A stretch of 64,000 nucleotides of DNA from Panopea generosa (lineage: Eukaryota > Mollusca > Bivalvia > Adapedonta > Hiatellidae). Under the pieces are notes generated by a model that saw nothing but the letters and a program-made list of their open reading frames with translations, ran no database searches and was not told where the DNA came from. Positions 1 through 64,000 of the stretch are shown piece by piece (position 1 is the first letter of the stretch; each line of letters starts with the position of its first letter). Where the stretch lies: positions 2,655,920 through 2,719,919 of the forward strand of contig CM055905.1 of assembly GCA_029582155.1 (NCBI GenBank), in the 5' to 3' direction. A program made the translations under genes and the position numbers.

Positions 1-84
1 CCGTATATATTATCTAAATTTATTGAATTTTTATTGGCCTCGTAAAAATATACCAAAGATAGTTTTACTATACAAATTTACTCA

Positions 85-245
85 AAGTGAACCGGTAGTG
101 TTGGCAATTCACGCCAGAGGTTGCGGGTTTAATCCCCAGCTCGATTCGACGCCTCTTTGAAAACAACATTCATTACTGGTTCTATCCAGGAGGCGGACTC
201 GAGACCAGTTCATATAAGCTTTAAGACAATTGTGTCCTGACCACA
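85..245 (+). repeat. tRNA-derived SINE, family A (decayed)
   Basis: A tRNA-like head with a B-box-like stretch (TTGCGGGTTTAATCC) is followed by a body reading 'CTGGTTCTATCCAGGAGGCGG'-like sequence. The same order (head, 'acaacatt', 'ctggttctacc', an aagcgg-like stretch) recurs at 6272-6470, and parts recur at 44420-44535 and 62755-62870. Orientation is set by A box before B box. The assignment rests on comparison of the copies within this window. Confidence 0.6.
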
Positions 246-268
246 TGTGCCTCCTATGCATATTTTCG

Positions 269-775
269 GTAAAGTCACTACCTGGAGTGACTGTTGTTAT
301 ACCTGACAGATGTGTGTAAAGTCACTGCCTGGAGTGACTGTTGTGATACCTGACAGATGTGTGCAAAGTCACTGCCTGGATTGAATGATGTGATATCTGA
401 CAGATGTCTGTAAAGTCACTGCCTGGAGTGACTGTTGTGATATCTGACAGATGTCTGTCAAGTCACTGCCTGGAGTGACTGTTGTGATATCTGACAGATG
501 TATAAGAAGTCACTGCATGAGGTGAATGTTGTGATAGTCCTGACAGATGTCTGTAATCTCACTGCATGGGGTGAATGTGGTTATACCGTACAGATGTCTG
601 TAAAGTCACTGCATTAAGTTATTGTGATACCTGATAGATGTCTGGAATGAATGTTGTGATATCTGCAGACATCTGTAAAGTCACTGCATGTAGTGAATGT
701 TGTGATACCTGAAAGATGTCTGTAAAGTCACTGCATGTAGTGAATGTTGTGAAACCTGACTGACGTCTGTACATT
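269..775. repeat. Tandem repeat, 47-bp unit, about 10 copies
   Basis: The unit begins TAAAGTCACTGCCTGGAGTG and ends TGACAGATGTCTG. Successive starts at 317, 364 and 411 give a 47-bp period. Units become more diverged and indel-rich rightward. It lies downstream of exon 5 of the minus-strand beta-lactamase-like gene, probably in the next intron. Confidence 0.85.
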
Positions 776-985
776 CACTGGGATCATGGAAGATTAACTA
801 GTACTCAAGAATACCCATGTCCGGAAGTTACTTATAACCTTCCCGCTTGAATCAGCGGTGAGAAACGAATGACAATGACTTTATGTCGTATATCAACAAT
901 TACGGCTTTTGTGGCCAGACGATGATTCGAACTCGTGACCCCTGAATTGAACGCGCTACTGACCGAGATAACCGGTCTGACTTTT
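776..985 (-). repeat. tRNA-derived SINE with conserved central domain (copy 1, minus strand)
   Basis: The reverse complement carries a tRNA-like head with B box GAGTTCGAATCATCG and then a central segment TTTCTCACCGCTGATTCAAG. It continues into a 'cttccggacatggg ... gagtactagttaa' tail. The same three blocks occur in the plus-strand copies at 33281-33555 and 35797-36056, so this is an inverted third copy. Bivalve SINEs with a shared central domain are known; membership is inferred. Confidence 0.7.
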
Positions 986-1501
986 TACTAATGTGCATAC
1001 ATAGAAGCAGTCTTTATATCTATCTACATATTTATTGATATATACAGTAGCTCAGGCTATATTCTCACATAAAGTAGTAATTAACATTAAACATATAACT
1101 CATATTACAAAAAAATACTATAAGTGTCATTTAAATACAAGTTATTACTTAATACAAGTAAATTCGTTCTTAAAGGATAGACATGAAAAATAACTAACGA
1201 TGTTGCTTATGACAAGTTGTGCTCATTAGAGGTGCCCGCTAATATTGTTTCACTGTATTAAAGCAGATGGCGATGTAGTGAAACTTTTATTGTCCATTTA
1301 CACCTGAGTCGCTTGTTCGGTCCCATACTAGACTTTCATTAACAACACACAGTCCTGGTTCTACCAGAAAACAATCAGACTAGGTAGCTATCAAGAAAGC
1401 AAGGCGTGATTCATTCGGAATACCTCGGGCACGCACTCTTTATTTGGAGAACTGAGCGAGGTGTTCTGAATGAACGTGCTTAGGTTTGTTTGAAAGCATA
1501 C

Positions 1502-1624
1502 CATATGGGCACGCCAGGTCTTCCAAAAACACCTTGGTAACATCCCTTCCTTGTGGGTCCGCTTTACGAATGAGCACATCAGCGTACATACCATACGTTA
1601 GGGCATGATATCCAAACTGGGAAC
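1502..1624 (-). CDS. Beta-lactamase-like gene, exon 5
   Basis: The acceptor TTTCAG precedes position 1624. The exon encodes residues from the G181 split codon through S182-QFGYHALTYGMYADVL to 'FLEDLACPYG'. The best donor is G|GTATGC at 1501/1500, which leaves phase 1. Without splicing there the frame runs about 20 more residues to a stop near 1440 and loses family similarity, so the donor is preferred. Confidence 0.85.
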
Positions 1625-4600
1625 CTGAAAGGAAAATATATTCAAGCAAAGGTCATCAATTTTTGCAATATCTCGTATCAAACTAAACCATATTCATTTT
1701 TTCCGTGTAATAACCTAAATATTTAAAAAAGATATCATTTGTGTTGGACGACCTTTGATAATAAACGTTTTTTATCAAACTATTATCAGAGATATTCACA
1801 GTTTTAGACAGGCATGTCAATGTATTTGGTTAATGAGTTTGTCTATATCATCAGATTGATAATGCGGCTCTGAAATTCATCCGGTGTTTCTCAATTCTTT
1901 CAGTATATTAGTCTACAATTGAACAGAAAATTATGTCCATTTATTATTTAATGTATATACATATTATACAACACAATACGTGTTGTATTGATTTTAGCTC
2001 TATTTTCTCTGAAAAAAAGCCACATACTCAATTACACTGCTGAGTAACATTTGAAATTGAAGCCTTAAAAATACTGAGGCTAAACAATAGAAAAAACAGG
2101 AGGTTTCTAATAGGTAACCTACTTTAAAATTGCAGTATGAACTGTTCCATGCAAAGCGCAAGTTAGTCCTTTGTGTAAAAGTGTGCAACCCGAGAAGTCA
2201 TATCGGGGCTAGCATGTCCAGCCACATGTTAATATTTTGTTTAAGTAATGAGTTTTAAGCCTAATGAAAGCCATTATTTATACTTCTATTTCTACAATTT
2301 TCCTCGGACCCCCATCAGCGGAAATGGGAATCACCCTCGTACAGCTTTGAGTAACTTCCAAATTTGCCACGCTGCGCCCTTGAATACACGTATATCATTA
2401 AAATGGTTGAATGGCCATCTGTGGCCGAGTGGTCCAAGACGCTGTCGTTTAACGACCATTAACCTCTCACCACTGACACCGAATGGTCATCCGTGGTCAT
2501 CCAAGCCGAGTGGTCCAAAGCGTTGTCGTTTAATGACCATATACCTCTCACCACCGAGGCCGTGATACGAGCCCAGTTTGTACCGAAAACTTCATGTGAG
2601 AAAGTTTGCCGATTATTTTCGGAAGGACGGTGGTTCTACCCATTTTCATTCTGATGTCTGAGTGTGATAAAACTGGACATGCTTATCAATGAAAATGGCG
2701 TTAAACTATCTGTTAAAATTTTGTATTATATAGATGTACAAGGTATGTCCAAAAAGTAATAGGACGACCCTGTCATTTTTATATTTAGGGTGTTACATGC
2801 AAACCAATGGTATCAATGGATAGATCGACACATCTTCTATTGTCATAAAACATCAAATCAACATTCGTCATTAAGTTCATGCAAAAGTCACCATAGTAAC
2901 ACGAGTTTAGAAGTACGGGCGACTTTGAAATAGGACGTCAGTTAAACAAACAAAATTGCCTTTGAAAGCAGACTTCCTCAATATCGTGTCATATATTATG
3001 AAATAAAAGTGGACGTCATTTCAGATCATGTGCGAATGTCGTTTAAAAATTCAACGTTATCGATAAACATTTGAAAATTGTGCGCACTTTCGAAAGAACA
3101 AGTGCGAATTGGAAAAGTAAAAAAAATGGACGACGTTACGCCTAGAGTAGAAATTTGGAGTGTCGTAAAATCTTGTGTTGGGTGTAATATGACCCCACAG
3201 GATACTCTGACGTTTATTTCACACAATTCTTTAACAGAAAGCATATCCAGGGGTCTTATCTATTGGTGGTACAAACGGGTTTCCAATGGTGAGACAAAAG
3301 TAACTGACCATCAGCGATCTGGACGACTGAAATATTCTGTGGGTTTCTTGGGATTCAAGTCAGATCTTGGTGAAAAGAGCATTCAGTGGTGTACGATATT
3401 GAAATTTTGCATGCTTAAAGTTCAAATATTGAAAAATATTCATGCCAAGTTTTGTTTGGATTGAAACACTAAAAGGCATATTTCTAAATGTGTCCTATTA
3501 CTTTTGGGAGGTACCTCGTTTTGCCACTAATGTGGTAATAGCCGCTATATTGTATGCATGTTTACAAGTCCTCTGTGGTTGAATGGATATTAAAATAAAA
3601 TTGGTAAACTTTTCTTCAAAACGTAAGCGACTTTTGAATGCATATTTCTATGGTTTAACCACAGGTCCTATCTTACTATAGCTATAGCTATTTGTAGTAG
3701 ATAATGGAAAGGTAGGACACTTTAAAAATACCAAAATCACTGAATCCATGATCCATGACCGAAGTCAATGAAATAAAGTTGTAGTGTAAGTAGAAAATAA
3801 TATTCTAAACATATACATCATCATGTAATAACAACAGATAAGTCGTGTTTTGCCTTTAATATTAATATTTTACGTTCCTAAACGATTCCAGCATTTGCCT
3901 TGCCTAGTTACTTCCGGTTGCACGCTGCGAATATCTAATATGATTTTGATTTGTTGCCGTTCGACAGATGGCGGGAATTACGTTTTCGATCTTTCCGTCC
4001 AAACACAATAACGTTAAATGATAGTTAAACATTATAAAACAATAACTATCTAATTGTTATCACCAAGGGTATATAATTTGACATGTTTTCACATGTTTAT
4101 TATGTAATATTTTTAATATATTCTAACCAAATTTCAAACCTTCAAAATGTAAGGTTTTAATTTTGGCTAATCATGCAATGACGACATATCTAATCCGTGT
4201 AAGTACCGGATGTGTACAGCCTTCGTAAATGAAGATTTGGTTTTCGCGGGAAAAAATGCATATTTCTTGCTAACTACTGTTTTCAAAGAGATTAACATTA
4301 GTCAGTATGTTTATTATGATTTTGTCCACGGATTAAATGTAGGATTTCTCGCTTCACACCTATATATTCTTCAAACCATATATGGTCATTTAGAAGTGTT
4401 CTACCTTTCCATTATTTACTATATATAGCTATCCAAAAGCTTTAGTAAGATAGGATCTGTGAGTTTAACAAGTCTCGAACATGGAACTTTAGCGAGACTA
4501 ATAAAAGTTGTTCTATGCTTCAACTCTTACCGGCTGGCCATAACGTTTCTTGAGCCGCTAGTATCCTTTCCACCTTTTCTGGATCATCTTTTATATCACG

Positions 4601-7600
4601 CAGTTTGACCAATTCGTCTAGTAGGATAAGACCTGCCTGTAGGACAGGACATATGAGTTAAGTTCTGTGTTAACATGTACTATAGAACCAAATATACAAC
4701 CAATTCTGGATCCACCTTTTCTGGATCATCTTTGATTCATCTAGGATAAGACCTGCCTGTAGGACAGGACATACGAGTTAAGTTCTGTGTTAACATGTAC
4801 TATAGAACCAAATATACAACCAGTTCTGGATTCACCTTTTCTGGATCATTTTTTTATTCATCCAAGATAAGACCTGCCTGTAGGACAGGACATACGAGTT
4901 AAGTTCTGTGTTAACATGTACTATAGAACCAAATAAACAACCAATTCTCTGGATCATTTTTTATTCATCCAGGGTAAGACCTGCCTGTAGGACAGGACAT
5001 ACGAGTTAAGTTCTGTGTTAACATGTACTATAGAACCAAATATACAACCAGTTCTGGATTCACCTTTTCTGGATCATTTTTTTATTCATCCAGGATAAGA
5101 CCTGCCTGTAGGACAGGACATACGAGTTAAGTTCTGTGTTAACATGTACTATAGAACCAAATATACAACCAGTTCTGGATTCACCTTTTCTGGATCATTT
5201 TTTTATTCATCCAGGATAAGACCTGCCTGTAGGACAGGACATACGAGTTAAGTTCTGTGTTAACATGTACTATAGAACCAAATATACAACCAGTTCTGGG
5301 TTCACCTTTTCTGGATCATTTTTTTATTCATCCAGGATAAGACCTGCCTGTAGGACAGGACATACGAGTTAAGTTCTGTGTTAACATGTACTATAGAACC
5401 CGATATATAAGTGCGACATATTTGCATGTAGTAGAACTACTGTTGATTTGTAATAGACTCATAAAACCGAGTTGTGTTCCTTGGTTACATTCTGGAATTT
5501 CAAGTTTTTCCAACTCAAGTAAAGCTGGTGGTAGTTATGCAGTTGTTGTGGCCTCTATCCCTAGCTGGGCCCAAAACCACACTCAGTACTGCTTCTACTA
5601 GGTAAAACTACATATGAAGTGCATCAAACATCAATGCATTAAGTAGTTATAAAGTATGACGTACAACAAAGTGACAGCAGTTCAAAAAACTAAGTTTTTG
5701 GTTAAACAAAACTTGGCTCTCTTTTCCCTGTCATAACAGCCTACACCGATCCGGTATAGATAATATTAACACCATTAAAACATCATTGGTTGTTAATCAA
5801 TACTGGGTAAACTTTCTATTGACATGAGATTGTTTTTTATTGCAACGCATTCTGTATTTCAACACTCTTTTTTCTGTAAAATTTATGCTATTGTGATCAA
5901 ACACACGTCAAATATAGTAAATACAGTAAGGTATTCGTGTATTAAAAAGATACATTGAAAGCCCCGATTGCAATTTAGGTTATAACTCTGTTTAATTCCA
6001 AATCAGCAGTAGATCTACTTTTACACCATGCATATGTATCACACTTTAACAGGAATATGGTCGCAAGATGTGTGTGCATAAACTCCCATAAAATATATAA
6101 TATTCAAACAGCAAGAGATATGTGTATTCATATTGTGCGAGGTAATATCAAGCATACACGTATGTGTAGTTCAATACAAATATTTACCCTTAACACTTTT
6201 TTAACATGAAACGACACACATACACATAGTTATATCTGACATATGTTCGTAATCGGGTATGCAAAATAGAAGCGGGGTGGTAGCCAAGTGGATAGCGTAT
6301 TGGCCGCTCACGCTAGAGGTTACGGGTTCAATCCATCTCGATCTGTTGGCCTCTCTAAAACAACATTGAGTGCTGGTTCTACCTGGGAAGCGGTCTTGGG
6401 AGCATTTCATATAATCTCTGAGCTAATTACGCAATTCGAGCTAAAATACATTAATATACACTAAAATAGATAAACATGTATGTGTTTAACCGTGACAATA
6501 AATGGCGACATATTTACCTGGTGACTGAGAAGCATGCCCACGGTTATATTGCCCTTTCCCTTTTGTCCAAACTCCGGCCAGTAGTCAGCCACCGGTCTAT
6601 TGTAGTCCAGTAAGCCCCTAAAACAAGAACCGATACATTATGTCTGGTTGGCCTAACCGTGAAAAGTATTAGTCACCCGGTTTATTCACAGCCTTGTCCA
6701 TAATCCGGGTATATGGACATTTATAGGTTAAACTTTATCAAATTTTAAATTTAAACAGCGGTGTTTGTTAAGTTAGGTTATACACATACGTGTGTATACA
6801 TATCTTTTAGCCGAAGGCTATGTGATAGTGCTGTGTCCGTCGTTTGTCGTCAACAATTGGCTACAAACGACATAATTTCTTGTAACATCACGTGTAATGA
6901 TGTCGTTTGAAGCCAATGGTTGAAGACAGATGACATCATTTCTATAACAGTATGACAATTTTCACCAAATTGTGTGAAGTATTGTTGCATGAAGCTCTCT
7001 GAAGTTGTTACCCTGGAGGCAAATTTAGCCCAGTCCCAGGGGCGTACCAGTTTTTCTTCAAATTTTCAAAAAACTTCTTGTATGAAATTACAAGTCCTGG
7101 ATCATTGTGATTTAGCATGTTGTATCATATAATCATTCTTTTATCAGAGTTGTTCAAGTCATGGCCCTATATTCCGTATTGGCCCCATCTGGGGAACTTA
7201 TCAGTTTAACAGACGGAAATTGTGATTGAACAATCTTTTCTCAAGGCGGACCAACAAAATGTGTTCATACTTAGTAAAAATGATCCAAATGAATTGGGGT
7301 TTCCAGTTTGTTAAACTTAAGGGGCTAGGGACTGTTTGGGCTCATTAAGGCGACTTTATGTTTGACATAGAAATACATCTATTAGACATTTTGGAAACTA
7401 TTCCATTCTTTTTGTGCCTTGGGCATTGCTTATGCATAATAGTTGAGGATTGAACTCTTTAGAGGGGATTTGCTACCATAACAAGAGGCCTGTAGGCCTT
7501 AACGGTCACCTGATTATCCAAATAATATTCATATAAGTCTATTCAGTCATAAGAAATATAAAATATTTGTCAATTCCTCTTATATAGATTTAGTAAAGTA

Positions 7601-10600
7601 GGATTCTTAAAGTTTATCTTGAATATGACTGTTTTGGCCCCACCCGCCCCTAAGACCTCATAGAGTGAGGGGCCATGAAATTCACATAGGTATTAACCGT
7701 CATGTTAGCAAAAACAAATCTCACCAAAAAACAAATTTGTATTTCTGAGTGCTTCCTATAATCAGAAGAAGAGTTTCAAAAGTTACCTTTAATTTTTTAG
7801 GCCCCACCACCAGGGCCAGACCGTGAGTCCAGGGAAAATCACAATTTCTGTAAGGGACCCATATGTGTTCATAATTATACTCACTATTTGTTTCCTAGTG
7901 CTTCCTATATTAAGAAGAAGATGTTTTAATAAATATATCCATATGTTGAAATCCTATGAAAGTCACTTTTTTAACACCAGTGATGTCTTATTGCAGTATA
8001 TGCTATGTCTACTTGTGATCTTCTCATTTGCAGCAATAAATCACAACCACTAAGTTTACCTTGAATTTGACTGTTTTGGCCCCGCCCCTAAGGCCCCAGG
8101 GGGTGGAGACCATGCAATTCACAAATTTGATTCACCCTTAGGTACCAAACCTGCATACAATATTTCGTTAAAATTGAGCTTACGTTTTTTCAGAAGTCGA
8201 AAATGTCAATTGTTTACGAATGAACTAAAAAATGTTAGGTCCCACCCCCAGGACCAAACCGCGAGACCCAAGGACATAAATTCATATTTTTATAAAGGAC
8301 CCATATATGTCCATAATCATGCTCATCATTTGTTTCACAGTACTACCTATATTAAGAAGAAGATTTTTAAAGTTTACCTTGAATCTGACAGTTTTGGCCT
8401 CATCCAAATGTCCCAAAGGGGTGGGGAACATGCAATTCACAATTTTGATTCACCCTTAGGTACCAAAGCTGCGAGATTTCATTACGATTGAACTTAAGAA
8501 GTCTAAAATGCCAGTTGTTTACGGAAGCACGACGCACACCACACGACGACGGAGAAAAGGCGATCGCAAAAGTTTCATTGGGACAAAATCTCAGGTGACC
8601 TAAAAAAAGCAAGCAGGACCCCAAAAAGGGATAAAATTGGGAATTTTCTCTTCTTCTCGTAAACTGATAATCATATTGTTTATATTTAGTATAAATGATC
8701 CATATAAACAATGTTTTTTAAAATCATTTATAAGAGCTTAACGTTTGATTCGGTATAGTAAGACATTTTTACGTGGGAATGCTATAGGAATTGGTTCACA
8801 CATTTTTCTATAAATTATTCATCGGCTTAGTCCATTTCAAATCGAAAAGAAGGTAACATCAGGTGATCGACTTAGGCGCATTTGTATCTTTAGTTTATTA
8901 AAGCGTTCAACCTTTGAACCATACATCATTTTCATACGTTTCTACATGTAAATCATACACTATCATGGTTTTCTAAATATAAACAATATATATATATACA
9001 ATACGCGTATATATAGTTTACGTTTTTCATTTATAGATCATACAAAATATTTTTACCTTTCTACTTGTCAAAGAATACACCGTCATGCTTTTCTATACGT
9101 GAACCATATATATCTTAACTTTTCTACTCGAGAATAATACATCATCTTACATTTTTATTGATAAACCATAAAACATCTTACATACGTATGGACCATATAA
9201 TTCTACATGTAGGTCATATATAATCTTATTTTTCTACTGGTGCACCATACAACATATCACTTTTCTTCTTGTGATTCATACATAATCTTTCCTTTCTACT
9301 TGTGAGCCATACGTCATCTTACTTTTCTACTTGTGGACCATACATAATCTTACATTTCTACTTGTAAACCATACATAATCTTACATTTCTACTTGTAAAC
9401 CATATATAATCTTACTTTTCTACTTGTGCACCATATGACATATCACTTTTCTTCTTGTGAATCAAACATAGTCTTACGTTTCAATTTTAAAACCATACGT
9501 CATAATCTTACTGTTCTACTTGTGAACCTATCATCATGTTCCTTTTCTACTTGTGAACAATACATCATCCTTCTTTTCTACTTGTGAACCATACATCATC
9601 CTCCTTTTCTACTTGTGAACCATACATCATCCTTCTTTTCTACTTGTGAACCATACATCATCCTCTTTTTCTACTTGTGAACCAACCATCATCCTCCTTT
9701 TCTACTTGTGAACCATACACAATCCTCCTTTTCTACTTGTAAACCATACATCATCATCCTTTTCTACTTGTGAACCATACATCATCATCCTTTTCTACTT
9801 GTGAACCATACAGCATCCTTCTTTTCCACTTGTAAACCATGCATCATCCTCCTTTTCTACTTGTGAACCATACATCATCCTCCTTTTCTACTTGTGAACC
9901 ATACATCATCCTCCTTTTCTACTTGTGAACCATACATCATCCTCATTTTCTACTTGTGAACCATACATAATCCTCCTTTTCTACTTGTGAACCATACATC
10001 ATCCTCCTTTTCTACTTGTGAACCATACATCATCCTCATTTTCTACTTGTGAACCATACATCATCCTCCTTTTCTACTTGTGAACCATACATCATCCTCC
10101 TTTTCTACTTGTGAACCATACATCATCCTCATTTTCTACTTGTGAATCATACATAATCCTCCTTTTCTACTTCTGAACCATACACAATCTTACTTTTCTA
10201 CTTGTAAACCATACATCATCATCCTTTTCTACTAGTGAACCATACATAATCCTCCTTTTCTACTTGTGAACCATACATAATCTTCCTTTTCTACTTGTGA
10301 ACCATACATCATCCTCCTTTTCTACTTGTGAACCATACATCATCCTCCTTTTCTACTTGTGAACCATACATCATCCTTCTTTTCCACTTGTAAACCATAC
10401 ATCATCCTCCTTTTCTACTTGTGAACCATACAGCATCCTTCTTTTCCACTTGTAAACCATGCATCATCCTCCTTTTCTACTTGTGAACCATACATCATCC
10501 TCCTTTTCTACTTGTGAACCATACATCATCCTCCTTTTCTACTTGTGAACCATACATCATCCTCCTTTTCTACTTGTGAACCATACATCATCCTCATTTT

Positions 10601-13600
10601 CTACTTGTGAATCATACATAATCCTCCTTTTCTACTTGTGAACCATACACAATCTTACTTTTCTACTTGTAAACCATACATCATCATCCTTTTCTACTAG
10701 TGAACCATACATAATCCTCCTTTTCTACTTATGAACCATACATAATCCCCCTTTTCTACTTGTGAACCATACATCCTCCTCCTTTTCTACTTGTAAACCA
10801 TACATAATCTTACTGTTCTACTTGTGAACCAACCATCATCATCCTTTTCTACTTGTGAACCATACATCATCCTCCTTTTCTAATTATGAACCATACATAA
10901 TCCCCCTTTTCTACTTGTGAACCATACATCCTCCTCCTTTTCTAATTATGAACCATACATAATCCCCCTTTTCTACTTATGAACCATACATAATCCCACT
11001 TTTCTACTTGTGAACCATACATCCTCCTTCTTTTCTACTTGTAAACCATGTATCATCCTCCTTTTCTACTTGTGAACCATACATCATCTTCATTTTCTAC
11101 TTGTGAACCATACATAATTCTCCTTTTCTACTTGTGAACCATACACAATCTTACTTTTCTACTTGTAAACCATACATCATCATCCTTTTCTACTTGTGAA
11201 CCATACATCATCATCCTTTTCTACTTGTGAACCATACATCATCCTCCTTTTCTACTTGTGAACCATACATAATCCTCCTTTTCTACTTATGAACCATACA
11301 TAATCCCCCTTTTCTACTTGTGAACCATACATCCTCCTCCTTTTCTACTTGTAAATCATACATAATCTTACTGTTCTACTTGTGAACCAACCATCATCAT
11401 CCTTTTCTACTTGTGGACCATACATAATCTTCCTTTTCTACTTATGAACCATACATTATCCCCCTTTTCTACTTATGAACACTATATAATCCCTCTTTCC
11501 TACTTGTGAACCATACATCATCCTCCTTTTCTACTTGTTAGCCATACATCATCTTACTTTTCTATTTTTAAACCATACATCATAATACTTTTCTACTTGT
11601 GAAGCATACACAATCTTACTTTTCTACTTGAAACCTTACATAATCTTACTTTTCTACTTGTAACCATATCTAAATTTACTTTTCTACTTGAAACCATACA
11701 TAATCTTACTTTTCTACTTGTAACCATATATAAATTTACTTTTCTACTTGAAACCTTACATAATCTTACTTTTTTACTTGTTACCATACATAATCTTACT
11801 TTTTTACTTGTTACCATACATAATCTTACTTTTCCACTTGTAAACCATGCATCATCCTCCTTTTCTACTTGTGAACCATACATCATCCTCCTTTTCTACT
11901 TGTGAACCATACATCATCCTCCTTTTCTACTTGTGAACCATACATCATCCTCATTTTCTACTTGTGAATCATACATAATCCTCCTTTTCTACTTGTGAAC
12001 CATACACAATCTTACTTTTCTACTTGTAAACCATACATCATCATCCTTTTCTACTAGTGAACCATACATAATCCTCCTTTTCTACTTGTGAACCATACAT
12101 AATCTTACTGTTCTACTTGTGAACCAACCATCATCATCCTTTTCTACTTGTGAACCATACATCATCCTCCTTTTCTAATTATGAACCATACATAATCCCC
12201 CTTTTCTACTTGTGAACCATACATCCTCCTCCTTTTCTAATTATGAACCATACATAATCCCCCTTTTCTACTTATGAACCATACATAATCCCACTTTTCT
12301 ACTTGTGAACCATACATCCTCCTTCTTTTCTACTTGTAAACCATGTATCATCCTCCTTTTCTACTTGTGAACCATACATCATCTTCATTTTCTACTTGTG
12401 AACCATACATAATTCTCCTTTTCTACTTGTGAACCATACACAATCTTACTTTTCTACTTGTAAACCATACATCATCATCCTTTTCTACTTGTGAACCATA
12501 CATCATCCTCCTTTTCTACTTGTGAACCATACATAATCCTCCTTTTCTACTTATGAACCATACATAATCCCCCTTTTCTACTTGTGAACCATACATCCTC
12601 CTCCTTTTCTACTTGTAAATCATACATAATCTTACTGTTCTACTTGTGAACCAACCATCATCATCCTTTTCTACTTGTGGACCATACATAATCTTCCTTT
12701 TCTACTTATGAACCATACATTATCCCCCTTTTCTACTTATGAACACTATATAATCCCTCTTTCCTACTTGTGAACCATACATCATCCTCCTTTTCTACTT
12801 GTTAGCCATACATCATCTTACTTTTCTATTTTTAAACCATACATCATAATACTTTTCTACTTGTGAAGCATACACAATCTTACTTTTCTACTTGAAACCT
12901 TACATAATCTTACTTTTCTACTTGTAACCATATCTAAATTTACTTTTCTACTTGAAACCATACATAATCTTACTTTTCTACTTGTAACCATATATAAATT
13001 TACTTTTCTACTTGAAACCTTACATAATCTTACTTTTTTACTTGTTACCATACATAATCTTACTTTTTTACTTGTTACCATACATAATCTTACTTTTCTA
13101 CTTGTAACCATAGATAATCTTACTTTTCTACTTGAAACCTTACATAATCTTACTTTTCTACTTGTAACCATGCATAATCTTACTTTTCTACTTGTTACCA
13201 TAAATAATCTTACTTTTCTACTTGTAACCATACATAATCTTACTTTTCTACTTGTAACCATAGATAATCTTACTTTTCTACTTGAAACCTTACATAATCT
13301 TACTTTTCTACTTGTAACCATGCATAATCTTACTTTTCTACTTGTTACCATAAATAATCTTACTTTTCTACTTGTAACCATACATAATCTTACTTTTCTA
13401 CTTGTAACCATACATAATCTTACTTTTCTACTTGAAACCTTACATAATCTTACTTTTCTACTTGTAACCTTACATTATCTTACTTTTCTACTTGTAACCA
13501 TGCATAATCTTACTTTTCTACTTGTAACCTTACATTATCTTACTTTTCTACTTGTAACCATGCATAATCTTACTTTTCTACTTGTTACCATAAATAATCT

Positions 13601-16600
13601 TACTTTTCTACTTGTAACCATACATAATCTTACTTTTCTACTTGTAACCATAGATAATCTTACTTTTCTACTTGAAACCTTACATAATCTTACTTTTCTA
13701 CTTGTAACCTTACATTATCTTACTTTTCTACTTGTAACCATGCATAATCTTACTTTTTTACTTGTAACCTTACATTATCTTACTTTTCTACTTGTAACCA
13801 TAGATAATCTTACTTTTCTACTTGTAACCATACATAATCTTACTTTTCTACTTGTAACCATGCATAATCTTACTTTTCTACTTGTAACCTTACATTATCT
13901 TACTTTTCTACTTGTAACCATACATAATCTTACTTTTCTACTTGTAACCATACATAATCTTACTTTTCTACTTGTAACCTTACATAATCTTACTTTTCCA
14001 CTTGTAACCTTACATAATCTTACTTTTCTACTTGTAACCTTACATAATCTTACTTTTCTACTTGTAACCTCATAATCTTACTTTTCTACTTGTAACCATA
14101 TATAATCTTACTTTTCTACTTGTAACCTTACATAATCTTACTTTTCCACTTGTAACCTTACATTATCTTACTTTTCTACTTGTAACCATACATAATCTTA
14201 CTTTTCTACTTGTAACCTTACATTATCTTACTTTTCTACTTGTAACCATACATAATCTTACTTTTCTACTTGTAACCTTACATAATCTTACTTTTCTACT
14301 TGTAACCTTACATTATCTTACTTTTCTACTTGTAACCTTACATTATCTTACTTTTCTACTTGTAACCATACATAATCTTACTTTTCTACTTGTAACCTTA
14401 CATAATCTTACTTTTCCACTTGTAACCTTACATTATCTTACTTTTCTACTTGTAACCATACATAATCTTACTTTTCTACTTGTAACCATATATAATCTTA
14501 CTTTTCTACTTGTAACCTTACATTATCTTACTTTTCTACTTGTAACCATACATAATCTTACTTTTCTACTTGTAACCATACATAATCTTACTTTTCTACT
14601 TGTAACCATACATAATCTTACTTTTCTACTTGTAACCTTACATAATCTTACTTTTCTACTTGTAACCATACATAATCTTACTTTTCTACTTGTAACCATA
14701 CATTATCTTACTTTTCTACTTGTAACCATACATAATCTTACTTTTCTACTTGTAACCATGCATAATCTTACTTTTCTACTTGTAACCTTACATTATCTTA
14801 CTTTTCTACTTGTAACCATACATAATCTTACTTTTCTACTTGTAACCATACATAATCTTACTTTTCTACTTGTAACCATACATAATCTTACTTTTCCACT
14901 TGTAACCATACATAATCTTACTTTTCCACTTGTAACCTTACATTATCTTACTTTTCTACTTGTAACCATAGATAATCTTACTTTTCTACTTGTAACCTTA
15001 CATTATCTTACTTTTCTACTTGTAACCTTACATAATCTTACTTTTCTACTTGTTACCTTACATTATCTTACTTTTCTACTTGTAACCATACATAATCTTA
15101 CTTTTCTACTTGTAACCATGCATAATCTTACTTTTCTACTTGTAACCTTACATTATCTTACTTTTCTACTTGTAACCATACATAATCTTACTTTTCTACT
15201 TGTAACCATACATAATCTTACTTTTCTACTTGTAACCATGCATAATCTTACTTTTCTACTTGTAACCATGCATAATCTTACTTTTCTGCTTGTAACCTTG
15301 CATTATCTTACTTTTCTACTTGAAACCATACATAATCTTACTTTTCTACTTGAAACCATACATAATCTTACTTTTCTACTTGTAACCATGCATAATCTTA
15401 CTTTTCTACTTGTAACCTTGCATAATCTTATTTTTCTACTTGTAACCATGCATAATCTTACTTTTCCACTTGTAACCATACATGATCTTACTTTTCCACT
15501 TGTAACCTTACATAATCTTACTTTTCCACTTGTAACCTTACATTATCTTACTTTTCTACTTGTAACCTTACATAATCTTACTTTTCTACTTGTAACCATG
15601 CATAATCTTACTTTTCTACTTGTAACCTTACATTATCTTACTTTTCTACTTGTAACCATACATAATCTTACTTTTCTACTTGTAACCATGCATAATCTTA
15701 CTTTTCTACTTGTAACCATGCATAATCTTACTTTTCTACTTGTAACCTTGCATTATCTTACTTTTCTACTTGAAACCATACATAATCTTACTTTTCTACT
15801 TGAAACCATACATAATCTTACTTTTCTACTTGTAACCATATATAATCTTACTTTTCTACTTGAAACATACATAATCTTACTTTTCTACTTATAACCATAC
15901 ATAATCTTACTTTTCTACTTGTAACCATAGATAATCTTACTTTTCTACTTGTAACCATACATAATCTTACTTTTCTATTTGTAACCATACATAATCTTAC
16001 TTTTCTACTTGTAACCTCATAATCTTACTTTTCTACTTGTAACCATACATAATCTTACTTTTCTACTTGTAACCATGCATAATCTTACTTTTCTACTTGT
16101 AACCATGCATAATCTTACTTTTCTACTTGTAACCATGCATAATATTACTTTTCTACTTGTAACCATAGATAATCTTACTTTTCTACTTGAAACCATACAT
16201 AATCTTACTTTTCTACTTGTAACCATACATAATCTTACTTTTCTACTTGTAACCATGCATAATCTTACTTTTCTACTTGTAACCATGCATAATCTTACTT
16301 TTCTACTTGTAACCTTACATTATCTTACTTTTCTACTTGAAACCATACATAATCTTACTTTTCTACTTGTAACCATACATAATCTTACTTTTCCACTTGT
16401 AACCATACATAATCTTACTTTTCCACTTGTAACCTTACATTATCTTACTTTTCTACTTGTAACCATACATAATCTTACTTTTCTACTTGTAACCATACAT
16501 AATCTTACTTTTCCACTTGTAACCATACATAATCTTACTTTTCCACTTGTAACCTTACATTATCTTACTTTTCTACTTGTAACCATACATAATCTTACTT

Positions 16601-18442
16601 TTCTACTTGTAACCTTACATTATCTTACTTTTCTACTTGTAACCATATATAATCTTACTTTTCTACTTGTAACCATGCATAATCTTACTTTTCTACTTGT
16701 AACCTTACATTATCTTACTTTTCTACTTGTAACCATACATAATCTTACTTTTCTACTTGTAACCATACATAATCTTACTTTTCTACTTGTAACCATATAT
16801 AATCTTACTTTTCTACTTGTAACCATACATAATCTTACTTTTCTACTTGTAACCATGCATAATCTTACTTTTCTACTTGTAACCATGCATAATCTTACTT
16901 TTCTACTTGTAACCTTACATTATCTTACTTTTCTACTTGTAACCATACATTATCTTACTTTTCTACTTGTAACCATGCATAATCTTACTTTTCTACTTGT
17001 AACCTTACATAATCTTACATTTCTACTTGTAACCTTGCATAATCTTACTTTTCTACTTGTAACCTTACATAATCTTACTTTTCTACTTGTAACCTTACAT
17101 AATCTTACTTTTCTACTTGTAACCATGCATAATCTTACTTTTCTACTTGTAACCATACATAATCTTACTTTTCTACTTGTAACCATACATTATCTTACTT
17201 TTCTACTTGTAACCTTACATTATCTTACTTTTCTACTTGTAACCATACATTATCTTACTTTTCTACTTGTAACCTTACATAATCTTACTTTTCTACTTGT
17301 AAACCATACATAATCTTACTTTTCTACTTGTAACCATGCATAATCTTACTTTTCTACTTGTAAACCATACATAATCTTACTTTTCTACTTGTAAACCATG
17401 TGTAATCTTACCTTTCCACCATCGTTGCAATAACAATTGCGACGATTCCCTTAGAAGCTGAGTATGCCATGGTCATAGTGTCTTCCCTCCAGGGTCGCTG
17501 TGCCTCCACGTCCGCGTACCCTCCCCACATGTCGAACACACATTCTCCTTTGTGGAACACAGAGAACGCTCCTCCGCGTTCCTTGCCAATTTTAAGGTTC
17601 TCTCTGGAATATGTTACAGCAGAAGAAAATAGAAATTCTGAATGGGATTTACAATACATGATATGTTGTGCAGCATTTACTTCAAATTTATGAACGAACT
17701 TTGAAATAATGAATGAAATAGGATCGTGATATACGGAGGAGGACAACGGAATAGCATTTTCTTAAGTATTAAGCAAGCATGGAATTCAGTTGTAGTGGTG
17801 CAATCTTGAGTGGAAACGCCGTCCTTCTGCAAACACATGACTGTGACTGTCTAACTTTTGAGTTTAAATTGATAGACTTTCGAATACAACACCTCAGTGA
17901 TGAGAAATTTATCTTGAGACAGTTCCTTAAAGAGCTCGAGGACAAACATCAAGGATCTCAAAACTGTACTCGAATCCGCGACCTCAGCGGTGAGTGGAAA
18001 GCGGTCATTAGGCTACAACGCCTTTAACCGCTTGGCCACAGAGGACACATAAAAACATATATGAGCATACAATGGCCAATAGATGATTTGTAAAATAAGC
18101 ACAAATGGCTCCTTCGATTTCATTAAACGTTTGCCAGTGTCTATACAAACATAACCGTTGTCCTTAATGGCTCTCCACTGAGATTATTAGCGTCATACGA
18201 TCGATAATTACTTACTGACTATGCCAACCGCACATTGTGTAAGTGTATTAGTTGAATGCGTGTATAATATGCTATTTATATATCAGACTGTATTATATAA
18301 TAATATGATAAAACTTTAAATGAGACCGGTCATGTATGCAGCTTAATGATTGCACAAGAGCCGGTTTAGGTTGGGTCTGGTTGGGTCTGGTTGGGGTGAA
18401 GCATATACCTTGCTCCAGAACTGCCAGTACATATTTTTCTTT

Positions 18443-18487
<45 letters not shown>

Positions 18488-20173
18488 ATTTGAGATACCC
18501 CCCCCCCCCCCCACACACACACACACAACAACTGAAACGCTCAAGACACCATGCCTTTGACATTAATGGATCCATGTATACTGACTCATACACGAATGTA
18601 TCCATGTATACTCACTCATACACGAATGTATCCATGTATACTGACTCATACACGAATGTATCCATGTATACTGACTCATACACGAATGTGTCCAGGTATA
18701 CTGACTCATACACCAATGGATCCATGTATAGTGTTTCATACACGAATGTGTCCAGGTATACTGACTCATACACCAATGGATCCATGTATACTTAATCATA
18801 CACGAATGTGTCCATGTATACTGACTCATACACAAATGGATCCATGTATAGTGATTCATACACGAATGTGTCCAGGTATACTGACTCATACACTAATGGA
18901 TCCATGTATACTTAATCATACACGAATGGATCCATGTATACCGACTCATACACGAATGTGGTCAGGTATACTGACTCATACACCAATGGATCCATGTATA
19001 GTGATTCATACACGAAATTAGTCCAGGTATACTGACTCATACACGAATGGATCCATGTATACTTACTCATACACGAATGTGTCCAGGTATACTGACTCAT
19101 ACACCAATGGATCCATGTATACTGACTCTTACACGAATGTGTCCAGGTATACTGACTCATACACCAATGGATCCATGTATACTGACTCTTACACGAATGT
19201 GTCCAGGTATACTGACTCATACACCAATGGATCCATGTATACTTAATCATACACGAATGTGTCCATGTATACTGACTCATACACAAATGGATCCATGTAT
19301 AGTGATTCATACACGAATGAGTCCAGGTATACTGACTCATACACCAATGGATCCATGTATACTGACTCATACACGAATGTGTCCAGGTATACTGACTCAT
19401 ACACGAATGGATCCAGGTATACCGACTCATACACGAATGTGTCCAGGTATACTGACTCATACACCAATGGATCCATGTATACCGACTCATACACGAATGT
19501 GTCCAGGTATACTGACTCATACACGAATGTGTCCATGTATACTGACTCATACACCAATGGATCCAGGTATACTGACTCATACACCAATGGATCCATGTAT
19601 ACACTGACGGTTGAACTAACGGACTTGTGAAATACATGAATGATTGTATGCATATTGACTTATACGCGAATGATTACATGAATATATTGACAGATGAATC
19701 AAGAACTTGTTAAATACATGCATGTTGCATCCATATTGACTGATACGGTTTCATGTGTAAGTATTGACTTATGGAATTGTGACATACACGAATGGTTGCA
19801 TGCATACTGGAAGATACACGAATGGTTTTATTTATATACATGAATATATTGACAGATGAACTTGTGAAATACATGCATGTTTCAGCCATATTGACTGATA
19901 CGCGAATGGTTGTATAATGATAGAAGAACGAATGGTTTCATGTATATTCATTAACTCTTGAACTTACCAATGGTTACATGTATACTTATTGATGAGCAGA
20001 GAAAAGGAAAAGATAACACAGTTAATTTACCTGAATTTGTCAGCGACTGGTTTGAAAGCCGGGTGATAATATCCATCTAAAACTATCGGTAAATCCACAT
20101 CAAACAAACTCTGTAAGTATGAATAAGTAACCAAGATCAAAACCACAAACAAACTTATTTTTATAAATCCCAT
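1502..20173 (-). CDS. Serine beta-lactamase-like protein (S12/PF00144, LACTB-like), 3'-partial, five exons
   Basis: Five exons join in frame: 20031-20173, 17412-17603, 6518-6617, 4531-4636 and 1502-1624 (143+192+100+106+123 nt, 221 codons plus one base). All introns are GT-AG, with phases 2, 2, 0, 1 and 1. The product starts with a hydrophobic signal or anchor segment (MGFIKISLFVVLILVTYSYL), then a 'LDGYYHPAF' block, a GGAFSVFHKG strand, the 'WGGYADVEAQRPW' block and the nucleophile motif S96-A-S-K99. 'VTVGMLLSHQAGL'-type sequence crosses the exon 3/4 junction (here ITVGMLLSHQ|AGL). Y186-H-A sits 90 residues after S96, where the family has its second catalytic Tyr; the usual third residue Asn is Ala. 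The C-terminal KTG/HxG region and stop are missing and must lie left of the window. Function is probably peptidase- or esterase-like at a membrane or secreted; the substrate is unknown. Metazoan copies of this family are normal, so recent transfer is not implied. Confidence 0.93.
2408..2660 (+). repeat. tRNA-Leu-like SINE, family B, with duplicated head
   Basis: The A-box-like TGGCCGAGTGGTCCAAG is followed by a long variable-arm-like segment ending CCTCTCACCACTGA. The head occurs twice (near 2413 and near 2502) before a single body 'gtttgtaccgaaaacttcatg ... ggtggttctaccc'. The body is also recognisable at 46140-46320. It lies in intron 4 of the beta-lactamase-like gene. Confidence 0.6.
2739..3518 (+). 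mobile_element. Internally deleted mariner/Tc1-type transposon
   Basis: Imperfect terminal inverted repeats of about 28 bp bound a 780-bp element: the left end reads CAAGGTATGTCCAAAAAGTA and the right end, reverse-complemented, CGAGGTACCTCCCAAAAGTA; both continue ATAGGAC. A TA lies just left of the element, but the right flank is not a clean TA. The interior holds only the N-terminal part of a mariner-like transposase. It sits in intron 4 of the beta-lactamase-like gene, opposite to its transcription. Confidence 0.75.
3126..3464 (+). pseudogene. Mariner-like transposase fragment
   Basis: The reading frame from ATG 3126 (inside a longer open frame from 3078) gives about 112 residues. It shows the N-terminal mariner helix-turn-helix pattern: 'EIWSVVKSCVGCNMTPQDTL' and 'YWWYKRVSNGETKVTDHQRS'-like sequence with RSGRLK. 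After 'GRLK' it leaves the family and runs directly into element 3' sequence, so the catalytic DDD/E domain is deleted. It cannot encode an active transposase. Confidence 0.75.
4531..4636 (-). CDS. Beta-lactamase-like gene, exon 4
   Basis: The acceptor CCTACAG is followed by GCAGGTCTTATCC and the donor is CCAGCCG|GTAAGAG. The exon encodes A146-GLILLDELVKLRDIKDDP through 'AAQETLWPA' and one base of G181. Phase is 0 in and 1 out. Its acceptor and first bases are the parent of the 121-bp tandem repeat just upstream in transcript order. Confidence 0.92.
4703..5396 (-). repeat. 121-bp tandem repeat built from the exon 4 acceptor and part of exon 4 (six extra copies)
   Basis: Each unit holds, on the minus strand, the intron end '...TGTCCTGTCCTACAG', then GCAGGTCTTATCCT, a deletion of the middle of exon 4, then GATCCAGAAAAGGTG. 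Copies of the acceptor junction fall at 4756, 4877, 4984, 5105, 5226 and 5347; spacing is 121 bp except one 107-bp interval. The authentic junction is at 4636, 120 bp away. All copies precede the real exon in the transcript. Confidence 0.93.
5400..6270. other. Intron 3, no further gene seen
   Basis: AT-rich intronic sequence of the beta-lactamase-like gene. I see no exon, RNA gene or clear repeat here apart from the flanking arrays. Confidence 0.5.
6272..6475 (+). repeat. tRNA-derived SINE, family A (best copy)
   Basis: The tRNA-like head GTGGTAGCCAAGTGGATAGC acts as A box and TTACGGGTTCAATCC as B box. The body 'aacaacattgagtgctggttctacc' and the tail 'gagctaaaatacattaata' follow. It is inserted in intron 3, antisense to the gene and about 40 bp upstream of the exon 3 donor. 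Confidence 0.75.
6518..6617 (-). CDS. Beta-lactamase-like gene, exon 3
   Basis: The acceptor is TTGTTTTAG|GGGC and the donor CACCAG|GTAAATA. The exon encodes R112 (split) then GLLDYNRPVADYWPEFGQ through 'ITVGMLLSHQ', the region between the SxxK motif and the AGL block in this family. Exactly 33 codons follow the split Arg. Confidence 0.93.
7480..8606. mobile_element. Interspersed non-autonomous element with GGTCACCTGA / TCAGGTGACC ends
   Basis: Starts 'aacaagaggcctgtaggcc' with GGTCACCTGA near 7505 and ends with the inverse TCAGGTGACC near 8591. Inside, a block 'ttgactgttttggccccgcc ... accatgaaattcaca' recurs three times (about 7615, 8060, 8380). No transposase frame is present. This style of element is widespread in molluscs; the family name is unknown to me. 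Confidence 0.55.
8930..13075. repeat. Intron 2 minisatellite, distal part, mainly 31-bp units
   Basis: Head-to-tail copies of a 31-bp unit typified by CTACTTGTGAACCATACATC followed by ATCCTCCTTTT. The left edge (8930-9290) is degenerate. A block at about 10.44-11.83 kb is duplicated at about 11.83-13.1 kb: the rare variant GAACACTATATAATCCCTCT is at 11477 and 12741. Most units here have CATCCTCC where the proximal array has AATCTTAC. The array lies inside intron 2 of the beta-lactamase-like gene. Confidence 0.95.
13076..17410. repeat. Intron 2 minisatellite, proximal part, 30-bp units (about 145 copies)
   Basis: Highly homogeneous 30-bp units, TAATCTTACTTTTCTACTTG then TAACCATACA, ending exactly at the exon 2 donor of the minus-strand gene. 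On the transcribed strand each unit reads GAAAAGTAAGATTA, against GAAAGGTAAGATTA at the real junction. Because 30 is divisible by 3, the array creates open frames up to about 410 codons on the plus strand; these are repeat artefacts, not genes. Confidence 0.96.
17412..17603 (-). CDS. Beta-lactamase-like gene, exon 2 (SxxK nucleophile)
   Basis: The acceptor is ATATTCCAG before 17603 and the donor is GTGGAAAG|GTAAGATT at 17411. The exon encodes residues R48 to E111 plus two bases, with GKERGGAFSVFHKGECVF, the WGGYAD block and S96-ASK99-G. The SxxK Ser is the acylated nucleophile in this family. The donor directly abuts the 8.5-kb satellite. Confidence 0.95.
17945..18050 (-). repeat. tRNA-Leu/Ser-like SINE head, family B
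   Basis: The reverse complement reads TGGCCAAGCGGTTAAAGGCG as A box, a variable-arm-like 'CACTCACCGCTGAGG', then B box GCGGATTCGAGTAC. No perfect acceptor stem is seen, so a SINE or pseudo-tRNA is preferred over a functional tRNA. It lies in intron 1. Confidence 0.6.
18447..18526. repeat. Simple repeats (TG)n, poly-C, (AC)n
   Basis: A (TG)n tract of about 37 bp is followed by 'aatatttgagatac', a run of about 14 C, and (AC)n. It is in intron 1, next to the 30-bp array. Confidence 0.95.
18565..19605. repeat. Intron 1 minisatellite, 30-bp unit with 60-bp alternation
   Basis: About 34 copies of TCCATGTATACTGACTCATA followed by CACGAATGTG. Two variants tend to alternate ('tccaggtata...caccaatgga' and 'tccatgtata...cacgaatgtg'), giving a partial 60-bp higher-order period. 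Decayed relatives (atgcatattgacttatacgcgaatg) continue to about 20000. Open frames on both strands are by-products of the 30-bp period. Confidence 0.95.
20031..20173 (-). CDS. Beta-lactamase-like gene, exon 1 (start and signal/anchor)
   Basis: ATG at 20173-20171 opens a frame of 47 codons plus two bases and ends at AAATTCAG|GTAAATT. The first 20 residues are hydrophobic after MGFIK, typical of a signal peptide or type II anchor. 'DLPIVLDGYYHPAFKPVADK' then leads into exon 2 with a split Arg codon. This start is chosen because the hydrophobic segment follows at once and no upstream in-frame exon is seen. Confidence 0.9.
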
Positions 20174-20270
20174 GTTTACAGCTAACGGTTATAAAGTCAA
20201 AATTATTTCAAATGTATTGTGCAAAACTATTTATCATAGATAAATCAGCACGTTCGTCGGTTTCGAACCG

Positions 20271-20280
20271 TTTATAATTT
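20271..20280 (-). promoter_or_regulatory. Possible TATA-like element of the beta-lactamase-like gene
   Basis: The reverse complement reads AAATTATAAA about 100 bp upstream of the start codon. In DNA this AT-rich such a match is weak evidence. A 28-bp tandem array begins about 170 bp further upstream. Confidence 0.25.
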
Positions 20281-20439
20281 TTCTATTGAAGAACTCAAAT
20301 TGTGTAAAACAGCTTGTTGCAATGGGTATAAAAATGACACAGATTATGTGACGTCTTATCGGGGCCCGAAATGGGTCACTATGAAATATATATTTGAGTG
20401 TATCACAATTTCTATATATTGTTGAGTTAGCGTTTATTA

Positions 20440-21600
20440 TTCAAACGGTATAAATGGCACATTTATCATTCATATTCAAACGATGCACACGGTACATTTA
20501 TATTTAAACGGTATACACGGTACATTTATATTCAAACAGTAAAAACTGTATATTTATATTTAAACGGTATACACGGTCCATTTATATTTAAACGGTATTC
20601 ACGGTACATTTATATTCAAACAGTAAAACTGTATATTTATATTTAAACGGTATACACGGTACATTTATATTCAAACGGTATACACGGTACATTTATATTC
20701 AAACGGTATATTTATATTTTAACGGTATAAACGGTACATTTATATTTAAACGGTATACACGGTACATTTATATTCAAACGGTATATTTATATTTAAACGG
20801 TATTCACGGTACATTTATATTGTAAACGGTATACACGGTACATTTATATTTAAACGGTATACACGGTATATTAATATTCAAACGGTATATTTATATTTAA
20901 ACGGTATTCACGGTACATTTATATTCAAACGGTATACACGGTACATTTATATTCAAACGGTATACATGGTACATTAATATTCAAACGGTATATTTATATT
21001 CAAACGGTATATACGGTACGTTTATATTTAAACGGTATACACGGTACATTCATACTCAAACGGTATACACGATACATTTATATTCAAACGGTATATTTAT
21101 ATTCAAACGGTATACACGGTACATTTATATTTAAACGGTATACACGGTACATTTATATTCAAACTGTATATTTATATTAAAACGGTATATACGGTACATT
21201 TATATTTAAACGGTATACACGGTACATTTATATTCAAACTGTATATTTTTATTCAAACGGTATATACGGTACATTTATATTCAAACGGTATACACGGTAC
21301 ATTTATATTTAAACGGTATACACGGTACATTTATATTCAAACTGTATATTTATATTCAAACGGTATATACGGTACATTTATATTCAAACGGTATACACGA
21401 TACATTTATATTCAAACGGTATACACGGTACATTTATATTCAAACATTATAAATGGTACATTAATCATTTATATTCAAACTGTATACGAGATATTTTATA
21501 TTCTTATATTCAAACTGTATATATGGTACATTTATATTCAAACTGTATACATGGTATATTTATATTCAAATGGTATGCACAGAACATTTATATTCAGTGA
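20440..21600. repeat. 28-bp tandem repeat upstream of the beta-lactamase-like gene
   Basis: About 40 copies of TTTATATTCAAACGGTATAC followed by ACGGTACA, with frequent shortened units lacking 'acacggtaca'. The array lies 5' of exon 1 and could overlap the promoter-proximal region. Units have short inverted symmetry (GTATAC, GGTAC). Confidence 0.93.
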
Positions 21601-21604
21601 GAGA

Positions 21605-22180
21605 ATACTGAACAGCAAAATAGTTATAAAATATATCTGAAATAATAAATGTATTTATAAGACATTTTGTCTAAGAAATTCTGTATGCATTCGTTTTAAT
21701 GTGCGACAAACATATATTATATGTCTTCAACATTTATCGCCAGATCTATAATCTATTGTGCAATACCCCAGCAGGTATACAAGTGTACGTTATTTAATAC
21801 CAAACACGTGTTAAACAGTCATTTATTTAAGTACAATGTAATAAACCTGTCCGTTGTGTAAATTAGTGGACTGCATGAACCGCGCCATGGAGTGAGGGTC
21901 AACTAAGGGACTGACAAAGTAGATATTGAATGTTGCAACATGCAGTAAGGTGCATAATAGCCGCCGTTATTGTGATGATACTCCCTAAGCCGGTTTCTTG
22001 TGGAATAAACATGTTTCCAAAGACTTGTGGTTGATTGTGGTATCTGATGCCATTCCCTTTGCAGATGGGGTTAAAGTACCGCCAACGTGATTTGTGTTTG
22101 AATGTGTCGGACAACAGCATGACCCAATATATCACACGTGTGTTCAATCCACGACGAGCAGTATCGTGCTCTACCGCGAT
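21605..22180. other. Non-coding stretch, nothing supported
   Basis: AT-rich sequence without an exon, RNA gene or clear repeat that I can support. Confidence 0.4.
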
Positions 22181-22186
22181 CCCAAG

Positions 22187-22300
22187 ACTACACGTCAAGT
22201 CGATAGAGCACGAGTCTTCTAGTTCCGGGGTTGCGGGTCCTACTCCCGGAGCTGGCCATCTAAAAAACGAAAAGTTGTTTTGATGGAACATTAAACGGAG
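22187..22300 (+). repeat. tRNA-like SINE fragment
   Basis: An A-box-like AAGTCGATAGAGCACGAG is followed 30 bp later by GGGTTGCGGGTCCTACTCCC, a degenerate B box. Spacing fits a tRNA head, but the acceptor stem does not pair, so a SINE relic is the likeliest reading. Confidence 0.4.
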
Positions 22301-22514
22301 GACCGGTGTGACGGTGCTATACACTGAGCACGCTAAAGAATCAGAAGAAACTCACGATGGGTTTCTATATGTATCCTGCACTATCCCCACAAACCTAAAA
22401 AAACTAACACTTTTCTGGAGACATCGCCCATATGGGAAACTGGTGGTGACATTAAATAATGTACAATAATATACGCCAAGTCTGTTGACATAGCGGACCA
22501 ATATGTTCAACGTC

Positions 22515-22705
22515 ATAGTAGAACTTCCGCGATGGCTCGAACCAGACGAGGCTGGACAAAATAGTTCGAAATAATGGTTGTTCGAGTCAAGTATTGTTCA
22601 ACATCATACCATACATGTAAGAACATTGAAATAGCAATCGGTCGGATCAGAGCTATATGTGGTCTTCCAGTCATCCCTGTTTTCGAGCCAAAGAAGTTCT
22701 GTTGT
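22515..22705 (+). repeat. Dispersed repeat, copy 1 (possible MITE)
   Basis: Shares an ordered set of blocks with 37440-37625: 'gtagaacttc..cgatggctcgaac', AAAATAGTTCGAAA, 'ggttgttcga..caagta', 'gtggtcttccag' and 'aagttct'. The two copies are about 15 kb apart in the same orientation. The GAACTTCGATGGCTCGAAC start resembles ends of pogo/Tigger-type MITEs, which is only a suggestion. Confidence 0.6.
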
Positions 22706-22839
22706 ATTTTACTATAGCAACTCTGGCACAATGCGCAAGTATGGTAGATAACGGTAAAATGATGTTTTGTGAACCAGATCAAGGCTATTGACTGGAAATT
22801 TGCTTAAGATAATTACTGTTTTTCTTGGATAAATTCAGT

Positions 22840-23060
22840 CTGCTTGAGTACGCACATTTCCCTTGGTGTCCCGAAATTACATCTTTTGTCAGTATGTCCA
22901 TTGGGCATTTAGCAAAACAGTATTGTTTCCAAATATTGTTGATGTAAAACATTGTAATCTTGATATTATTGGTTTTAAGTGTATTATTCAAAGGGCCCCA
23001 TTGAAAATAAGATTTATATTGTATATAAAACTTAATGAGTTTACCCTCTCTAAATAAATA

Positions 23061-23114
<54 letters not shown>

Positions 23115-23115
23115 G
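22840..23115 (+). mobile_element. 3' end of a non-LTR retrotransposon with (ATT)n tail
   Basis: A 3'-UTR-like segment 'caaagggccccattgaaaat' leads to TACCCTCTCTAAATAAATAC and then about 20 ATT units. A terminal simple repeat directly after such a block is the usual mark of CR1/L2-like LINE ends. No reverse-transcriptase frame is attached. Confidence 0.55.
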
Positions 23116-26100
23116 ATGATGATGATGAAAATGTTAATTGTTCTTTGCAATAGTTTTACTAAAATAACCGCAATGCATTTATATTCCTGACTATTAAACT
23201 AATTCGTCATTCAATAACTAGTTGGCAGAAATATTGATGAGTAAATCCCTTGGTCCAGAGCATCTTTTGGACGCCAAACTTGGCACCATTTGAAAAAAAT
23301 AACACCTTGATAATATTCGAAAATTGAACAACGAGGAACTATGGGCGCAACCGACCACGACACATCATCAAGGGAAAAATGTGTATCTTACCAGTATTGT
23401 TCTCTCTGTTTCTTCTTCATAGAAATTTACAAACAAATGTAATTAATTTATACATTGACTTAATGTATATGTCTTTAATTATATTGAGTAGAAAATTTAA
23501 ACAAATGTGAACCATTTTATATTATACAGATAAGTTGAACATATCAAGTACAAGACTATAACTACATACACAGAGATGGGTGTGCTCAAATACGTACATA
23601 TTACTACAGACGGGTGTGCTCAAGTACGTACATATTACTACAGAGATGGGAGTGCTCAAGTACATATATATTACTACAGAGACGGGAGTGCTCAAATACG
23701 TACATATTAATACAGAGACAGGAGTGCTCAAGCACGTACATATTAATACAGAGACGGGAGTGCTCAAATACGTACATAATACTACAGAGACGGGTGTGCT
23801 CAAGTACGAACATATTAGTACAGAGATGGGTGTGATCAAGTACGTACATATCACTACAGAGATGGAAGTGCCCAAGTACGTACATATTACTACAGAGACG
23901 TGTGTGCTCAAGTACGTACATATAACTAGAGAGATGGGTGTGCTCAAGTACATACATATAACTACAAAGATGGGTGTGCTCAAGTACGTACATATTACTA
24001 CAGAGATGGGAGTGCTCAAGTACGTACATATAACTACAGAGATGGGTGTGCTCAAGTACGTACATATTACTACAGAGATGGGAGTTCTCAAGAACATATA
24101 TTACTACAGAGATGGGAGTTCTCAAGTATGTACATATAACTACAGAGATGGTGTGCTCAAGTACGTACATATAACTACAGAGACGGGTGTGCTCAAGTAC
24201 GTACATATTACTACAGAGACGGGTGTGCTCAAGTACGTACATATAACTACAGAGATGTGTGTGCTGAAGTGCGTACATATTAATACAGAGATGGTGTGCT
24301 CAAGTACATACATATTACTACAGAGATGGGTGTGATCAGATACGTACATATTTCTACAGAGATGGATGTGCTCAAGTGCGTACATACTACTACAGAGATA
24401 GGTGTGCTCAAATACATACATATTACTACAGAGACGGTGTGCTCAAGTACATACATATTACTACAGAGACGGTATGCTCAAATACATACATATTACTACG
24501 GAGACGGTATGCTCAAGTATGTACATATTACTACAGAGACGGGTGTGCTCAGGTGCGTACATATTACTACAGAGATGGGTGTTCCAAGTGCATACATATA
24601 ACTACAGAGATGGGTGTGCTCAAGTGCGTACATATTACTACAGAGACGGGTGTGTTCAAGTACGTATATATAACTACAAAGATGTGGGTGCTGAGGTGCG
24701 TTCATATTAATACAGAGATGGTGTGCTCAAGTACCTACATATTACTACAGAGATGGTGTGCTCAAGTACGTACATATTACTACAGAGATGGGTGTGCTCT
24801 CTGTGCGTACATACTACTAGAGCGATAGGTGTGCTCAGATACGTACATATTACTACAGAGACGGTGTGCTCAAGTACATACATATTACTACAGAGACGGT
24901 GTGCTCAAATACGTACATATTACTACAGAGACGGGTGTGCTCAGGTGCGTACATATTACTACAGAGATGGGTGTTCCAAGTGCGTACATATAACTACAGA
25001 GATGGGTTTGCTCAAGTGCGTGCATATTACTACCGAGACGGGTGTGCTCAAGTACATACATATTACTACAGAGACGGTATGCTCAAATACGTACATATCA
25101 CTACAGAGACGAGTGTGCTCAAGTGCATACATATTATTACACAGATGGGTGTTCCAAGTGCGTACATATTACTACTGAGATTTAGTTAGTTCAAGTACGT
25201 ACATATTACTACAGAGACGGATGTGCTCAAGTACGTACATATTACTACAGAGATGGTGTGCTCAAGTACATACATATTACTACAGAGATGGGTGTGCTCA
25301 AGTACATACATATTACTACAGAGACGTAATGCTCAAATACGTACATATTACTACAGAGACGGTGTGCTCAAGTACATACATATTACTACAGAGACAGTAT
25401 GCTCAAATACGTACATATTACTACAGAGACGGGGTGCTCAAGTACATACTTATTACTACAGAGACGGTATGCTCAAATATGTAAATATTACTACAGAGAC
25501 GGGTGTGCTCAGGTGCGTACATATTACTACAGAGATGGGTGTGCTCAAGTGCGTACATATTACTACCGAGATGGGTGTGCTCAAGTACGTACATATCACT
25601 ACAGAGACGAGTGTGCTAAAGTTCATACATATTACTACAGAGATAGGTTTTCCAAGTGCGTAAGTATTACTACTGAGATTTAGTGAGCTCAAGTACATTT
25701 ATATTACTACACACACGGGTGTGCTCAAGTACGTACATATTACTACAGATATGGGTGTTTCAAGTACGTACATATTTCTACAAAGATGGGTGTGCTCAAG
25801 TGCGTACATATTACTACAGAGATGGGTGTGCTCAAGTACGTACATATTACTACAGAGACGGGAGTTCTCAAGTACGTACATATTACTACAGAGATGGGAG
25901 TTCTCAAGTACGTACATATAACTACAGAGACGAGTGTGCTCAAGTACGTACATATTACTACAGAGACGGGTGTGCTCAAGTACGTACATATAACTACAGA
26001 GATGTGTGTCATGAAGAGCGTACATATTAATACAGAGATGGTGTGCTCAATTACGTACATATTACTACAGAGACGGTTTGCTCAAGTACATACATATTAC

Positions 26101-26645
26101 TTCAGAGACGGTGTGCTCAAGTATGTACATATTACTACAGCGACGGGTGTGCTCAGGTGCATACATATTACTACAGAGATGGGTGTTCCAAGTGCGTACA
26201 TATTACTACTGAAATTTGGTGTGCTCAAGTAAGTACATATAACTACAGAAAATGGGTGTGCTCAAGTGCGTACATATTACTACCGAGACGGGTGTGCACA
26301 AGAACGTACATATTACTACAAATATTGGTGTTCCAAGTGCGTACATATTACTACTGAGATTTGGTGTGCTCAAGTACGTACATATTACTACAGAGATGGG
26401 AGTGCTCAAGTGCATACATATTACTACAGAGACGTGTGTGCTCAAGTACGTACATATTACTACAGAGACGGGAGTTCTCAAGTACGTACGTATTACTACA
26501 GAGATGGGAGTTCTCAAGTACGTACATATAACTACAGAGACGTGTGTGCTCATGTACGTACATATTACTACAGAGATGGGTGTGCCCAAGTGCGTACATA
26601 TTACTACAGAGATGGGTGTGCTGAAGTGCGTACATATCACTATAG

Positions 26646-26812
<167 letters not shown>

Positions 26813-27885
26813 CAAGTACATACATATTACTACAGAGACAGGTGTGCTCAGGTGCTATCTCATATTACTACTGAGATTTGGTGTGCTCAAGTACGTACAT
26901 ATAACTACAGAGATGGGTGTGCTCAAGTGCGTGCATATTAATACAGGTATTGGCCTCCTCAAGTATGTACATATTACTACTGAGATGGGTGTGCTCAAGA
27001 ACGTACATATAACTACAGATATGGGTGTACTCAAGTGCGTACATATAACTACAGAGACGGTGTGCTCAATTGCGTACATATTACTACTGAGATTTGGTGT
27101 GCTCAAGTGCGTACATATAACTACAGAGACGGGTGTGCTCAAGTGCGTACATATTACTACAGAGATGGATGTGCTCAAGAACGGACATATAACTACACAG
27201 ATGGGTGTGCTCAAGTGCGTACATACCACTATAGATGTGTGTGCGCTCAAGTGCGTACGTACTACTACTGTGATTGGGTGTTCTCAAGTGCGTACATATA
27301 ACTACAGAGATGGGTGTGCTCAAGTACGTACATATCACTATAGATGTGTGGGTGTGCTCAAGTACGTACATATTACTACAGAGACAGGTGTGCTCAGGTG
27401 CGTACATATTACTACAGAGGCCATATTCCAAGTGCGTACATATTACTACTGAAATTTGGTGTGCTCAAGTAAGTACATATAACTACAGAAAATGGGTGTG
27501 CTCAAGTGCGTACATATTACTACCGAGACGGGTGTGCACAAGAACGTACATATTACTACAAATATTGGTGTTCCAAGTGCGTACATATTACTACTGAGAT
27601 TTGGTGTGCTCAAGTACGTACATATTACTACAGAGATGGGAGTGCTCAAGTGCATACATATTACTACAGAGACGTGTGTGCTCAAGTACGTACATATTAC
27701 TACAGAGACGGGAGTTCTCAAGTACGTACGTATTACTACAAAGATGGGAGTTCTCAAGTACGTACATATAACTACAGAGACGTGTGTGCTCATGTACGTA
27801 CATATTACTACAGAGATGGGTGTGCCCAAGTGCGTACATATTACTACAGAGATGGGTGTGCTGAAGTGCGTACATATCACTATAG

Positions 27886-28026
<141 letters not shown>

Positions 28027-30069
28027 CAAGTACATACATATTACTACAGAGACAGGTGTGCTCAGGTGCTATCTCATATTACTACTGAGATTTGGTGTGC
28101 TCAAGTACGTACATATAACTACAGAGATGGGTGTGCTCAAGTGCGTGCATATTAATACAGGTATTGGCCTCCTCAAGTATGTACATATTACTACTGAGAT
28201 GGGTGTGCTCAAGAACGTACATATAACTACAGATATGGGTGTACTCAAGTGCGTACATATAACTACAGAGACGGGTGTGCTCAATTGCGTACATATTACT
28301 ACTGAGATTTGGTGTGCTCAAGTGCGTACATATAACTACAGAGACGGGTGTGCTCAAGTGCGTACATATTACTACAGAGATGGATGTGCTCAAGAACGGA
28401 CATATAACTACACAGATGGGTGTGCTCAAGTGCGTACATACCACTATAGATGTGTGTGCGCTCAAGTGCGTACGTACTACTACTGTGATTGGGTGTTCTC
28501 AAATGCGTACATATAACTACAGAGATGGGTGTGCTCAAGTACGTACATATCACTATAGATGTGTGGGTGTGCTCAAGTACGTACATATTACTACAGAGAC
28601 AGGTGTGCTCAGGTGCGTACATATTACTACAGAGGCCATATTCCAAGTGCGTACATATTACTACTGAGATTTGGTGTGCTCAAGTACGTACATATAACTA
28701 CAGAGACGGATATGCTCAAGTGCGTACATATTACTACTGAGATTTGGTGTGCTTAAGTACGTACATATAACTACAGAGATAGGTGTGCTCAAGTACGTAC
28801 ATATTTCTACATAGATGGGAGTGATCAAGTACGTACATATTACTACAGAGACGGGTGTGCTCAAGTACGTACATATCACTACAGAGTCGGGTGTGCTCAA
28901 GTGAGTACATATTACTACTAAGATGGGTTTGCTGAAATGCGTACATATTACTACAGAGATGAGTGTGCTCAAGTACGTACTTACTTCTACAGAGACAAAT
29001 GTGCTCAAGTACGTACATATTATTACAGAGACGGGTGTGCTCAAGTGCGTACATATTACTACTGAGATTTGGTGTGCTCAAGTAAGTACATATAACTACA
29101 GAGATGGGTGTTCTCAAGTGCATACATATCACTACAGACACGGGTGTGCTCAAGTACGTTAATATTTCTACAGAGATGGGAGTGCTCAAGTACGTACATA
29201 TTACTACTGAGATGGGTGTGCTGAAGTGCGTACATATTACTACTGAAACGGGTGTGCTCAAGTACGTACATATTTCTTAAGAGATGGGTATGCTCATGTA
29301 CGTACATATTTCTACAGAGACGGGTGTGCTGAAGTACGTACATATTTCTAAAGAGGCAGGTGTGCTCAAGAACGTACATATTTCTACAGAGATTAGTGTG
29401 CTCAAGTACAAACATATTTCTATAGAGACGGGTGTGCTCAAGTACGTACATATTACTACAGAGATACGTGTGCTCAAGTACGTACATATTACTATTGAGA
29501 TGGGTGTGCTGAATTGCGTACATATTACTACAAAGAATGGTGTGCTCAAGTGCGAACATATTGCTACATATATTGGCGTGCTCAAGTACGAACATATAAC
29601 TACTGAGACGGGAGTTCTCAAGTACGTACATATTACTACAGAGACGGGAGTACTCAAGAATGTACATATTACTACAGAGATACGTGTGCTCAAGTACGTA
29701 CATATCACTACAGAGATAGGTGTGCTAAAGTACGTACATATTACATCAGAGACGGGTGTGCTCAAGTACGTACATATTTCTACAGAGTTGAATGTACTCA
29801 AGTACGTACATATTACTGCAGAGACGGGTGTGCTCAAGTACTTACATATAATTACAGAGACGGATGTGCTCAAGTGCGTACATTTTACTACAAAGATGGG
29901 AGTGCTCAAGTACGTACATATTACAACAAAGATGGGAGTGCTCAACTACATACATATTACTACAGAGATGGGTGTGCTTAAGTATGTACATATTACTACA
30001 GAGATGGTGTGATCAAGTACATACATATTACTACATAGATGGGTGTGCTGAAGTACGTACATATTATAT

Positions 30070-30960
30070 ATGAACACAAAAGTAATGACAGAATAAGGGG
30101 AGGAGTACGAAACATGAAAAAGAAGTTGGAGTGGATTCGTAAGAAGAAAAGGTCACCAATTAAATTAATTCAACTGTTAAAACATTAGAACGCACTTGTC
30201 CGCATTAACAGTCTCTTATCTTAACAAACATTAAAGGAAGTAAATTGGCATTTAACTCTCAATATTGTGTCATAAATAAACAGTACGAATACAAACATAT
30301 ACATACAACTGACATATTTGATTAGGCAAGGTATATAATTATATATTGCTGCTTTATTATATGCGTCGGTTTTCAGAAGCTTCATTTGATTTGTTTATCT
30401 TTCCCTTTTGAACGAACCGCCTTCGGTATTCCGACCAACCATCGTAATCCGCGACGGTGTAAATCGGAATGTTTACGGAGATAAATGTAAATATTGACAG
30501 TATTTTTTTTTGCGTCCCACGATAAAGTAATATCAATATTTAGATCAGTGTTACTTTAATAACGCTTGGGTCAATTATGGCATTGAATTGGTATCACAGA
30601 CTATTTTGTGAATAACATGAAAAGAAAGTCTCCATTTCCAGCTTCAATGTGTAATTTGCCAATATAATCCTTTTAAGAGACAGAATTATTGGTGTTTGCA
30701 GTAATAAACAATCAATTTTACTTTTGTGACTAGTGTTGACCCAGATTGTTGTACAAACTAGGAGTTTGCTGTTCACCAGGTTCGAACTGTGATCATTATA
30801 TTGGCCACATCAATAACCATTATCATGTCTGCATCTGCTTCGCAAAAACTACCTGCCTTTTCCTTACCCCTGTCTTCCATAGGAGCCCCGCTAGTCATTA
30901 TAAAAAACGCATGAACTAGAAATTTGGAAGATGCGTCCCTGAATAATTATCCTTAAAGTC
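30070..30960. other. Intergenic, nothing supported
   Basis: AT-rich sequence. A tRNA-B-box-like 'caggttcgaactg' occurs near 30778 without a matching A box. I see no gene. Confidence 0.4.
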
Positions 30961-30978
30961 TCAACTGCTATGTAATTA

Positions 30979-31785
30979 TACCCCCGACAAACGAAGTTTG
31001 AGGGGGTATATTGGAGTCACCCTGTGGTCGGTCTGTCGGTCTGTCGGTCGGTCTGTCCGTTGCAATTTTCCTTGTCCGGAGCATCACTTGAAAAGTACTG
31101 GATGGAATTTCATCAAACGTCATACAATGGTAGAATATAATGAGAGGAAGTGCAGTGTACAAGAAACATAACTCTTTTCTTGCTAATTACAGAGTTATTG
31201 CCCTTTGATATTTTTTCTTGTCCGGAGCATAACTTGAAAAGTACCGGATGGAATTTCATCAAGCTTCATACAATGGTAGAATATAATGAGAGGAAGTGCA
31301 GTGTACAAGAAACATAACTCTATTCTTGCTAATTACAGAGTTATTCCCCTTTGATATATTTCCCTTGTCCGGAGCATTACTTTAAAAGTACTGGATGGAA
31401 TTTCATCAAACTTCATACAATGGTAGAATATAATGAGAGGAAGTGCAGTGTACAAGGAACATAACTCTATTCTTGCTAATTACAGAGTTATTGCCCTTTG
31501 ATTTATTATCCTTGTCTGGAGCATTACTTTTAAAGTACTGGATGGAATTTCATCAAACTTCATACAATGGTAGAATATAATGAGAGGAAGTGCAGTGTTT
31601 AAGAAACATAACTATATTCTTGCTAATTACAGAGTTATTGCCCTTTGATTTATTTCCCTTGTCTGGAGCATTACTTTTAAAGTACTGGATATAATTTAAT
31701 AAAACTTCATACAATGGTAAACCATTTTCTGTCATGGCGGCGTTCGGGGGTATTCATCACCTTCAGTGATAGGTCTAGTTTTATA
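30979..31785. mobile_element. Interspersed element with five internal 148-bp repeats
   Basis: Left end CCCCCGACAAACGAAGTTTG followed by a GTCGGTCTG-rich stretch; right end GGCGTTCGGGGGTATTCATC. Between them the block beginning CTTGTCCGGAGCAT recurs near 31070, 31219, 31367, 31513 and 31660, a period of 146-149 bp. The C-run/G-run ends and internal tandem repeats match a class of non-autonomous element common in molluscs. No protein is encoded. Confidence 0.65.
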
Positions 31786-32189
31786 TAATTATGTACATTA
31801 TTTAAATCAGAGAACCCTTTAAAAAATCTCAAAGTCAACACTGCGTTTTTGTTATAAGTTTGCATACTACTTAATTATCGTTTATACATTTAGTTGGCAA
31901 AATGATATTTACCAAAAAGTGTGTACGTTATATGCCGTTTGAAAAAGTTAAACTCTAACTGCCAAAAAAATCTGAAATTCTAGGAAAGAGATTATGAGGC
32001 CATCCATTCTGAATTGTAAACAAATAAACAAAGATCTCTGTACATATACTTCTTACTATACAAATTTCGTCATCCTTTGTTATTGGCGAGGTAGTCCGAA
32101 TGTAACCATTCTTGAATCTTCTTGGCGTGTAGATAGCGATTAGATAAACAGAATAAAGTAGCATGTAAATGAATACGGAATAAATAAAA

Positions 32190-32230
32190 TGAACGAATGA
32201 ATGAATGAATGAATGAATGAATGAATGAAT
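32190..32230. repeat. (GAAT)n microsatellite
   Basis: About ten GAAT units, roughly 320 bp upstream of the EF-hand gene start. Confidence 0.95.
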
Positions 32231-32429
32231 GTATGACACAGCTTTGGATAAACATACATGACGAAAATTATTTCGCCGTGTAATAAGAAATTGATAACAC
32301 TTGATCACTTGTTAACAACACGTGAGATATGAATTTACACGTTTCACGCAGAAAGTAGGTGAACCTCTTCTTCTTACATTGTGCGATTTACGTTTAATTC
32401 ATACCTTTCAATGTATAACATTAATCCCT

Positions 32430-32438
32430 TATATAAAC
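32430..32438 (+). promoter_or_regulatory. Possible TATA box of the EF-hand gene
   Basis: TATATAAA lies about 115 bp upstream of the ATG at 32548. A second AT-rich candidate (TTTAAATATA, near 32487) is closer. Either would fit a short 5' leader; neither is proven. Confidence 0.35.
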
Positions 32439-32547
32439 TTTAACATACGTAGAGTTATCTTGAGATAACCCTCTTATCTCTTGACCTTTAAATATACTTG
32501 ACACGGACGACACACTGCAAAACAAACAGTTACACCACGGTGCCAAG

Positions 32548-32588
32548 ATGAGCTACGGGACTGTGTTTTGTGTTGTCATTTTTATTGG
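32548..32588 (+). CDS. EF-hand gene, exon 1
   Basis: Encodes 13 residues of signal peptide plus two bases of Gly. Donor ATTGG|GTATGT. Confidence 0.82.
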
Positions 32589-34534
32589 GTATGTTAGTTT
32601 CCGGATCTTTGTCTTTTATTTTTCTAATGCAGTTGTCCGTCAAACAAGTGTGATTTATTCAAGAAGCTGTTTTATGTTGAAAACATTTGACAACACGTTT
32701 TCATTCATTGAAATTTAAATAAAATAAGCAATGCCGAACAGTTTTATGGATTTTTGTCCCGAATCCATATACGTATATAAAGATATATTAACCGATGCGT
32801 GATCCTAAGTGAAATAAGCCCCTTTCACCTGTAACTGGTCATTCTTTTATACGAACCATGTCCAGTATTCGCAAAACATCTGGGACCCATTTCATTTAAC
32901 ATTCGTAAGTCTAAGAATTGACACTTACAGATGTATCAATAACAAAAGTTGGGTCTTATTTCAAAGGAAAGTTCTTATAACGTTGTTAGTGAAGCATTAA
33001 AAGAAAACGTACGAACGTTTGTGAAACGGAACCCTGCACTCCTGCTGCTTTTTATAAAACTAATCTACTTCTTAAATTTATTTATTTTACATCAAGAGTG
33101 AAACAAATTCTCACAAATTAGAAAAAAACCACGCTCGAAGTCTTCTTGTGGAGAAGCAGTACTAAGTGTATTTTGCTCAAGGGAACCTCACATTGCCGTG
33201 GCTCTAACTCTTACTCTTCAACTCGCTCTAACACATCATTCATTCACAAACTCTGTTATCATCAGTATACGAGCCAGGCCAGATTAGCTGTCATTAGCTC
33301 AGTTGTCAGCGCGTCTGACTATCAATCCAGGGGCCGTAAGTTCGAATCCCCGCCCGGCCACAGTATCCGTGATGGTCGATATATGACATTACGTCTTATT
33401 ATTATTCGTCTCTCACCGCTGATTCAAGTAGGAATTGCGGAGATTGGGTGTGCTCAAGGACTGGTTAACCTTCCGGAATCCCAGGAAACAGTGGTTAGGT
33501 TAACCATATGTTAGCATAAAATGACGCTAAAATATTCACTCAATCAATCAATCAGTATGCGGCCTATAATAAAACTCGTGCATGTAGTCCTGTTTAAACA
33601 GAGGTTTCCCATATAAACACATATTACATGACATAATAATATACGAATATAGGTCAGAAGTTCTCACGACATTAGATACGGCCATTTTCTCAATAACATG
33701 TAGTACATGTTTACATTCTTTCTACGGTGTCCCGAAGGGGACATTGCGGCATATTTATGAAATAAAGTAAAGCCGAAACAATGAAACTACTACGATGGTG
33801 GGAAGTCGAAACAACGTTGATGAAAAGTTGAAACTACAATAGTAAAAAATCGAAATAAAGATGATTTTTTCATCACCTTAGTTTCGTTATTTTGTTGTGT
33901 CGACTTAACTTAATTTTGAAAAATATGTCGCGATGACCTCTAACGGGACACCGTATCATACACACTAAAGTTGTGAAATATTTTTTTTCAGCGCTGTATA
34001 CGGTAACAATTGGGAGAACTTACGTGACAACTGCGCCAAGGACAGCAAGAATCTTGGAAGGGCAGAATTCAACTGTCTGATAATGCAGTTTGATAAAAAT
34101 TGTAAGTTAACACACTCAAGAGATCTCTATGAAACGCAAAACCGAAAGAGATATGAAAACATAACACACAGGGTTTTGAGGGAATTACTTTGATATGAAA
34201 AAGTGTCACCAAAGCAGGAGGTACCAACTTATTCTATAACATCTCAAGTACCCAACCAATAACATCAACAGACAATAACTACTGTAGGATACGGATAAAA
34301 TCACTCGTGCTAAATATGTTGTGTTTTCATATATCTTGAGTGTATACATACTCGTATATACGGGACAGAAAAATGATACATTTTCTCTGAAATTACATGT
34401 TCTAAAAGACGTATGAACTGAATATCTGCCAGTGATTCCTGTTTCGGTTGTTTTGTGCACATGTACCAATGGTCGTATCCACTAGCCATTCCCGAGTCGT
34501 ACACTTGAGCTTGAAAATCCAAATTTCAAACCTT

Positions 34535-34568
<34 letters not shown>

Positions 34569-36973
34569 TATCTGTCATGGTTAAGTATATATATATATAT
34601 ACTTTACCATGACAGATAGAATAACTATTTGACTATATATTAGATGTCCCCCATCTGCTTGCAAACTTGGTTGCAAAGAAATGGTTTCTTAATGTGTTTT
34701 TCAAAATTCATTCTTGAGTTCTTAAGATATTCTTAAAACTGGTTCGTGAATATCACCGCAGATGTTTGTTTACTGCTGTAGTCTTTGCAGGTGGTTATAT
34801 GTGATATAATGCTCTTGAGCGCCGGTTTCACTAAACATCTCAAGTTGAGATTTTCTGTAACTCAAAATTTCCAATTTCTCTATATGCTTACTTGAACTCA
34901 ACATACATTAAACGATAACACAGAACTAAGATCAGAACAAATCTTTACAAACTGATAAAGGAAAATATACAATGATGATCAATGTAAATGACGTAATAGC
35001 ATTTCAAACTGAGTTGAGGTGTATAGTGAAACTGCGGTCCGTTGTCAGACATATGAACGTCGACTAAATGGTAGGTTTTTGGTAATTGCTGTTTAGTTTA
35101 AAAGTATTTATTTTACTTCAATTGTTAAACAAGTTCTTACAACTTAGGCTAATCACGCTCGAAATATTCCGGGATAGAAACAGTACTAAGCATATGCGGA
35201 AAGGTGTCTTGCTCGAGGACACCACACATAGCCGTAGCGGAGGATCGAACCCAAGAATCTCCGATCATGGGTTCGGTGCTCTACCACTGGACCACGCACA
35301 CCACACATACTTGCTGTTTGCTAATTGACTTGTTTGACGCATACTTCTAACAATATAGCAAGATACCCCAAACAGCTACCTTAGCATCTTCTGTGACAAC
35401 ACCGGCAATTAGCATACGTTTACTACTTGCTCATTCTCGTATATTTTTGAAATTATCAATATGGAATAATTGATAAAATCAAATAAAATCTGAAATTTTA
35501 AAGTGGTTTCTTGGCATTGACATGAAAAACGGCAAGATGGGATAAAACACTTTGGTTAGAAAGCGCATGTATTTGTCTGGCCCACCTGTGCACGTCCAAA
35601 TCGGGATTCACTATGCATCTATCGCTCGCTTCATACACTCAACATCGAATAGATTATTTTATTTCTGTTCAGAGTGTACACTGTTGATAAAGTTAAAAGT
35701 AGACTTCAGATATAATGCATTCACACCTCAATTTCCAGTCATTATTTTGTTTCTCTAAAATTAGAATTTAAACATGACAATGCTTTCAAAATGTTTAGCC
35801 GGGCCTGAATAGCTCAGTTATGTGTTCGAATCCCCGCCTGGCAACAGTCTCCGTGATTTACAACAGTTCTCTCATTATTATCCGTCTCTCACCGCTGATT
35901 CAAGTGGGGAAGTTGTCGGTTACTTGCGGAGATGGGCTGTGCTCGAGTACTGGTTAACCTTTCAGGATCCCAGGAAACAGTGGTTAGGTTAACTGATCAT
36001 ATGTTAGCCCTCGATGGCATAAAAATGACGCTAAATATTCAATTAATCAATCAGTCGAAATGTTTTAAAAACAACAATAATGTCTTTCAAATCACACAAA
36101 AATGAACATTAACATAATGAAAATGCATTTTGAAAGAAGAATACTCGAGGATTATATATGACTGCCATTAACGATTACACGACGGAAGCGCTTCCGGTTT
36201 AGAATGGTAGCATTATCCTAAATACTGCCACCTCTCAATCATTAACATCATGATATCTAGATCTACTATAACGTGTACATATAGTCTAAACATATTTTAT
36301 TTCATTATATTACATGAAATTGGGTTGGGCCACAAGTTCTGCCAAGGTAAGATTCGGCCTTTCCCTTGTTTATTACACAATCGTTTGTTTACTAATGGCA
36401 TAAAATACACTACGAAACCAAAATCATTTACAAATACTATGGAAAAGAAATAAAAGAAACAATATTCATTTAAGTTTTAGAAGAGAGGAAGAGAGAAAGA
36501 AGATGAAGAAGAAATAGGTAAAGCGGGTTGGTTGCAGCATAATATTTTATATATAGTTATTTTGATAGTTCACTTCTCTGTTTGGCATGTAAATATTGTA
36601 AACTAACAACCAATGCTAGTCAAATAAGAAGTACTATATTCATTATGCTTCACATATACAAAAGTTCCAAGATAGACAACTGCATATTAATGACTTTACA
36701 ACTATGGTATATTGCACATATGTTCCAGACGACAACATCGTGAACGAACTGGAGTTTGCTGCTGGTTGGAGACACGAAGACCTGGACTATTACCGACACG
36801 CCGCCGTATTTTTCTTAGAGACGGACGTCACAGGCGACTATCAGATCACTACAGAAGACCTTCAATACTTCATGGCACTGTGGGATAGTAATGGTACACT
36901 AGTAGCCTATTACACTTTCTTACAATACAATTGTACGACCATGACCCAGTTGTTCAAAGCAGTGTTATCTTAA
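32548..36973 (+). CDS. Small secreted EF-hand protein, three exons, 131 aa
   Basis: Exons 32548-32588, 33992-34101 and 36729-36973 join with GT-AG introns of phases 2 and 1. The start context is GCCAAGATGA. Residues 1-18 form a signal peptide (MSYGTVFCVVIFIGAVYG). The first EF-hand loop, residues 48-59 (DKNYDNIVNELE), is created across the exon 2/3 junction and has D1, N3, D5 and E12. A second loop at 83-94 (DVTGDYQITTED) has D1, T3, D5 and D12. A third at 103-114 (DSNGTLVAYYTF) has lost its ligands. Three Cys (28, 42, 119) and two N-glycosylation sequons (N105GT, N118CT) suit a secreted protein. The likely role is extracellular calcium binding, in a mollusc possibly mantle or haemolymph; that part is inference. 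A second EF-hand terminal exon lies downstream. Confidence 0.85.
33065..33260 (-). repeat. tRNA-derived SINE, family C (decayed, minus strand)
   Basis: Shares the order 'ttattttac.tcaa...', 'cacgctcgaa', 'gaagcagtactaag', 'ttgctcaaggg' and 'cattgccgtggc' with the copy at 35085-35305. Lies in intron 1 of the EF-hand gene. Confidence 0.55.
33281..33555 (+). repeat. tRNA-derived SINE with conserved central domain (copy 2)
   Basis: The head has TTAGCTCAGTTGTCAGCGCG as A box and AAGTTCGAATCCCCG as B box. The central TCTCTCACCGCTGATTCAAG, 'ggttaaccttccggaatccc' and a tail ending in AATCAATCAATC follow. Lies in intron 1 of the EF-hand gene. Confidence 0.8.
33992..34101 (+). CDS. EF-hand gene, exon 2
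   Basis: The acceptor ATTTTTTTTCAG has a good pyrimidine tract and the donor is AAAAATT|GTAAGTT. The exon encodes A15 to N50 plus one T, including the first half of the EF-hand 1 loop (F47-DKN). Confidence 0.85.
34538..34622. repeat. (TA)n tract and 58-bp hairpin
   Basis: After (AT)n, the arm ATTCTATCTGTCATGGTTAA from 34565 is matched by its reverse complement ending at 34622. There is one mismatch, and the centre is itself (TA)n. It can form a long stem-loop. Lies in intron 2 of the EF-hand gene. Confidence 0.9.
35085..35305 (-). repeat. tRNA-derived SINE, family C (best copy, minus strand)
   Basis: The reverse complement begins GTGGTCCAGTGGTAGAGCAC (A box), has the B box TTGGGTTCGATCCTCC, and continues CTACGGCTATGTGTGGTGTC, 'CTTAGTACTG', then a T/A-rich tail. 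The stretch from B box to 'TGTCC' is the sequence amplified in the satellite at 58.7-61.2 kb. Confidence 0.75.
35797..36056 (+). repeat. tRNA-derived SINE with conserved central domain (copy 3)
   Basis: Head partly deleted (CTGAATAGCTCAGTTATGTG then TTCGAATCCCCGCC). The central domain TCTCTCACCGCTGATTCAAG, 'tactggttaacctttcagg' and the AATTAATCAATCAG tail are intact. Lies in intron 2 of the EF-hand gene. Confidence 0.8.
36729..36973 (+). CDS. EF-hand gene, exon 3 (terminal)
   Basis: The acceptor is ATATGTTCCAG|AC. The exon completes Y51 and encodes D52 to S131 with stop TAA at 36971-36973. It contains the second half of EF1, all of EF2 and the degenerate EF3. Confidence 0.85.
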
Positions 36974-37129
36974 CGCAACGTTGAAATGAATTTTCGATTC
37001 AATATGTTACAATTTACTGGCAATCGTAACAAAGTGACCTTTTCTACGTATGTAACCTATTGTACTTGAGATGAAAACTTACCACTTTAAGCGTATTGAA
37101 AATACCATATTTCAGTTAACGGAATGTTA

Positions 37130-37135
37130 AATAAA
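37130..37135 (+). promoter_or_regulatory. Polyadenylation signal for the EF-hand gene
   Basis: AATAAA 157 bp after the exon 3 stop codon. Confidence 0.55.
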
Positions 37136-37439
37136 CAACTAAGTCATTATCATTTTCCAGAAATAACTTAAAATATCTTTGACTAGGGCAATTATTTCAG
37201 CCAAATGTTCTGAGATATTTATAAAACAAATGTCACGTTATATATGCTATACCAAGCTTTATTGGTGGAGGAAGACATCAAAAGATATCTCAACGTCTGC
37301 TGTTTTGGCAACAATAAAGTTGCATTGGTTTTGTCTTGCCAAAATATCTTGTTGCTGTAAAGTTAGTTTAAATTTACCGATTTATAAGATTTTTAATTTA
37401 CCACCCAAAGGAATTTATTTCTTGATTCTTATGTTGTAT

Positions 37440-37625
37440 ACAGTAGAACTTCGATGGCTCGAACAAAATAGTTCGAAACAGGGGTTGTTCGAACCAAGTA
37501 TTTTTTCAACATCTTAGAAAACATATACATGTATATACATCGAAATATGAATTAAGCCGGGACCAGATAAGTGATTCAATCAATTTGTGGTGTTCCAGCC
37601 AACGAAGTTCTTCTGTATATGCGGC
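37440..37625 (+). repeat. Dispersed repeat, copy 2 (possible MITE)
   Basis: Same ordered blocks as 22515-22705: GTAGAACTTCGATGGCTCGA, AAAATAGTTCGAAA, GGTTGTTCGAACCAAGTA, 'gtggtgttccagcca' and AAGTTCTTCTGTAT. It separates the two EF-hand terminal exons. Confidence 0.65.
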
Positions 37626-37960
37626 TGAAATTGTATTAATAAAAAGCAAAATAAATTTGACCGAAACTTGCGTCCTGAACAACAAGTTCTACGCCTCGCT
37701 CGTGTCAGATCCCGTAAGTAAAAGAAGAATCAAAGATGATATTCGCCGAATATCTTATGTGATAAAAATGAGTGATAAATTGTTATAACGTATGTTATGA
37801 TATGTTTTAGATAGTGTTTTTTAAGTATTTATAGACTGACATGGTTATTTGATTAGCACATAGTCTGTTTCATATTATGTATATACTATCTATTAATCGT
37901 GGTAGCACTTAATTAAATAAAGAATTCAATTTTAACCGAAAATTAAATTGTTATTTCCAG

Positions 37961-38031
37961 GTGACCACATAATTTCAGAGAAAGAACTAGGCGATGGATG
38001 GGATGCGCTTTACCATGACAGGTACAATTAA
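37961..38031 (+). CDS. Second EF-hand terminal exon (alternative last exon or relic)
   Basis: After the acceptor TTATTTCCAG the frame reads GAC CAC ATA ATT... with stop TAA at 38029-38031. It takes the same phase as exon 3. Joined to exon 2 it would complete a loop D-K-N-C-D-H-I-I-S-E-K-E, with all canonical ligands, followed by LGDGWDALYHDRYN and stop (a 73-aa product). Exon 3 has the parallel pattern D-N-I-V-N-E-L-E-F-A-A-G-W, so the two exons look homologous. A donor-like AG|GTACAA also occurs at 38021. It could be an alternative last exon, part of a second gene or a truncated relic. Confidence 0.55.
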
Positions 38032-38110
38032 GCGATGTCACAGTGAGCATGTCAGTCACACCTGGCATCCAGCAATGATTTATTCTGTGAAAAAGTTTTC
38101 TTTTATTATA

Positions 38111-38116
38111 AATAAA
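38111..38116 (+). promoter_or_regulatory. Polyadenylation signal after the second EF-hand exon
   Basis: AATAAA 80 bp after the stop at 38031, so this exon could be a complete terminal exon. Confidence 0.45.
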
Positions 38117-38667
38117 TAAATTGATAGAATTTGTTTGTTTGAACACTATCACTAATTACATTTTAATTTATTAACAAACTGATCCATCTTTGCTGCTAAC
38201 TGACGAACAAACAAACGTGTACCTAATGGACACAATTAACACGCTCCAAAGGTAGTATATATAGCAAGTCAGTGGTTCTCAGGGTAAGTATCCCTGACCT
38301 TAAAACCCCTGATTGATTAGTTAAATGTACATTTAGATTTTTTGTAAATGTTGCTAACGATATCAATAGGCGATAACTCTATTGGAGTTGACGATAGTCG
38401 CCCCAGCATGACTAGTATTACAGTGAAAAACTTTATTTTACACCTGTAAGATTTAATTGTGAAGAAAGATTTTGAAAGTCTTTCACAAATTAATTGGTTT
38501 TCTAATGACAAAATGCAAGCGAATCCCAAGAAATTTCAAGCTATTGCGATAGGCTCTAAAATTCTAAACTTAATTTCAATGTAGATCATATTAATAATAG
38601 TCAACTAAACGTACAGTGTAGATTAGGCAAATTTTACGTTTATTACTACTTTGTTATGACAGATATT

Positions 38668-39465
38668 ATGTAGAAGCTCATCAGGTTCCAGAGGGATCTG
38701 GGTACCCGCCCCAATGTAGAAGTCCATCAGGTTCCAGAGGGATCTGGGCACCCCCATGTAGAAGCTCATCAGGTTCCAGAGGGATCTGGGCACCCGTCCC
38801 AATGTAGAAGCCTATCAGGTTCCAGAGGGATCTGGGCACCCCATGTAGAAGCATATCAGGTTCAAGAGGGATCTGGGCATCCACCCCTCAATGTAGAAGC
38901 CTATTAGGTTCCAGAGGGATCTGGGTACCCCCACCCCCATGTAGAAGCCTATTAGGTTCCAGAGGGATCTGGGCACCCGCCCCAATGTAGAAGCCTATCA
39001 GGTTCCAAAGGGATCTGGGCACCCCCATGTAGAGGCCTATCAGGTTTCAGGGGGATCTGGGCACCCACCCTTCAATGTAGAAGACAATCAGGTTTCAGAG
39101 GGATCTGGGCACCCACCCCTCAATGTAGAAGCCTATTAGGTTCCAGAGGTATCTGGGTACCCCCTAGTAGAAGCCATGGGCAACTCCTCTCCACTCCCGA
39201 TGGAGAATCCAATCAGATTCCAGTGGGATGTGGGCACCCCACCTCCCAATGTAAAACATATCAGGTTCCAGAGGGATCTGCCCCACCCCCACCAATGTAG
39301 AAGCCCATCAGGTTCAAGAGGGATCTGGGCATCCCCACTCACCAATGTAGAAGCCCATCAGGTTCCAGATGGATCTCGGCACCTCCCCACCCCCAATATA
39401 GAAGCCTATCAGGTTCAAGGGGGATCTGGGCACATCGACCCCCCCCCCCCCCCCCCAACCCCCAA
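38668..39465. repeat. Minisatellite, about 45-55 bp unit, C-rich
   Basis: About 16 copies of ATGTAGAAGCCTATCAGGTT, CCAGAGGGATCTGGGCACCC and a variable C-rich spacer whose length differs between units. Ends in a run of about 17 C near 39440-39456. Confidence 0.93.
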
Positions 39466-39495
39466 GAATATATATATTTTTTATGGTGCATTTCT

Positions 39496-39545
39496 AGGAG
39501 ATGTAATCAAATCAAATCAAATCCATTTTATTTAATGTCGGCATG
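39496..39545 (-). mobile_element. Possible LINE tail (minus strand)
   Basis: The reverse complement reads ATTAAATAAAATGGATTTGA with GATTT repeats at the end, like a non-LTR element tail. No coding body was identified to the right. Confidence 0.3.
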
Positions 39546-39940
39546 ATAGATACGCTACATATAAAGCTACATTTAGAATAATAGCATTTGACATATAAAT
39601 ACCGGTAACATTCAGTTGACAATTTTAAACATACAAATAGTAGAGCATAGCACATAAAAAGCATAAACGCATAAACATTGAATCTTATATCTGATATAAT
39701 AGAAAATAAATATTTAATAAAAGATAGAGTTATCTAACTTGAAAGGAATTAAAATTTTAAATGAGCAAGATAGTTATGAATATGACTAGCAAAATATTTG
39801 GGAACTAAACAGTTTAAAAAAGTATTTAATTTTATTTCATTATCAACAATGATGCATTCACAAGAAAATGTGCAAGCCTGGGTGCTGTGGCAGGAAGGCA
39901 GCTACGCCACTGAACATGATCGGCATTTCTGCAATCAAGT

Positions 39941-41247
39941 ACATACTAATGTAGATAGTACGTATATAGTACATACTAAAGTAGATAGCACGTATATAGT
40001 ACATACTAAAGTAGATAGCACGTATATAGTACATACTAAAGTATATAGCACGTATACAGTACATACTAAAGTAGATAGCACGTATATAGTATAAACTAAA
40101 TTACCTAGCACGTATAAAGTACATACTAAAGTAGATAGCACGTATACAGTACATACTAAAGTAGATAGCACGTATACAGTAGTACTAAAGTAGATAGCAC
40201 GTATATAGTACGTACTAAAGTAGATAGCACGTATACAGTACGTACTAAAGTAGATAACACGTATATAGTACATACTAGAGTAGATAGCACGTATATAGTA
40301 GTACTAAAGTAGATAGCACGTATACAGTACATACTAAAGTATATAGCACGTATACAGTACATACTAAAGTAGATAGCGCGTATACAGTACATACTAAAGT
40401 AGATAACACGTATATAGTACATACTAAAGTATATAGCACGTATACAGTAGTACTAAAGTAGATAGCACGTATATAGTACATACTAAAGTACATAGCACGT
40501 ATACAGTACAAACTAAAGTAGATAGCAAGTATACGGTACATACTAAAGTAGATAACAGGTATATAGTACATACTAAAGTAGATAGCACGTGTACAGTAGT
40601 ACTAAAGTAGATAGCACGTAAACAGTACATACTAAAGTAGATAACACGTATACAGTACATACTAAAGTAGATAGCATGTATATAGTACGTACTAAAGTAG
40701 ATAACAAGTATACAGTACATACTAAAGTAGATAGCACGTATACAGTAGTACTAAAGTAGATAGCACGTATACAGTACATACTAAAGTAGATAGCGCGTAT
40801 ACAGTACATACTAAAGCATACTAAAGTAGATGGCACGTATACAGTACATACTAAAGTAGATGGCACGTATACAGTACATACTTAAGTAGATAGCACGTAT
40901 ACAGTACATACTAAAGTAGATAGCACGTATATAGTACGTACTAAAGTAGATAGCACGTATACAGTACGAACTCAAGTAGATAGTGCGTATATAGTACGTA
41001 CTAAAGTAGATAGCGCGTATACAATACGTACTAAAGTAGATAGCGCGTATATAGTACGTACTAAAGTAGATAGCGCGTATACAGTACGTACTAAAGTAGA
41101 TAGCGCGTATACAGTACGTACTTAAGTAGATAGCACGTATGTAGTACGTACTAAAGTAGATAGCATGTATACAGTACGAACTAAAGTAGATAGCACGTAT
41201 ACAGTACGTACTAAAGTAGATAGCATGTATATAGTACATACTAAAGT
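39941..41247. repeat. 30-bp tandem repeat with 149-bp higher-order period
   Basis: About 43 copies of AGTACATACTAAAGTAGATA followed by GCACGTATAC. A shortened junction AGTAGTACTAAAG recurs at 40179, 40298, 40446, 40595 and 40744, defining blocks of five units minus one base. Later units favour GCGCGTATAC and GTACGTAC. Confidence 0.95.
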
Positions 41248-41430
41248 AATGGAAAACAAACATAAAGAGCACTTCGATTTATCGTACTTCTCGTCACGAA
41301 ATGGTGCTTAACAAATCTCAACTATTATCTTAGAAAATTAGGAGCCTAGAAACTATAGCTTTAGACACATTCAAAATAATAAATATAAAAAAAATCTCTG
41401 ATCTTCCTTAATATTAAACATAATTCTTAC

Positions 41431-41640
41431 TTGTTTAGATATACCAACACTGCAGACATACCACAGGTAAGAACATATTTTCGTTCTGTGGCTGCCAGAC
41501 TATGGAACTGTTTTCCAGAACATTTCATAATTAGATATATTAAACTTTTATTTCGCAGTTTAATTAGTTCTTGGAATAGATATAGTTGTAAATGCTCGTG
41601 TTGCATTGACTGTACCCTGTTGGTCAACTTGTTATTTTGC
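41431..41640 (+). pseudogene. C-terminal remnant of a LINE reverse-transcriptase ORF
   Basis: The open frame has the terminal signature of non-LTR retrotransposon ORF2: 'RYTNTADIPQVRTYFRSVAA' then RLWNCFPEHF, matching the common '(I)PxxRT...SVAAxLWNSLP' block. It is followed by a Cys cluster (CKCSCCIDC). No upstream polymerase domain is present, since a satellite lies to the left, so it is a truncated remnant. Confidence 0.55.
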
Positions 41641-43700
41641 GTTTTAGTTAACGTTGGTGTTTTATTATTGTTTCGTATAATGTGCTTGCATGATATATAT
41701 TAGCTTGTTCCTCACTGCTGCATTCTATTCATTGTATCCAGTTATTCTAACTTGCTTTGTTATGTTTAGCATGCTTTTATGTAGACTTTAATTTAAAGTG
41801 TTTTGCTTGGTAAACTAAAGCTTGCATTTGCATTATCTTTGAAACATTTCAACCAGAAGCGTAACGTGACAACTTTGCACGTTACTCAGGGCAGGGTGTG
41901 CGAAGGTGGTTCCAATATATATAGAAATGGTGATTTTTTTCATTCCAAGTGTATGCTTCATTTGGCTAGAGTACATGACTTAAAGAATACTAGTATTTAG
42001 GCCTATATCGGTAATGGTCGGCATGGACTGCATTCTCTAACTTCGGTCAATGTTTTACATAAAGGACAAAGTAAACAATATTGCTTTATGCACGGAACAG
42101 TTCATGCCGAAACTTTTAAGTACCTCTTTGTAACCCTGTCATGTTTTTTAATATTTTGGCTTTGGTTTCCAATATTACTCAGCAGAGTATCTGAGTATGC
42201 CACGCTACGCGCCTGTCAATACTGTATGTTAATGGTTACGTGAATACCCTTATGTCTAATATGCTTGCTTCTAGTTTTAGTCTCTATAATTATCGTATTG
42301 CACATATGAGATTAATTTCTCTAATATATTGTCTGTGATAATTTTATTGCATCTGAAAAGACTATCCGTAGGGCAATGGTCACAATTAACAGTATTTTAT
42401 CAGTCTTGTTCCATGTATATGTGCTTGTTGTTGTTATATTATATGAGTATATACTTGCAAGTACTTGGTCACAGCTGTTATTGAATCACTGATTTATACG
42501 AGAACCTCATAAGAGGATTTGTATGATTTATAACTTGCCTCTTACTGTAAATGTCGGTCAATAGCTATACATAGCTAATATTGATTGTTTTTATTCACGC
42601 CGACTTTACACATTTTTTATAGGCATAGTGATAGTACCACCACTGGAAAAAGGAGGTTCTGCCGTGAAATAGTCGCATAATGGCGGTTATAAATATTCCT
42701 GTTTCTTCTTTAAAAATGCATTTTCCTTATGTTAATGCTCATTATTTATTTGAATGCCATTATTGATGTATTTTGAACATTTTGAAAGCATTGTCATGTT
42801 TGAATTGTGAATTTAGAGAAAAAAAGATGCTTGGAAATTGTAGTATGAATACAGGATTTCGGAAGTCTACTTTCACTTTGTCAACAGTGTACACACACTG
42901 CACAGAAAACATCTCTTATATGGCACATGGCCCCTACTTTTCTCATTATATTTTGGTCGTGCAGAAGTTGACAAACAGTAAAATGTAAGTTTCACTTCTT
43001 TCAATCGGACCGGTCTCTCTATGAATGGCAAGCCTTCAGACTACTATTATTTACTGTAGAATAAAGAACAAACAATCAATGGTGGGGTTACACCTTTATA
43101 GTGTATTCGTAAGTGTATCGACTTTTAGCTCATGCAGTGAGCCGGGTAATACTAAAAACCCAACTAGATTCCGGCTGACAAGGTCATCTTCCGGCTGCAT
43201 GCGGTGTGTGCAATATATTCTCCCGGAGCATCGATTGACAATGCAACGCGTGTAGTTCCTGTGTTTTGAATGCACTAATGTTAATCATTATCGATGCATT
43301 TCCATTTGCATATTTAATAAGACAATATCGAAAAATAAAATAAAAAACGGCTGAGTGAATGTAGGGTCTGAAATTAACACTTTTTATGATTTTTTATTAG
43401 TATTTACTGTTTTTGACAAATGAAAATTATAATAAAATCAGTGACTTAATAACAGATATGCTACTGACAAAATCAAGAATTTGCTCAATACAAAGGGCAT
43501 AACGCCTAACAAAAGGGTAAGTTTGAACATATCAAAAAGGATATTTATCAGTTTTCTCCGATATTCCTTTATTAAATATACGAATAGTAATTTATGATGA
43601 TTGACATTTGTGCGTTTAAACTACACAACTCCCATAGATCTGCCACAGCCGGAATATAACCGGGTCAACCGGAATCTGGCCGGGTTTTGGTATCGCCCAC
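41640..43700. other. Intergenic, no supported gene
   Basis: Several short open frames of 60-80 codons occur, but none has recognisable composition, splice partners or repeats. The last 100 bp before 43707 are CG-richer and may hold the promoter of the following gene. Confidence 0.4.
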
Positions 43701-43724
43701 CCTAAAATGACAACAATAACAAAA

Positions 43725-44097
43725 ATGGCGGACAGCGGGACTTGCCAGGAATCGTTTCGACATAAATACAAGAAAAACGCTGTTTTCCAGTCATTTGCAA
43801 ATAATACCTGTCTAATTTCTATTGTTAAACGTGCATTTGAAAGTTTACAAGAAAGAAGCAACGCACTAGCATTGTTAAACATAACTGCTTGTGATGCCGG
43901 TGCAGGATTTGGAATAGAATTTCCAAATGCATGTTGCAGAACTTTGAGGCAGAGTACAATATGGTCATTAAAGAGTATATTTCGCCCTGGTATGGATATG
44001 TTGGAACGTTTCCTTGGTAAGCCAACAGTATTTACACCGAAGCATGCATATGAAGAAGAGATGTTGACAAATTTGTTTGGCTTCTTGGACAATAAAG
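43725..44097 (+). CDS. Uncharacterised gene, exon 1
   Basis: Runs from the start codon to donor AATAAAG|GTGAAT. Without splicing the frame stops two codons later (G-E-stop). Confidence 0.78.
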
Positions 44098-47000
44098 GTG
44101 AATAAAGATATTTTTCTAGTTATACTGGTCATACCTAATACCGCGAGTCTAAAAATGTTTCAACCATGGAAAGAATGGCATCAGTACTAAACAGTAACAA
44201 GGTTACTTAAGTGTACTGATTCAAAAACAGTTGCCGAAACAAATGTAAACAAATGCCGACGCTAACGGAAGTTGGAGCTATGCGCATGTCTTCCAAGATT
44301 GTTATTATACGGGCATTCATGGTATTAGGTATACAAGGGATACTTCTGGGCAGAAATAATGATTTGTGTATTCTGGAAAACTATATTAAGAGAGGTATAT
44401 ATGTATTTAAATTTCTGACTAATACCAGTAAGAGCTTTGGTGGTAGTGTAATGAAGAGAGTGTTGGCTGCTCACGCCTGAGGTTACTGGTTCGATCTCCA
44501 GCTCTACCCGATGCCTCTCATAAAACACACAACAATAAAAGCTTTGAGCTTTTACAGCAGTCAAGTTTAAATAAATTTGTATAAATCGTTAAATCAGTGA
44601 GATCTTTTACATGCACGTTCAGACCACAGGTGCGGGTCTTCCTATTTACTGACAAGAACTATCAATAAACTTGCTTTTTTTATGTATTTATATCATTTTT
44701 CTCTGCATATTTCAGTGATACATCATTTCAGATGCATGATGGATACTTTTGTAAATAATAAATTGCATTATATCTGCAATATAATGGAATGGATCGTGGA
44801 GCATGTTATTAAACCACTAGGCAGTCATAATTCTCCCTGATATTTAGCAGGTTGCTGTTGTTTTCAAAATGATTGATTTAAATTTTGTGTGATGTTATGA
44901 TTGGAGTGTTGAAGAGATCACAGATTGGATCCCAGGCTCAGGATGAGAAAAATATGCAGCAAATCCGGGACTTGAACCCAGGACCCTTCGCTTACAGGGC
45001 AAATAATCTAAAGACAGCTAACCGGACCGCTTACATAGAATCCTCTCTTAGTAGATTAGGTATGTGCACTGACACCTATAGTAAATTAATACTGGTATAA
45101 TTGCCTAGTGACACTGGCTTGAAATACTTTTCAATTAACTAAAGATAAATTATTGTAGTATAAATGTTATTCTCCAGTCTTCAACCACTTGCTCGAAGTT
45201 TTTAACAAGCAGACATATTCCATATATTCTAATCTACAGGCAATGACATTAATTTTTTATTTCACTTGTCCAGTTGGACAAGACGTGTTTCTAAAATCTA
45301 CTTATCCTGACCAAAAACAACCTGTCCTTACTTTAATCTAGAATTATGGTACTAGTAATATGGATATAAAATTATGTATAACTAAATAAACTATTTTATT
45401 AAAGTTAAAGACGGGGATGTGCAAAAAAAAAGAGATGCTATGTTAAATTTCCGAATTTTCACTTGTCCAGTCAGCTAGCAGTCTTATATTTTACTAGTCT
45501 GTGCCCCCGATTCAGTTGTCCCGGGGAGTCGGGTGAGCATTAATGTTAAGCCCTGATCTTATGCTTTTGTTTTAAATATGCAATTCGCTAATTATACAGT
45601 AACATAAAGATGGAGTTAAGTGTATTTAAATACCAAAAATAACATTTGCCTTTAGTCTGAATGCGTTGCATGGTGTTTAGCATTGCTTTCAACAATTTTT
45701 CAGTCATATCACAACAGTGTCTACTTGAGAAAGTATTCTGAGTGCTGTCACACTGATGTATCATGCCTCAGACGCATTGTATCATACCCCACCCAGTCAC
45801 AATATACTGACATCTGGCCGACCAGACCAAGAACTTTTCTCTAAATACTGAGCATTAAGCGAGGAAGCTTCTAGTACTATTTTTAAAGTCTTTGGTATGA
45901 CCCAGTCGGAAATCAAACCCACAACCTTACACATGCGAGGTGGACACTATCACTAGAGCACGCTATGGTCTTAGTCTAAATATGACAGGGTGAGTGTATG
46001 TCAACACCACAGGCTTGTACTGATGTCATCATAATTGTCACTGGCCTAAATATAACTTATAAATTCATTTAATGTCTACTCTAAAACATAAGGACTTTAG
46101 AAAATACAGAGTAGTCTCTGAAATTACTCCCTATATTGATAAATCCAAACTTTATGACCACTACCTCTCACTGCTGAGGTTGTGGGTTTTAGTCAAGCTT
46201 AGTCCACAAACTTAATGTGAAAATGGGTGTCAGTTACTTACAGAAGGAAGATTGTTCTATTCACTGAGTCTCAGATTTATTCTAAGGTCTTCCTCCAGTC
46301 CACCAATGAAACTGGATATGCCATATATATAACCTGTTGATGTGTTAAAAAAAATGTCCAACCTCATTAAAACAAATTTTAAACATATGCATGATGTAAC
46401 TTTTATATCTAGTCCTGTAACAGTTATATTGACATTAACATCCTCTGATGTCAAAATTAAGCCGTCCTTAAAAAATTGCTTGTTTGCCACTTCCTTACGA
46501 CTCATACCATTTATGGGTGGGTAGTAGGTAAAAAAAAATTTCAATCATTCAAATTTTTTTTTTGGTTTAATATATTTTTTTTGGACACCCCAAATTTTCC
46601 TGACCGACGGGATTGTTTTGGATCGACGGAAGTGGCAAACAAACAATAATTTAATTTAGGCCTTGACTTAAAACTGACATTATTATTTAAAATAGAAGCA
46701 AATCTGAAGCATGGGCATCCATGATTCATAAACACATACGTTTCTAGTTTTTAACCTAAAACATGTCATTCCGACTTGTATGCCATAGCATGTAGCATGA
46801 TACATAGAATGTACACACACCGGTATTGGACCATCCTTGGATACCCACGTGTAACCTATTCTGATAGTGTCCATTCATCACCCATGGGATATTGAACTAG
46901 TAGTGCGTTGTTTTTATCAAGTCCAAATGCAACCATATGATTGGTATCTTCACGATTTCATGAAGGGAACATTATCCAATCGCAATACTAGTTTAATGCA

Positions 47001-49595
47001 AAATCCGTTTTGTTAAGATGTTACATTTGCTGTTTTTTATTCTGTTCTGTTCAAATAAAGCGACGCAGAGCTAGCGTAATTTCCTATGGGTAATGGAATT
47101 GACACCAGTGGGTATCCAACGATGGTATTGGACTATCAAAATTATAAAGCAAAAGAAAATATTATGCTAGTATTATTCAACCTGACAACTGTATTATGGT
47201 ATTAAGAGTTGCAGGAGTGAATTTAATGACTCTTTTTAGTGATATTACATCAAAAATTGTTTCAAATATTCTTAATGACTTAAACAGTTAAACATAAATT
47301 ATCAATTTATAAAATTGATGTAATTATTATTTACTCCATTCTCCACATTTATTTTAGAATCAGAAAAGATTTTAAGCAAGTTGTCCTTGCCGGATGTTCA
47401 CGGAGAAACTGAATCGGATGTTGCAGTAATCTTGGCTGAACATTTCTTCTCCAAGTTGGCTTCATCTCAGTCATATACACTGGATAACAGTTCAGCAAAG
47501 ACAAAGAGTGTCTGCAATTGTCACAGCCCTGCTTGTGACAAAAATGTAGAGTCGAATTACGGCAGAACAGCTACAGGTTTGTTTGTTGATTTCTTTGATG
47601 TGTGCAAGTAGAAAGTATTTTGTTTGTCTGATTAAGCAATAAATCCTCACATGCGAGACCATCCTTCAAAAAATATTTAATTGCTGTGCTCCATCCCAGT
47701 ATTTTTCATGTGGATAGGTAAGTAAGTTTTTTTTTGCCAAATTTTGATTTACCATAGCTATATTAAAGAGAAATGGACAGAAATCATGAAAAAAATTAAA
47801 TGCTTTGAAAGTTAAAAAGTTAAAGTAGCTGCAATTTTGAGTGAGTTGATAGGAGCATGGCAAACAATATATTTTTAAAGGATGGCCGGAGTATTGTGGA
47901 TATGATCCCAGATGTGTTATATATATATCATAGGATGGTGCAAATATGCCAAAATTGAAATATTGTTTGCTTGCTTTCTCCTTACCGACTCTTTGAAAAA
48001 GCTGCATACTTAACTTTTGTCTCACCCTAGGGTTGAGAAAACTTCAAACACTCATATAATTTGAAGACAGTAAATAAGTATTGTCTAGACAATACAAAGT
48101 CAATGTACATTCAAACATATCTTAAGCAACCACTCAATTGAAAGAGCAAAATAAATTGACCCCTGAAGGCAGGTGGCTACTTAATACAGGTTGATTTAAA
48201 CTGAAATAATTAAAACTGAAATTATAACAAGGCCCAAGAGGACCTGGACACTACTGGCAGCAGATGCTTTATAGGACCGCCATATATTGTTACAAGTAAA
48301 ATATCTAAGGTCTAGGCCTTGAACTTTCAGAGAAAATGTTTTTAAAATTTTGTTTAAAATGTGCTTAAAAGCATGGTCGCATGACGCTGGTTCAAGAACT
48401 TGTCTGAGATCTTGTTGTTATATAACTTTGCAAGTTTGGTTAAGATTCAATAAAAAATGAAGGTATTATCGCATCTTCATCATTTTCTCTATATCACTCT
48501 ATGTAAAACAGTGACCCCTGTGGCGGCCCCAAATTTGACCCCAGGGGCCCGTCTTCAACAAATCTTTAGTGGACCCCCACGCAAGATTCAATGAAAAATT
48601 AAGGTGCTATCGCATCTACAAGGAAAAAGGTTAATGGACGGACGACGGACAATTTACCATGACATAAGCCCTGCTGGCCTTTGTTGTTGAGGACCTAGTC
48701 CAGCTGAAATTACTTGTTAAATAATGTCATTATTATTCAATATTTTTTTAACAATTGTGAATTATCTGACACTTAAAACTTAGTAGTGACAGTCAGAATG
48801 AGATAGCAAATGAATTACATTTACCATTGTTTCTAAATATGTATGCAGATACGCTGGTAAATTGTACATTTATCAGTATGCATTTTGGCCCCCAAAAAAT
48901 TATGAAAGTAAAGTTTCGATGTTATTTTTCAGAGTTTAAGAATACAATTAATAATATGAATGTGTTTATTCTTAGGTAGCGGCAGAGGTTGGTATGGTAA
49001 CCTTGACATTATTGTAGGGAGTGACAACTTGGGAGTAGTCGTAGAAACAGTAGCTGAAGAAGATGGAACAGATGGCGAGTCAGATGCTGAATCAGAAGAA
49101 ACAATTCACTCTAGAGGAAGATTCACAGATGACAGGTGTTATAACCAGAGTGACAGCCTGGAACAAATGCATTGTCAGAGTTCTGCTATAGCACAAACGA
49201 TAGTTTCATCATTTGTGCACAAGACATTGCATCCTGGGTGTAAACATTTCTTGAGGCCGCTATTCTGTGTTTCTGGATGCGAAGTGATTATTTATTTCTA
49301 TGATTGTGTTCAGGATGTTCTGCTGCAGACAAAGAGCATGAGATTTGTGTCGGGAATAAAAAAACGCACCTTCTGTATGGAGACTGTGATAACTGTATGG
49401 CTGGCATTACACTACCAGCTCCTTGGATCTGGGACACCTGACTCCTTGAGGAATGCTCCAAAGTCAAGGTTTCGTGAACATGTAGGTTCACAAATTGATG
49501 TCTATGAAGAAGGACTTTCCATGTTTGAGCCTGTGACCCCAGAAATGCCCCCACCATTTCTTCCTGATAGTCATTATGAGTTTGTGTCAGATTGA
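43725..49595 (+). CDS. Uncharacterised 403-aa protein, three exons
   Basis: Exons 43725-44097, 47358-47576 and 48976-49595 (373+219+620 nt = 404 codons with stop) join at two phase-1 GT-AG introns. ATG 43725 has a strong context (AAAATGGCG); an in-frame ATG at 43707 is the alternative. Exon 1 is helical and Cys-containing, including LLNITACDAGAGFGIEF and KPTVFTPKHAYEEEML. Exon 2 has a small CNCHSPACDKN Cys/His cluster. Exon 3 begins GSGRGWYGNLDIIVGSDNLG, then VVVETV, an acidic stretch, SSFVHKTLHP, FYDCVQDVLL and VITVWLALHYQLLGSG. A conserved-looking Asp followed by a hydrophobic strand ending in Glu, with a later helical segment, resembles the PD-(D/E)XK nuclease layout. The expected Lys is absent (E-T-V), so this is only a suggestion. 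No signal peptide or membrane segment is seen. I do not recognise a named family. Confidence 0.8.
44420..44535 (+). repeat. tRNA-derived SINE head, family A
   Basis: Contains 'gttggctgctcacgcctgag', B box TTACTGGTTCGATCTCC and 'atgcctctcataaaacac', parallel to 6272-6370. Lies in intron 1 of the uncharacterised gene. Confidence 0.55.
44930..45030 (-). repeat. tRNA-like sequence (Thr-like, likely SINE or pseudo-tRNA)
   Basis: The reverse complement holds GTCCGGTTAGCTGTCTTTAG, an anticodon-like arm TTTGC-CCTGTAA-GCGAA (five pairs, one a G-T wobble; anticodon TGT) and a T arm CTGGG-TTCAAGT-CCCGG. The acceptor stem does not pair convincingly, so a functional tRNA-Thr is unlikely. Confidence 0.45.
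45895..45975 (-). repeat. tRNA-like SINE fragment
   Basis: The reverse complement reads GCTCTAGTGATAGTGTCCAC and then GGTTGTGGGTTTGATTTCCG, giving A-box and B-box positions without full stems. Confidence 0.4.
46140..46320 (+). repeat. SINE family B, 3' part
   Basis: 'tacctctcactgctgaggtt', 'tccacaaacttaatgtgaaaa', 'cagaaggaagattgttctatt' and 'ccaccaatgaaactgg' parallel 2540-2690 in order and spacing. Confidence 0.5.
46320..47350. other. Intron 1 of the uncharacterised gene, remainder
   Basis: AT-rich, with T/A homopolymer runs near 46550. No exon or repeat array recognised. Confidence 0.4.
47358..47576 (+). CDS. Uncharacterised gene, exon 2
   Basis: The acceptor TTATTTTAG|AATCAG completes a Glu codon, followed by 'SEKILSKLSLPDVHG' and ending 'NYGRTAT' plus G at donor GCTACAG|GTTTGT. 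It contains the CNCHSPACDKN cluster. Confidence 0.78.
48230..48690. mobile_element. Interspersed element fragment
   Basis: Begins 'caaggcccaagaggacctgg' and includes 'gacccctgtggcggccccaa' and 'gggcccgtcttcaacaaatc'. It ends in 'ggacggacgacggacaattt ... ataagccctgctggcctttg'. Such composition is typical of dispersed molluscan non-autonomous elements. It lies in intron 2 of the uncharacterised gene. Confidence 0.45.
48976..49595 (+). CDS. Uncharacterised gene, exon 3 (terminal)
   Basis: Acceptor TTATTCTTAG|GTAGC. Encodes 205 residues plus the split Gly, ending 'PFLPDSHYEFVSD' with stop TGA. AATAAA follows 77 bp downstream. Confidence 0.8.
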
Positions 49596-49671
49596 AAAGT
49601 GGTTGATTTCTACACACCGACCATTTAAGAGCAGACATACATATATTGTTATAGGTACAAGAGAAGATATA

Positions 49672-49677
49672 AATAAA
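49672..49677 (+). promoter_or_regulatory. Polyadenylation signal of the uncharacterised gene
   Basis: AATAAA 77 bp after the stop codon. Confidence 0.6.
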
Positions 49678-49754
49678 CTTTAATATAATATGTGTGATAC
49701 GACTTACATTAACTTTCATGTATGAGAGAAAATAAATATAATTTTTTATTATGA

Positions 49755-50105
49755 TGGAAGAGAATTATATAAATACACATACTTACATGTGACAGAAATA
49801 CACATATGTGAGGAGAGACATACACTTTTATATATGTGAGGAGAACACACATGCATATACATACGTTACTTCTGTGAGAGAAGATATACATATATGTGAC
49901 AGAAATACACATATGTGAGGAGAGACATACACTTTTATATATGTGAGGGGAACACACATGCATATACATACATTACTTCTGTGATAGAAGATATACATAT
50001 ATGTGACAGAAATACACATATATGAGGAGAACACACATACATATTCATACATTACTTCTATGAGAGAAGACATACATATATATGTAAGGGGGTATACAGA
50101 TACAT
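49755..50105. repeat. Imperfect tandem repeat
   Basis: Blocks 'tacatatatgtgacagaaat', 'acacatatgtgaggagagac' and 'gaacacacatgcatatacat' recur two to four times with an overall period near 115 bp. Lies just past the uncharacterised gene. Confidence 0.75.
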
Positions 50106-50109
50106 ACAT

Positions 50110-52140
50110 TACTTACTTTGAAATACTGTGAAATTAATAATTTTTGTGGGGGATTCATTTTTGTCGTGTGATTTCTTAGGGAGTCTTGAAAATGAAATCA
50201 AATCCCGACAAATTGATTGTAAGAATAATTTAGTTATATTCATTCTGTATGGATTTACTTGTACCAAGCAGTAATGCCAATATTTCCTAAGCTTCAAGTG
50301 AAACAATATTTTATATCTGGTGTATGCATTTTGTGTCTACTTATCAATAAATTTGTAATAAATTAAATACATTGAAATGTTAAAATGTGATAACTGTAGG
50401 TTACTGTATTATATAATGTCCATCCGTTCATTTAAAACATAAAATATGCATACAGTCAATCCTGTATTAAGCAACCAGTCAAATAAATGAACAAAAGTGG
50501 CCCTTTAAGACAGATTATTGCTTAATACAGATGAATTTACAAAGCATTAAACTGGGATATAGCAAATGTGGCTGCTTAAAGGGAAAATACCAGTATATTT
50601 TCAAAATTTTAAAATTGGCTTAAAACATCAACAGTTATGACCATCCAATTATTTTTAATCATAATTCTCATCAACACTTCTCCAAAACTTCTCAACAGAT
50701 AATGGTAAAACTTGTCAGCAAGTATTGGCATGGAGTTCACTTGTTGATATCATCGTCTCTGTAGAAGTAAATGTACTCATTTAATCAAATGACATTGCTA
50801 CAAATAGGCACAGCGGGAGCATTTGTGTTGACAGGCCCATTTCTAATTTAGGCCTAAAATAAAATATTATTTGTTTGTCCTTTACTTACTTACCCATTAA
50901 TATTGCTCCTACTGTAATTACAATTAATTGACAAAATTTTGGATAATATCCGACGTTTCTATTATATCTGCAGATTGTCACTTGTGTAAATTCAAATCTT
51001 GTGACAAGAATTTTAAATTTTTGTTCATTTCCATATTTTTTTTCCTTACAGTTCTCCAAAAACTGTTTCTCATATCTATGAAATAAGGTTTCCCCCAAAA
51101 AAATAATTGCATATTTGTATAATTACTGGCCAGCAAATATAGATTTAAAAAAACAAATTGTAAATTAAAAAAAAAAACAAATAGTAAAATATCATATAAT
51201 CATTTGGCTACCCACATACCAAAGATGAAAATAATGGGTAGGTAAAGGGCAAAAACAATAGCAATATTTTTATTTAGGCCTTTCTCATTTAAGCAAGGAC
51301 TTATATAAGTCCTTGATTCAAGGTGTTGTCTTGAACACATGGAATAATCCACTTTTCAACCATATCATTAATGTGTAATATTTTTGTTTAATAAATAAAT
51401 AATCTGTTGGAATAAATCATACATGTTAATTATTTAACTGTTCCTTAACATTGCATTTAAGGGAACATATCAAGAAAAAAAGCTATCAATGTCTTAAAAT
51501 ATAAAATTATTTTTTGAAAATGAATAAAATGCATCTCATTAGAAATAGATAAAATCACAATGTTTTTGTATGTCATATCCAACAAAAATGTGCCAAATCT
51601 ATATTATAAATTATAGGTGTAAACTTGAAATAAAATCCCCTTTCTTAAAACAGACAGCACTTAAATACTGCTTGAAGACTTTCACGTCATCATTGGGACT
51701 CTTTCTAGGATGAAATATTTTTTATTACGTGTAACCTGTGTAACGGGTCGTATTGCAATCAAAATGAAATCATGTGACTCATATATATATTGCAATTTTA
51801 AGCGGGAAATCTATTTTAGTCTAACATAGGCCCGTAGCCCAAGTTAGGAAATCCCTTTTCAATGTATTGTTTTGGTATGTTGAAATAGATTTTGGCAGTA
51901 TGGAGTCAGTGAGTATGATATAGGCATGATATAAAATATTATTAGTGAATTTTAGAATTTTGAAAATCCTATACATTCCTTTTAAGGTGTCCATGGCAGT
52001 ACTCTCTTTAAATTACTAGACTGGTAGTATGGCAGCTGCTTAATTGTTACCATTAAACAGGATAGGCGGTTACCACAACTATTAATATCTCTTTTCTGGT
52101 TATCTCATTAGACTGAAGTTCTTGACGTGGAAGTAATTTC
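50110..52140. other. Intergenic, nothing supported
   Basis: AT-rich, with several A/T homopolymers. No exon, RNA gene or array recognised. Confidence 0.4.
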
Positions 52141-52147
52141 AATTAAC

Positions 52148-52202
52148 ATGCCTTCAATAATTTTCATTTTATTATTTTCATTATGCTGGAGTCCAAATAA
52201 AG
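52148..52202 (+). CDS. Glycine-rich gene, exon 1 (signal peptide)
   Basis: ATG, 18 codons and one base, donor AATAAAG|GTATTGG. The phase matches exon 2. Confidence 0.6.
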
Positions 52203-55178
52203 GTATTGGTTTTATGACAATTATATTATAATGTATCTGTTTGTTTTATGTTGTTCGAGAGAAATATTTACCCGTGCGGTGTTAATTATGCAAGACTGTT
52301 TGCAAAACATTTTTCTGGATATGCAACACTATAGTCAGTGAATGTTAACTTTTTGAATGGGGTTTAACGACATTTTCAACACATTTCAGGTTATGTATTG
52401 CAATTTATCCAGTTTTTATTAATGGAGGAAGACATCAGAATGAATCTTGTGTAGAACCACTGTCCTTCGGCAAGCTTAAGTAACTGGCAGACTTTCTTAT
52501 ATCTTTCTTGACATCAGGTGAAGCTTGGGATCGAACTAGTGACATCTGACATATGCGACCAACACCAACACTGCCACACCTCCTACTGACTTAAACAACT
52601 AACCTAGTTTTCATATTTAATTTTGACATAAAGCACTTAGATAATCTATAATGTTATCTTAAGCTACATATTTCATAAGTTATTACCTTTTCTTTTTATT
52701 TAACTAGAGATCATGCTAGTTTTGAGAATATGAATAATTTTGTTTGTCATATGACAGCGAATAGGCGAACTATAATGCCTGATATCCATTTACAAGGGTT
52801 ATGCCCCTTTTTAAAAGATTAACAAAATAATAAAAGGTCTGCACATTTCACTGGAATTATCTTTATATCATATTTGCATAATGTATATACTTTTTATGCC
52901 CCCCTCCCCCGACTCCCTCTCCCTGGGGTGGCATATAGTAATTGCAGTGTCCGTCTGTCCTTCCATCCGGTATTTCGTGTCCGGCCTGTAACTATGTCAA
53001 GCATAGATGAATTTTGTTTAATCTTGCTACAAATGATCAACATAACATGACGAGGTGTCGCAAGTAAGACCCGCACCCGTGGTCAAGGTCACACTTGAGT
53101 TTGTTTGACAACAATTTGAGTCAAGTGAGATTTCATGTCCGGTATGTAACTTTGTCACCTATGGATAAATTTCAAAAACTCTTTGCTCAGTTCATCAGCA
53201 TGACATTGCGGCGTGTCGAGTGTAAGACCCACACCCATACCTCAAAGGTCAAGGTCACTTTTTTAGTTTGTTTGACAACACTGAGTCTGTGTGAGACTTC
53301 ATGTCCGGCCTGCAACATTGTAATGCATAGATGGATTTTATAAATACTTCCTACAAATGATCAGCATAACATGGCGATGTGTCGGGCGTAAAACTCAGAT
53401 TCACACTTTAAAGATCACAATTAACTTTGTTTGACGACACTTTCAGTCTGTTTGAGATTTCGTGTAACATTGTCACCTATGGGTAAATTTCAAAAACACA
53501 TGGCTCTGTTCATCAGCGTGACATGACCGCGTGTCGCTGGTAAAACCCACCCACATCCGTACCTCAAAAGTCAAGGTCAAAATTTGATTTTGTTTGACAA
53601 CACTTTGAGTCTGTGTGAGATTTTGTGTCCTGTCCTGTAACTTTGTCATGGATAGATGGATTCTATAAATACTTGTTACAAATGATAAACTAAACATGAC
53701 AACGTGCCTCACATTGCACCAAGACTCCCACTTCATAGGTCAAGGTCACAATTTAACTTTGTTTGACAACACTTCATTCTGTTTGAGATTTCATGTCAAG
53801 TCTGTAACTTTGTCACCTATGGATAAATAAAACAAATAAATTGGCTCAGTTGATCAACATGACATGATGAAGTGCCGCGTGTAAGACCTAGAATGTGACA
53901 CTTACCAGTGACATTTCTTGTTATAGATAAAAGGCTACATATTTGTGTGTGCCAGCAGTTTATTTAGGGGTATCCGTCACATGCTTGTGCTTTTTATTGT
54001 TTCTTCAATATTTATCCAGTTAGCGATATTCATTAATAACTGGTTGTTTGAAAGGTGATTTTGTTACCATCTCGTTCATTGATTAGATGTTTAAAATTCA
54101 TTTAACCCACACAGGCGATTAATTTACATGTAACCTTATAGGCAGTGTGTCAAGAAAATTCGCCGCAAATGTCAAAAATTAAAAGTAACTTTAGAATGAA
54201 ATCAAAGTATATAACTATTGATTACAGCTTAAATACAAACAATTTGGCATTTCAAATCCAAAAGAAAAAAACACATAACAAAATAGTATTTTAATTGGAG
54301 TGTAATCCTAATTCTAAAATTAAACACCATGCATGCACTGCTTGACGCCCTTCACCTATATGACTACAAGATGCTAATATGAAATTAGAACAACCCAGCA
54401 TGTGCGCTGAATTTTATGTGTAAAGGGACATTACACTTGTGTAAAAGTTCAAATGTATTAATATCATATCTCAAATAAAAGAAGCTATATATGGCCAAAA
54501 AAAATTTAAAACTGCAAAAATCATCAGTTTGGTATGTTTAAGAATTGTTTATGAAATTTTTAAAACTAGTGTGACTTTCATAGAATCATGAAAAATATTA
54601 GGCCTAATTATTTTTTTAAAATTGATATCAAGATAGAATCTAGTAATACTGGGAGATTTTTTTCATATGCTTATACGTCCCCAGGTGCAATGGCTAATTT
54701 GATGCGTGAACATAGGTAAGAAGCTACTTCAACATTGTTGTGTGCCCATTTAAATTTTAATCATAAATGTTCTACTACATTTTGATTATTTTTTACTTGA
54801 AAGTAAATAATTATAATTCACACAGTAACACATAATTTGTAAAATCATGTATATAAAATAGGTAACATTTTAATAAATTAAATCAAGTATAAATCCACCA
54901 TGCTCTCATCCGGTAATGCAATAAACATTGTGACACATAGTAATTCAGTCTCTATACACGTACATGTATGTTTATGCAGGAGCCAGAAAACGGAAATTTG
55001 TCCAGGTGGAATGGGAACTTCCACTTTTGATGCCACTAGGCTGAATAAGAACTTGATGGGAAATTTTAATCCTGGTGTAATGATGTCAGGCGGATCCAGA
55101 AGCGGATCATTCGTAACGGGAAACTTTGTACCATCCTCTGGAACTGGAGGAAGCCTTGGAACAGGACAAAGCGGTTAA
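52148..55178 (+). CDS. Secreted glycine-rich protein, three exons, 94 aa (probably truncated)
   Basis: Exons 52148-52202, 54685-54715 and 54980-55178 (55+31+199 nt = 95 codons with stop) join at GT-AG introns of phases 1 and 2. The first exon is a signal peptide (MPSIIFILLFSLCWS). The second is tiny (GAMANLMREH). The third starts R-SQKTEICPGGMGTSTFDA and becomes Gly/Ser-rich, ending GTGGSLGTGQSG and TAA. The stop falls where the repeat consensus downstream has Gly-Phe-Gly, and the same glycine-rich repeat continues past it, so the ancestral protein was longer. Secretion and composition suit a structural or matrix protein (in a mollusc perhaps shell or byssus), which is inference. An assembly error at the stop is possible. 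Confidence 0.65.
52430..52595 (-). repeat. tRNA-derived SINE fragment (minus strand)
   Basis: The reverse complement has GGAGGTGTGGCAGTGTTGGT near the head, B box CTAGTTCGATCCC, and downstream 'gtccttcggcaagctt'-type sequence. Lies in intron 1 of the glycine-rich gene. Confidence 0.45.
52890..53945. mobile_element. Interspersed element with ~168-bp internal repeats, copy 1
   Basis: Begins TTTTTATGCCCCCCTCCCCC and 'ggtggcatatagtaattgca'; ends 'gtgacacttaccagtgacat' TTCTTGTT. Inside are repeated blocks 'cctgtaactttgtcatgcat', 'acaaatgatcaacataacat', 'gtgtcg..gtaagacccacac' and 'tcaaaggtcaaggtcac'. The copy at 55606-56170 has the same ends. No protein is encoded. Confidence 0.7.
54685..54715 (+). 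CDS. Glycine-rich gene, exon 2 (31 nt)
   Basis: Microexon between CGTCCCCAG and CATAG|GTAAGAAG. Phase 1 in, phase 2 out. Confidence 0.55.
54980..55178 (+). CDS. Glycine-rich gene, exon 3
   Basis: Acceptor TTTATGCAG|GAGCC. The codon phase matches exon 2, producing Arg-Ser-Gln. Open to TAA at 55176-55178. Confidence 0.65.
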
Positions 55179-55560
55179 AGTACCGGATCTGGAAGAACAG
55201 GAACAGGAAGTGGCACATCGAGTGGTGGATTTGGAACAGCAGTTTTGGTACCGGATCAGGAACTGGAGGTGGTACATCAAGTGGTGGATTCAGAACCAGC
55301 GGTTTTTGTACCGGATCTGAAAGTACAGGAACCAGAAGAGGTACATCAAGTGGTGGATTTGGAGCCAGAGGTTTTGGTACCATGTCTGGAAGTACAGGAA
55401 TTGGAAGTGGCACATCAAATGGTGGATTTGAAGTACAGGATCCGGAAGTGGCACATCAAGCAATGGATTTGGTTCCAGCGGTTTTGGTACCGACTCTGGA
55501 AGTACAGGAACAAGTAGTGGCACTTCAAGTGGTGGATTTGGAACCAGCGGTTTTTAGTGC
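55179..55560 (+). pseudogene. Broken 69-bp glycine-rich coding repeats
   Basis: Five to six copies of a 69-bp unit encoding GTGSGSTGTGSGTSSGGFGT-SGF when read in frame. The frame is interrupted by the TAA at 55176, by a shift near 55245 and by a deletion near 55430, and it closes at TAG near 55556. Third-position drift with retained Gly/Ser codons points to former coding. Continuous with exon 3 of the glycine-rich gene. Confidence 0.65.
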
Positions 55561-55605
55561 CATTTTTATTTGTTTTACATAGAAGTGGAATGAAGAGTCT
55601 GAATT

Positions 55606-56170
55606 TTTATACCCCCTAAAAAATTTTTGAGTGGCATATAGTAATCGCAGCGTCCGCCCGTCCATCTGCCCGTCCGTCCTTCCGTCCGGTATTTTGTTTC
55701 CGGCCTGTAACTTTCTCATGCATAGATGGATTTGTTGATACTTGCTACAAATGATCAACATAGTATAACGACGTGTCGCGAGTAAGACCCACACCCGTAC
55801 CTCAAAGGTCAAAGTCACAATTTGAGTTTGTTTGACAACACTTTGAGTTTGTGTGAGATTTCATTTCCAGCCTGTAACTTTCTCATGCATAGATGGATTT
55901 TGTTGATACTTGCTACAAATGATCAACATAACATGATGACGTGTCGCGAGTAAGACCCACACCCATACCTCAAAGGTCAAGGTCACAATTTGAGTTTGTT
56001 TGACAACACTTTGAGTTTGTGTGAGATTTCGTTTCTGGCCTGTAACTTTGTCATGCATTGATGGATTTTGTTGATACTTGCTACAAATAATCAACATAAC
56101 ATATCATATATTTTTATTTTCACAGACCATTTGGGGGGTATGTGACACTTAACAGTGACATTTCTTGTTT
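55606..56170. mobile_element. Interspersed element with ~168-bp internal repeats, copy 2
   Basis: Begins TTTTTATACCCCCTAAAAAA and 'gtggcatatagtaatcgcag'; ends 'gtgacacttaacagtgacat' TTCTTGTT. The 'cctgtaactttctcatgcat' block recurs at 55704, 55871 and 56039. It follows the glycine-rich repeats directly and separates them from the copies at 57604. Confidence 0.75.
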
Positions 56171-57600
56171 ACAAAATGTCTTATAATTTTCCAGAAACCT
56201 CTTTTATCATAAAATGGTAAATCGTTTAACAATTTTTATTAAAAACGTTTTCTTTATTAGCTTGTTTTTTATAATATTAACCTTATTTCTAGACTGCTTA
56301 TATTGATACCAATCATTTGTCTTTCCTGATGTAATTGCAATTTTCATTAGTATGTTCCTTATTTTCAAACATTTTCTGAATCGAACCAAGGCCTGTCGTT
56401 TGGACGAACAGTTACTAATGTAGATGGTAAACAAGTTTTAACAAATTCATTAAATATTTATATTATCTTGTCACATTCTTCATTAATAGAGCAGTGGTTT
56501 AAGTCCCAATCAAATGAGTGAACTTAAAAGTTTGCTTTATTGTATATCTTTTATATGTAGAATTGAACTCGTATGGAAATGGTGATATTATATACATTGC
56601 TATATTATCACTTATATTATCTGGAACTTCTACAGAACCAGCATTTCTATGGCATATCATATGGTACAATGATTGGATCAAGAATGGCTGTATTGCTGGT
56701 GGGTTCATTTATAGAATTAATGAGTGAGTTTAAGGTTAATGTATCTTTCAGGTTATGGAATGATGAGTTGAGAAGGGTTTCATTACAATAACCAATAAGT
56801 GGACGATATCTGTCATAGGCCTTCTCAATATTTGTATTCAGGTTATTGAAAAACGTATCTGCAATAGTATATTTTCATTTTTGATCTTGACATTTATCCA
56901 AATTGATTCGTTACAAAATTTCGCCTGGAATGAATGTTACTATTTGAAACATAAACAAGTATCCCCCTCCATGATTCGAACGGTCCTTTCCACAAAATAT
57001 ATAAAAATTCTCATTTAGTATTAAACTGTCATACCAAGGTGAGGCTCAGTAAAACAACGAACATCATGATGTAAAAGGTTTTCAGCAATAAGATTTATCT
57101 CATTTCTAATACGTCTAATACATGACTGTATTACAATGTAAAATCGATAAAACATGTGCATCGTTTGTGGGTTTGTGATTGCTCTCTATGTCTCCTGCAT
57201 TCAAAAGGAGCAGTAATAAATCTTAAAATCAACTTTACTTACAAAATCATTCAAAATTGTATCTACAAGAGAGAGAACTCTCATTATATTGTCTAATAAA
57301 ATCAATAAACCTTGAAAATAAGTTTACAATATGCCAATAAGTTACGACCATTAAATAGACCGATGGCGGCTCTTCATATACATATAAAATTGGTAACACT
57401 ACAGAAAGGCTCACACTGGAGAGAGCACCACCATGTCATGAACATATGCAAAAAAATTGAAAAATACTGGGAATGCCAGCCAGTACAAGAGAGATGAGAG
57501 TAGAAGTAAAGAATTGAGAGATAATCAAGGGAAAATAAAGTCTGTATTTGAAATACTTTGTATATACAAGTTTGAGTCAAGTAGGAGTATATTTAAGTTA
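56170..57600. other. No supported gene
   Basis: AT-rich, with short open frames only. No array or SINE recognised. Confidence 0.4.
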
Positions 57601-57603
57601 GTT

Positions 57604-57840
57604 TAAACCAGCGATTTTGGTACCGGATCTGAAAGTACAGGAACCGGAAGTGACACATCGAGTGTTAGATAGCGGTTTTGGTACCGGGTCTGGAAGTGGC
57701 ACACCAAGTGATGGATTTGGAACCAGAACGTACAGGAAGTGGAAGTGACACATTAAATGGATTTGGAACCAGCTGTTTCTTGTACCGGATCTGGAAGTAC
57801 AGGAATTTGAAGTTGTAGTTTAAGTTGTGGATTTGGAATC
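57604..57840 (+). pseudogene. Detached block of the same 69-bp glycine-rich repeats
   Basis: 'cagcgattttggtaccggat', 'gtacaggaaccggaagtgac' and 'ggatttggaaccagctgttt' repeat the unit of 55179-55560 with several indels and in-frame stops. No continuous frame remains. Confidence 0.65.
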
Positions 57841-57938
57841 GAATCCGAAAATGGTACCTCAGGGATTCGATCGAGTACGAAATGGGATGGACATTACACC
57901 GATACTTTAAGTATAATTGGTGGAAGTTCTATATCTGG

Positions 57939-58270
57939 ACATTGAGCAGCATCGCTGGTGGTTCTGGTTCCGGCGGAAGTGGATCACCATTGGCTGGTAC
58001 CGGCAGTTCATTGTCCGGAAGTTCTTCCACAAGTACTTCTTCTAGTGGATCAAGCACTGGTACGACGGTCTGCACTTGGAACTGGAATTGTTTTTGGTTG
58101 GTCATTTGGTGGAACAAGATCGGTATTTGGAGGAGATTTCGGAACAGGGAGTAGTGCTAATAGAGGTGCACCGTCACAAAACACGTCAATTGACTGGTGT
58201 GGGTAGCAGGGGTGAGGGTGGTTTTGACTTCCGGTTCCGGTTCTATGACATCAGGTGGTAGATTATCTTG
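57939..58270 (+). pseudogene. Glycine/serine-rich exon-like segment with frameshifts
   Basis: From about 57944 one frame encodes SSIAGGSGSGGSGSPLAGTG and a Ser/Thr-rich tail to GSSTGTTV. Near 58070 the coding character moves to another frame (LGTGIVFGWSFGGTRSVFGG) up to TAG at 58206, and later glycine-rich codons appear in a third. The switches imply small indels, either mutational or from assembly. Confidence 0.55.
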
Positions 58271-58295
58271 AGCTGTTTTACATGTCCTAGTTAGA

Positions 58296-58575
58296 AGGAG
58301 GAAGAGGAGGGCCATCTGGTGGTTCCGGATCCGGTGGCGCCGGAAGTAGCCTAACTCCGGGAGGATTTTGGTGGGTTGAATGCAGCTGGGGATGGTGTCG
58401 GTGGATCATTTGGATGTAGCATGGGTTCATCAAGCGTATCTGGTACACAAGGGTTTGGTCTAGGTGAGGATGGAAAAGTTGGCTCCTTTTATGGATCAAG
58501 TAGTGGGTCAGCATCAGGGGCTGTTGGGGCTCATGTTGGATGTGCTGTAGGAGTACATACTGGTGCAACTAATAG
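58296..58575 (+). pseudogene. Glycine-rich exon-like segment, frameshift in a T run
   Basis: Reads GGRGGPSGGSGSGGAGSS then LTPGGF; after the TTTT run near 58362 the glycine-rich reading continues one base out of phase as GGLNAAGDGVGGSFGCSMGS. It ends 'HTGATN' and AG|GTAATT, a possible donor, or a stop two bases later. One extra T would explain the shift. Confidence 0.55.
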
Positions 58576-58629
58576 GTAATTAAAATTATGAACTTTTTAA
58601 ATTAGGTCAAAACTAGCTCTTGGTACCAC

Positions 58630-58765
58630 AGCTTTAATTTAAACTTTTTTATTGAGAGACTAATGACGCTAAAGGCCTTGCATGGTAGAACCAGTACTAA
58701 GCATATGTGGATCATGCTCAAGGACACCACATATAGCAGTGGGTGATGACTGAATCCATGATCGC
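58630..58765 (-). repeat. SINE family C, the parent unit of the adjacent satellite
   Basis: 'gaaccagtactaagcatatg', 'tgctcaaggacaccacatat' and 'gactgaatccatgatcgc' match 35190-35260 in order. The SINE head is replaced by the tandem array. Confidence 0.65.
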
Positions 58766-61240
58766 TACATATAGCCGTGGGGAGGATTGAATCCACGATC
58801 GCTACATATAGCAGTGGGGGACGATTGAATCCACGATCGCTACATATAGCCGTGGGGAGGAATGAATCCACGATCGTTACATATAGCAGTGGGGGCGACT
58901 GAATCCACGATCGCTACATATAGCCGTGGGGAGGATTGAATCCACGATCGCTAGTGCTAGTAGGACACTACATATAGCCGTGGGGGAGGATTGAATCCAC
59001 AGTCGCTAGTGCTAGTAGGACACTACATATAGGCATGCGCTAGTGCTAGTAGGACACTACATATAGCCGTGGGGGAGGCTTGAATCCACGGTTGCTAGTG
59101 CTAGTAGGACACTACATATAGCCGTTGGAGAGGCTTGAATCCATGGTCGCTAGTGCTAGTAGGACATACATATAGCCGTGGGGGAGGCTTGGATCCACGG
59201 TCGCTAGTGCTAGTAGGACACTACATATAGCCGTGGGGGAGGCTTGAATCCACGGTCGCTAGTGCTAGTAGGACACTACATATAGCCGTTGGGAGGCTTG
59301 AATCCACGGTCGCTAGTGCTAGTAGGACACTACATATAGCCGTGGGGGAGGCTTGAATACACGATCGCTAGTGCTAGTAGGACACTACATATAGCCGTGG
59401 GGGAGGATTGAATCCACAGTCGCTAGTGCTAGTAGGACACTACATATAGGCATGCGCTAGTGCTAGTAGGACACTACATATAGCCGTGGGGGAGTCTTGA
59501 ATCCACGGTTGCTAGCGCTAGTAGGACACTACATATAGCCGTGGGGGAGGCTTGAATCCACGGTCGCTATTGCTAGTAGGACACTACATATAGCCGTGGG
59601 GAGGCTTGAATCCACGGTCGCTAGTGCTAGTAGGACACTACATATAGCCGTGGGGGAGGCTTGAATCCACGGTCGCTAGTGCTAGTAGGACACTACATAT
59701 AGCCGTTGGGAGGCTTGAATCCACGGTCGCTAGTGCTAGTAGGACACTACATATAGCCGTGGGGGAGGCTTGAATACACGATCGCTAGTGCTAGTAGGAC
59801 ACTACATATAGCCGTGGGGGAGGATTGAATCCACAGTCGCTAGTGCTAGTAGGACACTACATATAGGCATGCGCTAGTGCTAGTAGGACACTACATATAG
59901 CCGTGGGGGAGTCTTGAATCCACGGTTGCTAGCGCTAGTAGGACACTACATATAGCCGTGGGGGAGGCTTGAATCCACGGTCGCTATTGCTAGTAGGACA
60001 CTACATATAGCCGTGGGGAGGCTTGAATCCACGGTCGCTAGTGCTAGTAGGACACTACATATAGCCGTGGGGGAGGCTTGAATACACGATCGCTAGTGCT
60101 AGTAGGACACTACATATAGCCGTTGGGGAGGCTTGAATACACGGTCGCTAGTGCTAGTAGGACACTACATATAGGCATGCGCTAGTGCTAGTAGGACACT
60201 ACATATAGCCATGGGGAGGATTGAATCCACGATCGCTAGTGCTAGTAGGACACTACATATAGCCGTGGGGGAGGCTTGAATACACGGTTGTTAGTGCTAG
60301 TAGGACACTACATATAGCCGTGGGGGAGGCTTGAATACACGATCGCTAGTGCTAGAAGGACACTACATATAGCCGTGGGGGAGGCTTGAATACACGGTCG
60401 CTAGTGCTAGTAGGACACTACATATAGCCGTGGGGGAGGCTTGAATCCACGGTCGCTAGTGCTAGTAGGACACTACATATAGCCGTGGGGGAGGCTTGAA
60501 TCCACGGTCGCTAGTGCTAGTAGGACACTACATATAGCCGTGGGGGAGGCTTGAATCCACGGTCGCTAGTGCTAGTAGGACACTACATATAGCCGTGGGG
60601 GAGGCTTGAATCCACGGTCGCTAGTGCTAGTAGGACACTACATATAGCCGTGGGGGAGGCTTGAATACACGGTCGCTAGTGCTAGTAGGACACTACATAT
60701 AGCCGTGGGGGAGGCTTGAATCCACGGTCGCTAGTGCTAGTATGACACAACATATAGCTGAGTGGTAGGCTTGAATCCACGGTCGCTAGTGCTAGTAGGA
60801 CACTACATAAAGCCGTGGAGGAGGCTTGAATACAAGGTCGCTAGTGCTAGTAGGACACTACATATAGCCGTGGGGGAGGCTTGAATCCACAGTCGCTAGT
60901 ACTAGTAGGACACTACATATAGCCGTGGGGGAGGCTTGAATCCACGGTCGCTATTGCTAGTAAGACACAACATATAGCCGTGGGGGAGGCTTGAATCCAC
61001 GGTCGCTATTGCTTGTAAGACACAACATATAGCCGTGGGGGAGGCTTGAATCCACAGTCGCTAGTGCTAGTAGGACACTACATATAGCCGTGGGGGAGGC
61101 TTGAATCCACGATCGCTATTGCTAGTAAGACACAACATATAGCCGTGGGGGAGGCTTGAATCCACGGTCGCTATTGCTTGTAAGACACAACATATAGCTG
61201 TGTGGGAGGCTTGAATCCACGGTCGCTAGTGCTAGTGATT
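58740..61240. repeat. 55-bp satellite derived from a tRNA-SINE (about 45 copies)
   Basis: Unit: CTAGTGCTAGTAGGACACTA, CATATAGCCGTGGGGGAGGC, TTGAATCCACGGTCG. The first few units (58740-58930) are shorter and closer to the SINE. A truncated junction ATATAGGCATGCGCTAGTGC recurs near 59030, 59450, 59869 and 60171, giving a higher-order period of about 419 bp for part of the array. The reverse strand of each unit keeps a decayed tRNA B box. Confidence 0.93.
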
Positions 61241-61671
61241 ACAATGGTTTATTTAATGCGTTGTGATGAAGGTAACACACTTATGAATGGTAGTTTCTCT
61301 GTTTTATTCCTAAATTAAGGTTGGTATCAGTTACATGTCATTTGAACTTCATGAGTAAAAACTTGAATTCTCACGCGTTTCGTCACTCATCAACATGTCA
61401 AGTTGTTTCTCTCGATGAAAATATATCACACTTATTCTATATGAACATAGGTAAAAAAAACGAAATGTATAACACTAAAATACTGGTGCTTTTGCATCAA
61501 TTCAGTAATTAGAGATGTTGAAACATAAATATATATTCGGAACATCAGGACATTATTTTATTGAAACTTCGTCCACAAGATGCATATAGGGAGACACTGA
61601 TCAGAATGTTAAAAATTGTGCAATTGCAATAGTGTCCAATATTGTTTTCTTCTAAGAATTCTGTCTTTCAG

Positions 61672-61733
61672 GTGGCGCTGTTGGCAATGCTCTGGGCGGT
61701 GGCACAGGAAAAGCTGATTTCGATCCAGTTTGA
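61672..61733 (+). CDS. Possible glycine-rich terminal exon
   Basis: After the acceptor ATTCTGTCTTTCAG the frame reads (x)GGAVGNALGGGTGKADFDPV and TGA. Gly-richness and the pyrimidine tract suggest a real exon of the glycine-rich gene. It needs a preceding phase-1 donor; the nearest upstream candidate (58573) is phase 2, so the link is unresolved. A donor-like GGCG|GTAAGT follows at 61765. Confidence 0.4.
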
Positions 61734-61769
61734 TACATTTGGAGTACTACATGTGAATGTAGGCGGTAA

Positions 61770-62750
61770 GTCTTTCGATCATGTATACTTATTGATTTCT
61801 ATTGTTTTTAAGTATAAAATCAGGATTTCAACATTCGTGTATATGGTTAGTGATGGGGATGGTGCTTTTATACATATAGCGTTGGTGTTGAGCTTGTTTT
61901 TAGATTTGAAAAACCCAGGTCAATAACCTCATCCTCTAAACAAAACCAATGAAACGGGACTTCCTTGGTGAATCCGGAGCATGGCGGAGTTTACCGAATA
62001 CAGAGGTCGGACACCACATTTGGATAGGTACATGGACCGAGAACTGCAAAAAACATGTAAACGTAAACTTGTTAAAAATGGGAAATTTTATATACTCAAA
62101 TCGTTTTGTTGTTAGAATTCAAAACATGTATGCCGAAATCAATGCTTTTAAACATATTCAGTTGTATAAACAGAACAAAATAATGTAATGGAACTTATTT
62201 CAACCGAAAATATGAACGATTAACACCTCTGATCTGTACGTCTCACACTGTTATTACATTTCCCATAGGGCTCCATTTCAGTGGTGACTTCTAAAATACT
62301 GACCATTTAACAAATGGTCGAAAAAATATATATCACTGCGCTATAAATTCCTGAAAAGAGAAGAAAAGGGGAACTAAGTTTTATTTCTACCTCCTTCATC
62401 TGTAACTTTTTAAAAACATCATCCAGTAATGATTCTGGTTTAAACATATTTTATTGCCATATATATACAATTGGGTCAGGTCATCATTTCTAACAAAGTT
62501 AGCTACGACCCTTCTTTAAATATGATAATAGAACATATAATTAATGAAGACTAAAACGTTGTTAGAAAGTTATCCTTTTATAAACAAATTCAATGCTTAA
62601 GTGAAAACAAACACATTCTCTGAATAGTATACCATGTACGTGTAAACACTAGAAAGAATAAGTAAAGAAGTGCGAAATGCCCAGTTCGTTGGTCAAACAG
62701 AAGATAAATAGTAGTTCGTAAAGATACAAGTGGAAAGAAAGAAGAGAAGA
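61770..62750. other. No supported gene
   Basis: A 79-codon open frame from 61949 contains 'GESGAWRSLPNTEVGHHIWI' followed by a donor-like G|GTACAT, but I cannot place it in a gene. The rest is AT-rich. Confidence 0.35.
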
Positions 62751-62754
62751 TATA

Positions 62755-62870
62755 CACGTGTACTGGTTCTACCCAGGAAATGGGATTCAATAGTAGTTTA
62801 TGTAAGCCCTGGTCTATCTTTGCAATCGAGCTAAAATAAACTAGTATAAACTATAAAACTGTAAAATAAC
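62755..62870 (+). repeat. SINE family A, 3' part
   Basis: 'actggttctacccaggaaat' and 'gcaatcgagctaaaataaac' correspond to 6378-6470. Confidence 0.55.
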
Positions 62871-62950
62871 GATACGAAACGGTGTATTATTTCAGTAAAG
62901 TGATTTAGATATACAGATTTAATTTTCAAAACTGTTCAATTTAATTTCAG

Positions 62951-63440
62951 CTATTCGTGTCCAGAACGGTGTCCACTGCCGGCTCCTTGTAGACTCCTGG
63001 GTTTTATGTCTCCTGGGTTGTATGGCGCCTGGGATTGTACGGCTCCTGGGTTGTACGGCCCCTGGGTTGTACGGCTCCTTGGTTGTACGGTCCCTGGGTT
63101 GTACGGTTCCTGGGTTGTACGGCCCCTGGGTTGTACGGCTCCTTGTACGACTCCTGGGTTGTACAGCTCCTGGGTTTTATGGCTCCTGTGTTGTACGGCT
63201 CCTAGGTTGTATGGCTCCCGGGTTGTACGACACCTGGGTTGTACGGCTCCTGAGTTGTATGGCTTCTGGGTTGTACGGCTCCTGGATTGTACGGCTCCTG
63301 GGTTGTATGGCCCCGGGGTTATACGGCTCCTTGGTTGTACGGCCCCTGGGTTGTACGGTTCCTGGGTTGTACGGCCCCTGGGTTGTACAGCTCCTGAGTT
63401 GGAACGGCAAATGTATTTTTTCTTGGAATCTAAAATTTAA
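62951..63440 (+). other. Possible Cys/Pro-rich exon start running into a minisatellite
   Basis: After the acceptor-like TTTAATTTCAG the frame gives YSCPERCPLPAPC, with Cys-Pro pairs, and then enters a 16-bp repeat. The open frame continues to 63440 only because the repeat lacks stops. A genuine short exon at its left edge is possible; the repeat part is unlikely to be a conserved protein. Confidence 0.3.
62985..63405. repeat. 16-bp minisatellite (about 25 copies)
   Basis: Unit GGTTGTACGGCTCCTG with variants. 16 is not a multiple of 3, so all three frames are cycled every 48 bp. Confidence 0.95.
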
Positions 63441-63724
63441 AATCTTTACATTCATTTCCTGTATTAATCTTTTCCAATAAGAACTTCTATCTGGCGAGTT
63501 CTATTTATTAAGTATACCGAAAAAGTTTTTATTGCAAACTGCTTTTATAAGCACCCGTTTTTTATATTGCGTTATGTCCCTTGCTGTTTTAACTTGTTTT
63601 GTGATTACAAACTGTTTACATTTACCGCATACATCTGTAACGTTTTGTTTTAAAATTAAATCATTGATAATTAATGTAAATCTACGTTTCTTTGGTTACA
63701 TATATACTTTCTTTCGTTTGTAAA

Positions 63725-64000
63725 ATGGTTCTGTTATAGCCATGGAATTGTCAACTCCACATTTGACACATGTCATTGTTTAGTATATGGTTCCGTTTAC
63801 AGAATGTGTCTGTTACAGTCGTGCCATTGTCTATTCCGCATACGGAACCGATTACAAACGATTTTTTTACAGCCATGGCATGTTCTATTCCATATATTGT
63901 TCTGTTATCAATTTTTTTCTGTTACAGTCATGACAGTCAATACGTATGTGATTCTGCTTACGAAGTATATCTGTTACATCCATGTCATTGTCTATTCCGT
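63725..64000. repeat. Degenerate tandem repeat at the right edge
   Basis: The block 'ctgttacagccatgccattgtctattccgta' (with variation) recurs near 63733, 63808, 63867, 63920 and 63969, with spacing of 50-75 bp. The array probably continues beyond the window. Confidence 0.6.

Follow-up and report, generated by a model that had tools for sequence, protein, structure and literature searches.

The window analysed here, a 64,000-nucleotide stretch of the Panopea generosa genome, carries on its minus strand a gene whose second intron is mostly taken up by a tandem array. The gene was assembled from the following parts, with the ends of exons 2 and 3 placed by splice motifs and reading frame.

Host gene, minus strand: PF00144 (serine beta-lactamase/esterase family), from a profile match of exons 2 and 3
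20031..20111, minus strand: upstream exon of the same gene, reading ...GYYHPAFKPVADKF, with donor CAG|GTAAAT at 20030; located by motif search, 5' end guessed
17412..17603, minus strand: exon 2, 192 nt, ending ...MVER in phase 2 and carrying SASK; placed by phmmer and PF00144
17406..17414, minus strand: true donor of intron 2, reading AAG|GTAAGA; the intron starts at 17411
17411..6618, minus strand: intron 2, 10,794 bp, phase 2
6618..8904, minus strand: remainder of intron 2 beyond the array, running to the acceptor TTGTTTTAG|GGGC at 6618, 2.3 kb from the array
6518..6617, minus strand: exon 3, which finishes the Arg codon and adds 33 residues, with donor CAG|GTAAAT

Joined, exons 2 and 3 match PF00144 with an E-value of 2e-30, residues 12-103 falling on profile positions 12-103, and this agreement of coordinates across the join makes the intron 2 donor credible. 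A phmmer search with exon 2 recovers the carboxylesterase 5gmx (E 1.8e-14), and its alignment with 7y3z runs without gaps through residue 70, reaching the exon end (...LMLVDR against ...ATMVER), which rules out an exon end built from the array as an exonised repeat. All three donors located in the gene begin with GTAA. Within intron 1, positions 17970-18050 hold what we take to be a likeness to a tRNA-derived SINE box.

The array was resolved by cyclic alignment, with the unit anchored by choice at intron position +1, into a first unit and three zones.

~8905-17411, minus strand: tandem array, 280 units of mostly 30-31 bp plus a flank remnant
17381..17411, minus strand: unit 1, a 31-bp form with CAC in place of the consensus TGT at columns 10-12
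12884..17380, minus strand: units 2-151, homogeneous, mostly 30 bp; headed by GT in 149 of 150 and by GTAAG in 146 of 150
9543..12883, minus strand: units 152-259, largely 31 bp and resembling GGAGGATGA; donor GT retained by 24 of 108; holding most of a duplicated series of ~41-44 units
8905..9542, minus strand: units 260-280, the old, divergent and decaying far edge; GT in 15 of 21, GTAAG in 9 of 21

Head-to-tail units of ~10-100 bp are a feature of minisatellites, and the array has it throughout; TRF reports 9215-17416, with a period of 30, 269.7 copies and 90% matches. Counted to ~8905, the 280 units make up 79% of intron 2. The first-pass annotation had placed an array at 8930-17420, starting exactly at the exon 2 donor, and both points hold within slightly shifted bounds: exon and array are directly joined, with unit 1 formed by intron +1..+31 and no gap between them. 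In the gene's sense the junction reads GTGGAAAG|GTAAGATTACACATGG. The commonest unit is GTAAGATTATGTATGG, and the form with TGCATGG that had been given as the repeat unit is a common variant with 25 exact copies. At the donor position the consensus unit reads AAAA|GT. Over the whole array, unit 1 included, GT heads 189 of 280 units, in-phase GTAAG 174 and GTAAGATTA 128. Counted in any register, GTAAG occurs 220 times on the sense strand of the array and 88 times in the rest of the window on both strands. A 21-base core, allowed up to 3 mismatches, has 240 matches in the window (200 of the 240 among the matches listed) and none in 100 dinucleotide shuffles. Between 12884 and 17380, an A at column 14, found in 49 of the 150 units 2-151, makes a second GTAAG in another register.

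The zones differ in how far they have drifted and in how they were copied. Units 145-164 are identical to units 186-205, marking a block duplication, and across 10504-13093 (units 145-184 against 186-228) shifts of 41, 42 and 44 units bring 20, 12 and 7 consecutive identical units into register. The 31-bp TTTAC form is present at both ends of the array, in units 1, 2 and 4 and again in units 264 and 265, and may for that reason be ancestral; it also turns up in the middle block, where 17 of the 108 units have T at the column concerned, and so does not mark the ends alone. A division into two halves, the distal one altered and its decoy strength falling with distance from the exon, had been proposed from the sequence at first sight. 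The altered block is there, in units 152-259, and it is weak, but beyond it lies a third, mixed zone that is partly donor-like again, so that a steady fall of donor likeness is ruled out.

Local divergence increases with unit number (rank correlation rho 0.63, with a P-value that assumes independent units although the units are related). Mean differences from the nearest neighbours along the array are 1.7-2.2 in units 1-151, 3.7-4.7 in units 152-259, 8.0 in units 260-269 and 13.3 in units 270-280. As a rule, a tandem array is decayed at each of its two ends. Here this holds for the far edge, whereas the exon side ends sharply in homogeneous units, unit 1 differing from unit 2 at 3 positions, which suggests either that growth was concentrated beside the exon or that selection on the donor maintains this edge.

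The array is apparently specific to the host-gene locus, as judged from a genome search. One exact 16-base variant, a probe blind to divergent relatives, was sought in the 1.474-Gb assembly (39 contigs) and found 28 times, 25 times in the array and 3 times elsewhere, where 1.1 matches are expected by chance (probability of at least three, 0.11); read backwards, the 16-base pattern has no match in the genome. The three outside matches lie at C12:47001013, C12:48354970 and C14:46165922, C12 being the contig that carries the window. With 25 of the 28 exact matches inside the array, the search speaks against a dispersed satellite. When viral contigs were scanned with an exact 21-mer, one match, L001, came back. 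The neighbourhood is rich in repeats of other kinds, ~39% of the window being tandem array (14 listed intervals, units of 16 to 168 bp), and arrays that touch exons may on that account be no rarity in this genome, which counts against seeding at the donor. Two further arrays of period 30, at 18565-19602 and 39938-41248, seem by eye to be unrelated. On the plus strand, open frames within 54882-58416 contain repeats rich in Gly, Ser and Thr, STGSGSGTSSNGFG among them, and may belong to a coding-repeat gene.

In such a setting an unrelated minisatellite could by chance have come to adjoin the exon while holding GTAAG, and the ~39% of the window in tandem arrays lends this some room. We nevertheless hold such a coincidence to be highly improbable. 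The in-phase match covers the first 31 intron bases and so reaches beyond GTAAG; the comparison of donor and consensus suggested at first pass, run by cyclic alignment, gives 27 of 31 bases of unit 1 identical to the consensus used. Even before phase is considered, a donor-like unit on the sense strand has a chance of ~0.02: by a human splice-site table, 2.0% of 50,000 random 30-mers of window composition contain a site of at least 7.69 bits on the given strand. Nor do the neighbouring arrays supply such units. Ten of the 14 listed arrays, that is all except 4623-5407, 31065-31719, 55198-55540 and 55697-56103, were scored on both strands from their TRF consensuses, and only the present array reaches 7.69, on the sense strand of the gene, with none of the nine others exceeding 6.23.

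On the exon side the likeness is weaker: the unit agrees with the exon at 6 of its final 8 bases, a score equalled by 1 of 88 other GTAAG sites and by 66 of 7600 GT sites in the window. The last codons of exon 2 are constrained by the protein, and the exon match is possibly microhomology. Taken together, the start of the array at +1 in donor phase, the local concentration of genome matches and the highest homogeneity lying beside the exon make it very probable, as far as sequence comparison can tell, that array unit and donor share a common descent.

Descent leaves a choice of direction. We give about an even chance to the reading that the donor is the founder of the array, and among possible founders we prefer a wholly intronic one (+1..+31) over one spanning the junction, since it gives the A at -1 of later units without further change. 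The reverse order is plausible but on balance doubtful: the array would have been born inside the intron and spread to the exon, where one unit replaced the donor, making the present donor a descendant. Unit 1 is ordinary in its few differences from unit 2, a GTAAG unit could have substituted for the donor given that the located donors of the gene all start with GTAA, tandem arrays are plentiful in the window, and decay is greatest in the units farthest from the exon, as an internal origin predicts. Such a capture, however, needs a donor-like unit to have existed beforehand (~2% of random units) and to have been fused exactly at +1, and beside the exon there is no decayed trace of an earlier beginning of the intron. 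A relative with an array-free GTAAGATTACACATGGTTTACA at the start of intron 2 would tell against it.

How does the gene keep its true site among so many copies? Scoring each unit as a 5' splice site, as had been proposed, separates them clearly on the same human table, with pairing calculated against the 5' end of U1. The true donor, AAG|GTAAGA, scores 11.03 bits and pairs with U1 at -9.5 kcal/mol, whereas all 279 later units fall below it, reaching 7.69 bits at most, and none of the other GTs in intron 2 equals it; the donor of exon 3 reaches 8.91 bits. For U1 pairing, a typical copy gives -4.5 kcal/mol, and the strongest of the copies, unit 276 at the far edge, gives -6.8 kcal/mol. Typical copies read AAA|GTAAGA where the true donor has AAG|GTAAGA. 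The difference at the exonic -1 base had been noticed at first pass, and it holds for units 2-260, all of which lack the G; far-edge units 268 and 276 carry it. The idea that slippage between donors might be tolerated is contradicted by the reading frame, because a retained intron is read as VER and then at once TAA, so that use of an array copy cannot give the normal protein; the product would probably be removed by nonsense-mediated decay.

A row of weak donors might still serve a function, with its GTAAG sites binding U1 snRNP and thereby shielding a long intron from premature polyadenylation or titrating U1. In keeping with this, in-phase GTAAG is kept in well over half of all units and in nearly all of units 2-151 (174 of 280 and 146 of 150), and the sense strand of the array, 8506 bases long, has a single AATAAA and lacks ATTAAA, against two of each in the remaining 2287 intron bases. 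Several observations make such a platform unlikely. The typical copy pairs with U1 weakly when set against the true donor; GT has been lost in 84 of the 108 middle units, where columns 2, 4 and 8, which lie at the donor, are the most variable; and within units 2-151 most of the remaining columns vary as little as those of GTAAG, so that intact GTAAG there is explained by recent amplification, and its conservation was dropped as a sign of selection. The variable columns 2, 4 and 8 in units 152-259 fit a loss of unneeded or unwanted donors, but they are no test of it, because these units share few ancestors. The fullest version is in our estimate a long shot. In it the 5' splice site is prone to duplication and lengthens the intron from its first base, so that the donor both seeds and feeds its own minisatellite; past donors would remain as a graded record, and their weakened row would form a U1 snRNP platform, stronger or weaker according to copy number.

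In a search of the open-access literature we found no array derived from or founded by a donor. Three known kinds come closest: introns in tandem arrays, arrays of dual-specific splice sites, and the gain of introns by tandem duplication. Human introns lying in tandem arrays of direct repeats were reportedly described by Zhuo et al. in PNAS in 2007, with both intron ends matching the repeat and the intron itself new. The present case resembles these in that a splice boundary lies inside a tandem array whose repeat carries splice-site sequence, but only the 5' end of the intron lies in the repeat and a further 2.3 kb separates the end of the array from the acceptor, so that it does not have the two repeat-borne boundaries of an intron born from a tandem array.

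In UBC and VCX3A, tandem repeats contain dual-specific splice sites, the UBC units being coding and bounded by AGGT that can serve as donor or acceptor (PMC10809524). A splice-site motif in each unit of a tandem array is common to both systems; the present units, by contrast, are intronic and read AA|GT rather than AG|GT, and GGTAAG does not occur in the 8506-base array slice. With AGGT absent from the consensus unit as well, recursive or dual-specific sites are ruled out. In the AGGT model, tandem genomic duplication of an exonic AGGT makes a new intron (PMC3443670); the seed event proposed here likewise copies a stretch that includes a splice site, whereas the present intron, lying between conserved exon sequences, would only have grown. 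VNTR6-1 in TERT intron 6, a 38-bp repeat ~3.5 kb upstream of an exon with a reported splicing effect and a link to G-quadruplexes, is likewise a large intronic minisatellite (PMC11830802), but it differs in its G-quadruplexes and its distance from the exon, and derivation from a donor forms no part of the description in the sections of that source consulted.

On the founder reading, to which we return, the array would be an apparently locus-specific minisatellite that owes its phase with the 5' splice site to having been seeded there, an account we rate as evenly poised. The seed would most likely have been a tandem duplication of ~31 bp at the start of intron 2 (+1..+31) that copied the donor; a brief resemblance of the exon end GTGGAAAG to the intronic GTAGAAAA may have primed it. 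Slippage, unequal exchange and block duplications would then have enlarged the array, mainly on the exon side, as older copies decayed deeper in the intron. With A and not G at -1 in nearly every copy, the exon 2 donor would have remained the strongest in the intron, which would explain why the gene was not broken when the array extended up to the exon, and any use of a copy would meet an immediate stop and probably nonsense-mediated decay. We judge the array to be tolerated and not selected for. The anatomy, phase, score ranking, divergence gradient, block duplication and stop codon are direct observations; the direction of descent, the way the array grew, nonsense-mediated decay and the lack of function are readings drawn from them.

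Should the donor indeed be the founder, intron 2 would hold a layered record of intron growth from base +1. It would also offer a natural experiment in which the spliceosome chooses one donor among more than 100 near-copies, set apart chiefly by one exonic base. The locus would then bear on whether the G at -1 suffices to pick the true site, and on whether U1 is drawn to a succession of weak 5' splice sites.
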